The notes beneath the pieces were generated by a model. The model was not told where the DNA came from. It ran no database searches and was given only the letters and a program-made list of their open reading frames with translations. Positions 1 to 64,000 of a stretch of DNA of 64,000 bases are shown piece after piece. The translations under genes were made by a program, and so were the position numbers. Where the stretch lies: positions 1 through 64,000 of the IMG/VR virus record IMGVR_UViG_3300031974_004051; one strand, given 5' to 3'. How positions within the stretch are numbered: position 1 is the first letter of the stretch; the number at the start of each line of letters is the position of its first letter. The DNA is from a virus.

Positions 1-624
1 GGTACTTGTTGGTACTGGAGTGTCCGTAGGTGTCGGAGTTGGTGGTACCTCAGTCGCCGTTGGTACTGGAGTGTCCGTAGGTGTCGGAGTTGGTGGTACC
101 TCAGTCGCCGTTGGTACTGGAGTGTCCGTAGGTGTCGGGGTTACACTCAAATCAATCGTTGGACTTGGTGTAGGTGTGGGTTGTGGATTTATCTCACAAA
201 CATAAAAATAATGTGTCTCACCTGTGAAACCTGTATATGTATAAACATCATTATTTAAAATAAAATTTTCATAGTCATGTATTGTATTCCCACTTACATC
301 AAGGATATTAAAGTGTTCCGCAAAATCTTGGAAATCAAAAACGTAAGTTATTCCTGAATATATGTATGATGGGTCATTTGGTGTATTGTCAATCTCACAC
401 AACTTTATTGTTGTCCTTTCAGTTTCATCATTTGATAAATCATTTACAATACTCGGATTAAAAGGTATAGAAACATCAAAATTTAAAACTCTACCATCAT
501 AATCACCATCAAATTCTGCAATTTGATAGTCGTAAGTTTCTGAATTATCTAACCTTATATCGAGACTAACACCTAAATTTCTTAAAATATCCTGACTATT
601 CATAATATTATAAATATCTTTCAT
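1..624 (-). CDS. Fibre-like virion protein, 3' end cut by window edge
   Basis: The reverse strand is open from ATG at 624 (a second in-frame ATG lies at 603) through position 1, so the C-terminus is missing. About 140 residues of ordinary sequence beginning MKDIYNIMNSQDILRNLGV are followed from about residue 145 by a Pro/Thr-rich tract with unit PTPTPTDTPVPTATEVP. Such linkers are common in phage fibres, adhesins and surface proteins, so a tail or appendage role is an inference. It is divergent from the plus-strand operon, with both starts sharing an AT-rich gap (625-656). No domain was recognised. Confidence 0.75.
   Translation of the reverse strand, partial: MKDIYNIMNSQDILRNLGVSLDIRLDNSETYDYQIAEFDGDYDGRVLNFDVSIPFNPSIVNDLSNDETERTTIKLCEIDNTPNDPSYIYSGITYVFDFQDFAEHFNILDVSGNTIHDYENFILNNDVYTYTGFTGETHYFYVCEINPQPTPTPSPTIDLSVTPTPTDTPVPTATEVPPTPTPTDTPVPTATEVPPTPTPTDTPVPTST
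11..140. repeat. 51-bp tandem repeat, about 2.5 copies, open to the left
   Basis: Units start at 11, 62 and 113; the first two are identical over 51 bp and the third is cut after about 28 bp. Each unit encodes 17 residues of a Pro/Thr linker on the minus strand. Near-perfect DNA identity suggests recent copy-number change. The array may continue beyond position 1. Confidence 0.9.
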
Positions 625-633
625 AACATTTGA

Positions 634-641
634 TATTTATA
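634..641. promoter_or_regulatory. TATTTATA box in the divergent gap
   Basis: TATTTATA on the plus strand lies 15 nt before the ATG at 657; its complement TATAAATA lies 9 nt before the minus-strand ATG at 624. It could serve either gene as a late-type promoter. Confidence 0.4.
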
Positions 642-656
642 ATTAAACTAGTTTAT

Positions 657-1400
657 ATGAATAATTTTATAAAACAGGTAATTGAAGAGAAATTTGCATC
701 AAAAGCACAACAAAGATTCTTCTACGCCAAAGCGAACGAAAAGGGGTCTTCTAAGAAAGAAAAAAAGAAGTGGAAAAAATACGCTGATGAGTTTTCTAAA
801 GACACAGATTATGATGAAATCCCTGATAAAGTAACGGATGAAGAAAAGGAGGTTGATGAAATTGTTGATGCAAAAGGTAATATAAAAAGAGGTGGTAAAG
901 CGACGGACTTTCACGCAAAAGGTGTTGGTTCTAAAAAAACTACAGATAAGACAGTGAAAGCGGTTGGTGGTTCTCAAGGTACTCATGGGGTACATGGTAC
1001 ACACACTTCTCTTAGATATTGGGCAGAAACAGATATGAGTAAATCGTTAGGTTACGATGATACTTTGGGTGATGATGAAAATTTTAAAAAGGCGTACAAA
1101 CACTTTACAGGTAAATTAGGATTAACTCATGACGATGCAATGAAACGACTAAAAGATATGGGTTACGATGAAAAATTACCTGACGATAAAGTTCGTTTAG
1201 TGGAGAATCCTAAAAAATTTATGAGAGATTATATGGAAACGGTCCTCTCAAAAAAATCAGATAATCAAGAAATTGTAAATGATAATAAAAAGGATCTAAG
1301 TCCAATTATAAAAAGACAACTTACGTCTTTAAAGAACTCCCTAAAAAGTCATAATCTATCCTTATCAGACATTAAAGATTTTTTAGAAGGAGATGAATAG
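657..1400 (+). CDS. Unknown lysine-rich protein with N-terminal SKAQQRFFYAKA motif
   Basis: 247 residues if started at ATG 657; an upstream TTG at 630 is less likely because it overlaps the promoter box. The N-terminus MNNFIKQVIEEKFASKAQQ runs into RFFYAKANEKG and a Lys/Glu-rich stretch, followed by a His/Gly patch (GTHGVHGTHTS, about residues 112-122). SKAQQRFFYA-type starts occur in unassigned phage virion proteins, but no function is known to me. The gene overlaps the next by 8 bp. Confidence 0.75.
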   Translation: MNNFIKQVIEEKFASKAQQRFFYAKANEKGSSKKEKKKWKKYADEFSKDTDYDEIPDKVTDEEKEVDEIVDAKGNIKRGGKATDFHAKGVGSKKTTDKTVKAVGGSQGTHGVHGTHTSLRYWAETDMSKSLGYDDTLGDDENFKKAYKHFTGKLGLTHDDAMKRLKDMGYDEKLPDDKVRLVENPKKFMRDYMETVLSKKSDNQEIVNDNKKDLSPIIKRQLTSLKNSLKSHNLSLSDIKDFLEGDE

Positions 1401-1878
1401 TCAACTTAAAAATAGGGTTTTTAAATTACCTGATGATGTTTTTAATTTTATACATAAAATTTTTACATCGTTAGAAGATAAAACTATAGTCGGTACTCAG
1501 AGAGCAAAAAATCTTCTAAGAACAAGAAATCTTAGTTACTCACAATTAAAGGCAATTATTCACGATTTAGAGAATGGTGACCCTAATTCAATTCAGTACA
1601 AATTATCAGGTGGTGAGTTGATGTTGAATTGGGCGAAAACCCATCTAAATGGTGAAAGACAAATGGTAAAAAATATTAAAAAATCGAAACAAAGGGCTAA
1701 TGAAATCGGACAACTGAATGATATAAGAAAAAACCCATTTCTTTCGAAACATAAGAAAAAGACGAATTACTCCATACCAAGAAATATGATGAAGTCTAAT
1801 TCAGATAAAACTTCAGTAACACCAATATCATCATTAGGTATTTTTGAAGAAGTTGAGAGAATAAAAGGATTATTATAA
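1393..1878 (+). CDS. Unknown phage protein, 161 aa
   Basis: The start ATG overlaps the preceding gene and is preceded by AGAAGGAG, one of the few Shine-Dalgarno-like sites in this window. The middle (LSYSQLKAIIHDLENGDP) looks helical; the C-terminal half is basic (KKSKQRANEIG, HKKKTNY). It ends in TAATG, which overlaps the next start, so it is translationally coupled. No family was recognised. Confidence 0.75.
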   Translation: MNSQLKNRVFKLPDDVFNFIHKIFTSLEDKTIVGTQRAKNLLRTRNLSYSQLKAIIHDLENGDPNSIQYKLSGGELMLNWAKTHLNGERQMVKNIKKSKQRANEIGQLNDIRKNPFLSKHKKKTNYSIPRNMMKSNSDKTSVTPISSLGIFEEVERIKGLL

Positions 1879-2822
1879 TGGCAAGTCAAATAGATAATAT
1901 ATCAGGTAAGTATCGAGAGGAAGCACTCGCAAGAAATAACTATCAAGGAAATAAACGATACGACTCGAACCATCCAAACGCTTTATCAGATGGGGATGAA
2001 TTAGGTAAAGGAGATAATAATGGTAGAATTGGTAGTAATAGTGATATAACTAATAGAAACGAATCTTTAGGAAGAAATAAATACGGACCTAATTTTGGGT
2101 ATGGGATAGAAAATCCGAATGCAATTTCAGATGGGGACGAGTTCGGTAGAGGTGAGAACAGAGGTCAGATAGGTACATTTACAGATATAAACCAAAGACA
2201 AGAACACATCAAGAGAAATACATACACATCAAGTGACTCATACAGTTCTAATCACCCAAATGCGATCTCTGATGGAGATGAATTAGGAAAAGGCGATAAC
2301 AATGGTAAAGTAGGTGGATTAACGGATAACCAAACGAGAATTGATAATATAAGTCGTAATTTTTATAACGACCAAAATGGTTATGGTGTAAATCACCGAA
2401 ATGCATTATCTGATGGAGATGATAAAGGGAAGGGTGAGAATAACCAAAATATTGGTTCACTAACAGATATCAATACAAGAACCGATCTTCTAACAAGAAA
2501 TCAATACAACAACGACCAAAATGGTTATGGTGTAAATCATCCAAATGCGATATCGGATGGGGATGAAAAAGGTAAAGGTGATAATAACGGTAAAGTAGGT
2601 GGGTTGACTGATGTTAACACTAGATTAGATAATAAAGCCAGAAATATCTACAACGATCAAAATGGTTATGGTCTAACACACCCTAACGCCATTTCTGATG
2701 GAGACGAGAAGGGACGAGCAGAAAATAATAATAAGATAGGTACACTAACCGATATAAAAGAAAGAACACAACATATAGGGAGAAACAACTATAATAGTTC
2801 AAATGGTTATCCTGATTTTTAA
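1878..2822 (+). CDS. Six-fold repeat protein, probable virion component
   Basis: 314 residues made almost wholly of six diverged repeats of about 47 residues. Each has the core N(H/E)PNA(I/L)SDGDE.GKG(D/E)NN, then a G..TDI..R segment and an aromatic RN.Y linker (for example YNDQNGYG). Asp/Asn/Gly-rich repeats of this kind could bind calcium or form a beta-solenoid, which is inference. It is coupled to both neighbours through TAATG overlaps and sits in a run of probable structural genes. Family not recognised. Confidence 0.8.
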   Translation: MASQIDNISGKYREEALARNNYQGNKRYDSNHPNALSDGDELGKGDNNGRIGSNSDITNRNESLGRNKYGPNFGYGIENPNAISDGDEFGRGENRGQIGTFTDINQRQEHIKRNTYTSSDSYSSNHPNAISDGDELGKGDNNGKVGGLTDNQTRIDNISRNFYNDQNGYGVNHRNALSDGDDKGKGENNQNIGSLTDINTRTDLLTRNQYNNDQNGYGVNHPNAISDGDEKGKGDNNGKVGGLTDVNTRLDNKARNIYNDQNGYGLTHPNAISDGDEKGRAENNNKIGTLTDIKERTQHIGRNNYNSSNGYPDF

Positions 2823-3511
2823 TGAAATTATTTAAGGACATATATAAATTTTTGATTGGAGAACAGTCGGAACCCAAACTACCAAGTAGACCACGGGCGA
2901 TCGCCAATGCAATTAAAAAGAGACACCCAATATCCTTTTTTTACAATGGTCCTCGAGGGGAGGTACAACCAGGTCGACGTATAAAAGCGGAGATGGTTGC
3001 ATTAGGTTTATCTAAAAAAGGTAAAATGATTGTGAGAGCATGGGTACAACCCCCATCAAGGTCTAAGACGGGTTTTGAAAAGAATAATTGGAGAACTTTC
3101 ATTCTTTCAAGAATGAGTCAAATAGAAATTTTTGATCAGGAAACATTCGACCAAAAAAGACCCGGATATAAAGAAGGTGATGATAACTCTATGACGGTAA
3201 CATATGTAACTTCAGATTGGTCCTCTACACCTGAACCCGAGGTTGAACCTCAACCACAACCCGAACCTGCAACTGAACCACAACCCGAACCTGCAACTGA
3301 CACACAACCTGAACCAGAATCTGAACCATCAGCTGAACCTCAATCAAATGAACTACCTCAACCTGAACCAGAAAATAGACCAAGTATTGAACCACCTAGA
3401 GTCGATAACGACCAAGCTAACGACCAAGATAACGACGAAGATGAAGAAGATAATAACTATGATGGTCTAAATGAAGATATTAAAAGAATAAAGAAATTAC
3501 TTTATAATTAA
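2822..3511 (+). CDS. WYL-like domain protein with acidic Pro/Glu tail
   Basis: 229 residues. Residues about 25-120 resemble a WYL domain: AIANAIKKRHPISFFYNGPR, an R-rich strand (GRRIKAEMVALGLSKKGK), VRAWVQPPS, then WRTFILSRMSQIEIFDQ and ETFDQKRPGYKEGDD. WYL domains usually sense ligands or nucleic acid in regulators. From about residue 138 the protein becomes PEPEVEPQPQPEPA-type low complexity, then an Asp/Glu-rich end. There is no helix-turn-helix, unlike typical WYL regulators. It lies among virion-like genes, so a structural or injected role is possible. Confidence 0.7.
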   Translation: MKLFKDIYKFLIGEQSEPKLPSRPRAIANAIKKRHPISFFYNGPRGEVQPGRRIKAEMVALGLSKKGKMIVRAWVQPPSRSKTGFEKNNWRTFILSRMSQIEIFDQETFDQKRPGYKEGDDNSMTVTYVTSDWSSTPEPEVEPQPQPEPATEPQPEPATDTQPEPESEPSAEPQSNELPQPEPENRPSIEPPRVDNDQANDQDNDEDEEDNNYDGLNEDIKRIKKLLYN

Positions 3512-3529
3512 TAATAATATACTTATATT
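3501..3529 (+). promoter_or_regulatory. Promoter with 17-nt spacer (TTTATA / TATATT)
   Basis: TTTATA at 3501-3506, 17 nt, then TATATT at 3524-3529, upstream of ATG 3548. The -35-like box overlaps the end of the preceding gene. AT-rich context lowers confidence. Confidence 0.4.
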
Positions 3530-3547
3530 TTATATAAATTAAAAAAT

Positions 3548-4138
3548 ATGTCAGATAAAAAAGGTACTATAAACGAAAACGATCTAATGCAGAGATTGGT
3601 GGGTGCAAAGAAAGTAATGAACGCCGTTGACGGTAAAACATATAAAACGGGTAATATCGACCCCACTGCATTAACACAATCTAACGATAAATTAGTTTCT
3701 CAAGTACCAACAACAAATCCAAACTTAAAGAAACCTGTTGGGTCTAACGTTGTCAATGAGGATAAAATAAGAAACTCTAAATTACCTGATTCAATCAAAG
3801 AGGCAATGATTAAAAACCCAATACCAACGATGGATGAAATATCGTTAAGTGATGGTTTAGATATGTCATTTGTTGAAGGTGCAAAAAAACTTATGGAAAG
3901 AGAAGGTCTGACAAAAAAACAACCTCAACAAACAATTCAACAACCCACACAAAACACTTCAGATTTGAAGTCCCTTATAAAAGAAACCATCAAAGATACT
4001 TTGGAGGAGATAGTGGATAGAAAATTAGAATTAATACTTACAGCTTCAAAAACTGCGTCTGTTAATGAAACATTAGTATTAAAAGTGGGTGATTCAATAT
4101 TCAAAGGTAAAATTACTGGCGTAAATAAAGCAAAATAA
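3548..4138 (+). CDS. Unknown, probable structural protein, 196 aa
   Basis: Starts at ATG 3548 after an A-rich leader, with no Shine-Dalgarno. Early residues (MSDKKGTINENDLMQRLVGA) are polar. The middle has a Gln-rich spacer (KKQPQQTIQQPTQN, about residues 121-135), then an acidic helix (IKETIKDTLEEIVDRKLELI) and a small beta-rich end (TLVLKVGDSIFKGKITGV). Oligomerisation helix plus beta end suggests a virion part, by inference only. A terminator hairpin covers its stop codon. Confidence 0.75.
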   Translation: MSDKKGTINENDLMQRLVGAKKVMNAVDGKTYKTGNIDPTALTQSNDKLVSQVPTTNPNLKKPVGSNVVNEDKIRNSKLPDSIKEAMIKNPIPTMDEISLSDGLDMSFVEGAKKLMEREGLTKKQPQQTIQQPTQNTSDLKSLIKETIKDTLEEIVDRKLELILTASKTASVNETLVLKVGDSIFKGKITGVNKAK

Positions 4139-4160
4139 GGATTGATTTCCTTATTTTATT
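4132..4160 (+). terminator. Rho-independent terminator
   Basis: 10-bp stem AAAATAAGGA (4132-4141), loop TTGATT, TCCTTATTTT (4148-4157), then a T-rich stretch. It overlaps the stop codon of the upstream gene and the -35-like box of the next promoter. Confidence 0.7.
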
Positions 4161-4170
4161 TTCTTATATT
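4142..4170 (+). promoter_or_regulatory. Promoter, TTGATT-N17-TATATT
   Basis: TTGATT at 4142-4147 and TATATT at 4165-4170 with exactly 17 nt between, 20 nt before ATG 4191. It starts the glycosyltransferase/dUTPase/PhoH run. The -35 sits in the loop of the terminator hairpin. Confidence 0.6.
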
Positions 4171-4190
4171 TTGATATATAGTTAGAATAT

Positions 4191-5423
4191 ATGTCAAAGA
4201 TTAAGATACTCGCAATACCATCAGATTCACATGGTGTTGGGAAATACAGAATTATTGATCCATACACTTTTATTGGAGATAAGTACTCAGATGAGGTGCA
4301 TGTTGATATTGTATTTGATGTACCTGATCAAGACGATTACTTCACAAAATACGACATTGTTGTATTCCATTCATTCATCCACAAAAATAGTCATGAACAA
4401 AATATTAAAAGGATTAAATGGTTAAAAACTAACGGTATTAAAGTCATCATGGATACGGATGACTTTTGGAGAGTTGACCAAAGACATCCAAACTATGAAA
4501 CTTTTCAAAGAGGTGAGTTGGCCAAAAAACGTGTAGAATTATTAAGGTTATCTGACCATATAACAACCACAACTCCCATATACGCTAACACAATTAAACA
4601 ACTGTTAGGTTTAAAGAATATTTCTATTTTCCCAAATGCGGTTAATGAGAATGAACCGCAATTTCAATCTAAACCAATAAAATCAGATAAAGTTAGATTT
4701 GGTTGGTTAGGTGGTTCTTCACATCTTCACGATATTGAACTCATGAAAAGTGGTATTTCTATGATTCAAAACCAATATAAAGATAAAACTCAATTTGTCT
4801 TGTGTGGTTTTGACTTAAGAGGAAATATGAGAGAGATTAATAAATTGACGGGTGAAGTCAACACCCGACCAATAAAACCTAATGAAACTGTTTGGTATAA
4901 GTATGAAAAAATATTTACTAACGACTATAAAAGTTTAGATCCAAATTATACTTCCTACCTCAACACATGGACTAAGAATCCATATGAAGGTGAATTCGAT
5001 CAACCATATGTGAGAAGATGGACGTTAGATATAAACAAATATGCATCAAATTACAACTATTTCGATATATCGTTAGCACCATTAGTAAAGAGTGAGTTTA
5101 ATAAAAATAAATCTCAGTTAAAGGTAATCGAAGCGGGTTTCCATAAGAAAGCGTTAATCGCAACTCAAGAAGACCCTTACACCATTGATCTTATTGATAG
5201 TTTCGACAGGGGAGTTTTTAAAGAGAATGGAAATGCTTTATTAGTGAAAACTTCAAAGAACCATAAACAATGGGCTCAACAAATGAAAAGATTAATTGAA
5301 AATCCGAATTTGATTGAAGACTTGGGTAATAAATTATATGAAACAGTAAAAGACAAATATTCCCTCTCTACTGTTTCTAAAAATAGAGTGGAATTATTTA
5401 AAACAATTATAAATAAAAATTAA
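4191..5423 (+). CDS. Glycosyltransferase, GT4-like (GT-B fold)
   Basis: 410 residues. The N-terminal half follows a GT-B donor/acceptor layout with VFHSFIHK and a central VIMDTDDFW segment. The C-terminal half has IFPNAVNEN and VRFGWLGGSSHLHDIELM, the linker strand typical of group 1 glycosyltransferases, and later the nucleotide-sugar region SLAPLVKSEFNKNKSQLKVIE with the family's Glu. It likely transfers a sugar onto a phage or cell-surface acceptor; donor and acceptor cannot be told. First gene after its own promoter. Confidence 0.85.
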   Translation: MSKIKILAIPSDSHGVGKYRIIDPYTFIGDKYSDEVHVDIVFDVPDQDDYFTKYDIVVFHSFIHKNSHEQNIKRIKWLKTNGIKVIMDTDDFWRVDQRHPNYETFQRGELAKKRVELLRLSDHITTTTPIYANTIKQLLGLKNISIFPNAVNENEPQFQSKPIKSDKVRFGWLGGSSHLHDIELMKSGISMIQNQYKDKTQFVLCGFDLRGNMREINKLTGEVNTRPIKPNETVWYKYEKIFTNDYKSLDPNYTSYLNTWTKNPYEGEFDQPYVRRWTLDINKYASNYNYFDISLAPLVKSEFNKNKSQLKVIEAGFHKKALIATQEDPYTIDLIDSFDRGVFKENGNALLVKTSKNHKQWAQQMKRLIENPNLIEDLGNKLYETVKDKYSLSTVSKNRVELFKTIINKN

Positions 5424-5427
5424 AATT

Positions 5428-5661
5428 ATGTATTATTTAGCAACCGTAGGTTATGAAACAGAACAATTGGACAGAAATGGTAATCCGAGAGTTCAAAAAG
5501 TTAAGTATGTCGTAGAAGCAGAATCTGTAGAAGAAGCGACAATTGTTTTGGCCAATTATAGAAAAGAAGATATGAGGTCAAGTGAAAGTATTTCTATCGC
5601 CAAAATGGCAATAGAATGTGTTATCGATTCAAAAATTACACCAGAATATTATAAAGGTTAA
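5428..5661 (+). CDS. Small protein resembling DUF4494 N-terminus
   Basis: 77 residues beginning MYYLATVGYETEQLDRNG, then KVKYVVEAESVEEATIVLA. The KY.VEA.SVEEA pattern is like DUF4494, a family I associate with Bacteroidota genomes; the length is shorter than the usual family member. Function unknown. It sits 4 nt after the glycosyltransferase and 2 nt before the HD-like gene. Confidence 0.65.
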   Translation: MYYLATVGYETEQLDRNGNPRVQKVKYVVEAESVEEATIVLANYRKEDMRSSESISIAKMAIECVIDSKITPEYYKG

Positions 5662-5663
5662 TT

Positions 5664-6224
5664 ATGTTAAATAAAGAACAAATAGAAAGAAATAAGAGTA
5701 AATTACTCGAAACATCGGAAAAATATGGGATACTAAATGAAGGTCTTTTAGAATATTTAGGTGAAGATCTTTTTACGTCCCCCGCATCCACATCTTTAGA
5801 TATGTACGGTGCATACCCCGGTGGTTTACTTGAACATATTTTTATCGCGTCAAAATACGCGGTCAAAGTCAATTCAATACTTCCCGAAAATTTACAACAA
5901 GACGTTTCAAGTATTTTAAAATGTACAATTCTTTCTCAAATAGGAAAAGTATTTCTATTTAAACCAAACGAAAGTGAATGGCACAGAACAAAACTCGGTA
6001 AGATGTATGAATTTAATGACGATTTAGTTTCAATGAGAGTTGGTGAAAGATCATCTTACTATTGTTCTAAATTTGGAGTCACACTTACAGAAGAAGAATA
6101 TCAAACAATTGTCAACTCTGATAAGGGCGATGACGATTTACAGTCCAAGTACCATTCAACACCATTAGCTCAAATTGTAAAACAAGGATTTGAATTAGCA
6201 ATATTTGAACAAAAACATGGATGA
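5664..6224 (+). CDS. Degenerate HD-type hydrolase-like protein
   Basis: 186 residues. GAYPGGLLEHIFIASKYAVK (about 49-68) resembles the first histidine region of HD phosphohydrolases, and HSTPLAQIVKQGFELA near the C-terminus resembles their last helix. Where the HD doublet is expected the protein reads CTILSQIGKVFLF, with Ser-Gln in place of His-Asp. It is therefore either catalytically inactive or uses other ligands. It overlaps dUTPase by 8 bp, which fits a nucleotide-pool context. Confidence 0.6.
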   Translation: MLNKEQIERNKSKLLETSEKYGILNEGLLEYLGEDLFTSPASTSLDMYGAYPGGLLEHIFIASKYAVKVNSILPENLQQDVSSILKCTILSQIGKVFLFKPNESEWHRTKLGKMYEFNDDLVSMRVGERSSYYCSKFGVTLTEEEYQTIVNSDKGDDDLQSKYHSTPLAQIVKQGFELAIFEQKHG

Positions 6225-6828
6225 AAAGATTCTAAGATCATATCTCGAAAAATTAGAGAATTTTGAGGAAGTTTTAGGTAACACAGATGAGGGTGAAGTC
6301 GATGATAAGTTTATACAAGACATTGAAAATACCTTATCTCAGTTAAGTAGTGATGTTGGTGCGCATGTAAATTCACAAAGTGACTTACAGGGTTTCGGTA
6401 TAAATGTAAAAATAAAACTTATTGATCCTGAAGCTAAATTACCATCATATTCAAAGGATGGTGATGGGTGTGTTGATCTTCATTGTATATCGTATGAAAT
6501 CAATGAACAAACTAATCAGATAACATACAAAACAGGAATTGCATTAGAAATACCACCAAACTACGTTGGATTGGTATTTCCAAGATCATCAATTAGAAGA
6601 ACACGACTTTCTTTAAGTAATAGTGTTGGAGTAATTGATAGTGGGTATAGAGGTGAAATAATCGCCACATTTAACATGACAAATTCAACTGATACAACGA
6701 TTTATGAAAAAGGTGAAAGAATATGTCAACTTATGATCCTACCATACCCAAAAATAAACTTTATCCCGACTGATGACTTATCAGACACCTCTCGTGGGAC
6801 TGGTGGTTTTGGGTCGACGGGTAAATAA
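6217..6828 (+). CDS. dut: dUTP diphosphatase (dUTPase)
   Basis: Hydrolyses dUTP to dUMP and pyrophosphate, keeping uracil out of DNA and feeding thymidylate synthesis. All five trimeric dUTPase motifs are present: DGCVDLHC, PRSSI, GVIDSGYRGEI, RICQLMI and the glycine-rich C-terminal RGTGGFGSTG. About 60 extra N-terminal residues precede the core, which is usually around 140 residues. ATG 6217 is preferred over TTG 6205 because it cuts the overlap with the previous gene to 8 bp. It works with the dCMP deaminase at 18.7-19.2 kb. Confidence 0.95.
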   Translation: MDEKILRSYLEKLENFEEVLGNTDEGEVDDKFIQDIENTLSQLSSDVGAHVNSQSDLQGFGINVKIKLIDPEAKLPSYSKDGDGCVDLHCISYEINEQTNQITYKTGIALEIPPNYVGLVFPRSSIRRTRLSLSNSVGVIDSGYRGEIIATFNMTNSTDTTIYEKGERICQLMILPYPKINFIPTDDLSDTSRGTGGFGSTGK

Positions 6829-6833
6829 ATTTT

Positions 6834-6841
6834 TATAAATA
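6834..6841 (+). promoter_or_regulatory. TATAAATA box in T4 orientation before phoH
   Basis: Exact T4 late-promoter octamer on the coding strand, 4 nt before ATG 6846. It is one of the few sites in this window in the canonical orientation. Confidence 0.35.
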
Positions 6842-6845
6842 ATTA

Positions 6846-7541
6846 ATGGCTCGAAGAACAGGAGAAAAGAGGTTAACACACAAACAAAGAATTAGAGAAA
6901 TTTTTAAAAAACCTCGAGAAAAATTTTTAACAGAATCTCAAAAAGAGTATTGGGATGTTTTAGATAAAAACGAAATAACTTTATGTTTTGGACCCGCGGG
7001 TGTTGGTAAATCATATATTGCCATGAAAAAAGCGGTGGACCTTTTACATGACGAGAATAATAAATACGAAAAAATTATTATCGTTAGACCAGCAGTGGAG
7101 GCTGAAGAAAAATTAGGTTCCCTACCTGGTGGTTTAGAAGAAAAATTAGATCCATATATTTTTCCATCGTATTATCTTCTAAATAAGATTATTGGAAAAG
7201 ATTGTAGGGAAAAACTAAAAGATGAAGGATTTATAGAAGTTGCGGCACTTGCATATATGAGAGGATGGAATGTCGATAATACAATCTTAGTATTTGAAGA
7301 GGCACAGAACGCGACACCTGCACAAATAAAATTACTATTAACTCGAATTGGTTTTAATTCTAAATTCTTCATTTCGGGAGACTTAGAACAATCTGATAAA
7401 TTTAAAGACATTACAAGAAGTGGATTGTACGACGCAAAGGTAAGATTAGATGGTCTTAACCATGTCGGTATTCATGAATTCGGAACAGAAGACATTGTGA
7501 GAAACCCATTAATTAGTCAAATCTTAAAAAGATACGATTAA
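6846..7541 (+). CDS. phoH: PhoH-like ATPase
   Basis: 231 residues. Walker A is FGPAGVGKSYIAMKKAV (about residues 47-63), followed by KIIIVRPAVEAEEKLGSLPG, the PhoH signature region, and a Walker B-like ILVFEEAQNATPAQIK and FFISGDLEQSD sensor region. PhoH-family ATPases, some with helicase or RNA-linked roles, are very common in marine T4-like phages; their exact job in infection is not settled. Length is near that of the PhoH core, with a basic N-terminal extension. Confidence 0.93.
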   Translation: MARRTGEKRLTHKQRIREIFKKPREKFLTESQKEYWDVLDKNEITLCFGPAGVGKSYIAMKKAVDLLHDENNKYEKIIIVRPAVEAEEKLGSLPGGLEEKLDPYIFPSYYLLNKIIGKDCREKLKDEGFIEVAALAYMRGWNVDNTILVFEEAQNATPAQIKLLLTRIGFNSKFFISGDLEQSDKFKDITRSGLYDAKVRLDGLNHVGIHEFGTEDIVRNPLISQILKRYD

Positions 7542-7542
7542 C

Positions 7543-7571
7543 TTTACTTATAATATTTTATTTATTATATT
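7543..7571 (+). promoter_or_regulatory. Promoter, TTTACT-N17-TATATT
   Basis: TTTACT at 7543-7548 and TATATT at 7566-7571 with a 17-nt spacer; the ATG at 7577 is only 5 nt further, so the leader would be very short. Confidence 0.45.
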
Positions 7572-7576
7572 TTATT

Positions 7577-8227
7577 ATGGAGATTTTTATCAGTATAGAT
7601 GGTGTTTTAAGGAATACAATTGCAAAATTTGATTACCACTACAAAGATTATTACTTAGATTCTGAACCTGAAGAAAAGACGGAGGAGGAAAATAAGTTTG
7701 AATATGGTGTCATCGAACCTGTAAAAAACAATTTTTTACTCGAGAGTTATAAATTCCAATCAAAAGAAGAATTCGATAATTTTACTTTCATTGATTACTC
7801 AGTCGAAATTTTTGGTCACTCAAATCCGAGTTATCAAAATGTGTTTTTTGAACTTAATAATTTAATTTATCAAAACAAAGAACACAATTTTACTTTAGTG
7901 GGATTGGACCAATTAGGTAAATCTAAACCATCGACTCTTTTCTTTTTATCTAAGAATGGGTTTATGGGTAATAATGTAAAATTTACAATGTCCTCAGAGA
8001 TACCGAACCTATGGAAAAAATGTGATCTATGGATTACAGACTCCCAACCAATCATCGACTCAGTACCAAAAAATAAGAAGGTTGTCAAGTTTAATACTGA
8101 CTATAACCAACACTTTACAAATAGTTTAGAAATACATAAATTAACAGAAATAGATAAAACATGGTTGAAATCTTCGGAGAATATTATTATATCAACACTA
8201 ACAAAATTGTTGAATGTTGCGAAATAA
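7577..8227 (+). CDS. Unknown; N-terminus HAD-like but first Asp missing
   Basis: 216 residues. MEIFISIDGVLRNTIAKFDY resembles the first HAD-phosphatase motif (DxDGVL), but the nucleophile position is Ser. Near the end DLWITDSQPIIDSVPKNKKVVKF looks like a HAD-style late strand. The body between is not recognised. It may be an inactive HAD relative, which is inference. Its 3' end overlaps the next gene by 67 bp. Confidence 0.6.
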   Translation: MEIFISIDGVLRNTIAKFDYHYKDYYLDSEPEEKTEEENKFEYGVIEPVKNNFLLESYKFQSKEEFDNFTFIDYSVEIFGHSNPSYQNVFFELNNLIYQNKEHNFTLVGLDQLGKSKPSTLFFLSKNGFMGNNVKFTMSSEIPNLWKKCDLWITDSQPIIDSVPKNKKVVKFNTDYNQHFTNSLEIHKLTEIDKTWLKSSENIIISTLTKLLNVAK

Positions 8228-8451
8228 ACTATGAAGCAATTAAAAGTAGTGACGAGAAACCAGTTCAAATAGAACAAACAATAAATGTGTTTAAATATGA
8301 TACAATAAAACAATGTATTGATACTATACTTACTGAAAACTTACAAGACGATAATGGATTAGGTCTTTTAAATAGTGAGTTATCAATACCATTTAAGTTT
8401 GCATTTAACACATTGATAAAATATGGGATATTAGTTAAAATAGATGAGTGA
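8161..8451 (+). CDS. Unknown small protein, 96 aa
   Basis: Starts MVEIFGEYYYINTNKIVECC inside the preceding gene in another frame (67-bp overlap) and overlaps the next start by 8 bp. The N-terminus looks like a genuine beta-hairpin start rather than shadow sequence, and the gene fills the space exactly, so I accept it. A later ATG would leave a gap. Function not recognised. Confidence 0.6.
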   Translation: MVEIFGEYYYINTNKIVECCEINYEAIKSSDEKPVQIEQTINVFKYDTIKQCIDTILTENLQDDNGLGLLNSELSIPFKFAFNTLIKYGILVKIDE

Positions 8452-9514
8452 AGAAAACAAACAAAATATTGACAGATTAGAAGAAGCTGTCGGTAGATTA
8501 GAGAGTAAAAAAAATAAAATATACTTTCTAACTTATGATACAAAAAATAACGCACGTGCTGCGATAAAATACATTTATGACACCGTTGATACTTTAAGAA
8601 ATGAAGGGTACGATGCTAAAATTTTAGTAGAGGATAAGAACTATGGTGGTGTAAAGTCTTGGTTGGGTGATCGATACTCAGAAATACCGGTTGTAACAAT
8701 CAAAGAAGATAAGGTACAAATGGGTATTGATGATATCTTAGTTGTACCCGAATACTACTCCAACGTCTTAGAACAACTTTCTAATGTTAAGTGTACTAAA
8801 GTGATGTTGGTACAACAAGCGGAATATATCTTCGAAACATTACCTGTAGGTAGTAGATGGAGTGATTACGGTTTTGATAAAGTAATAACCACAACTGAGA
8901 CATCTAAAAAATATATTCAGTCAATATTCCCCGAATCTTTGATTTTTATCAATCCACCTAAAATTGGTGAAGTTTTCGGTGAGTCTGATAAACCAACAAA
9001 ACCATTTATTGCGATAAGTGCGAGAGATAGGGGACAACACAGAAGAATTATTTCTGAATTTTACCTAAAATATCCTCAGTTAAGATGGGTTACCTTCAAA
9101 GACATGGTTCAAATGACATATACTGAATTTTCTGACCAACTAAAAGAATGTGTATGTTCTGTTTGGTTAGACGATGATTCAACTTTTGGTACGTTCCCAC
9201 TTGAATCAATGAAGTGTGGTGTACCAGTAATTGGAAAAATACCAACAAGAGAACCTGAATGGTTAGATGAGAACGGTATGTGGACTTACGATTTGAACAA
9301 AATTGTAGAGTTAATCGGGACTTATGTGTTAGCATGGTTAGAGGGTGTAACGATTACGGAAGAGGTTAAGGATAAGATGAAAGAAACTCTTCTTCCTTAT
9401 ACCGATGATATAATCGATAATAATGTTCTATCAATCTTTAGTTCTCTAAACTCAAGTAGACGTAAAGATATTGGTGAGGCATTAGATAAATTAAAAGAAA
9501 AAGAAACAGTATGA
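8444..9514 (+). CDS. Glycosyltransferase-like protein (GT-B type)
   Basis: 356 residues. An N-terminal helix is followed by KIYFLTYDTKNNARAAIKYI, a central VIVTTTETSKKYIQ-like region, FIAISARDRGQHRRIISEFY and the C-terminal SVWLDDDSTFGTFPLESMKC with GVPVIGKIP, the layout of GT4-like enzymes (donor-binding Glu in FPLESMKCG). It probably acts with the next gene, whose start overlaps its stop as ATGA. Acceptor unknown. Confidence 0.75.
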   Translation: MSEENKQNIDRLEEAVGRLESKKNKIYFLTYDTKNNARAAIKYIYDTVDTLRNEGYDAKILVEDKNYGGVKSWLGDRYSEIPVVTIKEDKVQMGIDDILVVPEYYSNVLEQLSNVKCTKVMLVQQAEYIFETLPVGSRWSDYGFDKVITTTETSKKYIQSIFPESLIFINPPKIGEVFGESDKPTKPFIAISARDRGQHRRIISEFYLKYPQLRWVTFKDMVQMTYTEFSDQLKECVCSVWLDDDSTFGTFPLESMKCGVPVIGKIPTREPEWLDENGMWTYDLNKIVELIGTYVLAWLEGVTITEEVKDKMKETLLPYTDDIIDNNVLSIFSSLNSSRRKDIGEALDKLKEKETV

Positions 9515-10296
9515 AAGATATAACAGTAATATTACCGATACATAAATTCGATGACATTTATAGAGAAATGTTTGCGAAAGCGGTATCATCAGTTGAGGTT
9601 TTCCACGATGATGTTACACTTTCTATTGTTGGTCCCAAAAGTGCAGTAGGAGATTTGACAAAAGAAGGGATTAGTGATAAGTTAGATGTTAATATACACA
9701 TTAATGAAGGGGAAACTGATTTCTGTTCACAAATAAATTTAGGTATTGAGAAATGTGAAACAACTTGGTTCTCAATCTTAGAAATAGACGATGAGTACAC
9801 ACCAAATTGGTTACCATCGTTCAATAAATACCAATCTCTATTCCCTGATGCGGACATATACCTACCAATCGTTAAGGACGTAAATTCTGAAGGTAAATTA
9901 GTTAGTTTTACCAATGAATCGGTTTGGGCTTATGGTTTCACAGAAACACAAGGTGTGTTAGAAAATGAAGTTCTATTAGATTACCAAAACTATCAAACTA
10001 GTGGTGGTTTATACAAAACTGAGTTAGTGAAAGAGAATGGTTCGTTTAAAGACAATATAAAACTTACTTTTAGTTATGAATTTTTACTTAGATTAACTCA
10101 CAATGGAGTAAAAATCGTAACAATACCACAAATTGGTTATAAACATGTAAACTTTAGGGAAGACTCTCTTTTTTGGTCTTATAAAAATGATGATAGTGTA
10201 AAATTATCTTCTGATGAACCTAAATTTTGGTTAGAAACCGCTAAAAAAGAGTTTTTCTTTAAAAATAAAAGAGAGGTTGAATATATAGAAAATTAA
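9511..10296 (+). CDS. Glycosyltransferase, GT2-like
   Basis: 261 residues. MKDITVILPIHKFDDIYREM is a GT-A opening strand, and WFSILEIDDEYTPNWLPSF carries the acidic metal/donor motif where GT2 enzymes have DxD. YQTSGGLYKTELVKENGSF matches the acceptor-side region. It is coupled upstream (ATGA) to a GT-B enzyme and downstream (TAATG) to the sigma factor gene. Product unknown. Confidence 0.75.
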   Translation: MKDITVILPIHKFDDIYREMFAKAVSSVEVFHDDVTLSIVGPKSAVGDLTKEGISDKLDVNIHINEGETDFCSQINLGIEKCETTWFSILEIDDEYTPNWLPSFNKYQSLFPDADIYLPIVKDVNSEGKLVSFTNESVWAYGFTETQGVLENEVLLDYQNYQTSGGLYKTELVKENGSFKDNIKLTFSYEFLLRLTHNGVKIVTIPQIGYKHVNFREDSLFWSYKNDDSVKLSSDEPKFWLETAKKEFFFKNKREVEYIEN

Positions 10297-10997
10297 TGCC
10301 GAGAAAGCGAACCCAAAAAATGTATTTTGGGGAGGAGCAAGAAAAAGCGGTAGTACGATACTTAGAATCCGAAAACGAAGAAGAAAAGAATAAGATATTC
10401 AACGAATATTTAAGAGAACCTCTCAAAATAATGGTGGAGAGTATAATCCGCCGTTACAAACTTTATAGAAAAGATTACGAATTTGAAGAAATTCACACTG
10501 ATACTATGTCATTTTTAATGACCAAGATCAGTAAATTCGATACAACCAAAAACTACAAGGCGTATTCGTATTTTGGGACAATCTGTAAAAATTACCTTAT
10601 GGGTACAATACAGAAAGACCAGAAACACACCAATAGATCTGTATCCTACGAAGACATCTCAACAAGACTTGAGGACAGGGCGGATCTTTCTTACATTATA
10701 GATGAAGAGATTATTGATTATAAAAATGTAGTCAATAAACTCACCGTAGAATTAGAAAAATTTGTCGAGGAAGAGGATCTGAACGAGAACGAACAAAAGT
10801 TAGGTTATGCCCTAATAGAAGTTTTTGGAAATTTTGAAAAAGTTTTTCAGGTAGGTGAGGGTAATAAGTTCAATAAAAACCTAATTCTTTTAGCGTTAAG
10901 AGAGATGACATCGTTAACGACTAAAGAGATTAGAGTTGCGATGAAAAAATACAAAAAACTTTACGAAGCCCTTAAATTAGATTTTATAAATAATTAG
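10296..10997 (+). CDS. 55: Late-transcription sigma factor, T4 gp55-like
   Basis: 233 residues, mostly helical and charged. IFNEYLREPLKIMVESIIRR and the following segment up to SKFDTTKNYKAYSYFGTICKN match sigma region 2 (core binding and -10 recognition), including the FDxxKxxKAYSYF motif seen in gp55-like factors. A full region 4 is absent, as in T4 gp55, which recognises only the TATAAATA box and relies on sliding-clamp and gp33 coactivation. Neither coactivator is in this window. It is the likely reader of the TATTTATA boxes noted here. Confidence 0.8.
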   Translation: MPRKRTQKMYFGEEQEKAVVRYLESENEEEKNKIFNEYLREPLKIMVESIIRRYKLYRKDYEFEEIHTDTMSFLMTKISKFDTTKNYKAYSYFGTICKNYLMGTIQKDQKHTNRSVSYEDISTRLEDRADLSYIIDEEIIDYKNVVNKLTVELEKFVEEEDLNENEQKLGYALIEVFGNFEKVFQVGEGNKFNKNLILLALREMTSLTTKEIRVAMKKYKKLYEALKLDFINN

Positions 10998-11005
10998 AAA
11001 CAATC

Positions 11006-11013
11006 TATTTATA
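11006..11013 (+). promoter_or_regulatory. TATTTATA box, 3 nt before ATG 11017
   Basis: TATTTATA followed by GGT and then ATG. No -35-like box lies 17 nt upstream. Confidence 0.45.
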
Positions 11014-11016
11014 GGT

Positions 11017-11403
11017 ATGAGAAGGAAAAAAAATTTATTATCGTTAGATACTGATTCCGCATTGTCACTAATGCAGGAAATTTACAATGATATTGTAGAA
11101 CAAAAACAGACTGCGAATATGATAACCAAGAAGATGTTAAGTTTCATGAAAGAAGCTGAGGACATGAGTGTTATCGGACCTGTAATTAAAGAACAACAGA
11201 AAATTTTAAATGATTGTACTGAAAAGAAAATATCATTAGTAAAGTTACAAAGTGCTCTTTTAAAACAAATTGGTGGAAGTGGACCTGCACAGTCTGGTGG
11301 GAAGTTAGATCTTAGTGAGGAAGATAGAATCTTATTAGAAAAACTCATGAAAGAAGATGATGAATCTCCAAACTCAGGAGATACACAAAAATACCAAATG
11401 TAA
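11017..11403 (+). CDS. Unknown helical protein, 128 aa
   Basis: Predicted largely coiled-coil: DTDSALSLMQEIYNDIVEQ and KEQQKILNDCTEKKISLVKL, then a Gly/Ser linker (GGSGPAQSGG, about residues 85-94) and an acidic end. It stands directly before a 631-residue virion-like gene with a TAATG overlap, so a chaperone or virion partner is plausible by context only. Confidence 0.7.
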   Translation: MRRKKNLLSLDTDSALSLMQEIYNDIVEQKQTANMITKKMLSFMKEAEDMSVIGPVIKEQQKILNDCTEKKISLVKLQSALLKQIGGSGPAQSGGKLDLSEEDRILLEKLMKEDDESPNSGDTQKYQM

Positions 11404-13298
11404 TGAGTAAGGTAAAAAGACTTAGGAATGAGATAAAATCTAAAATCGAAGTAATCAAAAAGATCAATGACGATCCAAAATTGACTACGGACAATTTGTA
11501 TGATATCTATGCCGACGGTATTACCAAAACAGACAAATTACTTCAAACAAAAATAGATGGTTTAAAATCCAAATTAAAAAAAAAGAAAGACAATAAAACC
11601 GATATTTTCGGTAGTCTTATAGACGTTGCATCTGGTTTCCTAAGTAATAAATCAAATACTATTGAAGTTAATGATAAATTAATTTCAGGTAACAAAGTAA
11701 AAAAATACGCACTTGACTCGGCAAAAATTACTGTAGAGGATTCCAAAAATATCGTAATGGATTCTGTGAAGAAAGTTTTATTTGTTGATGATGAAACAAG
11801 TATATGTGGTGTTGATACAACAATGCCATCCGATACTATGACAATATCACCACCCGAGTTCGACTTTATGGAAGTTCTACAAAATGACCCATCATCTAAA
11901 TTGGGGTTAATAATGTACGAAGATCCTAACGCTAATACTGGTGATGTACAAATGAATAGAGAGTTTTATAGTGCATTCTCATCTAATTATACATTCAGTA
12001 GTAAATCAGGTACTAGTTTATTTACATTGAATTGGGACACTGCCAGTCAACACTATAATGTGACGGGACTCCAACAAAACGGACCAGTCCCAAAAGTAAA
12101 TGATTTCATATCTGATTATTATGATTCTGTTGAAATACCAAACTTAGAGTATATCACAAAAACAGCGATGTTGATGACTTTACAGGGTGATAGTGATAAC
12201 CCATTAGTCTTTGATAAAGCAATGAATGAGTTAAATAAATTATGTCAAAAACTATTCAAAATATGTGGATCACCTTTAGAGGAAAGTGGTCTTATACAAA
12301 CGACCAGTCAACAATTTAATGAAAATGATCAGGATATTGAGTCGTATTTTGATTTTAATGATGTGGAGGGTATAGACTTAGATGATGAAGATGCTAGATT
12401 TAGAAAAGTTTTAAAATTTGTAGATTGTGGTAACTTCGAAGTACCTTCTGATGAATCCAATTTCGAAGATTTTGTGTACTTAAGTGGTGATCAAGATCTA
12501 AATAGTCTTATTAATTCTACTCTCGAAAAAACAGCGAGAAATGCGGCAATAAAAAGTGATAATTTCGCACCAATCGACAACATACAACTTGAATTAATTA
12601 ATCTTTTCATTCTAAACGTACCTAAAGCTTTAATTTCCTCAATAGTTTCACCAAAGTTTATTTTCCCAATTGTGGTGGCATGGAAACAAATTAAAGGTTT
12701 TATTGGTGACGTGAAAGAACTAATGAAAAAATTGTACAAGTTATTCTATACAATTATTAAAGAGATTTTTTGGAAGTTTATAACCGAGTTTTGGCAATTT
12801 ATCAAAAGAGATTTACTTAATTTCTTAAAGGACTTGGCAGCAAAAATCATCGCAAAAAAATTCAAGAGATATAGAAATATAATATTAGCAATTATAAATC
12901 TTATACGTAAAATATTATCATACGGTATTGATAGTTGTTTTGCTTTATTCCAAGCAATTATACAATCGATAAATGGTGCCCTAAATGCTGGTGGACCAGT
13001 AATAAACATACCGGGAGCCATTCTAAGTTTTGCGAACCTATTACCTGGTTATAGTACTGACAGGGCATTTATGAATGCTAGTGAAAGAATGGCCGCGTTA
13101 GGTATGAATACAGGACCAATTTATGGTGAAGTAAACGAATTAATGACTTTTGGTAAAAGTATAATCGAGGGTATGTCAGAAGAAGAAGATAATAATTCAT
13201 TTATTGATGTTGTTCTTAAGCCAGGGGTATTACCTGGTCCAACAGGTGGGGCGGTTATACCACCATTTTTGTTAAGGGCAGTAGGAAAAAAGAGATAA
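11403..13298 (+). CDS. Large unknown protein with hydrophobic helical domain
   Basis: 631 residues. The N-terminal 120 residues are Lys-rich coiled coil. The middle is acidic, with PSDTMTISPPEFDFMEVLQ near residue 145. Residues about 400-560 form long amphipathic and hydrophobic helices (FIFPIVVAWKQIKGFIGD, YRNIILAIINLIRKILSYG). The C-terminus is Gly/Pro-rich (GVLPGPTGGAVIPPFLLRA). Such architecture suits a tail or ejected membrane-interacting virion protein, which is inference. It sits just before baseplate-type genes. Confidence 0.75.
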   Translation: MSKVKRLRNEIKSKIEVIKKINDDPKLTTDNLYDIYADGITKTDKLLQTKIDGLKSKLKKKKDNKTDIFGSLIDVASGFLSNKSNTIEVNDKLISGNKVKKYALDSAKITVEDSKNIVMDSVKKVLFVDDETSICGVDTTMPSDTMTISPPEFDFMEVLQNDPSSKLGLIMYEDPNANTGDVQMNREFYSAFSSNYTFSSKSGTSLFTLNWDTASQHYNVTGLQQNGPVPKVNDFISDYYDSVEIPNLEYITKTAMLMTLQGDSDNPLVFDKAMNELNKLCQKLFKICGSPLEESGLIQTTSQQFNENDQDIESYFDFNDVEGIDLDDEDARFRKVLKFVDCGNFEVPSDESNFEDFVYLSGDQDLNSLINSTLEKTARNAAIKSDNFAPIDNIQLELINLFILNVPKALISSIVSPKFIFPIVVAWKQIKGFIGDVKELMKKLYKLFYTIIKEIFWKFITEFWQFIKRDLLNFLKDLAAKIIAKKFKRYRNIILAIINLIRKILSYGIDSCFALFQAIIQSINGALNAGGPVINIPGAILSFANLLPGYSTDRAFMNASERMAALGMNTGPIYGEVNELMTFGKSIIEGMSEEEDNNSFIDVVLKPGVLPGPTGGAVIPPFLLRAVGKKR

Positions 13299-13300
13299 AG

Positions 13301-13501
13301 ATGGAAAACAATAAAATATTAGAAATACTTAAAGACCCTTCTGTTAAATCAAATAAAGATTTAAACGAATGTTTAGAATTTTTAAATAACGAATTTGAAA
13401 AAACTAAGGATACTATAGTTAAACTGACTCGTTATTTGGATGGTGTAGAGACCTCATATAATAAAGTCAATGAAGAAATTGGTAAGAGAGTTATAAAGTA
13501 A
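13301..13501 (+). CDS. Small coiled-coil protein, 66 aa
   Basis: Almost entirely a helix with heptad spacing (LNECLEFLNNEFEKTKDTIV, then YLDGVETSYNKVNEE). It lies 2 nt after the large preceding gene and overlaps the baseplate-type gene through TAATG. Likely a small assembly or structural partner, by context only. Confidence 0.65.
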   Translation: MENNKILEILKDPSVKSNKDLNECLEFLNNEFEKTKDTIVKLTRYLDGVETSYNKVNEEIGKRVIK

Positions 13502-15000
13502 TGAGTAGTATTATAGAATTAGCGATAGTAGATGATAATATTGATCCTAAAGGTATTGGTAGGATTAGGGTTAAACTAACAGGTGACCCTACAGGTCCTA
13601 TTGAAAAATCAACAGATTATGAACCTTGGAGTCAGAATGATCCTTTTATCGCACTACCATTCTTACCAACCAATCTAAATTTTATACCTCAAAAAGGTCA
13701 AACTGTTAAAATCATTAATTATGATCCCGAAAATAAATTAATTAATCGGGAATATATCGCAGGACCATTTACAACTGTTCATGATTTTCAGAGTCAGATT
13801 AACGCAAGGCAAGTAGAAGACACCACTTATGGTGCGAACGTTAAAAAAATGAATGATGTCTTTGGGTCTAACGGTGAATACATCGAAAAAAAATCTGAAG
13901 GTTCATTATCAAAAATATCAGATTATGCAATTTATGGCCCCTACGGTTCTGACATCTTATTAACTGAAAATGGGGTAACTCTAAGAGGGGGTAAACTATT
14001 ATCTAAACAAGGTGCGTCCGATAACGAAAGGACTAAAATCATTAATTACCCAATACTTTCAGAAAAAAAATCCATTTTAACTCTTAAAAAGTTTGGGACA
14101 AAACAAGAAGTAGTTGAGGAAGAGTCCAAAACAGAGACAATACCAAACAAAAAATTAGAACATGTAATTGAATATAACATCAGTTCAACTAACACTAATG
14201 AAAGTAGTTACACCATTGATTGGTATATCTATAAGGTGAAAAAGAATTATGGTGATACGTTTGACACCTCCGTCTTTAGTTCAAAATCAGTACAAAATAT
14301 ACAATCATATTCAAGTAATGTCACATTAATAAATGAGGATGGTACCACAATAACACCAACATTTAGTCAAACTGTTAACTCATACGAATTAGCATATGTA
14401 ACTATAAGAAATACCTTGTGTGAACTACATTCAAACGGTGTAAAGAAATTCGCACCAAAGGTTGGTAAAATAAATTTACACCCCTTCTTTTATAGATCAG
14501 TATATACGTTGACTGACAGAACGTTCTTAGATAAAATCAGACCTGGTTGTTTTAATTCACCTGTAAATGGTTCAGGTTTAGTTTTTAGTTTATCTTCTCC
14601 AATACCCAAACCTAAAACTGAAACTAAAAAAAAGAAAGTAGTTAAAGTGGTATCGTCTACTTTGGAACAATCTTTTGCCGGTTTATCATCAGATAAAATT
14701 TATCTATTTTCAAGTGATACTAATTCAGTAGGAAGTAAAAAAATTCCTTTTGATAAATTAAACAAATACGAATATAATCAAGAAGATTTTTTAACAAGAA
14801 TAGAACCTAATACTTATGCGACTGTAAGAGGTGAAACACTTATAGAATATCTTGATATTTTAACACGAGTAATCGCGGGTCACGCCCATAATCCAACAAA
14901 ACCAATGGTGAAAGTTGGTTATCCTGATTGGGATAGATTAATCGAACTTAGGAAAACACTTGAAAATGATATCTTAAATAAATCGATTAGAATAAACTAA
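13501..15000 (+). CDS. Baseplate/tail protein with gp5-like OB fold
   Basis: 499 residues. The N-terminus ELAIVDDNIDPKGIGRIRVK, then PFIALPFLPTNLNFIPQKGQ and REYIAGPFTT, matches the OB-fold of T4 gp5/gpV-type baseplate hub and spike proteins. A long middle region is unassigned. No lysozyme domain is visible, unlike T4 gp5. The C-terminus has VIAGHAHNPTKPMVKVGYPD. A baseplate role is inferred from the OB domain and the neighbouring structural genes. Confidence 0.65.
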   Translation: MSSIIELAIVDDNIDPKGIGRIRVKLTGDPTGPIEKSTDYEPWSQNDPFIALPFLPTNLNFIPQKGQTVKIINYDPENKLINREYIAGPFTTVHDFQSQINARQVEDTTYGANVKKMNDVFGSNGEYIEKKSEGSLSKISDYAIYGPYGSDILLTENGVTLRGGKLLSKQGASDNERTKIINYPILSEKKSILTLKKFGTKQEVVEEESKTETIPNKKLEHVIEYNISSTNTNESSYTIDWYIYKVKKNYGDTFDTSVFSSKSVQNIQSYSSNVTLINEDGTTITPTFSQTVNSYELAYVTIRNTLCELHSNGVKKFAPKVGKINLHPFFYRSVYTLTDRTFLDKIRPGCFNSPVNGSGLVFSLSSPIPKPKTETKKKKVVKVVSSTLEQSFAGLSSDKIYLFSSDTNSVGSKKIPFDKLNKYEYNQEDFLTRIEPNTYATVRGETLIEYLDILTRVIAGHAHNPTKPMVKVGYPDWDRLIELRKTLENDILNKSIRIN

Positions 15001-15004
15001 GCGA

Positions 15005-15012
15005 TATTTATA
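15005..15012 (+). promoter_or_regulatory. TATTTATA box, 19 nt before ATG 15032
   Basis: The gap between the two structural genes carries TATTTATA with no clear -35 box. Confidence 0.35.
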
Positions 15013-15031
15013 TAAGAAAGCTTTAATTAAG

Positions 15032-16405
15032 ATGTCATACTATCGTTCATATTTCGAAAAAAATAATACAATAATCAAGGGTATGAAGGTTAATACCGCC
15101 AAAAATCCTTCATGCGAAATCTTTTACGGTTCAGGTTTTTCTAAATTCTTATTCAAATTAGATTTAGATGGTTTGAAATCAAAGATTGATGGTGGAGATT
15201 ATGTATTAGACAACAACACTAAACATACTCTACACATGACCAATACTATTTTTGGTGATGAAACTTTTTTAGGTGCTAAAAGAGGGTCAGGTAGGGAAAG
15301 AACCACATCATTTAAATTGGTTGTTTTTAAGATTCCTGAATTTTGGGATGAAGGTGTTGGTTTCGATTATGAAGATTCGGGTTACGATTATACAACAGGT
15401 AACAATACTTTTGATATAAGACCATCAAACTGGTTTATGAGAACGACTCTAAACCCATGGTCTGCTGAAGGTGTCTATTCGGATAACCCATACATAGTAT
15501 CAACTCAAGAATTTGATAACGGCGATGAAGATTTGAATGTAGACATCACTGATTATATAAATGATATATTGACGGGGTCCACTATAGATCAAGGTTTAGG
15601 AGTTGCATTTGACCCGTTATATCAAGATTTGACATCGGAGGTTGATCAATCCGTGGCGTTTTTCACGAAATATACACAAACATTTTTTGAACCGTATTTA
15701 GAAACAAATTTTTCGGATCGAATTGTGGATGATAGGGAAAACTTCATTGAGAAAACAGATCAAAATTTATTTCTATATGTAAATAAAGAAACAAATTTCT
15801 TTGACCTTGATAACGTACCTACTGTTGATATTTTAGATTCTACTAAAACACCGATTACAGGACTAACTAATTTAGTTGTTGAAAAAGTAAGAAAGGGTGT
15901 TTATAGGGTCACTTTTGGTATTGATGGATTGGTGTGTGATGGTAAAAAATTCTTTTATGATGTTTGGAAAGGAATTTCTGTTGAAAACAACTCTTTCCCC
16001 GACATTACTCAAAAATTTGTACCTAAACCGTACTCATCTAAGTTCTCATTAGGTGAAAACCAAAAAGAAGTTAATAAGTATGTTGTACAATACTCAGGAA
16101 TTAAACAAAATGAAAAAATTAAGTCAGGTGAGACAAGAAAGGTTTCGGTGATGTTTAGAACTATATCAAAATCAACTAATGAATTATTCGATGAAGTCTA
16201 CTATAGAATTTATATAAAGGAAGGACACACAAATGTTAATGTTTTTGATTGGACTTATTTAGATGTAACAAATGAGAATAGTTTTATGTTAGACACCTCA
16301 ATATTAATTCCAAGAGAATATTATGTTGAGATAAAGGGTATAAAACATAATGAAGAGATATCATACCCAAATGTAATTAAATTTGAGATAGTATCTGAAA
16401 AATAA
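15032..16405 (+). CDS. Probable tail/baseplate structural protein
   Basis: 457 residues, beta-rich. SKFLFKLDLDGLKSKIDGGD, TFLGAKRGSGRERTTSFKLV and FKIPEFWDEGVGFDYED resemble a DNRLRE-like beta-sandwich (components described by their distinguishing lengths on a filament). WFMRTTLNPWSAEGVY and further beta segments follow. Its own TATTTATA box suggests late expression. Exact position in the virion cannot be assigned. Confidence 0.65.
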   Translation: MSYYRSYFEKNNTIIKGMKVNTAKNPSCEIFYGSGFSKFLFKLDLDGLKSKIDGGDYVLDNNTKHTLHMTNTIFGDETFLGAKRGSGRERTTSFKLVVFKIPEFWDEGVGFDYEDSGYDYTTGNNTFDIRPSNWFMRTTLNPWSAEGVYSDNPYIVSTQEFDNGDEDLNVDITDYINDILTGSTIDQGLGVAFDPLYQDLTSEVDQSVAFFTKYTQTFFEPYLETNFSDRIVDDRENFIEKTDQNLFLYVNKETNFFDLDNVPTVDILDSTKTPITGLTNLVVEKVRKGVYRVTFGIDGLVCDGKKFFYDVWKGISVENNSFPDITQKFVPKPYSSKFSLGENQKEVNKYVVQYSGIKQNEKIKSGETRKVSVMFRTISKSTNELFDEVYYRIYIKEGHTNVNVFDWTYLDVTNENSFMLDTSILIPREYYVEIKGIKHNEEISYPNVIKFEIVSEK

Positions 16406-16408
16406 ACA

Positions 16409-16416
16409 TATTTATA
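16409..16416 (+). promoter_or_regulatory. TATTTATA box, 3 nt before ATG 16420
   Basis: TATTTATA, then GAT, then ATG; the box begins 3 nt after the upstream stop codon. Confidence 0.45.
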
Positions 16417-16419
16417 GAT

Positions 16420-16854
16420 ATGGAATTGAAAGACGTAATTAGAAAACATTTAAGGGATTTACAAGAAGAAAGAACTGAAAACTATATGTTCTTCAGTAAC
16501 TTAAAACAAATCCAACGACAGTGTCAAATACTTTTAGATTTAGACCCTATGGTTATAGAGGATATCTTACAAAACGGTCACGATTGGGCGGACGATCACA
16601 TTGCAGTGGCGAAAGAGAATGTTGATCAGGTAATGGATTTCCTAATGAATCAAACTAAAGATGAATTACATGAGGGTAAGAAGAAAAAATCAAATAAACT
16701 TTGTTCAAGGGGAATTTCAGCCGCCAAATCTAAATTCGACGTTTACCCAAGTGCATACGCTAATGGTTATGCGGTACAAGTATGTAAAGGAAAGATTAAA
16801 GGTCTTGACGGTAAGAAAAGGTGTTCAGGTTCATACTGTAAAAAGAAAAAGTAA
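16420..16854 (+). CDS. Basic protein with YPSAYANGYAVQVC motif
   Basis: 144 residues. The N-terminal helix MELKDVIRKHLRDLQEERTE is followed by an acidic helical region and a Lys/Cys-rich end: KLCSRGISAAKSKFDVYPSA, then YANGYAVQVCKGKIKG and CSGSYCKKKK. AAK.KFDVYPSAYAN-type motifs recur in unassigned proteins of large phages. Four cysteines in the last 50 residues could bind zinc. Overlaps the next gene through TAATG. Confidence 0.7.
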   Translation: MELKDVIRKHLRDLQEERTENYMFFSNLKQIQRQCQILLDLDPMVIEDILQNGHDWADDHIAVAKENVDQVMDFLMNQTKDELHEGKKKKSNKLCSRGISAAKSKFDVYPSAYANGYAVQVCKGKIKGLDGKKRCSGSYCKKKK

Positions 16855-17951
16855 TGAAAGTACAATGTAGGGGTTGTAATTGGAATTGGGATTTATCTAA
16901 AGGGGGTAATGATCCTTACGTATGCCATAAATGCGGTAAGAATAATACGGACCACTACATCCAAAAAATACGGGTAAGTAAAGAAGATCAAGAATACATC
17001 AATGAGTGTCTCGAATCGGGAGAAGTACTTCAGGAAGATCTTGGTCGTTGGTTTAAAGAAAAGTGGGTTGACGTTTCTCGTAAAATAGATGGTAAACACC
17101 CACCATGTGGACGTAAAGACGCTGATGGTGACAGTAGTAGGAAAGGATACCCAAAGTGCAGACCATCAAAAAAGGTCTCTAAAAAAACACCTAAAACAAG
17201 TTCTTCATATTCTAAGAAGGAAAAGAAAAAAATGACTCGTCAGAAAAGACGTGCGGAAAGAAAAAGTAATAAAAGAGGAAAGGGGAACACACCAACATAC
17301 ACGAGTATAGATGAAAACAGAATCATTTCTTTAGTACAAAATAATTTAGGTGTTAAATCCCTTAACATCACGCACCCAACACTTAAAGTTATAAATGAAA
17401 ATAAGATAAATCTTAGTGAAGGTTTATCATATCATATTGATAATAAACTACCAATTGTAGAAAACGTCTATAGAATCTATTCTAAAGAGTTTTTCAACCT
17501 TTATGAAGAAGTACGTAGTCTTTATGAAGAAAACCTCTTAGAACTCACCGGAGTTGATTTAGAATTAATAAAAACAGATCTTGGTAAAACAGGTGTGTTT
17601 GAGGGTGAGGAAGTGTACTTAGATATTCCCTTTATTGAGAATGAAGAAGAATATCTTGTTGAAGCTAAGTATAGGGGTAGGAATGTGAAATTAAATAAAC
17701 CTTTTAGAACACCTGGTGGACCTAAGAAATTTGCGGTCTATGTAAAAAATCCAAAATCAGGAAACATTAAAAAGGTAACTTTTGGAGACCCTAATCTAAG
17801 AGTTAGAAATAATAATAAATCGGCAGCAAAATCCTTTAGGGCGAGACATAACTGTAAAGACAAGAAAGACCGTACCAAGGCGGGTTATTGGAGTTGTAAC
17901 ATATCAAGATACCGAAAAGCATTAGGTATCAAATCTTCTAATCCTTGGTAG
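16854..17951 (+). CDS. Zinc-ribbon, DUF6321-like and basic C-terminal three-domain protein
   Basis: 365 residues. Residues 5-28 form a zinc ribbon (CRGC ... CHKC). Residues about 64-105 read RWFKEKWVDVSRKIDGKHPP, CGRKDADGD and GYPKCRP, a DUF6321-like motif block. The C-terminal 90 residues (LNKPFRTPGGPKKFAVYVKN, FRARHNCKDKKDRTKAGYWS) match a basic domain found at the ends of many large-phage head proteins. Nucleic-acid or prohead-core binding is plausible. Overlaps its upstream neighbour by 1 nt. Confidence 0.7.
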   Translation: MKVQCRGCNWNWDLSKGGNDPYVCHKCGKNNTDHYIQKIRVSKEDQEYINECLESGEVLQEDLGRWFKEKWVDVSRKIDGKHPPCGRKDADGDSSRKGYPKCRPSKKVSKKTPKTSSSYSKKEKKKMTRQKRRAERKSNKRGKGNTPTYTSIDENRIISLVQNNLGVKSLNITHPTLKVINENKINLSEGLSYHIDNKLPIVENVYRIYSKEFFNLYEEVRSLYEENLLELTGVDLELIKTDLGKTGVFEGEEVYLDIPFIENEEEYLVEAKYRGRNVKLNKPFRTPGGPKKFAVYVKNPKSGNIKKVTFGDPNLRVRNNNKSAAKSFRARHNCKDKKDRTKAGYWSCNISRYRKALGIKSSNPW

Positions 17952-17952
17952 T

Positions 17953-18450
17953 ATGAAATTACTTGATTTAGTATTGGAGTACTATGATAGTCCTCCTGAT
18001 TATCCAGACCCTGATGGTTGGGGTTATTACAACGAAGAATACGATGACGTTGAAAATGAATTCAATTTAGTTTTTTTAGATTCACAGACAGGTATATTTG
18101 TTACTGAACATAAAACAACTAAGAAGAAATACCTTTCTCATACTGATGCAGTTGAAGACGAATTTTATACGTCAGACAAATATTTCGAATCAGATTATGA
18201 TGAAGATGGTCCTTACACTTATGAAAGGTTTGATAAGGACAATATGGTACTTAGTAATGAGAGTTTGACCATGTATGCAACAATTTCATACATAAATGAG
18301 GATGTCGGAATAGACTTTGATCAGTGGGAGTCGGGTGTTGCACTTATAGAGTTAGGTAATATATTTTTAAGGGATGCGTTCCTACACGATAAACATTTAT
18401 TTAGGAATATATTAAATCAATTTAATAAGTTGAAAATGAAAAATGAATAG
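17953..18450 (+). CDS. Unknown acidic Tyr-rich protein, 165 aa
   Basis: The N-terminal third is strikingly Tyr/Asp/Pro-rich (EYYDSPPDYPDPDGWGYYNE), then a beta-like segment (FNLVFLDSQTGIFVTEHKTT) and a helical end. It lies 1 nt after the preceding stop and 2 nt before the next gene. Function not recognised. Confidence 0.7.
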   Translation: MKLLDLVLEYYDSPPDYPDPDGWGYYNEEYDDVENEFNLVFLDSQTGIFVTEHKTTKKKYLSHTDAVEDEFYTSDKYFESDYDEDGPYTYERFDKDNMVLSNESLTMYATISYINEDVGIDFDQWESGVALIELGNIFLRDAFLHDKHLFRNILNQFNKLKMKNE

Positions 18451-18452
18451 TT

Positions 18453-18770
18453 ATGGGTTTCAATAAAAAATTACCATTCAGAGAAATCTTATCATCAACC
18501 TACAGTGTTAGAACTTTCCCCTCAACCACCAAAGAAGAAGACCTTAAATGGCATTTTGATAATGAAGATAGGGAAATAACCTTTCTTCATAATACAGATT
18601 GGAAATTTCAAATGGACAATGAATTACCTATCGATATACATGAAGGTATGGTAGTTAATATTCCTGAAGGTGAGTATCATAGAATTATTAAAGGTACGGG
18701 TGATCTTAAAGTCAAAGTAAAGAAACTTAATAAAACTCGACTTCTACCCCACACTCAGAAAACAAAATAA
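18453..18770 (+). CDS. Cupin-like protein, 105 aa
   Basis: DLKWHFDNEDREITFLHNTD, then WKFQMDNELPIDIHEGMVVN and IPEGEYHRIIKGTGDLKVKV form the beta strands and the late His of a small cupin barrel. Similar short proteins recur in marine T4-like phages without a known reaction. Last gene of the plus run; its final 44 nt overlap the convergent dCMP deaminase gene. Confidence 0.7.
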   Translation: MGFNKKLPFREILSSTYSVRTFPSTTKEEDLKWHFDNEDREITFLHNTDWKFQMDNELPIDIHEGMVVNIPEGEYHRIIKGTGDLKVKVKKLNKTRLLPHTQKTK

Positions 18771-19167
18771 GAGACCTTTCTTGTTGTTCTAACCACTTAT
18801 CTTTATTCTTAGTGGTACAATTTTGTTTACATACTATTTTCTTAACCCCTGATTGTATTAATCCCCTCGCACAATCCATACAGGGTAATCCTGATGTGAG
18901 ATATACTGTGGATTCTTTTAGTGAAACCCCTATCCTTGCGGCATTGTAGATTGCATTTCTTTCCGCGTGTTCAAACCAAAAATATTTCTCAGGCCTTTCC
19001 TGTCTTTCACTCAATTCGTCGTTTAAACCACGGGGAAATGAGTTATAACCCGTTGTTAATATCTCCTTGTCCTTTCCAACAATTACAGCACCTATCTTCG
19101 TATTATTATCCTTAGATTTCTCTTTTACTTGTTCTGCAATCGTAATAAAATATTCGTTCCATTCCAT
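18727..19167 (-). CDS. dCMP deaminase
   Basis: 146 residues. Zinc-dependent deamination of dCMP to dUMP for thymidylate synthesis. The catalytic HAE motif is in FEHAERNAIYNAA and the zinc cysteines in GLPCMDCARGLI; NSFPRGLNDE is the substrate-loop region of deoxycytidylate deaminases. It complements the dUTPase at 6.2 kb. Convergent with the cupin-like gene. Confidence 0.92.
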   Translation of the reverse strand: MEWNEYFITIAEQVKEKSKDNNTKIGAVIVGKDKEILTTGYNSFPRGLNDELSERQERPEKYFWFEHAERNAIYNAARIGVSLKESTVYLTSGLPCMDCARGLIQSGVKKIVCKQNCTTKNKDKWLEQQERSLILFSECGVEVEFY

Positions 19168-19170
19168 AAT

Positions 19171-19482
19171 TTAACATAATACACATTCTTCATCCGGCAT
19201 GATCCAAAGTAGAAAAATCATAAAGAGTATTGCCAAAATAGTTACTAATACTCTAACTGGTCTTGATTGTTTTTCTTTCCAACCTCTAAGTTTCATTCCC
19301 CACTTATAGGAGAATTCACCAGCCCAATCAAACAATCTACCTACCAAATCAAATGGTGGTACTTTCATAATTGTTGCGAAAAATATAAGAAATCCTTCAA
19401 ATCCATATCCTTCTTGGGACATCATCCAAATAGATAGTACTAAAAAGTACCAACCTATATATTTTTGTAAGTGTTGTTTCAT
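19171..19482 (-). CDS. Small membrane protein, 103 aa
   Basis: Hydrophobic segments at about residues 9-37 (IGWYFLVLSIWMMSQEGYGF, then FEGFLIFFATIM) and 76-94 (PVRVLVTILAILFMIFLLWI) flank an amphipathic basic stretch, so two or three membrane spans. It ends CVLC. It is 3 nt upstream of dCMP deaminase. No holin or spanin signature is clear. Confidence 0.65.
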   Translation of the reverse strand: MKQHLQKYIGWYFLVLSIWMMSQEGYGFEGFLIFFATIMKVPPFDLVGRLFDWAGEFSYKWGMKLRGWKEKQSRPVRVLVTILAILFMIFLLWIMPDEECVLC

Positions 19483-19512
19483 AATATAAAATATACGAAA
19501 AATATGGGTATA

Positions 19513-19541
19513 AAAAAAGGGGATCGAATCGACCCCCTTTC
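19513..19541 (-). terminator. Terminator after the capsid gene
   Basis: AAAGGGG and CCCCTTT arms around an ATCGAATCGA-type loop, with an A run on the plus strand that reads as U run in the minus transcript. Confidence 0.65.
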
Positions 19542-19573
19542 ATCTCTATAAATTAGATAACTTTTAGAATAAA

Positions 19574-21289
19574 TTATCTTAAAGTATCCAAGTTGAATGT
19601 TTGTAAACCTGCAACGTTGATTACACCAAAGTATCTGTTGTTGACCATTTTCTTAGCGTATCTGGTCATGATACCTTTGATTGGTGTAAAGTTGAATGGG
19701 TTGTACATTGTAGGTGTAAGTTGTAACGGTACGTATGGTGCGTAAATGTACCCTGCGTCCAATAACGACTTACCTTTGTGTCCTACTAATACTTTCCCTG
19801 CTGGGAAGTAAGGATCTCTATACACTTGATATCTACCTGCTAAAGTACCAACTTTCTCAATACCCATATTGTACTGATCTTGTTCTGCACCTGCGTTAGA
19901 TACGTGGAAGTACTCTAAGTCATCGAATACTGCAGAAACTTCTGAAGAAACAACGATCCAGTTAGCACCACCTCTAAGTGTAGTTTTATGGATTTGAGCC
20001 GATAATTGGTTAATCTTAGTGATTAACGTTTGGTTCCAATCCTTTTGAGTGTAACCTTGTAAAGTAGCACCTGAAGTTCCACCATACTTCCACTCATTGT
20101 AGTCCCACTTCAAGTTCCAAGCTGCACCTTTTCTTAAGTCTCTTAAGATCTCTCTATCAACCTCAGCCGCGATTTGCTCAGATAACAATGCTGTTAACTC
20201 AGCTTCTGCGTCGATGTTGTGGAAAGCAGATACGTCTTGTGCCAATTCAGGAGACCAGCTAGCTCTTAATTTTCTTTCAGTTACAGAAACAGTTACTGAC
20301 TCTAAGTCGAAAGAAACCTCACCGATCTCATCTTCGAATTCAAGTGAACTATATTGTCTGTATTTAAGAGCGAAGTCACTTGCAGGAATGTCAGCAGCTG
20401 CTGTTAAACCTGAGTAACCTGCTGATGCAGAATAAGACTCTAAGTCTACGTTTAAGAAGATAGTACCTTCTTCGTCACAGATGTCAGGGAATTTACCTGT
20501 AACACCTGTTCCTTTACCGCCGTACTCAACGATACCTTTTCCGTATTTCTGAGTTACTACGTTGAATGGTTTAGAAGAACCACCATAAATTACTTCTAAT
20601 GAAGCTAAGAATTCTTCAGTATCCATTTCGTTACCGTTAGGTCCCGCAATTTTACCTTGTCCAGCTTTTGTGAAACCAGAGAATGCAAGAATTACACTTG
20701 ATGCAGTAGCACCTGATGCAACAGCTGTAGCAACACCTGTAGCAACACCGTCAGCGAAAGTAACAGCTTCATGTGAAGTGATACCTGTGATTTCAGTAAA
20801 GTTCCCTTTTGAATAGTCGAAAAGACCTTCAGAAGCGTCATCACCTTCTTCATAGAATCTATCATATAAGTTTCTACCTCCGTAACCTTTGTCAGATGCG
20901 TCAGCGTTACCTGGCATTCCAAATGGTTCGTTATGACTGTTGTTTGCGTTTCTATCTTGGATGTTTGGTACAAAATAGAATAATTTACCGATTGGTAAGT
21001 TCATTGCTTGTACAGACACAATGTCGTTCGCTAACAATTTAGAGAATACTCTTCTAATGATTGGGAATACTACAGTCTCGAAAGATCCAGATGCATCTGA
21101 AACTGCAGCTTCGTTAATCAAATATGAAGCTTGGTTCTCATATAATTGGGCGATATTGTCTTTTTGGTGACCATCAAGTCCATCTAAGAACCCTAAGTCA
21201 TCCCACTTTTTGATGGTATCTTCTTTGATAACTCTTAGGTGTTTTAACCCGATGTTACCAACCATACCACTTTCTAATAATGCTCCCAT
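19574..21289 (-). CDS. 23: Major capsid protein, T4 gp23-like
   Basis: 571 residues against 521 for T4 gp23. The N-terminus (LLESGMVGNIGLKHLRVIKE, ... YLINEAAVSDASGSFETVVF) and VFPIIRRVFSKLLANDIVSV, QAMNLPIGKLFYF match the gp23 family; the later SWSPELAQDVSAFHNIDAEA and LTPTMYNPFNFTPIKGIMTR are family hallmarks. It forms the head hexamers. gp21 is expected to remove an N-terminal peptide of about 60 residues, by analogy with T4. It lies directly downstream of scaffold and protease in the T4 order. Confidence 0.96.
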   Translation of the reverse strand: MGALLESGMVGNIGLKHLRVIKEDTIKKWDDLGFLDGLDGHQKDNIAQLYENQASYLINEAAVSDASGSFETVVFPIIRRVFSKLLANDIVSVQAMNLPIGKLFYFVPNIQDRNANNSHNEPFGMPGNADASDKGYGGRNLYDRFYEEGDDASEGLFDYSKGNFTEITGITSHEAVTFADGVATGVATAVASGATASSVILAFSGFTKAGQGKIAGPNGNEMDTEEFLASLEVIYGGSSKPFNVVTQKYGKGIVEYGGKGTGVTGKFPDICDEEGTIFLNVDLESYSASAGYSGLTAAADIPASDFALKYRQYSSLEFEDEIGEVSFDLESVTVSVTERKLRASWSPELAQDVSAFHNIDAEAELTALLSEQIAAEVDREILRDLRKGAAWNLKWDYNEWKYGGTSGATLQGYTQKDWNQTLITKINQLSAQIHKTTLRGGANWIVVSSEVSAVFDDLEYFHVSNAGAEQDQYNMGIEKVGTLAGRYQVYRDPYFPAGKVLVGHKGKSLLDAGYIYAPYVPLQLTPTMYNPFNFTPIKGIMTRYAKKMVNNRYFGVINVAGLQTFNLDTLR

Positions 21290-21319
21290 TTTAATTTGAG
21301 TTTTTTTGTGTTTATTTTA

Positions 21320-22678
21320 TTATTTTAATTTTGACATCAAATCCTTCATTCTCTTGAATTGAGGACTTTCATACGCTTTTGTTTCTGAAAGTACTTCTTG
21401 AGATGAAGATGTTGTCGGGGTTGATGCGATCTTATCAACGACCGCTTCAGTAACATTTTTCTTAGAATCTAATTCACTCGCCATTGTTTTATAGGTTGAT
21501 TTAGATTCAGTTAAAGAAGTGACTGAGTCAAATCTTTTCAAAATGTTTAATTTCTCTTGACGAGTTGTTGAGTGTTCAGTGAACAATCTCGTAGCGTATG
21601 CTAAATTTGCATTGAATACAGCAACTTCATTAAGTTTGTCTTTAAATAACACCAACGCTTTCTTGTACTCTGCGTTTTGTTTCTTTAAAGTTTCAACTTC
21701 TTCGTTGATTGCACCCGCTTTGTATTTAGTCTTAGACTTAATACCAGCTCTGTTAGCTCCACCTTTGTCACCATGGACATTAGATTTTGTTCTAGCCGCT
21801 TCGTCAACCTCTTCCTCATGAGACTCTTCCTCTTCAGAGACTTCTTCTTCAGATACCTCTTCTTCGGAAACTTCTTCGGATACCTCTTCTTCAGAAACTT
21901 CTTCTTCTGAGACCTCTTCTTCTGAGACCTCTTCTTCAGATACTTCTTCTTCTGAGACTTCCTCCTCGGAAACTTCTTCTTCAGATACGTCGTCTAATTC
22001 GATTTCATATACAGTTTCATCACCTTCAGAAACTTCTTCTTCCATATCTTCTTCAGATACTTCTTCGTTAGTTTCTTCAGACACTTCTTCGTCGTAGCCA
22101 CCTTCGTGAGCTTCTTCGTCATGTCCTTCAGCGACTTCACCTTCTTCGTCATCTAATTTGATGATGTATTCGTCGTCTCCATCTTCGAGTTCAACGTTAT
22201 CACCGTCTCTCTTCACAACAATTCCGTCTTCTGGTTTCATTGATTTGAATACCTTAAGAACTTCGTCGTCAGATGCGTCGGTCATATCAAGGACATCCTC
22301 ATCATCCTCCATATCGTCTGCAGCTGGTAATTCTAAATCGTCTTCACCATCTATTGATAGTTCATCAGATTCTTCTTCACCACCTTCATCTTCTAAATCA
22401 GGATCTTCGTCGTCCGCTGGCTCGTCGTTTATCGAAGCTTCGTCATCATTTCCTTCCTCGTCATCAATTCCTTGTTCCGAGATTGGCATATCTTTTTCGT
22501 CTTCTGTAATAGGAGTTTCGTTACCCTCAACTACCTCTTCTTCCACTGTTTCTTTAAGCACTTCGTTTAGTTCTTCCTTCATAGTTGAAGCAAGTATACC
22601 TTTTGCGTTTGCTTTTACTGCCTCTTCAAGATCTTGTACTTGAAGCAATGCTTGTTCTAAAATGGATTTTTTGCTCAT
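21320..22678 (-). CDS. 22: Prohead core scaffold, T4 gp22-like, highly acidic
   Basis: 452 residues against about 270 in T4. The first 40 residues and the last 130 residues (coiled coil KKQNAEYKKALVLFKDKLNE, end RMKDLMSKLK) look like a gp22 core protein; between them lie about 250 residues dominated by Glu and Asp, with about ten tandem VSEEE units. The core scaffold directs gp23 assembly and is destroyed by gp21 in T4. Identity rests on position between gp21 and gp23 and on composition. Confidence 0.8.
   Translation of the reverse strand: MSKKSILEQALLQVQDLEEAVKANAKGILASTMKEELNEVLKETVEEEVVEGNETPITEDEKDMPISEQGIDDEEGNDDEASINDEPADDEDPDLEDEGGEEESDELSIDGEDDLELPAADDMEDDEDVLDMTDASDDEVLKVFKSMKPEDGIVVKRDGDNVELEDGDDEYIIKLDDEEGEVAEGHDEEAHEGGYDEEVSEETNEEVSEEDMEEEVSEGDETVYEIELDDVSEEEVSEEEVSEEEVSEEEVSEEEVSEEEVSEEEVSEEVSEEEVSEEEVSEEEESHEEEVDEAARTKSNVHGDKGGANRAGIKSKTKYKAGAINEEVETLKKQNAEYKKALVLFKDKLNEVAVFNANLAYATRLFTEHSTTRQEKLNILKRFDSVTSLTESKSTYKTMASELDSKKNVTEAVVDKIASTPTTSSSQEVLSETKAYESPQFKRMKDLMSKLK
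21825..21995. repeat. 15-bp tandem repeat encoding VSEEE units
   Basis: Successive 15-nt units with silent variation (GAA/GAG, TCT/TCC) encode VSEEE; one unit is shortened to VSEE. Variation at wobble positions suggests selection on the peptide. Confidence 0.75.
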
Positions 22679-22698
22679 TTTTTTATTTTAAGTTTATT

Positions 22699-22706
22699 AA
22701 TAAATA
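22699..22706 (-). promoter_or_regulatory. TATTTATT box before the scaffold gene
   Basis: On the coding (minus) strand TATTTATT lies 20 nt before the ATG at 22678. Confidence 0.3.
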
Positions 22707-22760
22707 TCTAATATTTTAGAAAAAATAACTTTTATGATATTCTAATCACAGAAAAATTAA

Positions 22761-23444
22761 TTATCGAGATAAAAAACTATCCAACTTACCCATTAGTCTT
22801 GACATTCTTTCGTCGACTATTGGTTTTTCCTCGATTGATTCTTCATATTTTTCTCTGTCAGATGGGTCTTGGAATACATATGCACCAGGTGTCGATGGTG
22901 ATGATACTAAATCAAAACACACCAATTCGAAGTCTTCCTGTACGATATTCTGACCCTTTTCTGATTTTAGTGATCCCACTCCTCTTGAAGAAATACCTAA
23001 TGTTACCCCATTCATGAGTAACATGGCGGCTTGATCACCTTTTGTACTTACAATACCTGATTTTTTCCAACCCGGAGAAAGGAGTAATTTTATTTTCCCC
23101 ATTAAAATTTTACCGTCCCACCATGTTTCTTCGATTGTATGAGAAACTCTATCTAAATCAATTAAGGATGATGATGGGTGATTGAGTTCATTTAGTGCAG
23201 AACCCTTACCTATAATATTTTGGTATTTATCTACTTCCCTCTTTAAAACTTTCTCAGGGTAGATTCTACCATTTTTATTTGGAGTGTCGAATTTTTGTAA
23301 AACAGCGTAAAGAACAATGTCTTCAGAAAAGTCAATACCTTTCATTTCTGATATAATGGATTTGTTTTCTTCAGGAGAAATAAATCCCGCATCATACTCT
23401 ATGAGTATACCTTTACCCGTTTCTTTAGGACCTAATACTTTCAT
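22761..23444 (-). CDS. 21: Prohead core protease, T4 gp21-like
   Basis: 227 residues, close to T4 gp21 (212). A serine protease of the herpesvirus-assemblin type: catalytic His in LNELNHPSSSLIDL and catalytic Ser in GVTLGISSRGVGSL; DTPNKNGRIYPEKVL is the typical early motif. It cleaves scaffold and capsid proteins during head maturation. The C-terminus (RMSRLMGKLDSFLS) resembles the end of the scaffold protein, as expected for packaging into the core. Confidence 0.93.
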   Translation of the reverse strand: MKVLGPKETGKGILIEYDAGFISPEENKSIISEMKGIDFSEDIVLYAVLQKFDTPNKNGRIYPEKVLKREVDKYQNIIGKGSALNELNHPSSSLIDLDRVSHTIEETWWDGKILMGKIKLLLSPGWKKSGIVSTKGDQAAMLLMNGVTLGISSRGVGSLKSEKGQNIVQEDFELVCFDLVSSPSTPGAYVFQDPSDREKYEESIEEKPIVDERMSRLMGKLDSFLSR

Positions 23445-23463
23445 GTACCTATAGTTTTATTAC

Positions 23464-23471
23464 TATAAATA
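23464..23471 (-). promoter_or_regulatory. TATTTATA box before the gp21 gene
   Basis: Coding-strand TATTTATA 19 nt upstream of ATG 23444, in the short gap after the preceding gene. Confidence 0.35.
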
Positions 23472-23485
23472 CATCGTAATCTAAG

Positions 23486-23911
23486 TTATTTTTTCTTTTT
23501 GTTGAAATTAAACAACATTTCATCATTTAAACACGTGTCAATTATTTCTTTTAAAAGAATATCCATGTGTCTTTTTAGTTCCTTATCTCTAATGTTAATT
23601 TGTTTTAAGGTATATAAAGTTATCTCTATATTCATAAAAGATCTCTTTTCCTTAGTGATTCCCTTAGTTCTGACATCTAAGTCCACAATAGACTCAGGTC
23701 TAAACAAATCATACCCCAACGTAAAAATTAATTTTTTGATTTTATTTCTTGCAGTTCTGACGATTCTCTCATAATCGTCACAAGATTCATGTGGTTCCAA
23801 CCACGAGTTTAGAGAAAGATATATTGTTTTTAATTCTTTATGATTTATAGTACCATATCCAATTTTAACATCTTTGTAAATTCCTAATGGAATAAAACGA
23901 CCTAATTTCAT
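23486..23911 (-). CDS. Unknown basic protein in the head module, 141 aa
   Basis: Opens MKLGRFIPLGIYKDVKIGYG, then LKTIYLSLNSWLEP, followed by helical basic sequence ending FNFNKKKK. It lies between gp20-side genes and gp21, where head-completion or core proteins are common, but no family was recognised. Confidence 0.7.
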   Translation of the reverse strand: MKLGRFIPLGIYKDVKIGYGTINHKELKTIYLSLNSWLEPHESCDDYERIVRTARNKIKKLIFTLGYDLFRPESIVDLDVRTKGITKEKRSFMNIEITLYTLKQINIRDKELKRHMDILLKEIIDTCLNDEMLFNFNKKKK

Positions 23912-23966
23912 TTATATTTAACATATCACTACATTTATGGTGTATACTAAAATATAAACAAAAATA

Positions 23967-23995
23967 TTTACAAAGACAAATTTTTCTAGTATATT
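23967..23995 (+). promoter_or_regulatory. Promoter for the bS21 gene, TTTACA-N17-TATATT
   Basis: TTTACA at 23967-23972 and TATATT at 23990-23995 separated by 17 nt; ATG follows 19 nt later. It lets this plus-strand gene be expressed independently of the surrounding minus-strand head operon. Confidence 0.6.
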
Positions 23996-24014
23996 TATTG
24001 ATATTAAGAAAAAT

Positions 24015-24206
24015 ATGTTAATAGTAAAAGTAGATAAGGGTGGTGTTGAAAAAGCGATAAAAAAATTACGTTCTAAAGTAAGGAACACCAAACAAATAAA
24101 ACAGTTAAGGGAACGACAGGAATTTACTAAACCCTCAGTCAAGAAAAGATTAAAGAAACAAAAGGCTATTTACATTCAAAAACTAAGGGATTTAGAAGAC
24201 AAATAA
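24015..24206 (+). CDS. rpsU: Phage-encoded 30S ribosomal protein bS21
   Basis: 63 residues, the normal bS21 length. MLIVKVDKGGVEKAIKKLRS, then KVRNTKQIKQLRERQEFTKP and SVKKRLKKQKA follow the bS21 pattern (V..G..E.A...LK.K, L..L..R....KPS.KR..K). bS21 sits at the 30S platform near the anti-Shine-Dalgarno end of 16S rRNA. The gene has its own promoter and terminator, no Shine-Dalgarno in the leader, and runs against the flanking head genes. Phage bS21 genes are known from aquatic phages; this one looks Bacteroidota-like. Confidence 0.9.
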   Translation: MLIVKVDKGGVEKAIKKLRSKVRNTKQIKQLRERQEFTKPSVKKRLKKQKAIYIQKLRDLEDK

Positions 24207-24234
24207 AAAAAGGTGTCGATTGACACCTTTTTTG
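24207..24234. terminator. Bidirectional terminator between bS21 and the head gene
   Basis: AAAGGTGTC / GACACCTTT stem with GATT loop, flanked by A6 on one side and T6 on the other, so usable from both converging transcripts. Confidence 0.85.
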
Positions 24235-24966
24235 TTATGATAAACCTTCTAATAAATCTCCTATCCTATATAAATTATATTTGGTTGACTCCATTTCATG
24301 AACCTCTTGTTTGACCTGTTTGGCCTTTTGTTCAAATGAAGGGTCTTCTTTAATTAACTCTTCTAATTTTGTGTCAATTGACTCTCTAATTTCTTGGATC
24401 TTTTCCTCTACTTCAGATTGTTTCATTGTTGTAATTGACTTGAACTTAGATTTATCTTCTTCAGATAATGTTTTATCAAAACTAACATTAAAATTATTAA
24501 CTAATACAGAGTTTAATAAATTCTCATTTACACCTTCTTTTACCTCAAGTGTGTCTTTTGTCTTTGATGTAGTTAAATGTTCCACCAATTCTTTTTTAGC
24601 TACAACTTTAGATGAAATATTACCTAGTTTATCAGGACATGATAAAACATCTAATGACTCATATAATGAGTTTTCATTTGAAGTAATATTTTCCAAGGAT
24701 TCGTGTAGTGATTTTAATTCAGTACTAACCTCCTCGTGTTTACCTCTCAAAACTTTAGATAACTCTTCCACATATAATTGTGCGGTTTCCTTATCATCAA
24801 ACGTCATTGTTTCGATATCCTCATAAAGTGAATACATTTCTTTTAAAGTTTCACTTTTCATAATTGGTTTGAAAAATTTATTCAAATTACCTTTAAATGA
24901 TTCTTTACCATAAGACTCACTTAAAACTGTTAATATTCTATTTTTAATGTTTCCGAATGTTGCCAT
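24235..24966 (-). CDS. Unknown coiled-coil protein next to portal, 243 aa
   Basis: Helical and charged throughout (LSKVLRGKHEEVSTELKSLH, QSEVEEKIQEIRESIDTKLE). It starts 2 nt after the portal gene stop. Its place between gp20 and gp21 suggests a head-assembly or core protein, by position only. Confidence 0.75.
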   Translation of the reverse strand: MATFGNIKNRILTVLSESYGKESFKGNLNKFFKPIMKSETLKEMYSLYEDIETMTFDDKETAQLYVEELSKVLRGKHEEVSTELKSLHESLENITSNENSLYESLDVLSCPDKLGNISSKVVAKKELVEHLTTSKTKDTLEVKEGVNENLLNSVLVNNFNVSFDKTLSEEDKSKFKSITTMKQSEVEEKIQEIRESIDTKLEELIKEDPSFEQKAKQVKQEVHEMESTKYNLYRIGDLLEGLS

Positions 24967-24968
24967 AG

Positions 24969-26783
24969 TTACTCTTGTATAATGTCTTTGAGTTTATTTT
25001 CTATTTCATAAATATTCTGTTGTGCCTTATCGACATCAAAAAGATCATCAAATTCTTTAGTGTCATCACCCAACATACCTAATATTTTACTTTTTTTCGT
25101 TTCACTTAGAGGTTCATCACCGGCAGAATCAGGTGGTGGTGGTGCGGAACCTCCGCCTGAACCAAGGTCCATTCCACCCATGTCACCTCCCTCAGCAGGT
25201 GCCATACTATCTTCCATCGCTTGTCTTTCTTCTTCAGGAATTCCATACTTCTTATCAACCTCATCAAACACACCCGTTCTCTTAATGATGTTTTGCGTAA
25301 TACCTAATTCGGCACCAAGAGCTCTTTCAAGTCTTTGTTGTTGTAAATCAAGAATTACATCATTATCACTCATACCAAGAATATTCTTTTTAGCCCACGT
25401 ATGTGACACAGGTTGAATACCAATCTGTGATTGGTCTGAAGTTGCATCTTTGTAAAGTGTAATTTTTTCTTTCCACTGTTCAATCTTTAATAAATCCGAT
25501 TGTGCGGATGGGTTCGTTAGTGATAGAGTAAAATTGTTTAATTCATCTTCTAACCCTAAAAGATACAGGTGAACTAATGCAATTTTATTTAATTCCTGTA
25601 TTAAAGATTTTTGAACTCTATTGATGGTTCTAGCAAAACGGATATCCATTAATGCCAAACTTTTACCTTCACCTACAATTTCTTCAAAACCTAAAAACGC
25701 CTTTGGTATTCTTAGAGCTGCGAGTAGTTTCTTCTGTATATATTCAATATCCGCAATTTCACCCAAGTTCTGTGCACCAGGTAATGTCTCGATAGGTGAT
25801 GACTGAGATGGATCTCTTACAGGTATGAAATAATCTTGGTCAACTGCCATCTGATTATATCTCATATCCACTTGACCATTTCTTTGATCAACTATTTGAT
25901 CTCTTTTAAACTTGTTGGCAACACGTTGTACATATGCTTCAATATCTTTATCATCCATGTTACCCACGAATACCTTGAATACTCTTCTTTCAGGTGCTCT
26001 TGAAGTTCTATAGATTAACATCGCATCTTCAGCAAGTAATAGTTGTTTCCAAATACGTCTAACCTTATCTAACATAGATGTTCCATAAGGTAGTTTTCTA
26101 TCATCCCCCAGTAATCTAAAATGTGCGACTTCCCATGCTTGGAATTCCATATCCTTATTTTTCCAAGTAAATCTAAGTTCTCTACTTGGTAACTTTTCAT
26201 TTCTTTCTGCCTTATGAACTTGTGATGCCGCACCTTCGTGTCTTTCGATTTCTATGTTTGGTAATTGTTGACAACCAATAACCCCTTTTGATGGATCTAT
26301 TTTTAAATAAACGAAGTTGTCACCATACTTAGCGGTACCTCTACACCACATTTGTAGGTTTGTGTTGATATCAAGAATATCATAGAACAGACTTTCTAAT
26401 ATATTTTTAACTCTTTTTGATTCCGAATAGATTGTTAGTATCTGACCTTTTTCGGATAATGTTGTTGACTCTTCTGAATAGATATCTAAAGCGGCGGATA
26501 TCTCAGGTGTAAATTCCATGGACTCATAATCGTAGTATGCCGCTAACCTATTTGGCTCATAATAAACTGATTGGTTATAGAGTGACTGGTCAAGTTTTGC
26601 CCATTTATCGGCAATATATTGACTCTGTTGCTGTTGCAACATCTCTCTTTCATAATCTTCCCTACTATCAGTCTTAAGTAACTGATCCCTATCAAATTTA
26701 TATTGGGGTGGTGTTGGTCTTTCCGCTTGAAAACCAAAAACCTTAGTCAACCTTTGATATACTGTTAAATTTTGCTTCGCCAT
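24969..26783 (-). CDS. 20: Portal protein, T4 gp20-like
   Basis: 604 residues (T4 gp20 is 524). Forms the dodecameric DNA channel at the head vertex. Family-typical segments include YESMEFTPEISAALDIYSEE, FYDILDINTNLQMWCRGTAK, KYGDNFVYLKI, LPYGTSMLDKVRRIWKQLLL and AEDAMLIYRTSRAPERRVFK. The C-terminus adds a Gly/Pro-rich linker (GGDMGGMDLGSGGGSAPPPP) and an acidic end. It follows terminase directly, with no tail sheath or tube genes between. Confidence 0.95.
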   Translation of the reverse strand: MAKQNLTVYQRLTKVFGFQAERPTPPQYKFDRDQLLKTDSREDYEREMLQQQQSQYIADKWAKLDQSLYNQSVYYEPNRLAAYYDYESMEFTPEISAALDIYSEESTTLSEKGQILTIYSESKRVKNILESLFYDILDINTNLQMWCRGTAKYGDNFVYLKIDPSKGVIGCQQLPNIEIERHEGAASQVHKAERNEKLPSRELRFTWKNKDMEFQAWEVAHFRLLGDDRKLPYGTSMLDKVRRIWKQLLLAEDAMLIYRTSRAPERRVFKVFVGNMDDKDIEAYVQRVANKFKRDQIVDQRNGQVDMRYNQMAVDQDYFIPVRDPSQSSPIETLPGAQNLGEIADIEYIQKKLLAALRIPKAFLGFEEIVGEGKSLALMDIRFARTINRVQKSLIQELNKIALVHLYLLGLEDELNNFTLSLTNPSAQSDLLKIEQWKEKITLYKDATSDQSQIGIQPVSHTWAKKNILGMSDNDVILDLQQQRLERALGAELGITQNIIKRTGVFDEVDKKYGIPEEERQAMEDSMAPAEGGDMGGMDLGSGGGSAPPPPDSAGDEPLSETKKSKILGMLGDDTKEFDDLFDVDKAQQNIYEIENKLKDIIQE

Positions 26784-26786
26784 ATT

Positions 26787-26794
26787 AATAAATA
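26787..26794 (-). promoter_or_regulatory. TATTTATT box, 3 nt before the portal ATG
   Basis: Coding strand TATTTATT, then AAT, then ATG (26783). Confidence 0.4.
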
Positions 26795-26834
26795 TTACTC
26801 TTTATAATATAAGAAATTTTTTTGACATTTTAAA

Positions 26835-28613
26835 CTACCTATACCCTTTTTTACTGAATAACCATCCGTACTCCTTATATTGATCAATTCCAACAGTATC
26901 TTTATTCAAACCGTGTGATGGTTGACCGTCCATAGACATAGAACCAATAGCGTCAAATGCGGTCCCATGAGAATAAAAAGATTTTTTAGTTTCATAGGTA
27001 CGTTCAGATAACAACCAAGAATCTAACATAGCTTTATTAGCACTATCATTTCTTTTTAGTTGTGTGAAACATATATCACCCACATACATTGCGATCGCCA
27101 TTGCCATAATTGCATCATCGTGTGCCCCTTTCATGTGGTTAGGTCGACCATTTATATAAACGAAAGTGTTTAATTCATTTAGTAATCTTGAAGATCTAAC
27201 TACAAAACCATGTCTTAATTGTTCCTCAAAACTTGCAACAATTTGTGTCCTTTTATTGTTAAAGTTTATACCAGGTATTTTATCCTGAGTTTTTTTATTG
27301 TACTGCCAAATATTGTTTGAGGTTACTCCATCAATATACTGATCTTTATAACCCATTTCCTGTAATTTACGTGATGTTGCAATTCCCATACCTCCCGTAA
27401 TATCTGTTGCAACAAACGCTTTGTATAGTGTTCCCCATTTGTAAACAATAGAGGCTAAATCATCGGGTGGAATTTTACCAACATATTCCGCGACTTGTTC
27501 CCCTTCATCAAAATCAATTACACATATCGAAGACGCATCCGCACTATCACCTCTTGAAACATCAACTCCCATGATATATCTATGACCCTCAACAGGTTCT
27601 TTCCATAACCACATAGTACCCTGCATATATTTTTCAATCGGGTCTTTAATCATGGTCTTTCTTATTCTATCTTGTACACTGTTAGGGATAACACCGTCAC
27701 CAGAACCGAGGAAGTCACACTCCAATTCCTGTGCGATCTTTCTTTTATCATATTTGAATTTCTTTGCCATATTCTCAAACCAATGAGAATAGGGTTTGTA
27801 TCCTTGTTCGAGTAATTCCTCATAACCTTCCCAACCTTGTTCTAATATTATCTCATCATCATTGTATTGTTCTCTATTCAACATATAATGGATAATATCT
27901 TCAACTTTAATCCATTTTAGATCACCAGCATATCTTGGGTCTTTAAACCATCTTAAATCGGTTACTTTAAAATCATTCATTCCTCTTAATGCTTGATCAT
28001 AAACACCGTAGTATATTGGATCATAACCGTTAGGTGTTGAGATAAGAATTACTTTACCACCTGTTGAAAGTGATGCCATACATGCCGCCCAAAAATCTTC
28101 ACCCGCTTCAATATATGCCGCCTCATCAAACACAAGAACTGTGGGTGTATAACCACGCAATGCATCCGCAGATGTTGCAACGGCTTTTACCTCACAACCA
28201 TTGTTCATTCGATACCTACTTTCAGAGTTTTTATCCGCTGAGAAACCAACATTAATCCATTCGGGCCACTGATCTAAAAATCCACGAATCTTATTTGCCA
28301 TTTCAATTGCGGTATCCCTTTTGTTCGCAATGATTAGTATTCTTTCAGGATTGTCAGGACTTGCAGTCTGAATTTTTTTTGATAACCACGCCGCAGTTAC
28401 AGTGGATACCCCCGCCTGTCTATACTTACGAGTGATATTTTCATTATAGTTATCATAATCATTAATCAATTGAATTTGATCAGGGAATAACTCTAATGGA
28501 ACATATTTTTTTTGTGTGTTGTCGTATGTTGTTAGATATGTTTTAAGGGCATACGGAGTATCCTTCATTATCTTGGCGTACTCTTTCAACTGTAATAATT
28601 TCTGTTTGTCCAT
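26835..28613 (-). CDS. 17: Terminase large subunit, T4 gp17-like
   Basis: 592 residues (T4 gp17 is 610). Packaging ATPase-nuclease. Walker A-like KYRQAGVSTVTAAW at about 63-76, Walker B VLVFDEAAYIEAGED at about 160-174, and the C-terminal RNase H-like nuclease with YIMGVDVSRGDSADASSICV and DDAIMAMAIAMYVG. The small terminase gp16 is not recognisable nearby. First of the gp17-gp20-...-gp23 series. Confidence 0.96.
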   Translation of the reverse strand: MDKQKLLQLKEYAKIMKDTPYALKTYLTTYDNTQKKYVPLELFPDQIQLINDYDNYNENITRKYRQAGVSTVTAAWLSKKIQTASPDNPERILIIANKRDTAIEMANKIRGFLDQWPEWINVGFSADKNSESRYRMNNGCEVKAVATSADALRGYTPTVLVFDEAAYIEAGEDFWAACMASLSTGGKVILISTPNGYDPIYYGVYDQALRGMNDFKVTDLRWFKDPRYAGDLKWIKVEDIIHYMLNREQYNDDEIILEQGWEGYEELLEQGYKPYSHWFENMAKKFKYDKRKIAQELECDFLGSGDGVIPNSVQDRIRKTMIKDPIEKYMQGTMWLWKEPVEGHRYIMGVDVSRGDSADASSICVIDFDEGEQVAEYVGKIPPDDLASIVYKWGTLYKAFVATDITGGMGIATSRKLQEMGYKDQYIDGVTSNNIWQYNKKTQDKIPGINFNNKRTQIVASFEEQLRHGFVVRSSRLLNELNTFVYINGRPNHMKGAHDDAIMAMAIAMYVGDICFTQLKRNDSANKAMLDSWLLSERTYETKKSFYSHGTAFDAIGSMSMDGQPSHGLNKDTVGIDQYKEYGWLFSKKGYR

Positions 28614-28617
28614 ATCC

Positions 28618-28625
28618 TATAAATA
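28618..28625 (-). promoter_or_regulatory. TATTTATA box, 4 nt before the terminase ATG
   Basis: Coding strand TATTTATA, then GGAT, then ATG (28613). It follows the terminator hairpin of the upstream gene immediately. Confidence 0.45.
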
Positions 28626-28626
28626 C

Positions 28627-28656
28627 AAAAAAAGTGGTCTTTTAACCACTTTTGAT
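28627..28656 (-). terminator. Terminator upstream of the terminase gene
   Basis: AAAGTGGT (28631-28638) pairs with ACCACTTT (28645-28652), loop CTTTTA; the minus-strand transcript then meets a T run. It separates the acidic-protein operon from gp17. Confidence 0.75.
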
Positions 28657-28659
28657 TTT

Positions 28660-29988
28660 TTATACGGTTGGTGTGTCGTCGTCGTCAGGTGATAGATTAA
28701 TACCTAAAGATCCTAATAACCCACTTAACCCATCATCTTCATCATCACCATACTCTCTGTCGTACTCATCTTCTTCGTAGTCCTCAGTTTTGATATCATC
28801 AATAATTTGATTTACCATTTTACTTACAATCTCTTTACCGAGTTCAGAACCTCTTAAAATTTCTTTAGCCACTTTAAAAAATTCATTGACATCTAACTGA
28901 GTGAATCTCGATATTAAATAGTTCTGTAAATGTTTATACTCATCTTCAGCTAACTTATCTGGGTAGGACTCTCTAAATTTCTCCCAAATTACGGGACCTA
29001 ATCTCAAATCCCATATTTCACCTGCTAATGTATCTGTTTTATCGGTCACCATTTTTTCGGATCTTGGGTCTTCAGGAAGTCCTTTGTTTGTGATAGACTC
29101 CATAACACCTTTAATTAATTCATGTACCAAAACAGGAAAAACTAATCCCCTTGCCTTAATTGTTGGTGGATCAGTTTCGGCATCTAATTCTTGTTTACCT
29201 GCCATAGGACTATTACCTCCCTGTAATTGACCCATAATCATTTCATCATCAAATAACCAATAACCAATATCGGCCATTGACATTACAACACCATATTTCG
29301 TCACAATGTTAGGATCTCTTTCAGATAATTCATCAGCAACTAATTCGAACATATAGTGACCTTTATTTGAAGCACCTTGGATCATGGCATTTATAAATCT
29401 TCTTTTCGCCACTTCCGCATCGAATTTTTCAAATGAGGTCATAAAGTTTTCAATATCTTCCTCAGCCTCTTCAGGAGAAACACCAAACTGTTGTTCAATC
29501 TCTTCTTCGGATGGATCTTCACCCTGCATTTTCATACCCCCCAAATCCATATCCTCCATACCTACAAGTTTTGCATCAAATTGGAAAGTTCCTTCAGGAA
29601 CGGACATTTCTTTTTTAACAAGTTCAACCGCTAAATTTTCTAAATACTCCTTGTTTTGACTTTCAAATGACCCAATTTCTCTTAGTGTTCTTTGAACTAA
29701 TTGTACTAAACCGAACAAATTATCGGTTACATTACCTTCCATTCCCGTATATCTCTTTAGTTTAGTTACGATATCTTTAAATCTTTTTGAGGCAATTAAC
29801 TCTTCAAAATTTGAAGGTACCCCATCAGGTACCTCATTTGGTATTGCGGGATTATCTTTAAAGTCGGTATCTCTTCTTGCTAGTTTATCCTCAATACCAG
29901 ATTTCATTCTATCAGGAAGATCCCCATAATCAATAGGTGCTTCTTTTAACTTACGAATGTTTTCTAAAAGTTCTTTTTTACTAATCAT
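28660..29988 (-). CDS. Unknown large acidic phage protein, 442 aa
   Basis: Helical N-terminus (MISKKELLENIRKLKEAPID), long central region with LVFPVLVHELIKGVMESITN and WDLRLGPVIWEKFRESYPDK, and an Asp/Glu-rich tail. Proteins of this type lie beside terminase in other marine T4-like phages and remain unassigned to my knowledge. The start overlaps the preceding stop by 4 nt. Possibly a virion component. Confidence 0.75.
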   Translation of the reverse strand: MISKKELLENIRKLKEAPIDYGDLPDRMKSGIEDKLARRDTDFKDNPAIPNEVPDGVPSNFEELIASKRFKDIVTKLKRYTGMEGNVTDNLFGLVQLVQRTLREIGSFESQNKEYLENLAVELVKKEMSVPEGTFQFDAKLVGMEDMDLGGMKMQGEDPSEEEIEQQFGVSPEEAEEDIENFMTSFEKFDAEVAKRRFINAMIQGASNKGHYMFELVADELSERDPNIVTKYGVVMSMADIGYWLFDDEMIMGQLQGGNSPMAGKQELDAETDPPTIKARGLVFPVLVHELIKGVMESITNKGLPEDPRSEKMVTDKTDTLAGEIWDLRLGPVIWEKFRESYPDKLAEDEYKHLQNYLISRFTQLDVNEFFKVAKEILRGSELGKEIVSKMVNQIIDDIKTEDYEEDEYDREYGDDEDDGLSGLLGSLGINLSPDDDDTPTV

Positions 29989-30602
29989 TCCGCCGCTTGT
30001 TTAAAATCTAAACCTAATGATTTAAAGGTTAACTCCTTTGGTAACTCCGCCTTAGGTCTCGGACTACGTCTTGGTTCAAACGGATTTTCTCTTTTGGGTT
30101 TGTCAGGTTTTGTGGTTGGTTTCTCCCTAACAGGTGTATCGGTATCAGGTTTAGAGGGTGATGGTTGTTGTTCATCAACATTAAACATACTTTGAGCGGC
30201 TACTAATCTATCAGCACTATCACTTAAAGAACCAATCATTTCATAAATTTCCTCTTTTGTTGTGACTTCACCATGATAGTTTTTAGTTACAACTGATTCG
30301 ACCCACTCATTCATTTCTTTTTTGGGTTTTTTACCCGCTTTCTTCATTGCTATCGCAATTGCGGCTTGTTGTGCTGCCGAGGACGATTCTTCTACATCCT
30401 CATCTTCCTCAGTCACCTCAATTGTATCATCATCACTGACTTTGTCTTTAATTTGATCTACTTTATCTGCAGATACCTTATAAACCGCTTCAGATAGAAT
30501 TCTATCAGATAATTCTTGTAACTGTTTGTCAGTTAAGTTAGAAAGGAATTTTTCACTTAAACCCTCACTAATTAATTTCTTTACTATATCTTTTCTTTTC
30601 AT
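29985..30602 (-). CDS. Unknown protein with Pro/Arg-rich C-terminus, 205 aa
   Basis: Helical N-terminus (KLISEGLSEKFLSNLTDKQL), acidic patch, Ala-rich stretch (SSSAAQQAAIAIAMKKAGKK) and a disordered Pro/Lys/Arg tail (PKRENPFEPRRSPRPKAELP). Overlaps both neighbours by 4 nt, so it is translationally coupled. No family recognised. Confidence 0.7.
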   Translation of the reverse strand: MKRKDIVKKLISEGLSEKFLSNLTDKQLQELSDRILSEAVYKVSADKVDQIKDKVSDDDTIEVTEEDEDVEESSSAAQQAAIAIAMKKAGKKPKKEMNEWVESVVTKNYHGEVTTKEEIYEMIGSLSDSADRLVAAQSMFNVDEQQPSPSKPDTDTPVREKPTTKPDKPKRENPFEPRRSPRPKAELPKELTFKSLGLDFKQAAE

Positions 30603-31003
30603 ACCCCTGTATCGAATTTCAGTTCTTCTTTTATGAGTCTAAAACCTCTCGACTCTATTTTTTTATTTACAGATTCAATCGTTTCTGCAAACGAAAAAGT
30701 AAGTCTTTCGAACTCACTCTCATAATCAAATTTTTCCCAACCTAATGATATAACACCATCAACAGCATCTATGATACCAAAGTAGTCCGACTTCTGTACA
30801 AGATCTAATTCAATATCACTATTCTTCAAAACACCCACTAAAGAAATATATTCTAAATCAGGTGATAATGGTTCTGTGTATGTAGATGCGGGGATATGAT
30901 ACCATTCTTCTATATCAAATTCAGTTTGATCACTGAAAATAAATTCATATTGTTTCTGACCTTTATAATCAGAACCAATTTCGTTGATATAGATTAGTCT
31001 CAT
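30599..31003 (-). CDS. Unknown beta-rich protein, 134 aa
   Basis: MRLIYINEIGSDYKGQKQYE, then FIFSDQTEFDIEEWYHIPAS and YISLVGVLKNSDIELDLVQK suggest a compact alpha/beta fold. It is coupled to its downstream neighbour by a 4-nt overlap. Function not recognised. Confidence 0.7.
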   Translation of the reverse strand: MRLIYINEIGSDYKGQKQYEFIFSDQTEFDIEEWYHIPASTYTEPLSPDLEYISLVGVLKNSDIELDLVQKSDYFGIIDAVDGVISLGWEKFDYESEFERLTFSFAETIESVNKKIESRGFRLIKEELKFDTGV

Positions 31004-31004
31004 C

Positions 31005-32030
31005 TTACTTAAAATATTTACTCAAAGTTTCACCAACGTGTTTGTTGATTTCACCCTTGAGTTCTTCTAAGTCGATTTCTTCTATAGCTTCTTCTTCAGG
31101 AATTTCTTCCTCACGTTGTACACTTAAATCCGCTAAGTCTTCAATTGATTTTTCTTCTAATTCTTCGGATGAGTCTTCATCAACAGTATCACCAACAAAA
31201 CTCTCTAATTTTGCCATTATTTCATCGATCTCACCATCTACTTCTTCATCGCCCATTTCAGGTTCTTCAGCAGGAACGTCACCAATTTCATCATCCATTG
31301 ATGGGTCATCAAAAGACTCCTCATCTTTAGGTTCGAATTTTTCAGCGATGTCTTCTCTATCCTCTTCATCAAGTGCGTCAAGGTCGACGGCAGATATAAC
31401 CATATTTAAAACATATTTTATATCATCACTCATCATCTTTTCTTTCACGTCTCTGAGTGCTTGTCCTAACTTACCTGAGAATTTTTGAACCTCAGCCATA
31501 TAGTCTGATCTTTTACCTTCCTCACCTTCATCACCTATTTCAGGTTCTTCAGCAGGAACGTCACCAATAGCGTTATCTTCAGGAGGTAAGTCATCAACAG
31601 GTGCATCGTCTACAGGTAAATCATCTACAGGTTCTGCAGGTACATCTTCCACTGGTGCCTCATCAGCAACAGGTTCTGAAGATTTAGTTTTTAAAACATA
31701 TTTTTTTGCTTCCTGTAGTGATTCCTGTCCACTAATTAATTCTAATCTTTTTAGTGCTTCGGAATACGATGAAAACTTATTTTTATTTTTCATGAAAATA
31801 CCACCGATATAATCTAAAGAACTTTCATTGAGTCCTTTCTTTACGTAGTACCCATCTTTTTCTTTTACAATACCATAAGTACCGTTTGTAGATTCTTTTA
31901 TATACTCAACGTTAGATGATTCATTAATTGTTTGTTTAGGAGTTCTACCATAGTTGGCAATCTCCATGATTCTTTTTAATTTTTCATCACCTTGTAGTCT
32001 TTCACTACCCAATGGTTTAAGATCTGACAT
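31005..32030 (-). CDS. Unknown very acidic protein with internal repeat, 341 aa
   Basis: The first 110 residues are mixed (KYVLKTKSSEPVADEAPVED follows); the rest is Asp/Glu/Pro/Val-rich with the phrase IGDVPAEEP(E)(I/M)GDE twice. The ends are predicted helical. Composition recalls prohead core proteins, but its role is unknown. It starts the acidic-protein operon behind a TATTTATA box. Confidence 0.7.
   Translation of the reverse strand: MSDLKPLGSERLQGDEKLKRIMEIANYGRTPKQTINESSNVEYIKESTNGTYGIVKEKDGYYVKKGLNESSLDYIGGIFMKNKNKFSSYSEALKRLELISGQESLQEAKKYVLKTKSSEPVADEAPVEDVPAEPVDDLPVDDAPVDDLPPEDNAIGDVPAEEPEIGDEGEEGKRSDYMAEVQKFSGKLGQALRDVKEKMMSDDIKYVLNMVISAVDLDALDEEDREDIAEKFEPKDEESFDDPSMDDEIGDVPAEEPEMGDEEVDGEIDEIMAKLESFVGDTVDEDSSEELEEKSIEDLADLSVQREEEIPEEEAIEEIDLEELKGEINKHVGETLSKYFK
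31255..31568. repeat. 32-bp direct repeat inside the acidic-protein gene
   Basis: Identical 32-nt copies at 31255-31286 and 31537-31568, encoding the repeated IGDVPAEEPE phrase. Exact DNA identity across 250 bp suggests a recent internal duplication or gene conversion. Confidence 0.8.
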
Positions 32031-32063
32031 ATTAATATATTTGTTAATAACTTATTCTTATAC

Positions 32064-32071
32064 TATAAATA
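32064..32071 (-). promoter_or_regulatory. TATTTATA box upstream of the acidic-protein operon
   Basis: Coding-strand TATTTATA 33 nt before ATG 32030, in the gap after the nucleotidyltransferase gene. Confidence 0.35.
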
Positions 32072-32097
32072 CAACAATATCAAGAAAAAAATATCGT

Positions 32098-32868
32098 TTA
32101 CTGTTGTGTTATAGATAATTTATTGTCTGCATTGTGTGTCTGTATGTCCAATAACTTCTTTATATAACCGTTTCTTCTTAATAGTTTGAACGCCAAATTT
32201 TCGTAAGAATACTCACCCCCACTATCCAGACCACTCTGTCTAAACTTTTTTAATTTTATTTTTAATGATTTAATTTCCTCAGTTACGTCCTCACCCTTAT
32301 CAAACCTACTCTTGATATCATCAATATCATCTTCAAAATTTGATGCTTTTTTTATGATTAAATCTTTATTAATTGATTGGATTGTTTTTTCAGGAACAAC
32401 TAACCAACTATCATTCAATACGGAGTACAATCCCGACGCGTGATGTTTTTCTTTTACGTCTTGTACATAAATTTCACAGTCAAACCCTTTTATAGTGATT
32501 TCGTGTTGTCTGTTCCACAAACTTCTTTTACTATCAAAAAATCCTTTTAGTAGATCTAAATTATAATCAGTCTCATCATAATCTATCAAAATGTGTAAAT
32601 CAACATCAGAATATTTTGACCAATTATAATTTGCTAAAGAACCTGTTAAAACGACATCATGGATGAAAAATTCAATATCTAAATAATCCATGAACTTTTC
32701 GGTCACTTCCATTAAACGATCTCTTATCTGATCGTGCATAAAAAATTCACCACCCTCCTCTTTAAAAATATCGGAACACAGTGAATCTTTAACCTCAAAG
32801 GATTTTACAATTTCTTGGTTGTTTCCTAATTCTTCAATTAACTCATCAACAATTTGACTGTTTTTCAT
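32098..32868 (-). CDS. Nucleotidyltransferase-like protein
   Basis: 256 residues. FIHDVVLTGSLANYNWSKYS, followed directly by DVDLHILIDYDE, is the GS...SDxD signature of the polymerase-beta-type nucleotidyltransferase superfamily, and FDCEIYVQDVKEKHH supplies the third acidic residue. Substrate unknown: such folds add nucleotides to RNA, proteins or small molecules. It overlaps the KTSC gene by 4 nt. Confidence 0.8.
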   Translation of the reverse strand: MKNSQIVDELIEELGNNQEIVKSFEVKDSLCSDIFKEEGGEFFMHDQIRDRLMEVTEKFMDYLDIEFFIHDVVLTGSLANYNWSKYSDVDLHILIDYDETDYNLDLLKGFFDSKRSLWNRQHEITIKGFDCEIYVQDVKEKHHASGLYSVLNDSWLVVPEKTIQSINKDLIIKKASNFEDDIDDIKSRFDKGEDVTEEIKSLKIKLKKFRQSGLDSGGEYSYENLAFKLLRRNGYIKKLLDIQTHNADNKLSITQQ

Positions 32869-33110
32869 TTCAATTTCTTGTACTCGTAGGTCTTTGAAAT
32901 ATTCAAATTAAAAAACCTACCTTGAGATTCCGCCATTCTAAGTTTTGTAAACTTTTCCCACGGAACCTTATAATACTCATAAACACCACCACTTTTAAAA
33001 GTGACTTGTAATGTTTCGTCTTCAGTATTATAAGACGCAGACTTCAAATTCGACGATTGAATTTCAACAAGAATCTCCTTGCCGTTGATTTTCTCAGATG
33101 TTATTGCCAT
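32865..33110 (-). CDS. KTSC domain protein
   Basis: 81 residues: SSNLKSASYNTEDETLQVTF, KSGGVYEYYKVPWEKFTKLR, AESQGRFFNLNISKTYEYKK. This is the whole KTSC pattern (a short domain named for its residues in lysyl-tRNA-synthetase-linked proteins), also found in many phages. Function unknown. First gene of the unit with the nucleotidyltransferase. Confidence 0.85.
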   Translation of the reverse strand: MAITSEKINGKEILVEIQSSNLKSASYNTEDETLQVTFKSGGVYEYYKVPWEKFTKLRMAESQGRFFNLNISKTYEYKKLK

Positions 33111-33129
33111 AATAATTTATTTTATGTAT

Positions 33130-33158
33130 AATATAACAATTAATCAAAACAAAATCAA
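33130..33158 (-). promoter_or_regulatory. Promoter for the KTSC/nucleotidyltransferase unit
   Basis: On the minus strand TTGATT (33158-33153), 17 nt, TATATT (33135-33130), 19 nt before ATG 33110. Confidence 0.6.
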
Positions 33159-33196
33159 GTCTGTCTGATGTACTTAATAAATATCATAGAAAAAAT

Positions 33197-33218
33197 AAAC
33201 CCCCAAATTGGGGGTTTT
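33197..33218 (-). terminator. Terminator after hsp20
   Basis: AAACCCCC / GGGGGTTTT stem with a 5-nt AAATT loop. The minus transcript from hsp20 ends here; the T tract in the plus direction is short. Confidence 0.8.
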
Positions 33219-33220
33219 AT

Positions 33221-33592
33221 TTAACCAATTGAAATGGTTCGTTGTGAGTTCTTCTTTTTTGTTTTTGGAATGGATATTTTTAATATACCATTTTGAACCT
33301 TTGCCGATATTTTCTTATCGTTCACATCTTCAGGTAAAGTGTAAGTCCTCTCGAATGAATCAATAAAAGTTTTCTCGTTATCGGATTTGGTGTAGGTGAT
33401 CTTTAGTAAGTCCTCCTCAACAATAATGTTAATATCATTTTTGGTAAGACCTGGTACAATGAAATCTAAAGTATATTCATTCTCATCTTGTTTTTTGTAC
33501 ACATTAACATAACCACTCTGTGTCTTATCTGTTCTTGAATCAAAGAACTCATCCACAAACTTTACAAATGGATCATTTCTAAATAAAATCAT
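33221..33592 (-). CDS. hsp20: Small heat-shock protein (Hsp20 / alpha-crystallin)
   Basis: 123 residues. The alpha-crystallin core reads YTLDFIVPGLTKNDINIIVE and FERTYTLPEDVNDKKISAKV, then QNGILKISIPK; the C-terminal IxI anchor is ISI in RTISIG. ATP-independent holdase. Hsp20 genes are common in marine T4-like phages. Here it is divergent from a ClpC-like unfoldase across a palindrome-rich control region. Confidence 0.95.
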   Translation of the reverse strand: MILFRNDPFVKFVDEFFDSRTDKTQSGYVNVYKKQDENEYTLDFIVPGLTKNDINIIVEEDLLKITYTKSDNEKTFIDSFERTYTLPEDVNDKKISAKVQNGILKISIPKTKKKNSQRTISIG

Positions 33593-33647
33593 AGTTTTTA
33601 AATTTTAATTTTTTATTTATTATGTTAATTACAAAATGAGTACCAAC

Positions 33648-33702
33648 GTCTCATTTGAGACATTATGTCACAAATATAACCATTATATGTGACACATTGT
33701 CA
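33648..33702. promoter_or_regulatory. Cluster of three palindromes, candidate operator
   Basis: GTCTCA-TT-TGAGAC at 33648-33661; TGTCAC and GTGACA arms at 33666-33694 with inner ATATAA/TTATAT; TGACA-CAT-TGTCA at 33690-33702. The last one overlaps the -33 TTG of the clp promoter. The spacing between hsp20 and the clp gene makes a shared heat-shock-type operator plausible. Confidence 0.6.
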
Positions 33703-33726
33703 AACTTGATTTTTGGTATAATTTTG
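33697..33726 (+). promoter_or_regulatory. Bacteroidota-type promoter for the clp gene
   Basis: TTG at 33697-33699, 19 nt, then TAATTTTG at 33719-33726, matching the TTTG / TAnnTTTG consensus known for Bacteroidota primary sigma factor. ATG follows 27 nt later. Confidence 0.65.
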
Positions 33727-33753
33727 TTTATCTTTATGTAAAACAAATAAAGT

Positions 33754-35769
33754 ATGTCTGTAGAATTTTTTGAGGAGGGTACCCAACCCCAAAGTAAGAG
33801 AGGAAAGAAGGGGAGTAAAACTCCTGTTCTTGATAATTTTTCGAGAGATCTCACAACTATCGCGGCTGAAGGTGGTATCGACCCGATTATCGGAAGGGAT
33901 AAAGAAGTACTTCGAATTGCCCAAATTTTATCGAGAAAGAAGAAGAACAATGTCGTTATTGTTGGTGATGCGGGTGTTGGTAAATCGGCGTTAGTTGAAA
34001 AACTCGCCTTGTTAATTAGTGAAGGAAATTGTCCAACTAATTTACTTGATAAAAGAATTATGTCATTGGACTTGACATCCTTAGTTGCGGGTACCAAATA
34101 CAGAGGTCAGTTTGAGGAAAGGATTAAAGTTATTTTAAACGAATTACAAGACGCACCGAATGTGATAATTTTCATAGATGAGATTCATACTATGGTAGGT
34201 GCAGGAAATGCGTCTGGTTCTATGGACGCTGCGAATATATTAAAACCCGCCCTTGCAAGAGGTGAGATACAATGTATTGGGGCAACAACTTTTGATGAAT
34301 ACAAAAAGAATATTGAGAAAGATGCTGCACTTGTAAGAAGATTCCAAAAGATTATTCTACAAGAACCAACAATATCAGAAACTAAAGACATCTTAAAAAA
34401 TTTAAAAGAATCTTATGAAGATTTTCACAGAGTAGAATACAAAGAAGATGTAATTGAAACTATTGTGAACCTTTCTAAAAAGTATATTACAGATAAACAA
34501 TTTCCCGATAAAGCGATCGATATATTGGATGAGTTAGGTTCTGAGAAAAAGATCAACGTTAAAATTCCTGATATTATTGAAAAACTAAGAAAGGAATCTG
34601 AAAACGTCAAAGTTAGAAAGTTAGAGGTTGTAAAAACTCAAGACTATGAGAAGGCGGCGCAACTTAGAGACGAAGAAAGAAAAATTCTAAAAAAGTTAGA
34701 TAACGAAAAAGGTAAGTGGAATCAGGAACAAAAGGAAAATAAAAAACCTGTATATGTTGATGATGTGTATAACATGATAACAAACATGACGGGTGTTCCC
34801 ATAAACAAATTAGATACAAAAGAGACAAAATCTTTACTATCGTTAGAGAAAACCATATCTAAAAACGTGATCGGTCAAGATGAGGCAGTTTCAATCATCT
34901 CTAAATCTATAAGAAGAAATAGAGTTGGTGTTAGAGGTGTAAACAAACCAATTGGATCTTTTATGTTTTTAGGTTCTACGGGGGTTGGTAAAACACACTT
35001 AGCAAAGACTTTGGCTAATACTCTATTTGGTGATCCTGAAAAAATAATTAGGGTGGACATGAGTGAGTTTATGGAGAAACATAATGTATCCAAACTTATT
35101 GGATCCCCACCAGGATATGTTGGGTATGATGAAGGGGGACAACTCACCGAAAAAATAAAAAATAACCCATTCTCAGTAGTGTTATTCGATGAAGTTGAGA
35201 AGGCACATAAGGACGTGTTTAATATATTACTCCAAATTCTTGATGAGGGTCATCTAACAGATTCCTTTGGTAGAAAAGTAAATTTTACGAATACACTGAT
35301 TATCATGACATCCAATGTCGGAGCGAAAAAAGTTTCAGATTTTGGTGCGGGTGTTGGGTTCACTGATGGAACTAATAGAGATAAAGTAAAGGATTCTATT
35401 ATACAGAAGGCATTAAAACAACAGTTCTCACCTGAATTCTTAAATCGAATTGATGATATTATAGTCTTTAATAAATTAGATAAGAAGTCACTTAAAAAAA
35501 TCGTAAGTATAGAATTATCAAAACTAAACGATCGACTAAAAGATAGTGGTTATAAGATTACTTTCGATAATACAATCGTAAATGAAATATTAGAGAAGAA
35601 CTCTGAAGAAGATTATGGTGCAAGACCAATAAAAAGAATAATTCAGAATTTGTGTGAAGATTTTATCAGTGATAGTATTTTAACTGGAGATATAAACGAA
35701 GAAAGTGACGTTATATTAAAAATAAATGAGGGAAAAATGGAAATTTCCAAAAATATTCCCCTCATTTAA
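33754..35769 (+). CDS. clpC: ClpC-like AAA+ protein unfoldase without N-domain
   Basis: 671 residues, two AAA+ modules. First Walker A GDAGVGKS at 71-78, Walker B FIDEIH at 140-145; a short UVR-type middle motif ([19 protein letters not shown], about 297-315), which points to ClpC rather than ClpB; second Walker A GSTGVGKT at 407-414 and [11 protein letters not shown] at 475-485. The ClpP-docking loop tripeptide VGF is kept at 534-536. The usual N-terminal Clp_N repeats (about 145 residues) are missing. It may feed selected substrates to host ClpP. Confidence 0.93.
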
Positions 35770-35800
35770 TTAAAATCTGAACTTTTTTAAAAAATATATA

Positions 35801-35808
35801 TATTTATA
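35801..35808 (+). promoter_or_regulatory. TATTTATA box before a candidate small RNA
   Basis: Lies in the 145-nt gap after the clp gene with no open reading frame behind it. Confidence 0.35.
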
Positions 35809-35811
35809 CAT

Positions 35812-35914
35812 CAAAGGTTCTCTTTGCCGATTACCTTTTCGTTTTTTCTCGTTAAATTATTGGTGTTGAAACCAATATAGACCTAAAACCCCAGCAACCT
35901 GTTGGGGTTTTTTA
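35812..35914 (+). ncRNA. Candidate small RNA of about 100 nt
   Basis: Bounded by the TATTTATA box and an intrinsic terminator. Contains a 7-bp hairpin TATTGGT/ACCAATA (35858-35877, loop GTTGAA), then the terminator hairpin. It has no start codon followed by a plausible ORF. It could instead be the 3' untranslated tail of the clp mRNA. Confidence 0.35.
35887..35914. terminator. Bidirectional terminator between clp gene and endolysin
   Basis: AACCCCA (35887-35893) pairs with TGGGGTT (35903-35909), followed by a run of T. Confidence 0.85.
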
Positions 35915-36796
35915 TTACAAACTAAGTAACATATCAATAAGTTCCTTTTGTGGGAACATATCAACTTTGTCTTTTCTTGTGTTTGTGTGTGTCCATAGTC
36001 CTTTTATTTTACCATAGTACGCATCCTCATTAAATTCAAATGCCGAAACACCTATTTTTCTAATAGATTCAGGTAAACCTTTACGAACATCTATCGAATC
36101 CCTCTCAGCGATGTATAATATCCATTTTCTTAACGATTCAATCTGAGAATCAGAATAACGGTGCCAAGTTTTATGACCTCTAAATTCTTGATCAAGAGTT
36201 ACTAATTGACTTTCATGTACTCTAGTACCAGCATATGTTTTACCATCTTTTACCCAACCGAAGTTACATACTTCAATACCAACAGAATGGGTGTGCATAT
36301 GTTGTGAACCATTTTTACCTAAATGCCAACCATATCCACCCTCAGGTATACACTGCACCATTTCTCCATCATATTTGTCATCATTTCCCTTAACTGAAGG
36401 ACCACCTAAAACAAATTCAGTTGCAACCGCACCTCTACTATCTCTCGCCCATTGATCTATACAATTATATGGATTGTGCCACCCCGCTGTGTGATGTAAA
36501 AAAACATACTCTTTGTCTGTGGGACCTTCTTTGTATTCACCAACAGGTAAGAAATGTCTATTTATGACCAATCCATTCTCCGTAACATAAGTTTTCTCTG
36601 AATTATCTGTTGTGGCTAGACCCATAGTGTCCCATGTAGATGGACCTACTATTCCGTCCACGTCAAGTCCATTCAATTTTTGGAATTCTTTTACTGCCTC
36701 AGCCGTACCAGGTCCAAAAATACCATCAGCACCTATTCCAAGAAATTCTTGAAGTTCTTTAACTTCTTTTCCTCTTGATCCTACTTTTAATAACAT
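35915..36796 (-). CDS. Endolysin: peptidoglycan-binding domain plus amidase
   Basis: 293 residues. Residues 5-58 are a PG_binding_1 repeat (GSRGKEVKELQEFLGIGADG, ... VDGIVGPSTWDTMG). The rest resembles N-acetylmuramoyl-L-alanine amidase of the Amidase_2 type, with zinc-ligand candidates in FLHHTAGWHNP (His101/102) and HMHTHSVGIEVCNFG, and GHKTWHRYSD near residue 210. There is no signal peptide, so release needs the holin 11 nt upstream. Confidence 0.88.
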   Translation of the reverse strand: MLLKVGSRGKEVKELQEFLGIGADGIFGPGTAEAVKEFQKLNGLDVDGIVGPSTWDTMGLATTDNSEKTYVTENGLVINRHFLPVGEYKEGPTDKEYVFLHHTAGWHNPYNCIDQWARDSRGAVATEFVLGGPSVKGNDDKYDGEMVQCIPEGGYGWHLGKNGSQHMHTHSVGIEVCNFGWVKDGKTYAGTRVHESQLVTLDQEFRGHKTWHRYSDSQIESLRKWILYIAERDSIDVRKGLPESIRKIGVSAFEFNEDAYYGKIKGLWTHTNTRKDKVDMFPQKELIDMLLSL

Positions 36797-36807
36797 AATT
36801 TTTTTAT

Positions 36808-37035
36808 TTACTCTTTTTTACCAAAGATTTTTCCTACCTCGGCAATCCCAAATGATCCGAGTGTTATTACTACAAATGAATTATAGATAAATTCTTGTAT
36901 TACTAAGTCTTTACCTACAAATCCTGTAATGATATCTGCCGCTGCGAATACCACCATAATTGCGAACGACGCAAAACCAACTACTGATTTTTCATTAATG
37001 TCGTTCTCATCTTTAAAAATGTCTTTAAATGCCAT
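36808..37035 (-). CDS. Putative holin
   Basis: 75 residues with two hydrophobic segments (VVGFASFAIMVVFAAADIIT at 18-37, FIYNSFVVITLGSFGIAEVG at 49-68), charged N-terminus and Lys-rich end. Size, topology and position immediately upstream of endolysin fit a class II holin. Phage holins of this look (IFKDEND.NEKSVVGF) recur in marine phages. A TATTTATA box (37078-37085) lies 42 nt upstream. Confidence 0.75.
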   Translation of the reverse strand: MAFKDIFKDENDINEKSVVGFASFAIMVVFAAADIITGFVGKDLVIQEFIYNSFVVITLGSFGIAEVGKIFGKKE

Positions 37036-37077
37036 AATTTCAATTTTTTACTTTTTATAAACCTTTTGTGGTTCTTA

Positions 37078-37085
37078 TATAAATA
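37078..37085 (-). promoter_or_regulatory. TATTTATA box for the lysis genes
   Basis: Coding-strand TATTTATA 42 nt before the holin ATG at 37035; late expression of lysis genes would fit. Confidence 0.35.
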
Positions 37086-37109
37086 GTTTGTTATACGAAT
37101 GATTACCAT

Positions 37110-37138
37110 TTGATTATTGTAAAATTTTTCTGTATTAT
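37110..37138 (+). promoter_or_regulatory. Promoter, TTGATT-N17-TATTAT
   Basis: TTGATT at 37110-37115 and TATTAT at 37133-37138, 17-nt spacer. It precedes a tiny ORF, the DUF6580-like gene and tRNA-Glu, which are probably one transcript. Confidence 0.55.
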
Positions 37139-37147
37139 TTATATTGC

Positions 37148-37237
37148 ATGGTCAAAAGAATTAAGGAATACTTGATTATTAAAACGATAAGACTTTGGTT
37201 CCCAATTAAAAAAGTGAGGTTATGGAGAATCATTTAA
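37148..37237 (+). CDS. Possible 29-residue basic leader peptide
   Basis: MVKRIKEYLIIKTIRLWFPI and then KKVRLWRII: basic, amphipathic. Its ATG lies 9 nt after the -10 box and its stop forms TAATG with an internal Met codon (37237) of the next gene. It may be a coupling peptide or chance. Confidence 0.35.
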   Translation: MVKRIKEYLIIKTIRLWFPIKKVRLWRII

Positions 37238-37731
37238 TGAGTAATAGGAGAGAAATATTGGTATTTACGTTTGTAATATTGGCGATAATACTAAGGTTAT
37301 TACCTCATCCACCTAACTTCACCCCATTGACCTCACTATCTTTGTTCGGTGGTGTGATGTTCAAGAATAAATGGGTTGGTATGTCATTACCAATAGTAGT
37401 AATGTTTACATCTGATATAGTTTTAGGTTTTTATAGTATTTCCTTTTGGGTCTATGGATCCTTTATTTTGATAAGTTTCATGGGTACTATGTGGAAAAAA
37501 ATGGATCTAAAAAATATTGTGTTATCAACACTGATCTTTTTTATTATCACGAATTTAGGGGTATGGATAATGGGTTACCCATTAACAGTAAATGGTTTAA
37601 TTATGTGTTATACATTGGCACTCCCATTTTTGTTGAACTCATTGTTAGGTGACTTATTTTTTGGATATTTACTTAAATGGACGTTTAAGTTTTTTGAAAG
37701 GAAACTAATGCTCGGTTCGTCTATCGGTTAG
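37222..37731 (+). CDS. DUF6580-like membrane protein (possible transporter subunit)
   Basis: 169 residues, five or six membrane spans. LLPHPPNFTPLTSLSLFGGV, MFKNKWVGMSLPIVV, MFTSDIVLGFYSISFWVYGS, TNLGVWIMGYP and LALPFLLNSLLGDLFFGYLL match the DUF6580 pattern of Bacteroidota, thought to resemble ECF-transporter substrate-binding subunits. ATG 37237 is an alternative start coupled to the upstream peptide. The last 22 nt lie inside tRNA-Glu. Probable host-derived auxiliary gene. Confidence 0.75.
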   Translation: MENHLMSNRREILVFTFVILAIILRLLPHPPNFTPLTSLSLFGGVMFKNKWVGMSLPIVVMFTSDIVLGFYSISFWVYGSFILISFMGTMWKKMDLKNIVLSTLIFFIITNLGVWIMGYPLTVNGLIMCYTLALPFLLNSLLGDLFFGYLLKWTFKFFERKLMLGSSIG

Positions 37732-37781
37732 GACTTCAGGTTTTCATCCTGGCAAGAGGGGTTCGATTCCCCTACCGAGTA
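37710..37781 (+). tRNA. tRNA-Glu (UUC)
   Basis: 72 nt. Acceptor GCTCGGT pairs with ACCGAGT (one G-U), anticodon loop TTTTCAT gives UUC, T arm GGGGTTCGATTCCCC. CCA is not encoded. The 3' end of the DUF6580-like ORF overlaps its first 22 nt. Confidence 0.93.
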
Positions 37782-37825
37782 CAACTATTGTTCTTTGACA
37801 TAATTAAAATTTAAAATTTAAAAAC

Positions 37826-38182
37826 ATGGAAAATTTAGAATTTATTTTAGGTGCGCTCAGTATGATCGGTTTGTTCGGATTAGGATATGCTGTTATGGGT
37901 GTATTTAAGGTCACAAAACGTTCCGATGGTTTCGATGAAGCTATCAATGGAATATTCCACGATTTGGAAGATAAGTACAAGGAACTTCACCTTCGAATAG
38001 ACGGTGAAATAGATAGAGTAGATAAACTACACGATGATAATGTTCGATACACTGATCAATTATCTCAGGAATTGTATCGTTACATCGATAGTAGGTTTGA
38101 TAAATTTGAAAATCGATTGAAAAAAATCGATAAAGATGGGTGTGAACCCGTTAAAAAATCTAAACAACTCTTGACTGATTAG
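37826..38182 (+). CDS. Membrane-anchored coiled-coil protein, 118 aa
   Basis: One N-terminal hydrophobic segment (FILGALSMIGLFGLGYAVMG, residues 6-25) followed by a long charged coiled coil (HDLEDKYKELHLRIDGEIDR, ... YIDSRFDKFENRLKKIDK). Topology resembles inner-membrane spanins or phage envelope coiled-coil proteins, but it is not next to a lipoprotein partner. Ends at a strong terminator. Confidence 0.7.
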   Translation: MENLEFILGALSMIGLFGLGYAVMGVFKVTKRSDGFDEAINGIFHDLEDKYKELHLRIDGEIDRVDKLHDDNVRYTDQLSQELYRYIDSRFDKFENRLKKIDKDGCEPVKKSKQLLTD

Positions 38183-38210
38183 TCAAAATAAACGTTAAAG
38201 AACAATAGTA

Positions 38211-38237
38211 AACCCCACAGAAATGTGGGGTTTTTTT
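38211..38237 (+). terminator. Strong intrinsic terminator
   Basis: 9-bp stem AACCCCACA / TGTGGGGTT with GAAA loop and T7. Confidence 0.93.
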
Positions 38238-38244
38238 ATTTATA
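38237..38244 (+). promoter_or_regulatory. TATTTATA box before the tRNA-Leu/Arg pair
   Basis: Immediately after the terminator and 50 nt upstream of tRNA-Leu. Confidence 0.3.
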
Positions 38245-38294
38245 TGGGGTAGGGGGGTTGATTTTCAATTATTTGTTTCTTAAATTTATCCCAT

Positions 38295-38380
38295 GCCTCG
38301 GTGGTGGAATTGGTAGACACGCCGGACTTAAAATCCTGTGGACAGTAATGTCCGTGCCGGTTCGACCCCGGCCCGAGGTA
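38295..38380 (+). tRNA. tRNA-Leu (UAA)
   Basis: 86 nt with the long variable arm of class II tRNAs. Acceptor GCCTCGG / CCGAGGT, anticodon loop CTTAAAA gives UAA, T arm GCCGGTTCGACCCCGGC. CCA not encoded. Confidence 0.94.
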
Positions 38381-38385
38381 CAACC

Positions 38386-38459
38386 GCACCCGTAGCTCAA
38401 TTGGATAGAGCATCTGCCTTCTAAGCAGACGGTTATAGGTTCGAGTCCTATCGGGTGTA
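38386..38459 (+). tRNA. tRNA-Arg (UCU)
   Basis: 74 nt, 5 nt after tRNA-Leu. Acceptor GCACCCG / CGGGTGT, anticodon loop CTTCTAA gives UCU, reading AGA, a codon frequent in these phage genes. CCA not encoded. Confidence 0.94.
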
Positions 38460-38474
38460 CTAAATTTTTTAAAT

Positions 38475-38873
38475 ATGAATTACACAAATAGATACGGAGA
38501 TGAATACACTTTTTTACTAAACGAAAATGGTAACATTCAGTGGAGTGGTAATTTTGAACATTCACGCTGTGGGTTTGATAATGTGTATAATGATGCATAC
38601 AATGAATTTAAGAAAGATGGTGGTACACTTTCTATAGAAGAGTTCATTAAGGAAGTTCACCACTACGATGAGGAAACTCATAAACCATCAAAAATTGCGA
38701 AAACCTATGGTAATTATGTCTATTCTGATTGGGATACAATTACTATGGTAGATCCTTCAGGAGGTCCTTATATTAGTAAAGGAATGGATATGAAATATTA
38801 CGGATTTGACGGTAAAATTGTTACCAGTTTTACACCCAATAATGATGGATACGAGATAGTTGTAGAAAAATGA
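38475..38873 (+). CDS. Unknown protein, 132 aa
   Basis: Starts 15 nt after tRNA-Arg. MNYTNRYGDEYTFLLNENGN and IQWSGNFEHSRCGFDNVYND suggest a small beta-rich protein; EFIKEVHHYDEETHKPSKIA follows. No family recognised. ATGA overlap with the next gene. Confidence 0.75.
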   Translation: MNYTNRYGDEYTFLLNENGNIQWSGNFEHSRCGFDNVYNDAYNEFKKDGGTLSIEEFIKEVHHYDEETHKPSKIAKTYGNYVYSDWDTITMVDPSGGPYISKGMDMKYYGFDGKIVTSFTPNNDGYEIVVEK

Positions 38874-39100
38874 AAGCAATATTAGAGTTTAATTTACCTG
38901 AAGACAAACAAGAGTTCAACCTTGCAACTAAAGCGTCTGATTGGTGGTATGTCTGTTGGCAAATGGATCAATACCTTCGTAAAAGACTTAAGTACGATAA
39001 CGGTATCACTGAAGAACAACGTGAGGTGTATGAAGATACGAGAGGTGAACTTTGGAGAATGATGAATGAGAGTGGTGTAAGTTTAGATGATGCAGGATAA
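38870..39100 (+). CDS. Unknown small phage protein, 76 aa
   Basis: MKAILEFNLPEDKQEFNLAT, then KASDWWYVCWQMDQYLRKRL. This LEFNLPED..EF..A pattern with W..DQ.LR recurs as a short unassigned protein in many phages. It ends 8 nt before tRNA-Met. Confidence 0.8.
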   Translation: MKAILEFNLPEDKQEFNLATKASDWWYVCWQMDQYLRKRLKYDNGITEEQREVYEDTRGELWRMMNESGVSLDDAG

Positions 39101-39107
39101 TAACGTC

Positions 39108-39181
39108 GGACTCTTAGCTCAGTTGGTCAGAGCACCGCACTCATAATGCGATGGTCGGGGGTTCAAGTCCCTCAGGGTCCA
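39108..39181 (+). tRNA. tRNA with CAU anticodon (Met, or Ile if lysidine-modified)
   Basis: 74 nt. Acceptor GGACTCT / AGGGTCC, anticodon loop CTCATAA gives CAU, T arm GGGGGTTCAAGTCCCTC. Elongator-type body; I cannot tell Met from a lysidine-type Ile by eye. CCA not encoded. Confidence 0.9.
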
Positions 39182-39202
39182 CAAAATAAAATCCACATAT
39201 TT

Positions 39203-39343
39203 ATGGAAAGTATGAGTTTAAAAAAGAAAGTTTTGGAAAAAATTGTTAAACTGAAGTTTGAAAAGCAAACACAGGAGATAAAAAAACAAATCCAAAAATT
39301 ACAACAATCATTAAGTGATTTTACAAATGGGTCTAACGAGTAG
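39203..39343 (+). CDS. Small Lys-rich coiled-coil protein, 46 aa
   Basis: MESMSLKKKVLEKIVKLKFE, then KQTQEIKKQIQKLQQSLSDF. ATG 39203 follows a CATATTT leader; an upstream in-frame start would lie inside the tRNA. Overlaps the next gene by 17 bp. Function unknown. Confidence 0.55.
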   Translation: MESMSLKKKVLEKIVKLKFEKQTQEIKKQIQKLQQSLSDFTNGSNE

Positions 39344-39512
39344 TGACTTATTGGAAGAGTTATTTTATGAAGCACATCGATTAGGTGTTGCGGATGAATT
39401 AAGGGATAATGTCTCCAAGAGACACACTAAACCTACCCCCACCGCATACGACATGTTACCACTGTACGAAGAAGAATTTCTACAAATCAAAAAAAGGCTT
39501 GATAATAAATAA
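39327..39512 (+). CDS. Unknown small protein, 61 aa
   Basis: ATG 39327 is preferred over GTG 39315. MGLTSSDLLEELFYEAHRLG and LPLYEEEFLQIKKRL are helical. The SSDLLEELFYEAH opening resembles short unassigned proteins of other phages. Confidence 0.65.
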   Translation: MGLTSSDLLEELFYEAHRLGVADELRDNVSKRHTKPTPTAYDMLPLYEEEFLQIKKRLDNK

Positions 39513-39527
39513 TAAAAAGTTTATATT
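39499..39527 (+). promoter_or_regulatory. Promoter, TTGATA-N17-TATATT
   Basis: TTGATA at 39499-39504 and TATATT at 39522-39527, 17-nt spacer, in the 3' end of the preceding gene. ATG 39631 is about 100 nt away, leaving an unusually long leader. Confidence 0.6.
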
Positions 39528-39591
39528 TTATATGTAACACCTTTTATTGAGAAATAAATCTCTATAATTGGTAACTTAAGTTCGAAAAGAG

Positions 39592-39613
39592 AGGTCGGTT
39601 AATTCCGACCTTT
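39592..39613 (+). promoter_or_regulatory. Leader hairpin just before a glycosyltransferase gene
   Basis: AGGTCGG (39592-39598), loop TTAATT, CCGACCT (39605-39611), then TTCATTT. It could attenuate transcription, end a small leader RNA, or control ribosome access to ATG 39631. The U tract is weak. Confidence 0.55.
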
Positions 39614-39630
39614 CATTTATATAAATCGTT

Positions 39631-40296
39631 ATGAGTACAATTACTGTCGTTTGTTCAACACGTAAAATTGAGGATGAATATGTTAAACATGTGAGGAAAT
39701 TCTTTTCTCACCCTAAAAACGAATACTTCTTCGTGGAAAATAATGGTGATAGATCTTTGACTGAAGTTTACAATGAGTATTTAGAGAAATCGTCTAATGA
39801 TATCGTTGTTTTTATACATGATGACCTTGAGTTCGAAACTAAAAACCTCACACCCAAAATAATAAAACTGTTTGAACGTAATCCTGAGTATGGTATTTTA
39901 GGTTTAGCGGGTTCTAATAACCTCTTATCAGGACAGTGGTGGCAAGATAGGGATTCAATGCAAGGTCAAGTAGGTCATATTAATGGTAGTAAAAGATATA
40001 TGTCAAAGTACTCAAATTCTTTTGGTGATAAAATTAAAGAAGTAATTGTTATCGATGGGTTATTTATGATGGTCCACAAAAAAAGAATTAAGAAAACTTT
40101 TGATGAACAATTTAAAGGTTTCCATTTTTATGATCTTCCGATTTGTCTACTTAATTATTTAGAGGGAGTGAAAGTAGGTGTTACAACAAGAATTAAACTT
40201 TACCACAAATCCATCGGTGAGGTTGATAAGAAATGGGCGAAGAACAAATTGTTTTTTGAAGCTTTATATGAAAAGCACCTCCCATTAAAGGTTTGA
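39631..40296 (+). CDS. Glycosyltransferase, GT2-like (GT-A fold)
   Basis: 221 residues. MSTITVVCSTRKIEDEYVKH opening, IVVFIHDDLEFETKNL carries the DD metal motif, YGILGLAGSNNLLSGQWWQD and KGFHFYDLPICLLNYLEG match small GT-A glycosyltransferases of the type seen in phages and capsule loci. It stands alone with its own promoter and structured leader, away from the other sugar genes. Confidence 0.78.
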   Translation: MSTITVVCSTRKIEDEYVKHVRKFFSHPKNEYFFVENNGDRSLTEVYNEYLEKSSNDIVVFIHDDLEFETKNLTPKIIKLFERNPEYGILGLAGSNNLLSGQWWQDRDSMQGQVGHINGSKRYMSKYSNSFGDKIKEVIVIDGLFMMVHKKRIKKTFDEQFKGFHFYDLPICLLNYLEGVKVGVTTRIKLYHKSIGEVDKKWAKNKLFFEALYEKHLPLKV

Positions 40297-40321
40297 CAAA
40301 AACCATAATTTTATCTATATT
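40293..40321 (+). promoter_or_regulatory. Consensus promoter, TTGACA-N17-TATATT
   Basis: TTGACA at 40293-40298, 17 nt, TATATT at 40316-40321: the best match in the window. It drives the small basic protein and, 8 nt after it, the tmRNA. Confidence 0.75.
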
Positions 40322-40341
40322 TATTAAGTAAAATAAACATT

Positions 40342-40572
40342 ATGAAAAAAGTTATTGCATTTTTTAAAAGATTATTCGGTATTAAGGATGAGGTACCTAC
40401 ACCCGTAGTTACTCCAAAACCAAAACCGAAAAGAAAACCAAGACCAAAGAAACCTTCAGGTACGGGAACTCCCCATTATTATAATGATAAATGGAATCAA
40501 GTTGATAAATCCCCTGTCAGAAGAAAACCAAAAAAAGGTGGGTCTAACGATTCCCTTAAAGAAGTTAAGTAA
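40342..40572 (+). CDS. Small very basic protein, 76 aa
   Basis: Amphipathic N-terminus MKKVIAFFKRLFGIKDEVPT followed by KPKPKRKPRPKKPSGTGTPH and a Lys-rich end. Composition suits binding to nucleic acid or anionic membrane. Probably co-transcribed with the tmRNA. No family recognised. Confidence 0.65.
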   Translation: MKKVIAFFKRLFGIKDEVPTPVVTPKPKPKRKPRPKKPSGTGTPHYYNDKWNQVDKSPVRRKPKKGGSNDSLKEVK

Positions 40573-40579
40573 TTAACAT

Positions 40580-40966
40580 GGGGGTGACTTGGAATTGATT
40601 GGCGTAGTCAATTATAGCAGGGCACGTAGTGAGATATTTCCTATCACTTAAATCTATGGAGATAATTTTTAAACGGAAACGTTTATTCACAGATGGAATT
40701 AATGGGTCTTGTATCTGTTGATTCTAAAGTAGCGGTAGCCTAAGGAAACCTCTACAACGGGTCGGGACATATAACCTAGGAACAGAAGTCTTACAAAGGT
40801 GGAGAAACGACTGAATCGGAAATCGAGTCGTACATCTATTGGTGATGGAGGATGTAAAAATTCAATCACATATTTCGGAATATTGAGAATCGATATTGTC
40901 CTAAACGTGTAGTCCTTTATGGTTGGGACGAGCAAGACGAGGGTTCGAAACCCTCCACCTCCACCA
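40580..40966 (+). ncRNA. ssrA: tmRNA (transfer-messenger RNA)
   Basis: 387 nt. The 5' GGGGGTG pairs with CACCTCC near the 3' end (one G-U) to form the acceptor stem; T arm GAGGGTTCGAAACCCTC; CCA is encoded at 40964-40966. The best tag frame runs 40675-40743: GNVYSQME at the start, SKVAVA then TAA at the end, 22 residues, preceded by TTTTTAAAC. It would rescue stalled ribosomes and tag products for proteolysis. The tag is longer than usual for Bacteroidota and ends AVA rather than LAA; the resume codon is my inference. Confidence 0.88.
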
Positions 40967-40969
40967 ATA

Positions 40970-40991
40970 GGGATCTTCGGATCCCTTTTTT
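40970..40991 (+). terminator. Terminator of tmRNA
   Basis: GGGATC-TTCG-GATCCC followed by T6, a classic UUCG tetraloop terminator 3 nt after the encoded CCA. Confidence 0.95.
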
Positions 40992-41000
40992 ATTATCAAT

Positions 41001-41285
41001 ATGAAATTACCAATAGTAGTAGTATACAGAACAATCTATAGAAAGAAAGAGAAACTACATCTCGAGGTATTTCATGGTGTGTATGTCGATGATCTTATAG
41101 ATACCAATAAACGAAAACCTTTAATCCCTAAAGATGCCGACATATTAGAGATAGGTGTTGGGACCTCATTTGAGGAGAAATATTTGAAAAAATATAAAAT
41201 GGAAAAGAGTGTGAAGGGTGAGAATACAAACGATAAAATACTGAAAGAATTAAAAAAGGTTGTAAACGAACAAAGAGGTCGTTGA
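41001..41285 (+). CDS. Unknown protein, 94 aa
   Basis: MKLPIVVVYRTIYRKKEKLH, then LEVFHGVYVDDLIDT and a Lys/Glu-rich helical end. It begins directly behind the tmRNA terminator. No family recognised. Confidence 0.7.
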   Translation: MKLPIVVVYRTIYRKKEKLHLEVFHGVYVDDLIDTNKRKPLIPKDADILEIGVGTSFEEKYLKKYKMEKSVKGENTNDKILKELKKVVNEQRGR

Positions 41286-41394
41286 CCCCTTTGCCGAGAT
41301 AAAAATTACACTCTCCTTTCGTTATTTTTCGTTTATCAAACAGTACCGACCAAAGTATTGTTCTCATACATATAAATACTTTATAAGCATAAAA

Positions 41395-41421
41395 TAACCC
41401 TCATTTAGAGGGTTAATTTTT
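41395..41421. terminator. Bidirectional terminator
   Basis: TAACCCTC / GAGGGTTA stem with ATTTA loop, T-rich on the plus side and A4 on the left. It separates convergent transcription. Confidence 0.8.
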
Positions 41422-41446
41422 GTTATTTTTTCGTAAGTTTTTTTAC

Positions 41447-42100
41447 TTATTTATCTGCGACTTGTTTGTAGGCTTTTGGTATCACGTCACACACAACCTC
41501 AGCCATTTTCTCACCAAAATCAGATGCTCTAAAGTATTCAAATACCGCATTTCTGAACAGCGGTCCCGCATAACTATCTTTTTCAATATCATACATCATG
41601 TACTTAGCAATACCTTCTGTCATTGCATCCATCACGGGTGCACCATATTGTTTACAATTATTACCACCTCTGAACATTGCAATTAAGTATCTTAGGTCTA
41701 AATCCGCTAAAGAAGATGCAAATGCTTGTGAGAGTCTATTTTTAAAACCTAATAAACTCAAACCATACGTGATTAAATATTCCCTAACTCGTGAAGTAAT
41801 ACCTGAACTAACCTTAGAAGTAAAATCCCCTACACCAGGGTTTATCCCTTCCTTAGACGATGATTGATCTTGTCCAGGTTTAAGGAATTTATTAAGAAAC
41901 TCTCCAACACCTTCACCAATATGACTATCAATTTCTTCGTCACTTTTACCCTTGTCTTGTAAATCAGCTAATGCGTCCGCAATTTTGTTAAACTTATCTG
42001 TGTCCGACATTTCTTCATTCTCAACAATTAAGTTTAGTTTGGTATCGATCTCATACCTTTCATTTAATGTTGATCTAACTATGTTATTAATGTTATCCAT
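41447..42100 (-). CDS. Unknown virion-like protein, 217 aa
   Basis: Helical N-terminus (MDNINNIVRSTLNERYEIDT), acidic middle, then ITSRVREYLITYGLSLLGFK and YLIAMFRGGNNCKQYGAPVM with a semi-hydrophobic helix. Last of a four-gene unit with two large membrane-active proteins. Function unknown. Confidence 0.7.
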   Translation of the reverse strand: MDNINNIVRSTLNERYEIDTKLNLIVENEEMSDTDKFNKIADALADLQDKGKSDEEIDSHIGEGVGEFLNKFLKPGQDQSSSKEGINPGVGDFTSKVSSGITSRVREYLITYGLSLLGFKNRLSQAFASSLADLDLRYLIAMFRGGNNCKQYGAPVMDAMTEGIAKYMMYDIEKDSYAGPLFRNAVFEYFRASDFGEKMAEVVCDVIPKAYKQVADK

Positions 42101-42110
42101 TTTTTCTTTT

Positions 42111-44258
42111 TTAAGTGTTTGCGTTAGAGAAATCTACGAAACTATTATTATCATCAATTTTGTTCATACGAGCCCAATTACGTGCAACTCGTCTAGCGTC
42201 TCTTGAATCTGCTACCCAAACATATTCAGTCTTTCTACCCTTTCTCCTATCATAACTATAGTTAATGTGACTCATATGTTTATTAATTATACTTAATTGG
42301 TCTTCAGATAGATCGGCTCTTACATCAATAACGAATCTACCGTTTTTAAACCTCATATATTTTGTCAGAATTTCAGATATCGTTAAACCACCTACAGTCA
42401 TGTTTTTCAAATTTTCAAGAGCTTCTTTTCCATTCTTCTGTAACATCGCTTCCGTATCCAACTTAACTATTGGTTTTTTCTCAATATTTGTTACTGGCTT
42501 AACTGTTTCTCTTTCCTTATCATCTTTAGATGATTTTTTTACAGGAACAACCTCACTATCACCACTCGATTTTTTTCCACAATTATCCATCATTGTGTCA
42601 TATACTTTCTTAGTGATTTTTGCGTCATCCTTATCATTATCAGCAAATATATTTTGATCTAACATTGCCTTTTTAGTTATAGGACCATAATAACCATCAA
42701 CCTTTAAATTTGCGGTTGGGTTAAGACATCTCTGAATATTCTTAATCTTATCACTGATACAACCAACTGACATTGGGAAATCATCACATGGTTTGTATTT
42801 AGTACTACCACCTGATCCTCCTGATTTATTGTCATCCCATATAACTGTTAAGTGTGAAGTATTGGTTCTTCCCGAACCTTCCTTATCAGATTGTGTTCCC
42901 TCAGTATCTTTAGAAGGTTTACCTATAATTTGTAAAAATTCTTTTTTAGCTTCAATACCCTCAAAATCCAAATTGGTTAAATTCTCTACGTGGTCAGCCA
43001 ATTCCTTACGTTTGATTTTTGGGTAATTACTAACAATAACTTTAACCGCATCTACTCCTTTATATGTCTTACCAACAACACTTTTTAAAGCTCTAAGTGC
43101 GTCCTTCATATCAGTACTATCACCATCCAAGAAATCACCACTTAATTGGTCATCCAATTCATCAATAACTCTACTTATTTCTCTCGCACTTAAATCACTG
43201 GTTGACACAGTCTCAGATTGTTCGTTAAGTTCTTTGATTGCGGTTTGGTTACATTCCCATTTACCTGTATCACCATTTTTGGTCGATACTCTGTAATCAC
43301 TATAGAATTGTATCCAACCACCTGTCTTCTTACCTGCAAACTCATCCATATCTACTCTGACAAAAACACCTTCATCGTCATTACCTGCAGTTGCGTTATT
43401 CTTACCTTCTAATGCATCTACAATACATTTTTTCCAATCCTTAACTGAATCGGGTACATCGTTTGGATCAATATCATCTAAATCAGGTAGATCGTCAATT
43501 CCTAATGCCGCCTGTATCATATCATAAAAGACATATCCTACAAAACCTAATGCCAATAAAGATGTAATACCGATCCCTTTAGCACCTAATTTAGTAAATT
43601 TCCAAATTCGAGATGTTGTTTTTACAGTCTCAGGAGTAACTTTAATTTTTGGGGAATTCTTACCCCCCTTAAATATTCTTCCAAAAGTCTTATCCCATAC
43701 TTTCCTACCCCCCGCAGCAATGGCTGAAACACCCTTTTCACTTGCGGTTGCCGCTGTTTTCGCGTCTTGACCAACTGATTTAACACCCCCCTCAACACCT
43801 TGAGCCGCGGCCTTAGATGACCGAGCAGATATTTGAGCATCTTTAAATGCGAGTTTCGCATCTTTTGAGGTTGCATCTACAATTTCTTTTACTTTGGTTT
43901 TAGTAAGTGCCTTCTCCCCCGCTTTAGTTGCGTTGTGTAATCTTATAATCGCAAGTTCTTTCGACGCGAGTTTAAGACTTTCAGGTAGTTGATTACCGAG
44001 TGCCTCCAATGTTGCAAGATCTGCATTTTTTACAAAATTCTTTGATTTTGTTTTGAGACTGTTAAGTGCCTGTTGTTCAGTTCTCTTAAGTGCCCCTAAA
44101 ACAATTTTTGTACCCGCTTCACCTTCGAGTTTAAATACCATTTTAAGTTTATCTATATACTTAGAATGTTTTAACCCTTTTGCAATTGTAACTGGTTGCT
44201 CATTGGTTTGTATTTCATCTTCAAATAGAAGATTTATCATCGATAAATTATTACTCAT
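42111..44258 (-). CDS. Large membrane protein with peptidoglycan-binding domain
   Basis: 715 residues from ATG 44258 (a TTG at 44279 is less likely). The first 200 residues are Ala/Lys-rich helix, a hydrophobic span follows (KGIGITSLLALGFVGYVFYD, about 228-247), then acidic linkers. A PG_binding_1-like domain (SVGCISDKIKNIQRCLNPTA, LKVDGYYGPITKKAM) is near residues 505-545. A span plus cell-wall binding suggests a virion protein active during DNA entry; this is inference. Confidence 0.7.
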   Translation of the reverse strand: MSNNLSMINLLFEDEIQTNEQPVTIAKGLKHSKYIDKLKMVFKLEGEAGTKIVLGALKRTEQQALNSLKTKSKNFVKNADLATLEALGNQLPESLKLASKELAIIRLHNATKAGEKALTKTKVKEIVDATSKDAKLAFKDAQISARSSKAAAQGVEGGVKSVGQDAKTAATASEKGVSAIAAGGRKVWDKTFGRIFKGGKNSPKIKVTPETVKTTSRIWKFTKLGAKGIGITSLLALGFVGYVFYDMIQAALGIDDLPDLDDIDPNDVPDSVKDWKKCIVDALEGKNNATAGNDDEGVFVRVDMDEFAGKKTGGWIQFYSDYRVSTKNGDTGKWECNQTAIKELNEQSETVSTSDLSAREISRVIDELDDQLSGDFLDGDSTDMKDALRALKSVVGKTYKGVDAVKVIVSNYPKIKRKELADHVENLTNLDFEGIEAKKEFLQIIGKPSKDTEGTQSDKEGSGRTNTSHLTVIWDDNKSGGSGGSTKYKPCDDFPMSVGCISDKIKNIQRCLNPTANLKVDGYYGPITKKAMLDQNIFADNDKDDAKITKKVYDTMMDNCGKKSSGDSEVVPVKKSSKDDKERETVKPVTNIEKKPIVKLDTEAMLQKNGKEALENLKNMTVGGLTISEILTKYMRFKNGRFVIDVRADLSEDQLSIINKHMSHINYSYDRRKGRKTEYVWVADSRDARRVARNWARMNKIDDNNSFVDFSNANT

Positions 44259-44284
44259 TCCTTTTCTTTTAATTTTCAAATTAT

Positions 44285-45490
44285 TTAAAGTTCATCAAAT
44301 GGATCTTTATCACCATAAAGTTCGTCATAGACCTGCATAGTTTTTTCAAAATTTTCAGCATCTTCTGCAGATATACCTGTGTATGCTTCAATACCCTTTT
44401 CAATACCGTAAACAAGTGCCCCCGAGGTAGTACCGGCCTTGACACCTCTTACTAATTTTTGTTTTGCTGTTAATCCTGTAGTATCAGGGAACATTTTTAT
44501 GACGAAGTCTTTTATTTTTTTGACTGCCTTACTTAAAAAACCAGTAATTTTATTGATAAACTTATCTAATGCACTCCATTTACCTTTTAGTTTACCAAGA
44601 ACCGATTTAATTTTAGATGTTATCCATTGGGTTCCACCTTTTATTTTTTTGATTATATTCATAAACGCCTTATTACCACTCATTACTTTTTTAACTTGTG
44701 ATATCGACCTAACTCCCTTAAACAATCCTCTTGCACCTTTAGCGGCTAACCCCGCACCAAGTAAACCAATAAGATCACAGACAAGGTCTAATATTTTCAT
44801 CCACATTGGAGTCCCTTCAGGATCCCAATCACCACTTATTAATTGGTAGACATCTAATCCAGTTACTAATCCCCAGAATACCATTTGTGGGACTTTTCCA
44901 ATACCCGTTGCAATTAAAATTGCATCAACTATAATACCTATGGTGGAGTAAGCAGCGGCCTTAAACTTCCTTAAAATCCAAAGTAATCCACGTCCAAGAG
45001 CATTCCAAACATCTTTCCATTGTAAGTTAGATAGTTTTGCCCCAAATTCAGCTAACTTCTTTTTCGCTTCAGAGTAAAAATCAGAAATACCTTTTCCCGC
45101 AGCTTTGACTTTTTTACCTAACCATGAATTACTGATCCATTCACCAAAACCTTCTTCTAAAAAGAAATCTCTTAACTCATATAAATTTTGATCGGTACTT
45201 TCTACTAAGGGTGATGATAAAACACTTTCTCTGATCTCACCAAACTCTTCAGTATCATTCTCCACATTTGAAAAGATCGTCTTAAATACACTCATAGACT
45301 CCCATAGATACCCCAAATTCGTCTTTTCTTGAATATCTATGACATGATCATTTAAAATAAAATATCTTTCGTCACAAGTGATGAATGCTTCAAATACAAC
45401 ACCTGGTTCTTTTGGACTACTGACATGACCACTATAATTAAGTATTTGATTATGTCTTTCTAATAATATACCTTGTCTTTGTACTACCAT
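44285..45490 (-). CDS. Large amphipathic membrane protein, 401 aa
   Basis: N-terminal 130 residues soluble; afterwards repeated hydrophobic or amphipathic helices (STIGIIVDAILIATGIGKVP, QMVFWGLVTGL, LDLVCDLIGLLGAGLAAKGA) and Lys-rich helices (FLSKAVKKIKDFVIKMF). It resembles pore-forming or ejected proteins in composition only. It lies upstream of the peptidoglycan-binding protein in the same unit. Confidence 0.7.
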   Translation of the reverse strand: MVVQRQGILLERHNQILNYSGHVSSPKEPGVVFEAFITCDERYFILNDHVIDIQEKTNLGYLWESMSVFKTIFSNVENDTEEFGEIRESVLSSPLVESTDQNLYELRDFFLEEGFGEWISNSWLGKKVKAAGKGISDFYSEAKKKLAEFGAKLSNLQWKDVWNALGRGLLWILRKFKAAAYSTIGIIVDAILIATGIGKVPQMVFWGLVTGLDVYQLISGDWDPEGTPMWMKILDLVCDLIGLLGAGLAAKGARGLFKGVRSISQVKKVMSGNKAFMNIIKKIKGGTQWITSKIKSVLGKLKGKWSALDKFINKITGFLSKAVKKIKDFVIKMFPDTTGLTAKQKLVRGVKAGTTSGALVYGIEKGIEAYTGISAEDAENFEKTMQVYDELYGDKDPFDEL

Positions 45491-45496
45491 ATCATA

Positions 45497-45504
45497 TATA
45501 AATA
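45497..45504 (-). promoter_or_regulatory. TATTTATA box, 6 nt before ATG 45490
   Basis: Coding strand TATTTATA, TATGAT, ATG; the box touches the stop of the upstream small gene. Confidence 0.4.
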
Positions 45505-45744
45505 TTAATAAAGTGGGTTAGCTTTACCTCTACTCACTGATTGACCTACAATTTCAGACCACTTAGTAACAGCGATCTGATTTGCAGGACCCCTCGTAAC
45601 ACCACTTTCCCATTGTTTACTACCAGCTGTGGTAGAACCCTCTGGTTCGCTGGTACCTGTATCGGTACCATCTTGTTGTTCTTCAATTTCTTTATACGTT
45701 TCAGCTATCATTGATAACTGTTTTTCAGATACTATCATCTTCAT
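45505..45744 (-). CDS. Unknown small protein, 79 aa
   Basis: Helical N-terminus (MKMIVSEKQLSMIAETYKEI) followed by a Gly/Thr/Ser/Glu-rich flexible region (DGTDTGTSEPEGSTTAG) and VTRGPANQIAVTKWSEIVGQ. First gene of the membrane-protein unit. Function unknown. Confidence 0.65.
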   Translation of the reverse strand: MKMIVSEKQLSMIAETYKEIEEQQDGTDTGTSEPEGSTTAGSKQWESGVTRGPANQIAVTKWSEIVGQSVSRGKANPLY

Positions 45745-45748
45745 GATA

Positions 45749-45756
45749 TATAAATA
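45749..45756 (-). promoter_or_regulatory. TATTTATA box, 4 nt before ATG 45744
   Basis: Coding strand TATTTATA, TATC, ATG. Confidence 0.4.
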
Positions 45757-45775
45757 TCAAAAAAAATATTTGAAA

Positions 45776-45808
45776 TTTGTATTAATATCAAAAAAAATAC
45801 TATATTTG
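45776..45808 (+). promoter_or_regulatory. Bacteroidota-type promoter, TTTG-N21-TATATTTG
   Basis: TTTG at 45776-45779 and TATATTTG at 45801-45808, an exact TAnnTTTG match; ATG 45830 follows 21 nt later. It drives a lipoprotein and the DnaA-like gene. Confidence 0.65.
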
Positions 45809-45829
45809 TACAAGTAAAACTCTTGAGAT

Positions 45830-46396
45830 ATGAAAAAGTTATTTATAATATTCTTATTTTTAATATTTGGTTGTGAAGTCTATGAGGAACCAAGTAACCC
45901 CCAACTTAATCTAAATGGTAGGTGGGACGTAGTAGATATTGATGTAATCATTGATAAAGTCAACTATAATAGTGATGTAATTGTAACTAATGAAGAACAG
46001 GCTTCGGTCTCAAACTTCTTCGTTGTGGGTGTCAATGAGAACGGTGATTTAATATTAACCCAAGATTTCGAAGGAACCATTATAAATCGTAGATTTGATG
46101 AGAACTCAACTCAATGGGAATTTGATTATCATAATTTAATTATTGGTGATCACATATCTACAGAAATGATGGATGTATGGTTTCCTTGTACCTATTGTAC
46201 AGAACAAACCATCATTGAAACCGATTATATGGGTGAAAAAACAAGATACACATTTACTACTGACACCTATGGTGCAATGCCGTCAAATGTCCTTAAATTA
46301 ACCTCCCAAGTCTTCTATACAAATATTTTAATAGATGGTAATCAATATGACAAAGCCATCGAATCACACTTAGAAATAACATTACATAGATTTTAA
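45830..46396 (+). CDS. Exported lipoprotein, lipocalin-like size
   Basis: 188 residues. Signal peptide MKKLFIIFLFLIFGC with lipobox IFGC (Cys15), then NLNGRWDVVDIDVIIDKVNY, a start reminiscent of lipocalin-like Bacteroidota lipoproteins. CTYC at about residues 123-126 could form a disulfide. It would sit on a membrane of the infected cell. Two nt before the DnaA-like gene. Confidence 0.8.
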   Translation: MKKLFIIFLFLIFGCEVYEEPSNPQLNLNGRWDVVDIDVIIDKVNYNSDVIVTNEEQASVSNFFVVGVNENGDLILTQDFEGTIINRRFDENSTQWEFDYHNLIIGDHISTEMMDVWFPCTYCTEQTIIETDYMGEKTRYTFTTDTYGAMPSNVLKLTSQVFYTNILIDGNQYDKAIESHLEITLHRF

Positions 46397-46398
46397 TT

Positions 46399-46767
46399 AT
46401 GAAAGTACATCCTTATGTATATGTTGGGTTGAATAGTCAAACTCAAGCAACATTTAAAAAGAGTAAACATAATAATATCAATCCCAATACTGTACTTAAA
46501 ATTGTGTCTCAAAAAACAGGTGTCACAGTAAATGAAATACTGTCAAAATCAAGAGTGAGAGAAATATCTGATGCGAGACAGATGTTTTGTTATATAATGA
46601 GGGAAAAGTATGGTATGAGATACTCTAAAATAGGTAAGATAATCGGTAGAGATCACGCAACAGCAATTCACTCTTGTAGATCACATAAAGACAAATGTGA
46701 TGTACTAAGAGAATATAGGGAATTAACTAAAGTAACGTGTGAACTCGTTAGAGAGTCTGAGTTCTAA
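46399..46767 (+). CDS. Stand-alone DnaA domain IV-like DNA-binding protein
   Basis: 122 residues. NTVLKIVSQKTGVTVNEILS, then REISDARQMFCYIMREKYGM, RYSKIGKIIGRDHATAIHSC follow DnaA domain IV, including the DHATAIHS version of the DnaA signature that reads DnaA boxes. There is no AAA+ module. It could bind phage or host origins, or act as a repressor or titrator of DnaA boxes. Shares a transcript with a lipoprotein. Confidence 0.85.
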   Translation: MKVHPYVYVGLNSQTQATFKKSKHNNINPNTVLKIVSQKTGVTVNEILSKSRVREISDARQMFCYIMREKYGMRYSKIGKIIGRDHATAIHSCRSHKDKCDVLREYRELTKVTCELVRESEF

Positions 46768-46989
46768 TTACCTCGTTGTAGCCGTATGTAGGACAAACAG
46801 GATCATACCTGATAATAAGATACCTAAAATAGTCTTATCATTTTGTGTAACCTTTGGATTGTCCTTGATGTTTAGTTTATCGAATAAACTTGTAGAAGGT
46901 CTCTTTTTCTCCCAACTTGGTTTATTGGATGCACAACTACCAAATAGGAATATACTACATAACATCAATGCAACTATTTTTCTTTTCAT
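46768..46989 (-). CDS. Small lipoprotein with C-terminal membrane span
   Basis: 73 residues. Signal MKRKIVALMLCSIFLFGSC with lipobox FGSC (Cys19), about 30 polar residues, then a hydrophobic segment TILGILLSGMILFVLHTA at the C-terminus. Lipidated N-terminus plus C-terminal span is the layout of a unimolecular spanin, though it seems too short to cross the periplasm. Its stop abuts the DnaA-like gene stop. Confidence 0.7.
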   Translation of the reverse strand: MKRKIVALMLCSIFLFGSCASNKPSWEKKRPSTSLFDKLNIKDNPKVTQNDKTILGILLSGMILFVLHTATTR

Positions 46990-47027
46990 ACTGAGAAATG
47001 TTGTTGATTTATACGATGAATGATATT

Positions 47028-47399
47028 CTATTCATCATAAATTGTACTATCCATCTTCGAGTACAATTTAATAAACTGTCCCGCTTTTGAGTTTGCCTCA
47101 TCTTCTATTTCACCACCAATATCAGGTGGTTTGGGACCGTCTAAACGACCTTGTTCATATTGTGAGTGATGTACTAACTCATGTGCAATACTTCTCATAA
47201 TATCAACAATATGTCTATTTTTTGAGTTTACTTTAATAACTTTTGTGGGTTGGGAATAGTTGTAATGTGCTGTCGTTTTAAGATCACCTCTACCATTCAA
47301 TAGTTTAATTGAAGGCATAGTTTTAATACCTAACTCATCTTTAACGAATTTTACAAATTCTACAATCCTATTTTTATCCCTTTCCTCTAAGAAACTCAT
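47028..47399 (-). CDS. Zincin-type metallopeptidase-like protein
   Basis: 123 residues. IAHELVHHSQYEQG contains HExxH with following residues typical of small phage or bacterial zincins; GGEIEDEANSKAGQFIKLY may supply the third ligand (Glu). No signal peptide, unlike its neighbours. Target unknown. Preceded by a TATTTATT box. Confidence 0.75.
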   Translation of the reverse strand: MSFLEERDKNRIVEFVKFVKDELGIKTMPSIKLLNGRGDLKTTAHYNYSQPTKVIKVNSKNRHIVDIMRSIAHELVHHSQYEQGRLDGPKPPDIGGEIEDEANSKAGQFIKLYSKMDSTIYDE

Positions 47400-47402
47400 A
47401 CT

Positions 47403-47410
47403 AATAAATA
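47403..47410 (-). promoter_or_regulatory. TATTTATT box, 3 nt before ATG 47399
   Basis: Coding strand TATTTATT, AGT, ATG. Downstream of the exported-protein genes, so the peptidase may have a separate late transcript. Confidence 0.4.
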
Positions 47411-47413
47411 TAC

Positions 47414-47755
47414 CTATTCAATAATAATCTTAGTTTCTTCTAAAATTACACCTTCAGAGGATAAAGACAATTTAAACTCACCCTTAGGTAATGATTTAGT
47501 ATAAATGGTTTTGGTATTTAACCCTAAAAAGGGTTGGAATGTTTCTTTTGATACTGTAGATCCATTAAGATATGAAATAACTAATTGATGTTTCTCTATA
47601 CTCAAAACCTCAAATGAAAATTCTTGTCCGTCAACCACATTGGATATCGATTCTTCAAATATCATTTCATATTGTGGATATGGTTCAACAACCATCAGTT
47701 CATCCTTTTGACAAGAGAATAAAATTAGTAATACGACTACCCAAAGTTTTTTCAT
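47414..47755 (-). CDS. Exported lipoprotein, 113 aa
   Basis: Signal MKKLWVVVLLILFSC with lipobox LFSC (Cys15), then a beta-rich body (YEMIFEESISNVVDGQEFSF). It overlaps the end of the upstream secreted protein by 4 nt. Function unknown; probably a partner of the secreted proteins in this block. Confidence 0.75.
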   Translation of the reverse strand: MKKLWVVVLLILFSCQKDELMVVEPYPQYEMIFEESISNVVDGQEFSFEVLSIEKHQLVISYLNGSTVSKETFQPFLGLNTKTIYTKSLPKGEFKLSLSSEGVILEETKIIIE

Positions 47756-49803
47756 TTTATTATTACATTTATTGTGTTAGCATTCTTATCAACCACTTCT
47801 GATTTTTTCACCGATACCAATCCTAATGTAGAATCAAATGATTGTATTGGTTTGAAATAAATTTTATATTGAACACCATCATTTAAGTTCATAGAACCAT
47901 CTACCGATATAGAACCTACCTTAATATAAGAACTTCTCTTAGCATCAAAACTACTCATCATTGAGGTAGTTTCTAACTTATCATATTCTACTCTTTCGTT
48001 ATCAAACCCAATTCTAAATTCAGAACCGACTAAATTGAAATTATTTTTGGGTAGATCTAAAGTAATGATCATATATTCTTCAGTTTTTTCAATATCTAAG
48101 TCAACCTCTAACAAAGTATTATTTTGAGTAGATGAATTTCTTACACTCATTATTCTTGCTGAAGAAGTTGTTTGTGTTGTTTGAGGTGCAGAATGTGAAA
48201 GGTTTACATCACCCAAGAATGAAACTTTATATTCTAATGTTTGTAGTGTATCCTTTATACCAAATAAAATACTTGTTGATGGTGAATAGGTAGTTTGTGT
48301 ACTCCAATTTGAAGTTGTAGTTCCATCATATTCTGATTTAGGTACAATTCTCATTATCTCTGATAGATACCCATTGAAACCTATATCATTACCTTGTAAA
48401 AAGTTTAACCCTATTTGTGTATCTTGGAAATCAAAATTCTTATCTCCATTTATATCTGCGTTTTGTAATTGAACTCCATTCAAATCTCCTTTGAATCCAC
48501 CATTGATTCCACCACCAGCTAATTCACTAAACCCAGCAACTACATCAGCAACCGTAATGTAATCATCCATAAATTCTTCTGCAGTCCATTGTTCAATACT
48601 ATTAGATGGATTCATAAAAGTTACTTTATGTCCTTTATAGATTTCATTGTCTACAAAAGTAAATTCTGCTTTTATTCCATAGAATCCATTTGCATCTCTG
48701 ATATAAGTTGAAGAAGATGAGTTGGTAAAATCAAATTGAGTATCGGTATTAATATAATACTCTGCCCAATATTGGTCATCTGATTTATATTCTACTACAT
48801 CATCCCACAAATCAAATAGTTGTAGTTTTTTCAAATCACTAAAAGTAAATCCACTCGCAAATTCTCTTTTATCAATACCAACTCTATATCTTTTATTTGT
48901 AGAATCGTAATCATAAATCACACACCACTCAACTGAACCACCAATTGTTGTTCCCTTTTTACCATCTGCCATTTTTAATGTGTTTATGTAATCGGTAATA
49001 TCTTTACTACCATCATCATCTAAATAATAAGATGAGTTCATTGTAGATGTATTTAACCACTCAGTACCAGTTTGAGCAGAAGTTCCATCATAATAAACTC
49101 TGAATCTATATTGTTCTGGTGCTAATTGAGAATGGAATTCTAAATCTAAATCTACTTCAGGATTTGTTGAACTACTTCCACCACTTGGGTCTACATTTGT
49201 CCAAGTTCCGAATTGATGATTAGTACTAATTTGATTATATATTGGAGAACTTGAATTTGCTGGTATTGAATAATAAAAATTATAATATGCTCCACCACCA
49301 TATTCTTGGTATCTAAATTCAAATTCATACCACTTAGTTTTATCTAAAGTTGCAGTTCCATATACCCAAGAACAACAACCCCATTGATATGTCATTGTTT
49401 GCCACTCAGTAGTTCCTACTTCTCTATATCGACTTTCAGAAGAATCATCTGCAACTGTTCTAATATTATAAGTTCCACTTTTATTTGGTTTGAACCAACC
49501 AGAATAAACTACCGCATAAAAATCATTTCCCCAACGAGATGGTAACCCACCTGCTAAACCAGTTGAACCATAAGGTGATACTTCCCCACTATGAGTTAGG
49601 GTTGTACCAGGTTGGTTTGTATCAACCATTGCATCAAATTCTGCAGTTGAATTTGCTCCACCACTATATGATACTCCATTGTAAGTTGAGGATGAACCAC
49701 TTCCATAGTGAGTTTTGTAGGATTTATAATTTATATATCCTTCTCCACTTTGTCCAAATACTAAAGATGGTAATAACAATAATATGTAAAGAAGTTTTTT
49801 CAT
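47752..49803 (-). CDS. Large secreted protein, PA14-like and cohesin/dockerin-like
   Basis: 683 residues. Signal peptide MKKLLYILLLLPSLVFGQ. Residues about 90-190 (VVYSGWFKPNKSGTYNIRTV, then KWYEFEFRYQEYGGGAYYNF) resemble a PA14/GLEYA-type carbohydrate-binding domain. An EF-hand-like loop NADINGDKNFDFQDTQIGLN lies near residue 450. The C-terminal 150 residues, from FLGDVNLSHS to the end, form a beta domain shared with the protein at 53976-55694. It may bind sugars at the cell surface. Confidence 0.75.
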   Translation of the reverse strand: MKKLLYILLLLPSLVFGQSGEGYINYKSYKTHYGSGSSSTYNGVSYSGGANSTAEFDAMVDTNQPGTTLTHSGEVSPYGSTGLAGGLPSRWGNDFYAVVYSGWFKPNKSGTYNIRTVADDSSESRYREVGTTEWQTMTYQWGCCSWVYGTATLDKTKWYEFEFRYQEYGGGAYYNFYYSIPANSSSPIYNQISTNHQFGTWTNVDPSGGSSSTNPEVDLDLEFHSQLAPEQYRFRVYYDGTSAQTGTEWLNTSTMNSSYYLDDDGSKDITDYINTLKMADGKKGTTIGGSVEWCVIYDYDSTNKRYRVGIDKREFASGFTFSDLKKLQLFDLWDDVVEYKSDDQYWAEYYINTDTQFDFTNSSSSTYIRDANGFYGIKAEFTFVDNEIYKGHKVTFMNPSNSIEQWTAEEFMDDYITVADVVAGFSELAGGGINGGFKGDLNGVQLQNADINGDKNFDFQDTQIGLNFLQGNDIGFNGYLSEIMRIVPKSEYDGTTTSNWSTQTTYSPSTSILFGIKDTLQTLEYKVSFLGDVNLSHSAPQTTQTTSSARIMSVRNSSTQNNTLLEVDLDIEKTEEYMIITLDLPKNNFNLVGSEFRIGFDNERVEYDKLETTSMMSSFDAKRSSYIKVGSISVDGSMNLNDGVQYKIYFKPIQSFDSTLGLVSVKKSEVVDKNANTINVIIK

Positions 49804-50345
49804 TAAAATTTATTCTTTGTATTATCTAATCTGAAATAAATTGATGCACCAACATAAGGATATAATTTACTTACACCTGTTTCTGCATCTAATAAATCGT
49901 TTCTTAAACCAACATCCAATGAGAACATTTTATCACTTTTAAATTTGTGTAAAAGTTTGATATCAGTTCCACTAAAGTAATTATCTTTATCAAATTTATA
50001 TCCAAATCCTAAATACCATTTTGATTCAGGTAAGATATAATCAGGTACTTTTACTTCGTATGGTTTATCTACATAAACTGTTTTGATTATCTCAATTGGT
50101 TTTTCTACAATTACTTCTTTTACTACTTCTATTTCAAGTGTATCTGTGATTGTGTTTGTGATATATTTTGGTACAAATATTTCCTTTTCTACGATTCTAT
50201 CTACATAGATACTATCGATTAATGTCTGAAATTTTTCTATTTCTACATACTCGATTTTAGGTGCTCTGTAATATTGGTTAAAGTATCCAACTGCCCATGC
50301 TACTACGATTAATAAACTAATTATAATTATGTGTTTTCTTTTCAT
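49803..50345 (-). CDS. Membrane-anchored envelope protein, 180 aa
   Basis: N-terminal anchor HIIIISLLIVVAWAVGYFNQ, then a long Val/Glu/Lys-patterned stretch (EIEVVKEVIVEKPIEIIKTV) that looks like an extended coil crossing the periplasm, and a C-terminal region of short amphipathic strands (KWYLGFGYKFDKDNYFSGTD, YPYVGASIYFRL) resembling half of a small outer-membrane barrel. Starts 1 nt from the next gene. Confidence 0.7.
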   Translation of the reverse strand: MKRKHIIIISLLIVVAWAVGYFNQYYRAPKIEYVEIEKFQTLIDSIYVDRIVEKEIFVPKYITNTITDTLEIEVVKEVIVEKPIEIIKTVYVDKPYEVKVPDYILPESKWYLGFGYKFDKDNYFSGTDIKLLHKFKSDKMFSLDVGLRNDLLDAETGVSKLYPYVGASIYFRLDNTKNKF

Positions 50346-50357
50346 ATTTTTATCTCC

Positions 50358-52070
50358 TTAAAAGGGTAACTTTGCTCCTATCATAAATGAATTCATCAAA
50401 GGAACAAATTCGTTACTACTATAAATTAATGTCCACCCCGCATTGAACGAAAATCTCTGTGTTAATTGTATTGTAAAGGTATTTGCGAGTATACCTATAA
50501 AATCTTTTGTTGTACTTGTGAAAGAATCAAAATCATTTAACTTTTGTGTGTATGTTATTGGATTCTGTGCACCGATCAAAGCTGGTGAATACATTATCCT
50601 ATCGTTTATTTTTATCATATTTGCATATAAAATATTATACCCTAAAGACGCCATATTTGGGAATCTCTCACCAAATTGATCCTTACCAAACATATATGAG
50701 TAGTTGATACCTACACCAACCGTTCCCCACTTACCTAATGGTTTCATTCTACTAAGAGCCCCTGTTAATGCATTCATTTTAAAATTTCTCATATAAGATA
50801 TTGATGCCCCATCAACCCACGTCACCTCGTAATTTTCATTCATAGTTACTTTAGAGATATTTGTGGAAAGTGATACTTGTTTAATATTATCCCATATCAT
50901 CATATTAACACCATATGACACATCACCGTAAATTGACGATTGACTCGCACCTATATTCAAAACTTGATTATAATCCAATGTTAAAGATTGCATAGACATT
51001 AAATCGGCTTTAAGTTGAATGGGCATAAATCTCTTTTCTTTTTCTTCCTCATCTTCATCTTCTTCATTATCACCCTCTTCAGATTCTTCCTCAGATTCCT
51101 CTTCACTTTCTTCCTCGGATTCTTCTTCACTTTCCTCTTCTTTCTCTTCCTCTTTCTTTTCTTCTTCTTTCTCTTCCTCTTTCTTTTCTTCTTCTTTTAC
51201 TTCTTCTTCTTTATCATCGGATTTCTCTTCGGAGTTATCGTCACTTTCTCCCCCATTATCCTCTTCGCTGTCCGATCCATCTTTTGAATCCCCTCCATTG
51301 TCTTTTTCCTCACCTGAATCTCCTCCATCTCCACCATCTCCTGACGTGTCATCGCCATCACCTGAATTGTCTCCCGAATTATCATTCGATTCTCCCGAAT
51401 CTCCACCATTATCTCCTCCTGACGAATCAGACGATCCCGACGAATCTGAATCGTTTCCTCCATCTGAACCCGATCCCGACGAATCATTTGATTGAGAAGA
51501 TCCACTGCCGTCCCCAGAAGAACTATCTGACCCACCACTCGATGAACCTGAAGAACCTGAATCCGAACCACTCGACGAGCCAGATGAATCAGAACCCGAA
51601 CTCGAAGACGACCCACTACTCGAAGAACTACCCGAGCTCGATGAATTATTTGATGCATTGTTTCCATTAGAACTTGTATTACCTTGTGATGTGGTGTTTG
51701 TTGATCCTGTATTGGTAGAATTAGTTGCATTTGTGGCGGAACTACTAGCGTTATTCGCAGCGTTAGACGCATTTTGGGCGGTTTGTTGTGCTTGTGTTGC
51801 TTGTGTTTGTGCTTGTGAACAGGGTGATAATGCGACCCACCACGCATATTTAGATGCTAACCATTGTTGTAATTCACCATTTACAAAATCTTGATATGTG
51901 AATAATTTCACTTCATTATAAAATGAGACTACTGCAGAACCTGTTTGAAAGTTAGCGGTAACTACCTGAACCTCACCAGTACATCTATCTACGAATGTCT
52001 GTGTAAATGTTTGTCCGTAACTCTCAAAAGAGAAGATAAAAAATAAGATTGCGGTAATGAGTAATCGCAC
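50358..52070 (-). CDS. Outer-membrane barrel-like protein with long Ser/Gly/Asp/Glu linker
   Basis: 570 residues, GTG start at 52070, fixed by the signal peptide MRLLITAILFFIFSFESYGQ. A small N-terminal domain with two Cys (VDRCTGEVQVVTANF, LSPCSQAQ) precedes about 260 residues of low complexity that change from Ala/Asn/Ser to Ser/Gly/Asp and then Glu/Lys. The last 210 residues alternate amphipathic strands and end in a terminal Phe (MIGAKLPF), typical of outer-membrane barrels. Lies 9 nt after the CsgG-like gene. Confidence 0.75.
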   Translation of the reverse strand: MRLLITAILFFIFSFESYGQTFTQTFVDRCTGEVQVVTANFQTGSAVVSFYNEVKLFTYQDFVNGELQQWLASKYAWWVALSPCSQAQTQATQAQQTAQNASNAANNASSSATNATNSTNTGSTNTTSQGNTSSNGNNASNNSSSSGSSSSSGSSSSSGSDSSGSSSGSDSGSSGSSSGGSDSSSGDGSGSSQSNDSSGSGSDGGNDSDSSGSSDSSGGDNGGDSGESNDNSGDNSGDGDDTSGDGGDGGDSGEEKDNGGDSKDGSDSEEDNGGESDDNSEEKSDDKEEEVKEEEKKEEEKEEEKKEEEKEEESEEESEEESEEESEEESEEGDNEEDEDEEEKEKRFMPIQLKADLMSMQSLTLDYNQVLNIGASQSSIYGDVSYGVNMMIWDNIKQVSLSTNISKVTMNENYEVTWVDGASISYMRNFKMNALTGALSRMKPLGKWGTVGVGINYSYMFGKDQFGERFPNMASLGYNILYANMIKINDRIMYSPALIGAQNPITYTQKLNDFDSFTSTTKDFIGILANTFTIQLTQRFSFNAGWTLIYSSNEFVPLMNSFMIGAKLPF

Positions 52071-52079
52071 ATTAAACGG

Positions 52080-52796
52080 TTAATTTTCGAAAATACCTCT
52101 TCTTATCATTCTTGAGACAATTCTAGCAGATGCCGTTTCCAACGCTTTTCTTGTTGTAACACCAATAGATGATTGTCTGAAATCTATTTCTTCTAAATCA
52201 TTTAATAAACCCTCAGTTTTTTTAACAGTATTAGCCTCACCTAAACCACTACCAACATAATAGGTACCGTTAGTGGCGTTTGTGAATCTCACCTGTAACC
52301 CCAATCGTGTCGTTTGTGTTTGAGTGACACCGTCCTTCAATGCAATTACTTCATCTTCAGATACAGAAAAATCATAGATTTCGATCGTCACAAAATATTC
52401 AGCCAATTTTATTTTCCCAAAACCATAGACTTCATTTTCTGAGACACCTTTCTTTGATGCTTTCCACTGAGTTTTCATTCTTTCTTTTATATCGTCTTTT
52501 TCTTCAACGAACTCAAACCTGTTAGTCCAATCTAAGTATTCAATAACCATATTCGTAACACCTAAACCTATTCTTGCATCTTTCAACTCCGGCCACATTT
52601 CATATACTTCATCTGATGCGGAAATCTTTAAAAGTGCAATAGGTATCATCGGTCCCCAATAGTCAGATACATCATCAATCGATTTTTTCTTTTCAAATTC
52701 CGCTTGATAAGTTTCTGATTTTATTGAACCTATTTTTTGACTATAAGTGGTCTGTGTAAAAAACACACACACCACTATTAATAATAATTTTTTCAT
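52080..52796 (-). CDS. CsgG-like outer-membrane secretion channel protein
   Basis: 238 residues from ATG 52796; TTG 52826 would spoil the signal peptide. Signal MKKLLLIVVCVFFTQTTYSQ. ARIGLGVTNMVIEYLDWTNR, FEFVEEKDDIKERMK, AEYFVTIEIYDFSVSEDEVI, LGLQVRFTNATNGTYYVGSG, GEANTVKK and the C-terminal VTTRKALETASARIVSRMIR follow the CsgG family, whose E. coli member forms the nonameric curli export pore. No lipobox is obvious and no curli subunit repeats are nearby. Confidence 0.8.
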   Translation of the reverse strand: MKKLLLIVVCVFFTQTTYSQKIGSIKSETYQAEFEKKKSIDDVSDYWGPMIPIALLKISASDEVYEMWPELKDARIGLGVTNMVIEYLDWTNRFEFVEEKDDIKERMKTQWKASKKGVSENEVYGFGKIKLAEYFVTIEIYDFSVSEDEVIALKDGVTQTQTTRLGLQVRFTNATNGTYYVGSGLGEANTVKKTEGLLNDLEEIDFRQSSIGVTTRKALETASARIVSRMIRRGIFEN

Positions 52797-52819
52797 TCCC
52801 AATAATTTTAAACTTATGG

Positions 52820-53011
52820 TTAACAACAGTAATCAAATACTCCAAATGTAGCATTTGCAACATCAGCTTCTCCTGATATTAAACCATACATAACTGTTGC
52901 AAAACCTAATACAAACATGAATAACAAACCTGTTATCCAAATTTTGAATATATAGTCCATAATCACATAGTCCGATAATTTGTCTTTCCAAATCTCTACT
53001 AAAAAATTCAT
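52820..53011 (-). CDS. Small membrane protein, 63 aa
   Basis: One or two spans (FKIWITGLLFMFVLGFATVM, then YGLISG), polar N-terminus, ends in FGVFDYCC. Lies 23 nt upstream of the CsgG-like gene in the same direction, so probably part of the operon. Confidence 0.65.
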   Translation of the reverse strand: MNFLVEIWKDKLSDYVIMDYIFKIWITGLLFMFVLGFATVMYGLISGEADVANATFGVFDYCC

Positions 53012-53034
53012 AATATAATTTCCTTTTTAAAATG

Positions 53035-53262
53035 TTAATGTGTCTCCTTGACACTCTTTGGTAATCTCCACCCGTGTTTTCTCATCTGCCATGAGTACCA
53101 CCCCGCACCACCAAAGAATAATACTAACCAACCAACGGCTAACCACTCATTAGTTTGCATTTCATCCGATAGTATGATGAAATAGAGATTCAAAACCACA
53201 ATGAGACCTATAAAACCCCATGCTTGACCCCAAACTTTCCACCATTTATTAAAACCTTTCAT
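53035..53262 (-). CDS. Small membrane protein, 75 aa
   Basis: Two spans: WGFIGLIVVLNLYFIILSDE and EWLAVGWLVLFFGGAGWYSW, with Trp-rich flanks and a basic C-terminus. Same operon as the CsgG-like gene. Unknown function. Confidence 0.65.
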   Translation of the reverse strand: MKGFNKWWKVWGQAWGFIGLIVVLNLYFIILSDEMQTNEWLAVGWLVLFFGGAGWYSWQMRKHGWRLPKSVKETH

Positions 53263-53286
53263 ATTGTTTTTTTTAAGTTTAGTTTA

Positions 53287-53589
53287 TTACCAATCCAAAT
53301 CCTCTTTTTCTTTAGGTTTTGGTTTTGGTGCCACATATATCTTTTTTACAACAGTGTCTTTTTTCTGTTCAGGTATATTGATCACTATTTCGGGACCAGT
53401 CACGTTTACCGTTTGGTTATTTTCCTGTTTAACTGTCTCTACAATCTCTTCTTCATCACCGCCAATACCTACAATGGTTTTTACTTCGTCTATAAAGACT
53501 GTACCTAATGTTGTTAATATCACACCAACTCCCGCAATGATTTGATTTTTTAATTCACCAAAAAACCCGTTTTTTTCTTCTTTACTCAT
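53287..53589 (-). CDS. Membrane-associated protein with Pro/Lys tail, 100 aa
   Basis: Hydrophobic segment QIIAGVGVILTTLGTVFIDE (about 16-35), acidic linker, beta-like VNVTGPEIVINIPEQ and a Lys/Pro tail (VAPKPKPKEKEDLDW). Could link the inner membrane to periplasmic partners in a TonB-like manner; that comparison is composition only. Confidence 0.65.
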   Translation of the reverse strand: MSKEEKNGFFGELKNQIIAGVGVILTTLGTVFIDEVKTIVGIGGDEEEIVETVKQENNQTVNVTGPEIVINIPEQKKDTVVKKIYVAPKPKPKEKEDLDW

Positions 53590-53592
53590 ATT

Positions 53593-53970
53593 TTATTGAA
53601 CTACAAAACTTGTTATACCTAATATCTCATTCACATTATTATGGAGTTCAATAGTATATCCATCATTTTCTAATGTGTTGACGTAAACCTTTAATAGGTT
53701 ATCACCTTCCTTCCCATTGACCTTTTCTTGTGAGATTAGGTTTTTACTTATGTCTCTTATCTTGACTCTATATTCACCAGTATATGGTAATTTAATATTC
53801 ATCCTAACTTCATCAGATACTATCACAGATTCTAATTTTATACCCATTAAATCATCGATTACCAAAGATTCGGGTACAACCACATCATCTATAGGTGTTA
53901 GTATATCATCGTCTTTCATACACGACGTTATTGATAATGTTACTATAAGTGTTAATAATAATTTTTTCAT
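53593..53970 (-). CDS. Exported lipoprotein, 125 aa
   Basis: Signal MKKLLLTLIVTLSITSC with lipobox ITSC (Cys17), acidic +2 region, then an Ig-like beta sequence (EVRMNIKLPYTGEYRVKIRD, ENDGYTIELHNNVNEILGIT). Lies 5 nt downstream of the cohesin-like secreted protein and may be its partner. Confidence 0.75.
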   Translation of the reverse strand: MKKLLLTLIVTLSITSCMKDDDILTPIDDVVVPESLVIDDLMGIKLESVIVSDEVRMNIKLPYTGEYRVKIRDISKNLISQEKVNGKEGDNLLKVYVNTLENDGYTIELHNNVNEILGITSFVVQ

Positions 53971-53975
53971 ATTTT

Positions 53976-55694
53976 TTAATTCATTATAAAGTTAATTTGT
54001 GTTCCATCCGCCTTAACTCCTTCGTTAACCTTAAATGTTATCAAACCTGATGTATTGTTTAATTCTACAGTTGGTGTAAAGATTAACTTATAAGGAGTTC
54101 CTGTTTTCACAGTCGCTTCGAAGTTTTGGTCAAATGAACCAATGTTTATTTTTCCATCTTCTTCTAAGTGATTAGAGAAGTTTGTCATTGTATTACCAGT
54201 ATCAAATATTACATTATCTAATACTAATCTTGTTCTATCATATACAATATTAAATTGCGAACCAATCATATCTGCGACATCCGAATTAATTGAGAATATT
54301 ACTTGTCCATCCACCAATTCAGACACTAAATCAATATTTGCTTGTTCTGCTTGATATTTCTCTCCCGCCGCCATACTCATTCTTGCAACTGAAGCATTTG
54401 CTTGAGTTGATGCGGGTATCGTGGTGCCTTCAGTATCAGGTTCCCAAGAGTGTGAGAAGTTAACGTCACCCATAAGAGCATGTACGAAGTTGAATGATTT
54501 ATTAGAATCGGTTGGTTTGAATGTTGCATCAATACCGGCAAAATAACTCCCATTATTATCTACCGTACCAAATGTTGATTTGTTACCACCAGTTTGTAAT
54601 GCTCTACCTTTGTAAGTTATATAATTTGTGTTTCCACTTGTTACACCTTGTAGGTAAGCAAGTATCTCATATGAATCCGAAAAGTCAATCTTACCGTCAA
54701 ACGCTTCATCGTGATATACATTTGCGAGGAATGTTTGAATGTAGTAATCAAATGTAGTTGAAGTACCATTTGGTGTTGATCCCGCCCCGATTGCTTCTGC
54801 AAATACTAAAGCTAAATCAGATACAGTTACTACATTATCCATATAATCTTTTGTTTGATCAACCCAATTCCAAACAAAGTATTCCACATCATTTTCTAAA
54901 CCAGTTACAATTGCTTGACCTGATGCATCATATGTACCTTCTGCAACAATACTTGCTCCTTCATTTGGTTGGTTACCACTACCGATATCTGATTTGTTAT
55001 AAATCTTATAAGTAAAGTGAGTACCATCTCCAATATTATCAGCAATGATATTTGTTGAAATATTAAGAGTTACATTTCCTGCATCACCACCTTGAATTGA
55101 ACCTAAATCAGTTAGAGTTGAATTACCAGTTACACCCACTTGAGTACCATCTGATTCTTTATAGTTCGCCCAATTGGCATTTAATATGTTAGAGTAATTT
55201 GTATAATTTGTATTTGCTTTATCTTTAATAATAAACTCATACTTAATGAACTCAGCACCTGTTTCCAATGCGGTCACATCTTGATAAGTTATCCTTTCAA
55301 CTGACCAATCAGAGTTTGATGAGTATGATGCATCATTGGATAACCAACTAGCATATTGTCCGTCATAATCATTTTGATTCTTTTCTGAATCGGGTGTAAA
55401 CTTATACCCATTCCAAGTATTGTACGCCTTTTGAGCTGAAGTTGATGTTGGTTGCCAAGTTCTTGATATTAAGTTTAATAACTTATTGTTGTACTGAAAA
55501 TCAAACTGATACAATGTGGGTGCGATTGCAGTATTGTTTGCATCCTTACCTTCAAAGTACTGAAGTTTAACTGTCAATGTATCACCAACTTTTGTTACAG
55601 TATTCACCGCAGAATACGCAAGTTGAGCATCCGTCTGACCGTAGACACTTATTGTACAAAGTACACTAACTAATAATGTTAAAATTTTTTTCAT
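53976..55694 (-). CDS. Secreted cohesin-like protein, paralogue of 47752-49803
   Basis: 572 residues. Signal MKKILTLLVSVLCTISVYGQ. N-terminal beta domain TKVGDTLTVKLQYFEGKDAN, then LYQFDFQYNNKLLNLISRTW, is cohesin-like. Dockerin-like acidic loops occur around KIDFSDSYEILAYLQG, and the C-terminus from LMGDVNFSHSW through MIGSQFNIVYDRTRLVLDNV matches the other large secreted protein. Two versions of one C-terminal module in a phage suggest duplication. Confidence 0.75.
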   Translation of the reverse strand: MKKILTLLVSVLCTISVYGQTDAQLAYSAVNTVTKVGDTLTVKLQYFEGKDANNTAIAPTLYQFDFQYNNKLLNLISRTWQPTSTSAQKAYNTWNGYKFTPDSEKNQNDYDGQYASWLSNDASYSSNSDWSVERITYQDVTALETGAEFIKYEFIIKDKANTNYTNYSNILNANWANYKESDGTQVGVTGNSTLTDLGSIQGGDAGNVTLNISTNIIADNIGDGTHFTYKIYNKSDIGSGNQPNEGASIVAEGTYDASGQAIVTGLENDVEYFVWNWVDQTKDYMDNVVTVSDLALVFAEAIGAGSTPNGTSTTFDYYIQTFLANVYHDEAFDGKIDFSDSYEILAYLQGVTSGNTNYITYKGRALQTGGNKSTFGTVDNNGSYFAGIDATFKPTDSNKSFNFVHALMGDVNFSHSWEPDTEGTTIPASTQANASVARMSMAAGEKYQAEQANIDLVSELVDGQVIFSINSDVADMIGSQFNIVYDRTRLVLDNVIFDTGNTMTNFSNHLEEDGKINIGSFDQNFEATVKTGTPYKLIFTPTVELNNTSGLITFKVNEGVKADGTQINFIMN

Positions 55695-56185
55695 AATAAA
55701 TCGTTTATAATATTTTCACATACTCTTTTTAGGGCGATACTCGCTGTTTGTTGATTAAATGTACCGTCAGAACCAACTATTAAAGTAGAGTTAGAAATTT
55801 CTTTACTCTGACCCTTTTGAGTGGTCCTTTTTTTCACTTTTCCATCCACAACAAGTTCACCGATTGCCACTATCTGTGTGACCGATAGTTTATTATGGTA
55901 TACCCCGAAAGATTTACCAATATTTTTTACATCAAAAAAGACCAACTTCACATTAATCTGTGTAGTTGATCTATCTGATAAGTCATAATCTAAGTCTAAT
56001 AGAATTTCTTCAAGGATGTTTCTCACACCCATTGATAGGTTTCGATTACCCGCAAATTTACCCATTCGGATTTCGTTAGTGACCTCACCTATTTTAATCG
56101 GGTTTTGTCTATTTTCTCCTAACGGAAAAAGTAGGAATAGACATATAAAGAATATCTTTACGACGTTTAATGTCGCTATTTTCAT
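55691..56185 (-). CDS. Exported protein, possibly CsgG-related, 164 aa
   Basis: From ATG 56185 the N-terminus MKIATLNVVKIFFICLFLLF is a good signal or anchor; ATG 56233 is an alternative with 16 extra polar residues. The body (NLSMGVRNILEEILLDLDYD, then TTQINVKLVFFDVKNIGKSF, TASIALKRVCENIINDLL) recalls the alpha/beta fold of CsgG-like or similar envelope-assembly proteins. Overlaps the next gene as ATGA and heads the exported-protein operon. Confidence 0.6.
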   Translation of the reverse strand: MKIATLNVVKIFFICLFLLFPLGENRQNPIKIGEVTNEIRMGKFAGNRNLSMGVRNILEEILLDLDYDLSDRSTTQINVKLVFFDVKNIGKSFGVYHNKLSVTQIVAIGELVVDGKVKKRTTQKGQSKEISNSTLIVGSDGTFNQQTASIALKRVCENIINDLL

Positions 56186-56279
56186 TGTAACACCTTTTAT
56201 TGTTTTATGATTAGATGGTAGTTCGAAAACCATCTTTCATCTATTTACTTTTCTTGAGTCAGTTACCTAACTCATTTAC

Positions 56280-56287
56280 TATAAATA
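56280..56287 (-). promoter_or_regulatory. TATTTATA box upstream of the exported-protein operon
   Basis: Coding-strand TATTTATA about 95 nt before ATG 56185 and 46 nt before ATG 56233. If used, the long block 56.2-47.4 kb would be late-expressed. Confidence 0.35.
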
Positions 56288-56373
56288 GTTTTTTAGCGTA
56301 AAAGGGTACAAAAAACATTAGTTTTTGCTAAAAAAAAATATTTAATGTTCTTAGGGTCAAAAACTGAAGTATT

Positions 56374-56610
56374 TTAAAGATACTCCTCTTCAGGTAGGGA
56401 ATTGTCTTTAAAATATTCTTCTAATAATTCTATGATGAAGTCCTGATCACAATCAATAACATCTTCCTCTTCAATGATCAGTGGGTAATATGAAAGTATA
56501 TCCTCTAAACTTAATTTTAAATTTCGATACAAATCTTCATTGTCACTATCAGTGAATAGTATATCTAATACTTGTTCAGTATCATCATAATAAAATTCAA
56601 CTATTTCCAT
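56374..56610 (-). CDS. Small acidic protein, 78 aa
   Basis: MEIVEFYYDDTEQVLDILFT and IIELLEEYFKDNSLPEEEYL: strongly acidic, mixed alpha/beta. Acidic phage proteins of this size sometimes mimic DNA or inhibit host factors, but nothing here identifies a target. Flanked by gaps of 137 and 38 nt; the longer (56237-56373) shows only the TATTTATA box. Confidence 0.65.
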   Translation of the reverse strand: MEIVEFYYDDTEQVLDILFTDSDNEDLYRNLKLSLEDILSYYPLIIEEEDVIDCDQDFIIELLEEYFKDNSLPEEEYL

Positions 56611-56648
56611 AATAATTACAGTATAAACAACTATAATTATTAGGTTTT

Positions 56649-57284
56649 TTAGGAAAGTCTACCGTGTACTTTTTGTGGGTCTACCGCTCTTTTGTTAATA
56701 TGTACCGCATAGTGAAGATGTGGTCCCATAGAATTCCCCTTATGAGGGTCTCTACTTCCACCACCTGTGTAACCAATTAATTGACCTTTCGAGACTTCTT
56801 GTCCTTTACTTACAACCCACCTTCTTACGTGACAGTAAATAGTCTCGTATTCACCGTGTTTGATTTTTATTAAACCACCACATTTACCTTTATCATCATA
56901 AGCCTTAGTAACAACACCATTTGCGGGTGAATAGATAGGTGTGCCCGATCTTGCTCTTAGATCAACACCCTTATGAAACTTTGTGGCGTTACCCCCAATA
57001 TTTCTCGGACCGAAAGGACTGTTGATTTTTGTGTTATTAATGGGCCACATGTCTATAGTCTCAAAATCCTTTAAATCCATATTTTCGAAATCGAATTCAG
57101 GATTCATAACAATTTTATCAAAAAATGCCTTACCAAGTGTCAGGTCTGTATCGTTTTCAGCGTCTTTTTTCAAACCAGCCCATGTGGTCAAAAAATCGGT
57201 CAGTGCGTCTTTTTTGTCCTCTTTAAGAACATGACCCTTTTTGATAATATTTATAAGTTGAGACTCTTTTAGTTTAATTACCAT
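56649..57284 (-). CDS. M23-family metallopeptidase (LytM-like)
   Basis: 211 residues. The C-terminal 120 residues form the M23 domain: SPFGPRN, HKGVDLRARSGTPIYSPANG (first His and Asp zinc ligands), YCHVRRWVVSKGQEVSKGQL and the HxH motif in GPHLHYAVHINKRAVDP. It cleaves peptide cross-links in peptidoglycan. No signal peptide; the N-terminal 80 residues are helical. Probably a virion-borne wall hydrolase or second lysin. Confidence 0.9.
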   Translation of the reverse strand: MVIKLKESQLINIIKKGHVLKEDKKDALTDFLTTWAGLKKDAENDTDLTLGKAFFDKIVMNPEFDFENMDLKDFETIDMWPINNTKINSPFGPRNIGGNATKFHKGVDLRARSGTPIYSPANGVVTKAYDDKGKCGGLIKIKHGEYETIYCHVRRWVVSKGQEVSKGQLIGYTGGGSRDPHKGNSMGPHLHYAVHINKRAVDPQKVHGRLS

Positions 57285-57287
57285 ACT

Positions 57288-57295
57288 AATAAATA
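57288..57295 (-). promoter_or_regulatory. TATTTATT box, 3 nt before the M23 gene
   Basis: Coding strand TATTTATT, AGT, ATG (57284). Confidence 0.4.
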
Positions 57296-57327
57296 TACAA
57301 TTAAATATTAAATGTGTACATTTTAGT

Positions 57328-57648
57328 ATGTTGAACTGGAGAAAAATAAAGGAGGTCTATCCTCGTTCTTATGGTAAGTTTGTTGAAACCATGTTTCCTT
57401 ATGTTGGTGTTATTGGTTTCACATCGCTTAGTTTGTTCGAAGTGAAGAAGTTATACTATTTTTTTGATAAAAATGGTATCTACTTAACAATAGAACGAAT
57501 AGGTCCAAGTCAATGGTTATACACAATATCTTTAAATGATGGTAGTGTATTATGTCCAAAACAATCATCTAAACAAACTAGAGAAGATGTTGAATTAGAT
57601 GGTTTTATGGAATGCTTCAGAACTCTTAACGAGAGATCAATATTTTAA
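57328..57648 (+). CDS. Unknown phage protein, 106 aa
   Basis: MLNWRKIKEVYPRSYGKFVE, then KKLYYFFDKNGIYLTIERIG and WLYTISLNDGSVLCPKQSSK. The opening W.KIKEVYP....F pattern occurs in short unassigned proteins of large phages. Divergent from the M23 gene. Confidence 0.75.
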   Translation: MLNWRKIKEVYPRSYGKFVETMFPYVGVIGFTSLSLFEVKKLYYFFDKNGIYLTIERIGPSQWLYTISLNDGSVLCPKQSSKQTREDVELDGFMECFRTLNERSIF

Positions 57649-57653
57649 CATAC

Positions 57654-57938
57654 ATGAAAATAACTCTTAATTTTCTTTTACAGGCAACCAGAGTACTACA
57701 TATTGGAAATTATGATGATGATGAACTTAACTTAATCTATAACTTCATAACTAAGGTTGACAATGAGGTTTTAATTCATTATCTTAATTCTAAGACAGTT
57801 TTATCCTACGATTCTGATTTAGAATTATATGTAGAAATTGTTGACGCACTCATAAGTATTTATGAGGATAGTGAAGAATATGAGAAGTGTGATCAACTTA
57901 AACGTAAACGGATCGAAGCAATAAATTATTTAAAATAG
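57654..57938 (+). CDS. Unknown helical protein, 94 aa
   Basis: MKITLNFLLQATRVLHIGNY followed by acidic helices (DNEVLIHYLNSKTVLSYDSD). Five nt after the preceding gene; same operon. No family recognised. Confidence 0.7.
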   Translation: MKITLNFLLQATRVLHIGNYDDDELNLIYNFITKVDNEVLIHYLNSKTVLSYDSDLELYVEIVDALISIYEDSEEYEKCDQLKRKRIEAINYLK

Positions 57939-57945
57939 TATTATT

Positions 57946-58089
57946 ATGTCAGTATTTGGTATGTCAGATGAGGAAAAGAAGAAAATCCTCGAAAAACACA
58001 AGACAGCAACAAAAAATCATTATACAAAACAAAATGATTTAAAAAAGGGTATTCAGGTACCTGAAAAAAAAGAGAAACCCTCAGAGTAA
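57946..58089 (+). CDS. Small Lys-rich protein, 47 aa
   Basis: MSVFGMSDEEKKKILEKHKT, then ATKNHYTKQNDLKKGIQVPE and KKEKPSE. The EEKKKILEKHK helix recurs in short phage proteins. It follows its neighbour by 7 nt, and its stop codon lies in the loop of the following terminator, so it looks real despite its size. Confidence 0.65.
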   Translation: MSVFGMSDEEKKKILEKHKTATKNHYTKQNDLKKGIQVPEKKEKPSE

Positions 58090-58103
58090 GAGGGTTTTTT
58101 TTA
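58075..58103. terminator. Bidirectional terminator at a gene-end overlap
   Basis: AAACCCTC (58075-58082) / GAGGGTTT (58090-58097) followed by T8; on the other side an A-rich tract serves the glycan operon. It lies inside the coding ends of both converging genes. Confidence 0.8.
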
Positions 58104-59172
58104 TGAATGTAAGTGCGGATTCAATAACATCGTCCATATCATAATATTTATATTCCGCCAACCTACCACCGAAATAAACATCCTTTTCTTTATCTGCCAA
58201 TTCTTTATACTTGTTGTATATTTCAGTATTTTCATCATCATTGACTGGATAATATGGTTCTGTTTCTTTTGCATTGTAGTCAATCGGAAATTCCCATGTT
58301 ACCCAAGTGGAATCTGATTCCACATTCTCAAAGTGTTTATGTTCTATAGTTCGTGTAAATGGAATTTCTTTATCGGTATAATTCATCATTACTACACCTT
58401 GGTAGTTATCAGTATCTATTTTTTTATGTTCAAATCGTGTTGTTTTATATTCTAACTCACCAAACTTATAATCAAAATATCTATCGATTGGACCTGTGTA
58501 AATAACTTTATTGTGATTTGGTAAATTGGAACCAAAATAATCAGTGTCTAATCTCACATCAATACCATCTAATAATTTTTCAAAGATTTGGGTGTACCCC
58601 CCAATTGGAATCCCTTGGTACTTATCATTGAAATAATTGTTATCATAAGTAAATCTTACAGGTAATCTTTTTATAATTTCTTTAGGTAAGTCCTTCGCAT
58701 CTTTTCTCCATTGTTTTTCTGTATATCCTTTGATTAGTTTTTCATATACGTCCGTACCAACAAGTTTGATTGCCTGTTCTTCTAAATTTTTTGGATTATC
58801 TATATGAGAACTTTGTTCTTCTATAATTTCTTTTACTTGTTGTGGATGTGACACACCCCACAACTTTGAGAATGTCCACATATTAAAAGGTAAGGAATAG
58901 ACCTCACCCCTGTAGTTAGCAACCGGTCTTAAAGTAAAATTATTAAATTCGACATATTGATTTATCCATTTCCAAACTTCTTCGTTCGATGTGTGAAAGA
59001 TATGGGGACCGTAATCATGTACATTAATACCATCTCTGTTAGAAGTATAACAATTACCACCAATATGATTTCTGTTTTCAATTACACAAACTTTCTTACC
59101 ACTATCTGTAAGTTCTCTTGCACATATTGAACCAAAAAATCCACTACCAACTATTAAGTAGTCATAAATCAT
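58081..59172 (-). CDS. glf: UDP-galactopyranose mutase
   Basis: 363 residues from ATG 59172 (ATG 59181 is also possible). Flavoenzyme that interconverts UDP-galactopyranose and UDP-galactofuranose. FAD-binding YLIVGSGFFGSICARELTDS, then VCVIENRNHIGGNCYT, DGINVHDYGPHIFHTSNEEV, the GYTEKQW motif and IPIGGYTQIFEKLL are all family landmarks, and YKYYDMDDVIESAL is near the C-terminus. Last gene of a five-gene glycan operon, so the glycan likely contains galactofuranose. Confidence 0.95.
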   Translation of the reverse strand: MIYDYLIVGSGFFGSICARELTDSGKKVCVIENRNHIGGNCYTSNRDGINVHDYGPHIFHTSNEEVWKWINQYVEFNNFTLRPVANYRGEVYSLPFNMWTFSKLWGVSHPQQVKEIIEEQSSHIDNPKNLEEQAIKLVGTDVYEKLIKGYTEKQWRKDAKDLPKEIIKRLPVRFTYDNNYFNDKYQGIPIGGYTQIFEKLLDGIDVRLDTDYFGSNLPNHNKVIYTGPIDRYFDYKFGELEYKTTRFEHKKIDTDNYQGVVMMNYTDKEIPFTRTIEHKHFENVESDSTWVTWEFPIDYNAKETEPYYPVNDDENTEIYNKYKELADKEKDVYFGGRLAEYKYYDMDDVIESALTFIKKTLLL

Positions 59173-60514
59173 AGATCCCATAAATTTGGAAAAGACATTT
59201 TTCAAAATCTAAACACGCATGAGGGTAGACCCCCACACTAACTAATGAATGTATTTTTTGGTAGAACTCAATCGGATGTTTCTTTATTAACCTTCTACTG
59301 ATGATGTGTTGTGCCCCAGGTACATTGTAGGATGGGAAACTAATACTAATACCCATAGTTTCACCAAAAGATCTCATTTCATTATCAATACCCTCATACT
59401 CCATATTATATCTACTTATATTCCCCAATGGTAAAAATTCTTGTTTAAAATCAAATTTATTTATTTGATCAACCACATTATGACAATGGTCAAAGGGGTT
59501 TCCTTGTACAAATGCCATGTAATTAGGTAAATTATCGTAGTTATCTATAATATATGTGAGAAATGTATGTGTTTCTCTCCCCACATTTGGTAGGTTGTGT
59601 TCAAAATGATCACTATCAGATTCATTTTTATTATACACTATATGATCGTGTTTTAAGTATGCTGTCCAACTTATATCCTCATTGTATTTCGCAACAATGA
59701 CTTTTAAATTTTTGTCACTCGTAAATAAATCGATGTATTCTCTCCACCCACATTGAATCAAATTGTATTTCTCAGGATCTCTAAGGTATAGAAAATCAAA
59801 CATCTTTTCGTCACTACCTACGTATCCGTTATTGATCGACTGATTAACAACATCTTCAAATTCCACACAAACTTTTTCTACACAACTTTTAGGTACAAAT
59901 ACAGAACCCCCCTGTATGTACCTCATTTGAGATAATGCGTGTTGTTCGTAATATTCCTCACCAACCCTAACATAGGGATGGTGACAAAAGAAAGTTACTT
60001 TCTTATTATCTAATTCATTAATTTTTTGAGTATCTGGCCAACTGATACCTAATTCAGGTTTATCATTTCTGAGTACACCCGCGTCTGCCCATACAAATAA
60101 ATCAGTATTAAATAGATTTCTTTTATGTGCATCTAAAATGTAATATAATTTGGAAAACATAACCACATTGTAAAGTGGTTTAGTCATCTCAGGGACTTGG
60201 AATTGAATCTTTGATTTGAATTCTTCGCTCGACATTAGAGTATTAAGAGGGTTGAAGAATTTTTTATATCCTAAAATATTCTCTAAAGGTTCAATCACAA
60301 TAATTGTCTTCTCTAAATCGGGGTCAACTTCTTTTCTAAATTCAATAATTTGTTTTTTGAATTTATCTTCGGTATAGATAACCATGTTAGTATCTAAAAA
60401 CAATATGTTCCTCATCCACATAAGATAAGTGTGGTAAGACATAGTGAAATTATCCCAATTATCTCTACCAATATCAAATATTGCCGTTACAATTGTTGTG
60501 TTTTTTATATCCAT
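59162..60514 (-). CDS. HtrL/WlaTC-like glycosyltransferase fused to a DUF3431-like domain
   Basis: 450 residues from ATG 60514. The N-terminal 280 residues (TTIVTAIFDIGRDNWDNFTM, SKLYYILDAHKRNLFNTDLF, VWADAGVLRN, ... GSVFVPKSC) resemble HtrL/YibB/WlaTC sugar-transfer proteins. The last 150 residues (THTFLTYIIDNYDNLPNYMA, FVQGNPFDHCHN) match DUF3431, another glycan-linked domain. The fusion could couple two steps. Overlaps glf by 11 bp. Confidence 0.75.
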   Translation of the reverse strand: MDIKNTTIVTAIFDIGRDNWDNFTMSYHTYLMWMRNILFLDTNMVIYTEDKFKKQIIEFRKEVDPDLEKTIIVIEPLENILGYKKFFNPLNTLMSSEEFKSKIQFQVPEMTKPLYNVVMFSKLYYILDAHKRNLFNTDLFVWADAGVLRNDKPELGISWPDTQKINELDNKKVTFFCHHPYVRVGEEYYEQHALSQMRYIQGGSVFVPKSCVEKVCVEFEDVVNQSINNGYVGSDEKMFDFLYLRDPEKYNLIQCGWREYIDLFTSDKNLKVIVAKYNEDISWTAYLKHDHIVYNKNESDSDHFEHNLPNVGRETHTFLTYIIDNYDNLPNYMAFVQGNPFDHCHNVVDQINKFDFKQEFLPLGNISRYNMEYEGIDNEMRSFGETMGISISFPSYNVPGAQHIISRRLIKKHPIEFYQKIHSLVSVGVYPHACLDFEKCLFQIYGIYDL

Positions 60515-61266
60515 GCCCAATCAACCACTATATTCTTATGCCAAATTCTATTGTTTTCAAAATCGAACAGATTTGATGTATCTTCCGATGTTATCAGACT
60601 ACTAATTTTCATACCATGTAAATTAAGTACAGTCGGTACGAAACCCTCACCATACCCATGATAACCCTCATTGTTTAACTCAACAAGTTTCTTCATCGCT
60701 CGATTAGAATATCGGACTGTTGGGAAAAAGGATCCAAACCACTCAGTGACCTCACTCGGTAATGTGTCACCATCACCAGGAAACCTCTCTAACCACATGT
60801 GTGAAGATGTTGTTCTACCATCAATAACAGGGACATTTGGTTGACTCTCAACACCAGGTTTTTTAAAAACAAAATAAGATATGAAATCTGAATCATCCTC
60901 ATCAGTTTGTGACAAAAACTGATTCCAATCATCTATCCTAACATCATCGTCAAAAAACCAATAGTATTCATAATTAGGATTCGATAAATAAAAATTTATC
61001 ATTCTTAAATGTGCGTGGAACCATATGATGTTTCGATTACCTTGACTATTCCAATAATGTTTTTTACTAACCTCGTGTGGGAAGTTTAAATTATCCCTAA
61101 CATCTTTTTCAGTGTATGTAAAACCCTTCTCAAATGATTGGTCTCTTGTGATGTCGATAATTAAATCTTTATCATAACCCTCTTTAGTAATTAATGGTAA
61201 CCATTCCTCATCCAATTTATTGTGTTGGTGAGAAACTGTACACATACAAGCAATTCTTTTATTCAT
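60505..61266 (-). CDS. Glycosyltransferase-like protein with DDD motif
   Basis: 253 residues. RIACMCTVSHQHNKLDEEWL opening, NYEYYWFFDDDVRIDDWNQF with the DDD metal motif of a GT-A fold, and TEWFGSFFPTVRYSNRAMKK, GYHGYGEGFVPTVLNLHGMK on the acceptor side. It resembles unassigned GT-A proteins in phage and eukaryote-virus glycan loci. Overlaps neighbours by 10 and 8 bp. Confidence 0.7.
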   Translation of the reverse strand: MNKRIACMCTVSHQHNKLDEEWLPLITKEGYDKDLIIDITRDQSFEKGFTYTEKDVRDNLNFPHEVSKKHYWNSQGNRNIIWFHAHLRMINFYLSNPNYEYYWFFDDDVRIDDWNQFLSQTDEDDSDFISYFVFKKPGVESQPNVPVIDGRTTSSHMWLERFPGDGDTLPSEVTEWFGSFFPTVRYSNRAMKKLVELNNEGYHGYGEGFVPTVLNLHGMKISSLITSEDTSNLFDFENNRIWHKNIVVDWAWI

Positions 61267-62086
61267 ATTCTTTAGTCAAAATTTCTTTCCATTCTTCAAT
61301 CCTATTGAATTGGTGAACCATACAGTATTTATTATTTGTTCTACTATTATAGACACAACCATCCTCTTTTAATTCGGGAATTCCATATCCTTTGTTGAGA
61401 ATGTTGTTTTTCATTCCCCAACCCTCAAAAAATTGTGTTGGTCCTGATGTCGCACAATGCATCGCCCAACCCTCATCCAAGTCAAAAATTCTTAAATTTT
61501 CAATCCAATTGTCTTTTACTAAAACAATTAGTGCCGCTTGATCTTTTATGTTGTGACCGTCTTCACTATTCTCACACATTTCATACATTTTATCATATAA
61601 TTTGATAAATGCGTCTTTTTTACCCGCCATAATTCCCGAACATACAATTTCAGTTTCCATACAAGAGTTAACTTCATTTGGGAATGTTTTTCTTAGTACA
61701 TCTGCATTCCACGGCTCTTCCCTAACTAAAATACCTTCTCTACTAAACCAAATGTCGTAGTTATCGGTATCTAATTTTTCAAAAGGGTCTGAATGAAAGA
61801 GAACATCGAACACATCTGTTGCCAAAAATAAATCAGCGTCGTAGGACTCAATGAAATTTTTGGTGTGTATTAATCTCTGATGATTTATTCTCCAAGTGTC
61901 GGTCTCAGTTACCTCAACATAATCAATATTAAGATCGGATAAAACCTGTCTATCATCATCGGTAGCATTGGCGGCGATGAGTACAATGTCAGCATCGGAG
62001 TGTTTTCTAAAACTCTCAACCCACCATTTAATTTTACCTTTGTGGTCGGATATATTATTACAAAATCCTGTTAATACTTTTTTCAT
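61259..62086 (-). CDS. Glycosyltransferase-like protein (GT-A type)
   Basis: 275 residues from ATG 62086, which overlaps the preceding stop as ATGA; a TTG at 62113 is less likely. KKVLTGFCNNISDHKGKIKW, then DADLFLATDVFDVLFHSDPF with a D-x-x-D motif in the DxD position, VCSGIMAGKKDAFIKLYDKM, IKDQAALIVLVKDNWIENLR. Layout like GT-A enzymes transferring hexoses. Donor unknown. Confidence 0.72.
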   Translation of the reverse strand: MKKVLTGFCNNISDHKGKIKWWVESFRKHSDADIVLIAANATDDDRQVLSDLNIDYVEVTETDTWRINHQRLIHTKNFIESYDADLFLATDVFDVLFHSDPFEKLDTDNYDIWFSREGILVREEPWNADVLRKTFPNEVNSCMETEIVCSGIMAGKKDAFIKLYDKMYEMCENSEDGHNIKDQAALIVLVKDNWIENLRIFDLDEGWAMHCATSGPTQFFEGWGMKNNILNKGYGIPELKEDGCVYNSRTNNKYCMVHQFNRIEEWKEILTKEYE

Positions 62087-63339
62087 AGTTGTCCTTCTAA
62101 TTTTTCTAACCAACCATTAGTCTTTGAATGTGGCCAAACAATCCACTTGGTTGGTTTCTCCTCTACTTGGAACTCTCTCCAAATTTTTATAAAATCATCT
62201 TTAGTAGATAAGTATCCTTTTATTTGTGCTTCATTAGCGTCAGTTCTATTAATTGTTTCACCTCTATCATTTTCGAATATCACCGCCCAAAAATCATAGT
62301 CTTCATCCTCTTTTAGTCCTCCTCTGTGTAAGTCAATACAGTGTTTAAATATGGACATGAATGATTGTTCCAATTCCTCACCATATAACGGTGGGTTTGG
62401 TGCAAAGTTATTATCTAACGTATATTTCTGAACCGCCCTCTTTTTAAATGATACCCCCGCATATCTTTCATAATCCTCTAAAGTTCTAACAGTACCAAAA
62501 TCGTAAATACCAAAATCAATATCTTTTTCAAGACCATCCATTTCAAATAGTTTTCTATTTCTTAAATGTGAATCGGTATTTTTTACGTGCCATGATTTAT
62601 CGTCATCCCATTGTTTTGTTCTACCCTTTCTTGTGTATTCGTGCCACGCAATAATTTTATGTGGGTGGAAAAGATCATAACCGTGGGTATAAGCTCTAAC
62701 CGCGATACTAATCTCCTCACCATGAAAATAATATTCAGGATCATGAGGAACCTCCACCACAAAAGAACCTAAACTAAACGTAAAATGGGCAGAATAAAAC
62801 CTTGCGGGTATTGGTTCGGTACGAGTTTCCCAATCAGGTATTGTTGCTGGTAGAAAGAATATAGCACCTTCAGGAATAAATCTATCAAAGTTCATTAACC
62901 ACGGAACTTGAGTTCTCCCCTTAGGGTCGGTTTCAGGATTATATGAAGAAATATAAGAAGTCAGTAATGGTTTTTCATGTCCCTTTGTTCTTAAATCCTC
63001 TAACATGTTTATCAACTCGGTATCCCAACCCTCAATAAATCTATGATGTGAATCTAATTGAAGTGTGTATTGTTCACCATCATACTGTTGTTGTAGGGTA
63101 TTTCTCGCCCAACAAGCACCTTTTGATTCTGTGTAATCAACATCGATTATTTTAAACCTTGAATCGTCCTTAAACTCATCAAGATTATCCCATTCGTCAT
63201 CTTTTGAATGTTGCCAACAAATACTAAACACAAGGTTATCAGGATTATCAGACTTTTCAATACAATCACGTAGTGTGGGGATTAACTCAGGGTCTCTATA
63301 AGACGCTATCTGAATAAATATTTTTTTGTTTTCTTCCAT
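62083..63339 (-). CDS. GlcNAc-transferase-like enzyme with C-terminal extension
   Basis: 418 residues. The first 270 match the glycosyltransferase (GlcNAc) family: KIFIQIASYRDPELIPTLRD, SKGACWARNTLQQQYDGEQY, TLQLDSHHRFIEGWD, FHGEEISIAVRAYTHGYDLF and HEYTRKGR. Relatives use UDP-GlcNAc on protein or glycan acceptors. The last 130 residues hold another small domain (FWAVIFENDRGETINRTDAN). First gene of the glycan operon. Confidence 0.85.
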   Translation of the reverse strand: MEENKKIFIQIASYRDPELIPTLRDCIEKSDNPDNLVFSICWQHSKDDEWDNLDEFKDDSRFKIIDVDYTESKGACWARNTLQQQYDGEQYTLQLDSHHRFIEGWDTELINMLEDLRTKGHEKPLLTSYISSYNPETDPKGRTQVPWLMNFDRFIPEGAIFFLPATIPDWETRTEPIPARFYSAHFTFSLGSFVVEVPHDPEYYFHGEEISIAVRAYTHGYDLFHPHKIIAWHEYTRKGRTKQWDDDKSWHVKNTDSHLRNRKLFEMDGLEKDIDFGIYDFGTVRTLEDYERYAGVSFKKRAVQKYTLDNNFAPNPPLYGEELEQSFMSIFKHCIDLHRGGLKEDEDYDFWAVIFENDRGETINRTDANEAQIKGYLSTKDDFIKIWREFQVEEKPTKWIVWPHSKTNGWLEKLEGQL

Positions 63340-63432
63340 TATACATTAAGTATTCTTTTTATGTGAATATTTGATATATCACTTGTAAAGAATATAAATA
63401 AAATATAGTTTTTTATAAAGTCTTATGGGGGG

Positions 63433-63461
63433 TTGACTTACTAAAATATTTCCTGTATATT
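63433..63461 (+). promoter_or_regulatory. Promoter, TTGACT-N17-TATATT
   Basis: TTGACT at 63433-63438 and TATATT at 63456-63461, 17-nt spacer; ATG 63468 is 6 nt beyond the -10 box. It precedes the small gene and the IMPDH-like gene. Confidence 0.65.
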
Positions 63462-63467
63462 TTATTT

Positions 63468-63833
63468 ATGTCATTCGATGATTCATATAAAACCCCACAA
63501 ATAGTAGAACACCATTTATCTGCTATAATTGGTGGTTTAGAGGAATCTCAATTCTTCACTGATTTCGGTATAAATGATACATTTGCTAGAAAAGTATTCA
63601 CACAACTACTCATGGAGATTTATGTTAATGATCCTTCAATGGATCAACAAGATTTCTTTTGGAGTGAGGAAGAATTTGAAGAAACCCTACAGAAAATTAT
63701 AACAGGATCTATTATGTATGAATTAAAAGAAGAAGGTATTTTAAATTCATATGAAGATGAAAATACCACCGAAACTTTCTTTCTCACAAAAAAAGGTAAG
63801 GGAGTTGTAAAAGGATTAAAAAACCTACCTTAA
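63468..63833 (+). CDS. Unknown protein, possibly winged-helix-like, 121 aa
   Basis: MSFDDSYKTPQIVEHHLSAI, acidic helical middle, and a C-terminal IMYELKEEGILNSYEDENTT, then ETFFLTKKGKGVVKGL, which has the helix, wing and 'LT.KG' look of winged-helix proteins. Upstream of and probably co-transcribed with the IMPDH-like gene. Function unknown. Confidence 0.65.
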   Translation: MSFDDSYKTPQIVEHHLSAIIGGLEESQFFTDFGINDTFARKVFTQLLMEIYVNDPSMDQQDFFWSEEEFEETLQKIITGSIMYELKEEGILNSYEDENTTETFFLTKKGKGVVKGLKNLP

Positions 63834-63852
63834 TTTTTAAAAACACAGACAT

Positions 63853-64000
63853 ATGTTATTTGATTTTGATGATCTTTTGATCCAACCTGCGGGTCTGAGT
63901 TCAATCCGATCTCGTTCTGAGACGTACCCTTATTATGGAAATGATTTACCATTAATGACCGCACCAATGGATACAGTTGTTGATGGAAAAAACCATCATT
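63853..64000 (+). CDS. IMP dehydrogenase/GMP reductase-like enzyme, 3' end outside window
   Basis: The first 49 residues are visible: MLFDFDDLLIQPAGLSSIRS, RSETYPYYGNDLPLMTAPMD, TVVDGKNHH. FDDLLIQP..SSI.SR and LP.MTAPMDTV are the N-terminal signature of the IMPDH/GMPR barrel family. It would alter guanine-nucleotide supply. Which enzyme it is cannot be told without the catalytic loop. Confidence 0.85.
   Translation, partial: MLFDFDDLLIQPAGLSSIRSRSETYPYYGNDLPLMTAPMDTVVDGKNHH

Follow-up and report, generated by a model that had tools for sequence, protein, structure and literature searches.

Phages are commonly seen as borrowing the Clp proteases of their hosts or adjusting them. In bacterial ClpC, the N-terminal domain has a fixed length and is highly conserved (PMC10149685). 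Mutating the ClpP-docking loop motif of Staphylococcus aureus ClpC abolishes ClpP binding, and R443 in its M-domain holds the resting state; deletion of the N-domain combined with R443A made ClpC autonomous, and the resulting deltaN-ClpC-R443A reportedly degrades GFP-SsrA with no need of MecA (PMC12521514). In S. aureus ClpP, a relay comprising M31, G33, N42, Y63 and N65 runs from the docking pocket to the gate (PMC9035409). Phage Clp ATPases and ClpP are themselves already known from annotation (PMC9723584, PMC12619734, PMC7824862, PMC6102473), including ClpP in jumbo phages (PMC7824862) and seven Clp-like proteins in Agrobacterium phage Atu_ph07 (PMC6102473). The bS21-encoding Bacteroidetes phages (PMC9723584) and the moraphages (PMC12619734) are large phages with Hsp20 and a Clp ATPase near the head genes, and the former also carry bS21 and Clp protease genes there. 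In the portions of these two sources covered here the genes are listed, but N-domain loss, Clp-ClpP pairing and an altered ClpP gate go unmentioned. More generally, the accessible portions of the literature on phage-encoded ClpC and ClpP hold annotation-level reports, among which we found no description of a conserved N-domain-less architecture, of co-inheritance with ClpP or of an altered ClpP relay. The conserved pair of an N-domain-less unfoldase and an altered-gate ClpP looks undescribed.

The window, that is, the whole stretch of 64,000 nucleotides analyzed here, is part of a 65,990-bp IMG/VR phage fragment (G000) with a T4-like portal, terminase, prohead protease and major head protein. 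Translation of the ORF at 33754-35769 (plus strand) yields a 671-aa protein of the two-ring Hsp100 class, ClpC type, without the N-domain. Its features are the following.

33754..35769 (stop included), plus strand: N-domain-less ClpC-type AAA+ unfoldase (ORF, Pfam, PDB match, AlphaFold/Foldseek)
33754..33825, plus strand: residues 1-24, an acidic/aromatic start and a variable basic linker replacing the N-domain (column entropy, model disorder)
33964..33987, plus strand: D1 Walker A, GDAGVGKS, aa 71-78 (alignment)
34570..34737, plus strand: M-domain coiled coil of ClpC length, about aa 273-328, including R305 (alignment, model helices)
34972..34995, plus strand: D2 Walker A, GSTGVGKT, aa 407-414 (alignment)
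35353..35361, plus strand: VGF ClpP-docking tripeptide, aa 534-536 (translation, alignment, model loop)

As judged by alignment, Walker A and B motifs, sensors, arginine fingers and both aromatic pore loops are intact in this protein and in its clade. AAA, AAA_lid_9, AAA_2 and ClpB_D2-small are among the Pfam matches listed, and a UVR motif match falls in the M-domain region. The best solved relative in a phmmer search of the PDB was S. aureus ClpC, whose residues 152-792 align with residues 15-653 of the phage protein (E 1.6e-214). In the AlphaFold model (pLDDT 81, pTM 0.60), helices at 273-294 and 298-328 make up the M-domain, and ClpC-ClpP complexes were the top Foldseek matches of the model. 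Its confidence is low at loop 532-538 and over the first 19 residues, as would be expected of a flexible docking loop and a flexible tail.

The likeness to bacterial ClpC (S. aureus, B. subtilis and Bacteroidota) covers a D1-D2 core about 47-54% identical, a short M-domain with a UVR-like motif, the pore loops and the [VILM]GF loop after the TSN-G motif; the phage protein differs in lacking the N-domain, in forming a phage branch of its own and in having a partner ClpP that is phage-encoded in relatives. A ClpB identity was rejected, given a score of 782 bits under the cut-off of 1232 of the NCBIfam ClpB model, the short M-domain and the presence of the ClpP loop; ClpB likewise has two AAA+ rings, but its M-domain is long and the ClpP loop was found in none of 13 sequences. 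ClpA was rejected as well, the NCBIfam equivalog giving 714 bits under its cut-off of 993 and an M-domain being present. We file the gene as a putative ClpC-derived unfoldase that would resemble ClpC in its working, yet without the N-domain expected of a ClpC. The first-pass annotation, which had called the product a ClpC-like unfoldase, was right in this respect, as seen from the M-domain of ClpC length, the full set of ATPase, pore and arginine-finger motifs and the position on the ClpC side of the tree.

The same annotation had also described the N-domain as missing, and this holds throughout the family. An in-frame TAA lies two codons 5' of the ATG, with one codon between, so that no N-domain is concealed behind a missed upstream start, and Clp_N was not among the best 25 of the 28 Pfam matches. 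The domain is absent in 170/170 phage homologues drawn from two sets: the window, 80 IMG/VR relatives (72-86% identity, with an in-frame stop no more than 36 codons 5' of the start), nine loci reached through ClpP contigs, and 80 sequences of a second group, collected by a further scan that took the Clp of a 484-kb phage as its query, all of them N-domain-less with the loop and two of them cut at a contig end. Many matches in the phage collection bear an N-domain and are apparently bacterial ClpC misfiled as phage, an example being L317, an unannotated human-faecal scaffold; these were left out of the counts. Ahead of the position of residue 25, phage Clps have 24-25 residues and 30 Bacteroidia ClpCs have 180-211; in 80/80 bacterial relatives on genome contigs, at least 114 residues precede the match. 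A misassembly, or a bacterial clpC that had strayed into a viral bin, was rejected in view of the 170 phage homologues and the adjoining head genes.

In place of the N-domain, the window protein starts with MSVEFFEEG, and the clade consensus is MSVDFFEE, usually followed by G. Column entropy over 90 sequences was 0.54 for residues 1-8 versus 1.26 for residues 9-24, which are variable and basic, with 0.43-0.64 in the ATPase core. Second-group starts are different, short and acidic (MNDLMDDDD, MIESVDPNE, MIEFIDDND), and the second-group Clp of L408, 670 aa long, has the usual short N-terminal tail. The conserved nine-residue start may serve as a docking peptide.

In the tree, the window clade and 20 of the 27 second-group rows form a phage clade (SH-aLRT 99) beside Bacteroidota ClpC and away from ClpB. 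That the gene is a nonfunctional piece of host clpC, either decayed or newly acquired, as a missing N-domain might imply, is vanishingly improbable and is refuted by conservation: the frame is intact, all motifs and a conserved N-terminal peptide are present, and 170 homologues accompany a long conserved phage branch. The N-domain-less Clps of L318 and L319, from phages of 635-642 kb, fall instead among Bacteroidota ClpCs (supports 80-100), and their N-domain was probably lost independently. ClpS normally requires the N-domain; the records L318, L319 and L321 (LR756502, LR745206 and LR756504; 635-642 kb) each encode an N-domain-less Clp, two or three ClpP-family matches and a ClpS. The 735-kb phage L322 (LR756501) has a Clp with an N-domain and without a recognizable GF loop, in a record without ClpP, and is thus the reverse of the N-domain-less Clp plus ClpP combination.

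MecA and McsB are adaptors of Firmicutes. The hosts of this group of large phages are probably Bacteroidota, as inferred from the described bS21 phages (PMC9723584), the nearest cellular ClpC and ClpP, and the terminase match (28% for the window terminase against a Flavobacterium phage). ClpS was found in 50 of 60 Bacteroidia genomes and in none of the 23 phage records from the two groups, so that, without the N-domain, the phage enzyme is probably no longer coupled to host ClpS. Binding of ClpS, and not of the MecA or McsB proposed at first pass, is accordingly what probably went with the domain. The counterpart of S. aureus R443, R305, is conserved in 170/170 phage homologues. The phage Clp shares with the engineered deltaN-ClpC-R443A the absence of the N-domain, but it keeps this arginine and corresponds to the deltaN change only. 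Given that autonomy in S. aureus came with both changes, some resting-state control may remain, and loss of the N-domain alone may not make the enzyme constitutively active.

Residues 534-536 read VGF and, as aligned by MAFFT with 110 bacterial Hsp100s, sit in the segment after the D2 TSNVGA motif, which is the ClpC loop position. A hydrophobic-Gly-Phe tripeptide follows TSNVGA in 90/90 phage sequences of the window clade and 89/97 ClpCs, against 0/13 ClpBs, and the [VILM]GF loop is retained in all 170 phage homologues (90/90 in the window clade, 80/80 in the second group). The initial proposal that VGF marks the place where ClpC docks ClpP is thereby upheld: the tripeptide aligns within the docking loop, 13/13 ClpBs lack it, and no homologue does (0/170). 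The phage pattern, FGxG[VI]GF, resembles the FGxG[VIM]GF of 29/30 Bacteroidia ClpC loops, so the loop alone does not tell which ClpP is the partner.

This resemblance bears on the reading in which host proteolysis is redirected by an unfoldase that docks host ClpP in competition with the host's ClpC and ClpX, whether or not a phage ClpP takes part. Host ClpP would be available, as a phage query found ClpP in 57/60 Bacteroidia genomes, and an adaptor-like protein of SPO1 is reported, in the accessible part of the source, to modulate host ClpCP (PMC6873191). However, all 13 relatives in which it could be observed have their own ClpP, the unfoldase has no evident need of host ClpP, and the pocket and gate residues of the phage ClpP have diverged from those of the host. 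We regard this reading as unlikely, if still a serious contender. The first-pass annotation had favored it; a loop like that of Bacteroidia ClpC keeps the partnership with host ClpP plausible, but neither this partnership nor the redirection of host proteolysis is the leading reading, as relatives encode a ClpP of their own wherever their contigs reach its place.

The evidence for a phage-encoded partner comes from these relatives, as clpP was not found in the 66-kb fragment to which the window belongs. PF00574 ClpP was present in 5 of the 20 records first tested, exactly those of at least 170 kb, and a search of ClpP-bearing contigs for Clp gave eight further contigs with both genes. In the 13/13 contigs with both, the genes lie 105.6-129.3 kb apart on opposite strands, where one spacing spans the join of a presumed circle and some positions are locus midpoints; within the window clade, Clp and ClpP are thus far apart and do not form one operon. 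Every contig with only one partner ends short of the expected place of the other. The nearest case is L189, at 108.7 kb, whose ClpP groups by similarity with phages of 123.8-kb spacing. True absence of ClpP from the short relatives was rejected on this geometry. The closest relative with both genes is G004, whose Clp is 79% identical to that of the window. ClpP contigs also come from the same metagenome samples as L003, L006 and L008, which are among the nearest relatives of the window; this fits a single genome, though it is not proof of one. Of the long records of the second N-domain-less group, 14/19 have ClpP; L339, L347 and L415 (about 2930-6810) show Clp, an ORF that we take from the look of its sequence to be ThyA-like (thymidylate-synthase-like), an ORF of about 103 aa and ClpP in a row on one strand, with 1.2 kb between Clp and ClpP. 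Because of this co-occurrence in long-contig relatives and in the second group, we take the likely partner of the unfoldase to be the ClpP of the phage itself, ahead of host ClpP.

The ClpPs of the relatives match PF00574 (E about 1e-57) and solved ClpPs (E 9e-53). S128, H153, D198 and D202 are invariant in 84/84 phage sequences, with the Ser-His-Asp triad kept, and the N-terminal axial loop segment TPYILEER is conserved across the 84. In a tree of 20 phage rows and 30 Bacteroidia ClpPs, the phage proteins make up one side of a fully supported branch. Among the 114 core columns that are invariant in the Bacteroidia ClpPs, 32 hold a different, likewise invariant residue in the phage ClpPs. With the S. 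aureus numbering presumably placed correctly on the alignment, all five relay columns are among the 32: from Bacteroidia to phage, M31 changes from F to W, G33 from G to A, N42 from N to T, Y63 from Y to H and N65 from N to D. The hypergeometric P of 0.0014 for this overlap was computed post hoc on sequences of a single shared ancestry and is descriptive only. The W/A/T/H/D signature is common to 12 second-group ClpPs. Eight ClpPs of unrelated phages differ in lacking it and have Tyr (seven) or Lys (one) at the place of Y63. Since Y63A renders SaClpP constitutively active, an altered gate in the phage ClpP is a testable idea and not a result. Several other phage Clps differ in keeping the N-domain.

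A tmRNA gene lies 4.8 kb 3' of the Clp gene.

40580..40966, plus strand: tmRNA with tag VDSKVAVA (ARAGORN; Rfam RF00023, 72.7 bits)

The tag is identical in L002, L003, L011 and L023, and nearly all Bacteroidia tmRNA tags end in [YF]A[LM]AA. SmpB was not found in the window or in G004; it was found in four other clade members. It is possible that the tmRNA is a source of tagged substrates for the unfoldase, a link that we infer. ARAGORN calls of tmRNAs with odd tags near the second-group Clps of L408 and L418 may be false positives. A wider proposal, speculative and rather unlikely as a whole, is an adaptor-free ClpCP-like protease orthogonal to that of the host: it would combine the N-domain-less unfoldase with a ClpP that its W/A/T/H/D relay leaves partly pre-activated or tuned to that unfoldase and, for the subclade of the window, with a tmRNA tag that lacks the host's -[LM]AA ending and would either feed the phage machine or spare products from the host's.

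Two further genes belong to the setting of the Clp gene.

33221..33592, minus strand: Hsp20 small heat-shock protein, divergent neighbor of Clp (Pfam HSP20, 7e-20)
24015-24206, plus strand: ribosomal protein S21 (bS21), within the head-gene block and on the opposite strand to it, an arrangement shared with bS21 phages already described (PMC9723584)

Hsp20 lies within 1.5 kb of Clp, divergent and in the same orientation, in 51/78 relatives, and is a possible functional partner; the terminase lies 4-7 kb from Clp in the same orientation in 76/80. The S21 gene puts the window near the bS21 phages, in which Hsp20 and Clp protease genes occur near bS21, and bS21 and the structural genes are highly expressed late, according to the part of that report covered here (PMC9723584). 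From this neighborhood and expression, a role of the Clp in late proteostasis is, by analogy, a reasonable guess. Elsewhere in the window, an acidic protein with long EEVSEEEVSEEE repeats (21320-22678, minus strand) adjoins the major head protein, a 314-aa protein (1878-2822, plus strand) has about six repeats around NHPNAISDGDEKGKGDNNG, a small ORF (46399-46767, plus strand) matches only the C-terminal DNA-binding domain of DnaA (E 1e-20), and a UDP-galactopyranose mutase domain protein (58081-59205, minus strand) stands beside several glycosyltransferase-like ORFs.

The positions of Hsp20 and terminase would also suit a Clp whose main task, shared with Hsp20, is to use ATP to disaggregate virion proteins or chaperone their assembly, with ClpP docking in second place. 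Hsp100 disaggregases that naturally lack the N-domain exist, namely ClpL, which likewise has two AAA+ rings. However, disaggregases of the ClpB type have a long M-domain and no loop, the phage loop has not been lost in a single homologue, and ClpP is co-inherited. As the loop is retained in 170/170 phage sequences versus 0/13 ClpBs, a pure disaggregase is not expected, and we hold this account to be quite improbable.

The gene is probably the unfoldase half of a phage-owned, two-part ClpCP-like protease. Six copies of the Clp would assemble into a ClpC-type double ring, and their VGF loops would dock it on a ClpP tetradecamer that the phage itself encodes, in a part of its genome outside the contig. 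The ATP-driven ring would unfold substrates and thread them into ClpP. Loss of the N-domain would remove the platform for host adaptors such as ClpS, so that the enzyme would neither compete for host adaptor traffic nor be controlled by it, and substrates would be taken directly at the D1 pore or by phage-specific signals. Its location in the head-gene block, by Hsp20 and near bS21, suggests late proteostasis or remodeling in virion production.

Judging from these sequences, the phages probably come with a protein shredder of their own, complete in both parts, and do more than borrow that of the host. If true, a large group of aquatic phages would own a ClpCP-like system, and controlled protein destruction would be part of the phage programme. 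The natural loss of the N-domain together with an altered ClpP gate would also amount to a ready-made experiment on the coupling of adaptors, docking loops and gating in Clp proteases, for which work to date has relied on engineered mutants, among them deltaN-ClpC-R443A and ClpP Y63A.

Follow-up and report, generated by a model that had tools for sequence, protein, structure and literature searches.

A phage tmRNA with a conserved 22-residue tag, encoded near clpC, suggests a possible phage pathway for the rescue and disposal of stalled proteins

Phage tmRNAs have been listed for years, with no clear role. Examples are reported from Bxz1-group mycobacteriophages, Bacillus phage G, the methylophage Melnitz and huge phages, and the co-occurrence of tmRNA and SmpB in huge phages has already been noted (PMC4131195, PMC9004378, PMC7162821). 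The tmRNA locus described here raises the question of what peptide it appends to stalled products, and which protease, if any, that peptide addresses. It lies in a window of 64 kb (the whole stretch of DNA that was analysed), which belongs to a linear IMG/VR virus record of 66 kb. T4-type structural genes are present in the window (Gp23 capsid, S77 prohead protease and T4-type terminase), and by terminase its nearest isolates belong to the immuto group of Flavobacterium phages, at 28% identity.

Several other genes of the window are worth recording. A 122-aa stand-alone DnaA domain IV (46399–46767; Bac_DnaA_C, E 1e-20), present without the remainder of DnaA, is a possible origin-binding or decoy protein. 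A UDP-galactopyranose mutase (GLF, E 2e-77) adjoins a series of glycosyltransferase-like genes at 58081–63339, a group that possibly serves sugar decoration. Two repetitive ORFs (1878–2822 and 21320–22678) display repeats with NHPNAISDGDEKGKGDNN and a long acidic tract, EEVSEEEVSEEE; the first has no match in Pfam.

The tmRNA gene and its resume codon

The gene (ssrA; 40580–40966, plus strand) specifies a one-piece tmRNA with an encoded CCA and matches Rfam RF00023 over its full length (model positions 1–374, E 2.6e-26), scoring 72.7 bits where the gathering score is 47 bits. ARAGORN also calls a tmRNA gene at these positions, and homologues are found at five further loci (L123, L124, L132, L144 and L208). 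The acceptor stem, read from the sequence as GGGGGUG...CACCUCCACCA, carries the G3·U70 alanine identity pair and the 3′ CCA, and the 5′ end lies 8 bases past the stop of an ORF. Pseudoknot 1 (40628–40663, plus strand), upstream of the tag, is formed by AGUGA/UCACU and AUUUCC/GGAGAU. Over 16 phage tmRNAs, 81% of its cells are paired, double changes are seen in 9 of 11 pairs, both helices showing compensatory changes, and the covariation score is 0.427 compared with 0.200 after shuffling (0/500). Directly 3′ of the CCA stands a rho-independent terminator (40969–40993, plus strand; AGGGATC TTCG GATCCCT and a T run), the single one found in the scanned region against 0.8 expected by chance. Judged on these sequence features, the locus probably encodes a working phage tmRNA.

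Three independent lines of evidence converge on the point at which translation would resume. The resume-codon column of the covariance model (GCa consensus) falls on GGA 40675–40677 with the top posterior probability. The five bases 5′ of this codon (UAAAC|GGA) fit the UA-N3 ruler, and the frame is open to a UAA; in the published ruler, U85-A86-N3, the resume codon stands four bases past A86 in UAGUC (PMC2481249). The UAAAC element (40670–40674, plus strand), assigned from sequence, ruler and Bacteroidota identity, is thus placed as the frame-setting equivalent of U85-A86. Finally, in 101 host-type tmRNAs from Bacteroidota, chiefly Flavobacteriia, ..TAAAC|GGC is followed by the nine-residue GENNYALAA; these loci were fetched by a pattern requiring GENNYAL and therefore bear on homology of the site, not on the distribution of host tag lengths. 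A joint alignment of phage and Bacteroidota tmRNAs agrees base for base through ..TAAAC|GG and diverges afterwards. With all three agreeing on GGA 40675 as the resume codon, the predicted tag is GNVYSQMELMGLVSVDSKVAVA, 22 residues long, encoded with its TAA at 40675–40743 (plus strand; alignment and translation). An earlier note on this DNA had proposed a phage tmRNA with a 22-residue tag at these positions, and both the RF00023 match and the translation recover exactly that frame. The covariance-model alignment that it called for has been run, and the outcome that it regarded as contrary, an aligned resume codon leading to a short ALAA-type tag, was looked for; the long frame survived.

A family of long tags conserved as peptides

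The window tag belongs to a family of at least 127 IMG/VR loci of uncultured phages (52 distinct tag DNAs) with tags of 20–22 residues of the form G[ND]V[LY]xKMxxxGL[IV]....VxVA. A DNA pattern confined to the first seven tag codons retrieved at least 119 loci. Profiles of both tmRNA ends (nhmmer) added more divergent phage tmRNAs, the aligned ones having 20–23-residue tags (that of L095 belongs to another family of long tags); most relatives escaped a strict pattern written for the 5′ end of the tmRNA. Close relatives keep the tag, with synonymous changes and N2D. Family tags end in VxVA, VVA, VNA or VAA, and the window tag in AVA, not in LAA or a close variant; its 22 residues, double what is usual in bacteria, exceed the roughly 8–12 of a canonical ssrA degradation tag. 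The commonest bacterial tag length is given as 10 in the 2025 tmRNA database paper (PMC11915505), the available text of which does not mention a class of long phage tags.

Selection on the peptide was assessed on codons 8 to the end, outside the search pattern, using unique tag DNAs of the 21-residue (35 sequences) and 22-residue (16 sequences) classes. Single-base codon differences are synonymous in 64% of cases in the tag frame of the 21-residue class, compared with 31% and 4% when the frame is shifted, and in 70% against 25% and 2% in the 22-residue class. In the former class G11 is present in 35 of 35 sequences through four codons, L12 in 34 of 35, and the final residue is alanine in 34 and serine in one. 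Codon-position entropies match the coding expectation within the tag, with little such period 3′ of the stop. Because synonymous variation is confined to the tag frame and is not a property of the other two, the peptide is under purifying selection; judged from these substitutions, it is selected along its whole length. The Carsonella tag was found by the same approach, as the most conserved reading frame (PMC4131195).

ARAGORN reports the tag of the window as VDSKVAVA, which is rejected here as an annotation error: it starts in the middle of the tag, the upstream signal is absent there and the codons preceding it are conserved. The reading of the long frame as an artefact, with this octapeptide or a product of another frame as the genuine tag, is highly improbable; it is supported by the program's output and contradicted by the covariance model, the ruler and the host alignment, as well as by frame-specific synonymous substitution with conservation of residues 1–14. 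The same program shortens the tag of another locus, L001, for which it gives AKLQAVGLIRTEEVTVA where direct translation of the aligned frame reads GETIAKLQAVGLIRTEEVTVA. Automatic tmRNA annotation thus truncates such long tags and hides the pattern.

Searches beyond the family gave little. A tblastn search of the tag against 50,697 GenBank phage records returned no match, short queries being a weak test; blastn of the tmRNA gave matches confined to the 3′ end in two crAss-like tmRNAs; and 395 genomes belonging to the host-like class lack the tag DNA pattern specific to the family. Comparison of the tag with the window's own proteins, for mimicry, gave short chance matches only.

Long tags of other kinds occur among phages. 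A second, unrelated family (L023, L051, L095, L107 and L113) has tags of 23–24 residues with TFEDAM.FV or similar and an AA end; in L095, L107 and L113 neither ClpC of the window kind nor ClpP was found. ARAGORN gives phage tags of 28–32 residues at L019, L047 and L103, at L064 and at L080, some of these genes being permuted, and the crAss-like phage cr272_1 has a permuted tmRNA, annotated as tmRNA in its record, with the tag GNINVVDYTGLQEAA. About a quarter of the distinct phage tags in this pattern-based sample have at least 18 residues. The description of the window tag as long and divergent stands, with the correction that long tags have precedents in the Mollicutes and in several other phage tmRNAs. 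What is new here is the conserved family of long phage tags; phage tmRNAs, and a switch of protease with a long tag in Mollicutes, were already known. Neither this tag family nor a link to ClpC lacking its N-domain is described in the available excerpts of PMC4131195, PMC9004378 and PMC7162821.

Phage ClpC and its association with the tag

The candidate partner of the tag is a ClpC-type Clp/Hsp100 ATPase of 671 aa (33754–35769, plus strand), identified by Pfam, alignment and docking loop. The Pfam families listed for it are AAA_2, AAA_lid_9 and ClpB_D2-small, with no Clp_N match among them, and its alignment to Staphylococcus aureus ClpC begins at residue 152. It retains the two AAA modules, a short middle region of the ClpC type and the VGF ClpP-docking tripeptide. 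Two AAA modules, a short middle domain and a VGF-type docking loop are shared with ClpC of Bacillus subtilis, S. aureus and Flavobacteriia, from which the phage protein differs in having no N-terminal Clp_N domain; its identity to host ClpC is 53–54%. The first ATPase domain lies 42–55 residues past the first Met in all 55 phage relatives where it could be placed, whereas in the one intact Flavobacterium ClpC that was read (846 aa) it is found at 209, with about 165 more residues preceding it. Of the 59 ClpCs read (the Flavobacterium host protein included), 56 have VGF or IGF after the sensor region, a count that leaves out 22 phage and three host loci whose ORF was not recovered. ClpC without an N-domain would be expected to choose its substrates without MecA-type adaptors, which fits direct reading of a tag. 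An Hsp20 small heat-shock protein gene (33221–33592, minus strand; PF00011, E 7e-20) adjoins clpC in divergent orientation and is possibly part, with clpC, of a small protein-quality set close to the tmRNA.

The association was examined in 20 family records no shorter than 100 kb, with eight records of phages with short-tag tmRNAs for comparison. ClpC is encoded in all 20 of the former (55–73% identity to the window protein) and in none of the latter. In 19 of the 20, L025 included and L204 excepted, clpC is on the same strand as the tmRNA and 1.1–9.6 kb upstream of it. Conversely, where a ClpC-bearing relative extends far enough downstream of clpC, a tmRNA is usually present, in some subgroups 14–26 kb away; none was seen in the record of one such relative, L147. 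ClpP is encoded in 14 of the 20 records, and one representative aligns to solved ClpPs with the Ser, His and Asp equivalents in place; SmpB is encoded in seven, about 1 kb from the tmRNA in five. Neither was found in the window's own 66-kb record, a fragment. The earlier note had suggested that the altered tag could address a different protease, such as a phage ClpC-like protein with host ClpP, or could protect the tagged products. A role for phage ClpC gains circumstantial support from its constant presence, its retained docking tripeptide and its missing N-domain; host ClpP is not required, since most of the records encode ClpP themselves.

Two huge phages outside the family, LR756504 (636 kb) and LR756508 (484 kb), combine a ClpC-like ATPase with long tags, DNVNSFEQSILNELFAPVEMAVAA of about 24 residues in the former and one of about 32 in the latter, both frames being read by the UA-N3 ruler; ARAGORN gives a different tag for LR756508 and misses the tmRNA of LR756504. 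Two further huge phages of about 640 kb, LR756502 and LR745206, carry the same kind of ClpC and at least two ClpPs, with no tmRNA above the Rfam cut-off. Some phages with long tags lack ClpC (L107, L113, L011 and L096). As the tag and ClpC follow the same phage phylogeny, their association is confounded by shared ancestry in one phage lineage and may reflect co-inheritance without interaction.

Possible roles of the tag

The preferred reading, held to be narrowly probable and drawn by analogy with the Mollicutes tag and Lon, is that the long tag has changed from a degron for host ClpXP into one for phage ClpC and ClpP. During infection SmpB, phage-encoded in some relatives and otherwise supplied by the host, would enter stalled ribosomes together with alanylated tmRNA; the ribosomes would resume at GGA 40675 and append (A)GNVYSQMELMGLVSVDSKVAVA. 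The tag would act as a two-part degron, a small-hydrophobic C-terminal VxVA combined with the conserved middle M...GL[IV], which is missing from the nine-residue host tag. Phage ClpC would read it preferentially and feed ClpP, phage-encoded in most relatives and otherwise the host's, so that failed products would be removed without recourse to host ClpXP or the adaptors that serve it. Pointing this way are the selection on the middle of the tag, the linkage of the genes, the lost ClpC N-domain and the two ClpC-bearing huge phages with long tags. Single phage ancestry, long tags without ClpC, the two huge phages and the L147 record with ClpC but no tmRNA, and the window record, a fragment, with neither ClpP nor SmpB point against it.

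The proposed system can be set beside two known ones. With the one-piece tmRNA of Bacteroidota the phage gene shares its form, the TAAAC|GG entry to the tag, the first-encoded G and pseudoknot 1 5′ of the tag, whereas the host tag has 9 residues and an LAA end, and the phage tags have 20–22, a VxVA end and the conserved M...GL[IV] middle. The closest functional precedent is that of Mollicutes, in which the tag is likewise longer and changed at its end, and the protease has switched: Lon is the protease that recognizes the extended tag (Gur and Sauer 2008; Ge and Karzai 2009, cited via PMC9382460). That system is cellular, with a single-chain protease and an NYAFA end, while the one described here is phage-encoded and its candidate protease, ClpC with ClpP, is proposed from gene association. 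The re-targeting would resemble the Mollicutes switch, with ClpC taking the place of Lon.

ClpXP can use the LVA variant of the E. coli tag, and the AVA end is similar to it. Host ClpXP might accept AVA, which counts against a switch of degron. On a rival reading, the tag could be real and long and still an ordinary degron for host ClpXP, with VAVA replacing LAA, the extra residues serving accessibility or an adaptor, and ClpC lying nearby for other reasons. All family tags end in a small residue, the variants LVA and AAV of the E. coli tag are known (PMC9382460), and huge phages have ClpC without tmRNA; however, the G11-L12 middle is as conserved as the end, although a C-terminal ClpX signal needs no such middle, the host tag has 9 residues, and clpC and the tmRNA are co-located. 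We regard this reading as unlikely, though it deserves weight.

Distinctly less likely is a protective tag, by which the phage tmRNA would compete with that of the host and let phage products escape ClpXP, ribosome rescue alone being what matters. Such a role would suit an end unlike the host LAA, and plaques of lambda-P22 hybrids require ribosome release rather than the correct tag (PMC2481249); but a purely protective tag needs little sequence, and here 14–15 codons outside the search pattern show strong purifying selection, and a gene for an unfoldase with a ClpP-docking loop lies close by. The Hsp20 gene next to clpC, and the absence of ClpP from the window record and from 6/20 others, would agree with phage ClpC and Hsp20 acting without ClpP as an unfoldase or disaggregase on tagged chains, the tag then serving for recognition and not as a death signal. 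Nearly all ClpCs read keep the ClpP-docking tripeptide and most long records have ClpP, which makes this last alternative more doubtful again.

Returning to the re-targeted degron, a conserved phage-specific tag, often accompanied by SmpB, ClpC and ClpP, gives phage tmRNAs a concrete, testable role as part of a dedicated degron and protease. With the Mollicutes tag and Lon as the first, it would be the second natural case of a joint change of tag and protease, and it could supply orthogonal degron–protease pairs. The broader proposal is that these phages have a complete private pathway, orthogonal to host SmpB-tmRNA-ClpXP, in which SmpB and a tmRNA whose long tag has co-evolved are joined by ClpP and a ClpC that needs no adaptor; it is considered possible rather than probable. 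If true, it would provide these phages with ribosome rescue and selective protein disposal independent of host quality control.

Follow-up and report, generated by a model that had tools for sequence, protein, structure and literature searches.

A conserved phage module of CsgG-like proteins, a FapF-like barrel and cohesin/lectin proteins with a probable role at the surface of infected Bacteroidota cells

CsgG and CsgF genes are found in pelagimyophages and in the methylophage Melnitz, where surface capture or lysis was proposed as their use (PMC7029224, PMC9004378). In TARA_ERS488589_N000003, a T4-like marine Bacteroidetes virus contig, curli genes occur together with "ubiquitous surface proteins", and its authors suggest that infected cells become attached (PMC7198788). 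Cryophage encodes type IX cargo with type A sorting domains, one of them with PA14 (PMC7468147). In the HfaABD holdfast anchor of Caulobacter, the CsgG-like HfaB sits beneath the outer membrane and its adhesin partners outside (PMC6707917).

The locus considered here lies in a 64,000-nucleotide stretch of viral DNA, hereafter the window. Like pelagimyophages and Melnitz, it offers a tailed-phage gene of the CsgG superfamily with no recognised curli subunits. However, the CsgG of those phages is recognisable (37-40% to E. coli CsgG) whereas that of the window escapes Pfam CsgG, and the window module has in addition a FapF-like barrel, a second CsgG-like protein and cohesin/lectin cargo. The TARA contig has the same host phylum; it is likened to the window by its description alone and may or may not carry the same module. 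The cargo genes of Cryophage are variable single genes, and the accessible parts of the two sources report neither a ring/barrel module for Cryophage nor barrel, cohesin or type IX parts for HfaABD, unlike what is found in the window. It seems that the single parts are already known in phages and that their combination is new. A literature search returned no paper on phage cohesins or on immuto virion proteomics.

Layout of the block and its export signals

All named open reading frames were confirmed between positions 45830 and 56233 of the window:

55691-56185, minus strand: CSG2, short protein with an N-terminal signal, a second CsgG-superfamily member (hhalign to the CsgG-like family, 97.6%)
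53976-55694, minus strand: COH1, 572-residue cohesin/dockerin-like surface protein with a signal peptide (family Pfam census, alignment)
53593-53970, minus strand: LIPO1, lipoprotein C-M-K-D-D-D with a CTD-like domain, immediately behind COH1
53287-53589, minus strand: p108, one N-terminal membrane segment, Pro/Glu/Lys-rich tail and invariant terminal Trp (alignment; 30/30 relatives)
53035-53262, minus strand: small membrane protein, tm76 family (homologues at the equivalent position in relatives)
52820-53011, minus strand: small membrane protein, tm63 family (homologues at the equivalent position in relatives)
52080-52796, minus strand: CSGG, CsgG-like protein with a signal peptide and without lipobox (AlphaFold2 model, fold matches)
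50358-52070, minus strand: OMP, signal peptide, linker and 12-strand beta-barrel (AlphaFold2, fold match to FapF)
49803-50345, minus strand: protein with an N-terminal membrane anchor, a stalk and a C-terminal beta-rich segment, possibly an inner-to-outer membrane bridge (sequence; homologues in 5 relatives)
47752-49803, minus strand: COH2, 683 residues, signal peptide, PA14/GLEYA-like N-terminus, dockerin-like motif and C-terminal cohesin-like domain
47414-47755, minus strand: LIPO2, lipoprotein C-Q-K-D-E-L with a CTD-like domain, immediately behind COH2
46768-46989, minus strand: small lipoprotein with lipobox FGSC and a weak, sub-threshold spanin-like PHROG match (sequence; module membership uncertain)
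46399-46767, plus strand: DnaA-C-domain gene
45830-46396, plus strand: lipoprotein on the opposite strand, no family match in Pfam or PHROG (sequence, export scan; module membership uncertain)

On either side of the block lie a gene that weakly resembles tape-measure genes (44285-45490) and an M23 peptidase gene (56649-57284). Head genes sit elsewhere, and in the window an endolysin gene and a 2-TM gene are found at 35915-37035, about 10 kb away.

Export signals were sought with a crude scan for a positive n-region followed by a hydrophobic core, which retained 8 of the 15 open reading frames inside the block and 0 of the 68 in the remaining window (Fisher p = 1.6e-7). Two further proteins were missed, 46768-46989 because it was displaced by an overlapping frame and 55691-56185 because its signal was masked by an over-long annotated start. 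In the relatives, the latter protein begins at the internal ATG at 56185, and the annotated start at 56233 is probably too early. Counting both, ten block proteins carry an N-terminal export signal or anchor; three small proteins have one or two membrane segments each, and four have a lipobox (45830-46396, 46768-46989, 47414-47755 and 53593-53970). The dense block of exported proteins, four of them lipoproteins, announced by the original prediction is thereby recovered. Its arrangement as one minus-strand block holds for most genes but not for the two plus-strand genes at 45830-46396 and 46399-46767.

Window proteins gave almost no matches in Pfam and PHROG, so that their analysis had to rely on relatives. 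Sub-threshold Pfam matches such as DUF3244 and DUF1348 were set aside as noise, except for DUF3244 and Por_Secre_tail, which recur for the lipoproteins. In the same Pfam and PHROG searches, the tested module proteins matched no virion family. These results bear on a reading in which the lectin and cohesin proteins would be tail-associated and the block would belong to a tail cluster. Adsorption is also a possible role of lectin and PA14 domains, and the two flanking genes would suit such a cluster. However, one would not expect a protein that assembles in the cytoplasm to bear a signal peptide, a lipobox or a type IX sorting domain; none of the tested module proteins matches a PHROG virion family, and the head genes lie elsewhere. 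Virion membership, which we regard as very improbable, was rejected on account of the export signals and the missing virion matches. The view of the block as an exported, non-virion surface system is supported by the latter result, by the conservation of the gene set in many phage contigs and by the type IX sorting, lectin, PA14, cohesin and dockerin domains of the cargo family.

Two channel-like folds

Pfam CsgG matches neither the window CSGG, nor 31 aligned family members, nor the proteins of ten phage records; a distant homologue from the KSB1 phylum is alone in passing the cut-off (25.7 versus 20.8 bits). No PDB sequence was matched by a profile built from the first six CsgG-like proteins, nor by the KSB1 protein. 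The AlphaFold2 model of CSGG, of moderate confidence (pLDDT 71, pTM 0.63), has CsgG structures as its best 19 matches in the PDB (E 8e-8, alignments of 222-242 columns). Compared with E. coli CsgG, each hairpin is about 5 residues shorter and has a higher charged fraction (0.24 and 0.31 versus 0.16 and 0.24). These counts do not decide on membrane insertion; the second hairpin is modelled at low confidence. A lipobox is absent from the window protein, and a lipobox-like site occurs in 33 of 82 relatives. Of the CsgG-like pore that had been proposed, the fold stands; with its shorter, more charged hairpins and no lipobox, CSGG is no more than a candidate pore.

CSG2 is present in all 30 fully flanked dereplicated relatives. 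Its profile retrieved only low-complexity or chance matches from the PDB. Judged from its sequence, it is CsgG-related, and a KSB1 protein (L113:2938-3591) matches both the CSGG and CSG2 profiles. As had been stated beforehand, no curli subunits are present: no block protein matches a CsgA/B repeat or CsgE/F in Pfam.

In OMP, the signal peptide is followed by a small N-terminal domain and a helix, a disordered acidic linker of about 215 residues, a short helix and a 12-strand beta-barrel with a terminal F. The barrel is modelled mostly at pLDDT 80-93. In fold comparison, the amyloid transporter FapF of Pseudomonas ranks first (E 4e-8), closely followed by other 12-strand barrels, NanC, KdgM and autotransporters; a profile search of PDB sequences with the barrel yielded nothing beyond low-complexity or chance similarities. 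FapF shares with OMP the succession of N-terminal helix or coiled coil, disordered linker, short helix and 12-strand barrel (PMC5557850). However, identity is at most about 10%, and OMP has an extra N-terminal domain and a far longer acidic linker. FapB/C subunits and the FapD protease have no Pfam matches among the block proteins. The linker-barrel protein of the original prediction is a predicted outer-membrane barrel in its own right, with FapF as its nearest fold, which brings the channel-like folds of the block to two.

Cohesin/lectin cargo and its route to the surface

COH1 and COH2 share a C-terminal cohesin-like region in alignment; neither has a direct Pfam match or a C-terminal sorting domain. 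Their cohesin-like nature is confirmed by homology: among 49 family members, Pfam recognises Cohesin in 17, Por_Secre_tail in 14, Lectin_C in 10 and Dockerin in 6, and more rarely PA14 (4), GLEYA (4), CHU_C (2) and an SprB repeat (1). Cohesin and dockerin domains of the family may bind each other. The N-terminal domain is exchangeable, a C-type lectin replacing the COH2-type domain in one relative (L002). Within the window clade, COH proteins have a median identity of 34-49%, versus 79% for the CsgG-like protein.

With an iterated profile, a type IX C-terminal sorting domain was found on the cohesin/lectin proteins of 57 of 81 related loci. In the cultured phage immuto, gp015 passes the Por_Secre_tail cut-off. 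In each of four phage records (159-270 kb), the sole Por_Secre_tail match falls in a frame of 634-646 residues, the size of COH, and in two loci (G010, L041) the coordinates of this frame are those of COH. The sorting domain is absent from the window clade; there, a small lipoprotein with a CTD-like domain comes after every cohesin protein. This lipoprotein family occurs in 16 loci, never together with sorting-domain cargo (57 loci), and all 22 members lie directly behind COH or another such lipoprotein. Eight loci have neither; in four of these, COH is followed by a divergent CTD-like lipoprotein, two end at a contig edge, and no lipoprotein was found behind COH in L019 and L020. The resemblance of the lipoprotein to the CTD is weak (hhalign 82.7%; profile, 7.6-7.9 bits for LIPO1 and LIPO2). 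For the most part, the either-or pattern tracks phage lineages and does not amount to many independent events. LIPO1 (CMKDDD) and LIPO2 (CQKDEL) both match C-X-K-(D/E)2-X which, after the cleavage site, is the surface-export signal of Bacteroidota lipoproteins (PMC5080379). SprA is encoded in two metagenome-assembled genomes (MAGs) holding module-bearing phage contigs.

It had been proposed that the CsgG-like pore carries the cohesin-like proteins. In such a secretion system, of type VIII or Fap-like, ring and barrel would together export COH. CsgG and FapF folds are both polypeptide exporters, their genes constantly co-occur with COH and, in Caulobacter, HfaA and HfaD depend on the CsgG relative HfaB for their placement at the cell surface (PMC6707917). 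However, the cargo of most relatives has a sorting domain for another exporter, unfolded chains pass CsgG and FapF whereas COH consists of folded domains, and the hairpins and scattered lipobox-like sites described above fit poorly. Dedicated secretion is for these reasons quite unlikely. Host routes are better supported by the sorting domains of most relatives and by the adjoining lipoproteins of the window clade, and the cargo probably reaches the surface through them.

Distribution and proposed role

A search for the gene set in other phage genomes, suggested as a check, recovered it in many phage contigs. The core set (cohesin/lectin protein, p108, CsgG-like protein, barrel and short CsgG-like protein) is complete in all 30 dereplicated relatives with full flanks, which argues for a module and against coincidence. 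It is also present in the cultured Flavobacterium phage immuto (host Flavobacterium sp. LMO8). The window virus infects flavobacteria-like bacteria (Bacteroidota). In many related viruses the module genes stand unannotated.

A bacterial origin of the module was considered and rejected, since 297 Bacteroidota genomes hold no close chromosomal relative, apart from a phage-like contig in one of them (G003). L111 and L112 appear to be phage sequence that binning assigned to MAGs. Farther away, a MAG of a candidate KSB1 bacterium (L113) encodes a CsgG-like lipoprotein, a linker and barrel-like protein and a CSG2-like protein in the same order; unlike the window locus, this three-gene set lies on a bacterial MAG contig, its barrel similarity is weak and no COH was seen. 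Elsewhere in the KSB1 phylum, 27 of 82 genomes have weak CsgG-like matches (E <= 1e-6), and three neighbourhoods showed no clear CSG2 or barrel neighbour, with one marginal CSG2-profile match.

Taken together, we consider it probable that this conserved phage module gives the infected Bacteroidota cell a rebuilt surface. As their signal peptides suggest, COH proteins would leave the cytoplasm by Sec. In most relatives, the sorting domain would direct them to the outer face through the host type IX system; in the window clade, the partner lipoprotein with its CTD-like domain and surface-export signal would bring them there and hold them, a pairing suggested by gene position. Joined through its cohesin- and dockerin-like parts, the cargo would make up a layer or fibre on the surface, and exchangeable lectin or PA14 domains would bind glycans. 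Under or around the cargo, CSGG, CSG2, OMP and the small inner-membrane protein, with folds as predicted above, may form an envelope complex acting as anchor, gate or secretion channel. Infected cells would then most likely adhere to other cells or particles, or have their receptors masked against other phages. Superinfection exclusion, surface remodelling and aggregation are possible in this frame; late egress is possible too, on the grounds given below for lysis. More tentatively, the module may be a phage-encoded envelope machine, with its barrel gated, that works with host type IX to display self-linking, glycan-binding cohesins, a kind undescribed in bacteria or phages.

Several facts count against surface display: besides the weak CTD likeness of the lipoproteins, the lineage-bound either-or pattern and the loci L019 and L020 described above, the window COH proteins lack a sorting domain and a direct Pfam match, and an endolysin gene lies close by in 14 of the 30 fully flanked relatives, which would fit lysis too. 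In that case, the ring, barrel and small membrane proteins would open the outer membrane late in infection, as a Bacteroidota counterpart of spanins. Lysis was proposed for CsgGF by the authors of phage Melnitz (PMC9004378), an endolysin or holin-like gene flanks the module in 23 of the 30, and the anchor-stalk-beta layout of the 49803-50345 protein could span both membranes. However, 16 of the 30 have no endolysin in the flank, the window endolysin and 2-TM gene are distant, the holin calls were made by appearance with no family match, and lectin, PA14, cohesin and type IX sorting domains would be superfluous. Lysis is an unlikely use, adhesion or receptor masking being likelier.

CsgG genes of phages have been puzzling since pelagimyophages, where no cargo was recognised; here, the superfamily is part of a module of strict composition whose surface cargo is evident. 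Genes now called hypothetical in many contigs gain a functional label and, thanks to the presence of the module in the cultured virus immuto, the use of such envelope machines by phages can now be tested directly. Should the cargo make infected cells stick together or conceal their receptors, the picture of infection in aquatic Bacteroidota would change.

Gene content of the block and its conservation in related phages

The window covers 64,000 of the 65,990 bases of the IMG/VR virus record and carries, besides the block studied here (45830-56233), the head module of a tailed phage. All the ORFs named in the original prediction were found. A crude scan detected export signals in 8 of the 15 ORFs of the block and in none of the 68 ORFs located elsewhere in the window (p = 1.6e-7), in agreement with the density initially claimed. 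Two further ORFs of the block gain such a signal after start correction or after setting aside an overlapping ORF. The four lipoproteins announced are present, but the block is not a single minus-strand unit, since one of them is encoded on the plus strand, next to a gene of the same strand whose product has a DnaA C-terminal domain.

Features of the head module and of the block
19574-21289: major head protein
24969-26783: portal
26835-28613: terminase
45830-46396, plus: lipoprotein
46399-46767, plus: 122 aa, DnaA C-terminal helix-turn-helix domain (E 1e-20)
47028-47399: putative HExxH-type metallopeptidase without signal peptide
47414-47755, minus: LIPO2, small lipoprotein with CTD-like domain
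47752-49803, minus: COH2, cohesin-like putative cargo
50358-52070, minus: OMP, barrel protein
52080-52796, minus: CSGG, CsgG-like protein
53287-53589, minus: p108, small membrane protein
53593-53970, minus: LIPO1
53976-55694, minus: COH1
55691-56185, minus: CSG2, short CsgG-superfamily protein

Scanning IMG/VR with the CSGG alignment returned at least 231 relatives, of which 80 were kept. Neighbour clustering gave the order COH - p108 - CSGG - OMP - COH - CSG2, or rearranged versions of it. Fifty-one loci had sufficient flank, reduced to 30 by dereplication (95% identity of CSGG). The search for the same gene set in other phages, proposed at the outset, found COH, p108, OMP and CSG2 in 30/30 of these loci; as they are anchored on CSGG, this count shows that the partners accompany CSGG, not the converse. 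Among annotated phage records, the module was found only in isolates of the cultured Flavobacterium phage immuto, where the annotation names a lectin domain for gp013 and a cohesin for gp015, and leaves both gp017 (CsgG-like) and gp018 (barrel) as hypothetical. Phage HTVC008M and the Melnitz phages have an ordinary CsgG in place of the module. Within the window's clade, COH and OMP are the fastest-diverging module proteins (median identities of 34-49% and 45%, versus 79% for CSGG).

Phage-looking contigs with endolysin-like and module genes also occur in Flavobacterium and Bacteroidetes MAGs (L111, L112), reflecting either binning contamination or recent infection. Furthermore, a MAG contig from the candidate phylum KSB1 (L113:787-3591) encodes a CsgG-like lipoprotein, a linker-barrel-like protein and a CSG2-like protein, ordered as in the module; this three-gene set is a possible cellular counterpart.

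Predicted folds of the CsgG-like proteins and of the barrel

None of the 31 aligned CSGG family members, including the window protein, matches Pfam CsgG. However, structure prediction, as suggested originally, returned a CsgG fold: the best 19 PDB matches of the AlphaFold2 model (pLDDT 71, pTM 0.63) are CsgG chains (E 8e-8). A KSB1 homologue (31% identity, 150 bits on the CSGG profile) exceeds the Pfam CsgG cut-off, and the sole match below 1e-3 in a viral structure library is a protein named CsgG. Because of these three observations, CSGG is assigned, from model and sequence, to the CsgG superfamily. CSGG may form a pore, although its two hairpin regions are each about 5 residues shorter and more charged than those of E. 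coli CsgG, and the window protein has no lipobox, a lipobox-like site being found in 33/82 relatives. The short CSG2 family aligns with the CSGG family (hhalign 97.6%), and one KSB1 protein matches both profiles, which points to CSG2 as a second member of the superfamily. No match to CsgE or CsgF was found.

The 570-residue OMP is predicted to begin with a signal peptide, a small N-terminal domain and a long helix; a disordered stretch of about 215 residues and a short helix then lead to a 12-strand barrel, most of whose ten-residue blocks have pLDDT 80-93. FapF ranks first among its PDB matches (E 4e-8), ahead of NanC, KdgM and autotransporter barrels. The order of parts agrees with that of FapF, namely coiled coil, disordered linker, helical plug and 12-strand barrel (PMC5557850). 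Sequence identity is at most about 10%; therefore, the modelled likeness would be one of fold and layout, not of family membership.

Cargo proteins and their sorting signals

Pfam domains in 49 dereplicated COH-family proteins comprise Cohesin (17), Por_Secre_tail (14), Lectin_C (10), Dockerin (6), PA14 (4), GLEYA (4) and CHU_C (2). Por_Secre_tail is the type IX sorting domain. Immuto gp015 carries cohesin and sorting domains, each above cut-off, and the N-terminal binding domains vary among relatives between lectin and PA14 types. An iterated sorting-domain profile, applied to 81 loci, finds the domain in the COH proteins of 57; another 16 lack it and encode the LIPO family, and the remaining 8 show neither. 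In no locus do the two occur together. All 22 LIPO genes immediately follow COH or a further LIPO. Among the 8 loci with neither, a divergent lipoprotein follows COH in 4, 2 end at the contig edge, and no lipoprotein was seen behind COH in L019 and L020.

On the sorting-domain profile, LIPO proteins mostly score above unrelated small proteins (7.9 and 7.6 bits for the window copies; decoy 99th percentile, 4.1), and the four divergent lipoproteins, which stood among the decoys, score highest (13.5-15.1 bits). The surface-export signal published as C-X-K-(D/E)2-X is present in both window copies. The simplest reading of these sequence data is that most phages would carry a sorting-type domain on the cargo, and others on a distinct lipoprotein of the cell surface. 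Because it largely tracks lineages, this pattern is suggestive, not statistically strong. Export of the cohesin-like proteins through the CsgG-like ring itself, as proposed at first, is a less favoured possibility, since the sorting domain of another exporter is present on most cargo.

Surroundings and possible role of the module

A glycan-related cluster, which may also change the surface of the infected cell, lies upstream of the block.

Glycan-related cluster
58081-63339, minus: genes for UDP-galactopyranose mutase (GLF), an HtrL_YibB/DUF3431 protein and a GlcNAc glycosyltransferase

Elsewhere in the window are a phage tmRNA (40580-40966, tag VDSKVAVA) near four tRNA genes, and a ClpB/ClpA-like AAA protein (33754-35769) adjoining a small protein (33221-33592) that resembles one next to a chaperonin-like gene in the related locus L004. 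Near the module, 21 relatives encode a protein distinct from the putative HExxH-type metallopeptidase of the window's block (e.g. L043:14348-14815); it mostly bears a signal peptide, and an HESYH motif is present in those inspected. In 10 loci, nuclease-like proteins with signal peptides are found there (e.g. L005:9935-10513; L021:453-1076, with an Endonuclease_NS match); an exported nuclease might attack the DNA of competing phages.

Earlier papers report CsgG/CsgF in phages (PMC7029224, PMC9004378), curli genes on a contig of a T4-like Bacteroidetes virus (PMC7198788) and phage type IX cargo (PMC7468147). In the literature searched, no report was found of CsgG-like proteins combined with a barrel and cohesin/lectin cargo.

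The main rival explanation is a role of the module in lysis. Endolysin genes are near the module in 14/30 relatives, and an endolysin or a holin-like gene, the latter labelled by appearance only, in 23/30. What the data show directly are the genes, their retention as a set, the predicted folds, and the domains and signals. In the reading that we prefer, CSGG, CSG2, OMP and p108 would form an envelope complex, the cargo would reach the cell surface through a host pathway, either type IX secretion or that of lipoproteins, and the module would serve in adhesion or receptor masking.
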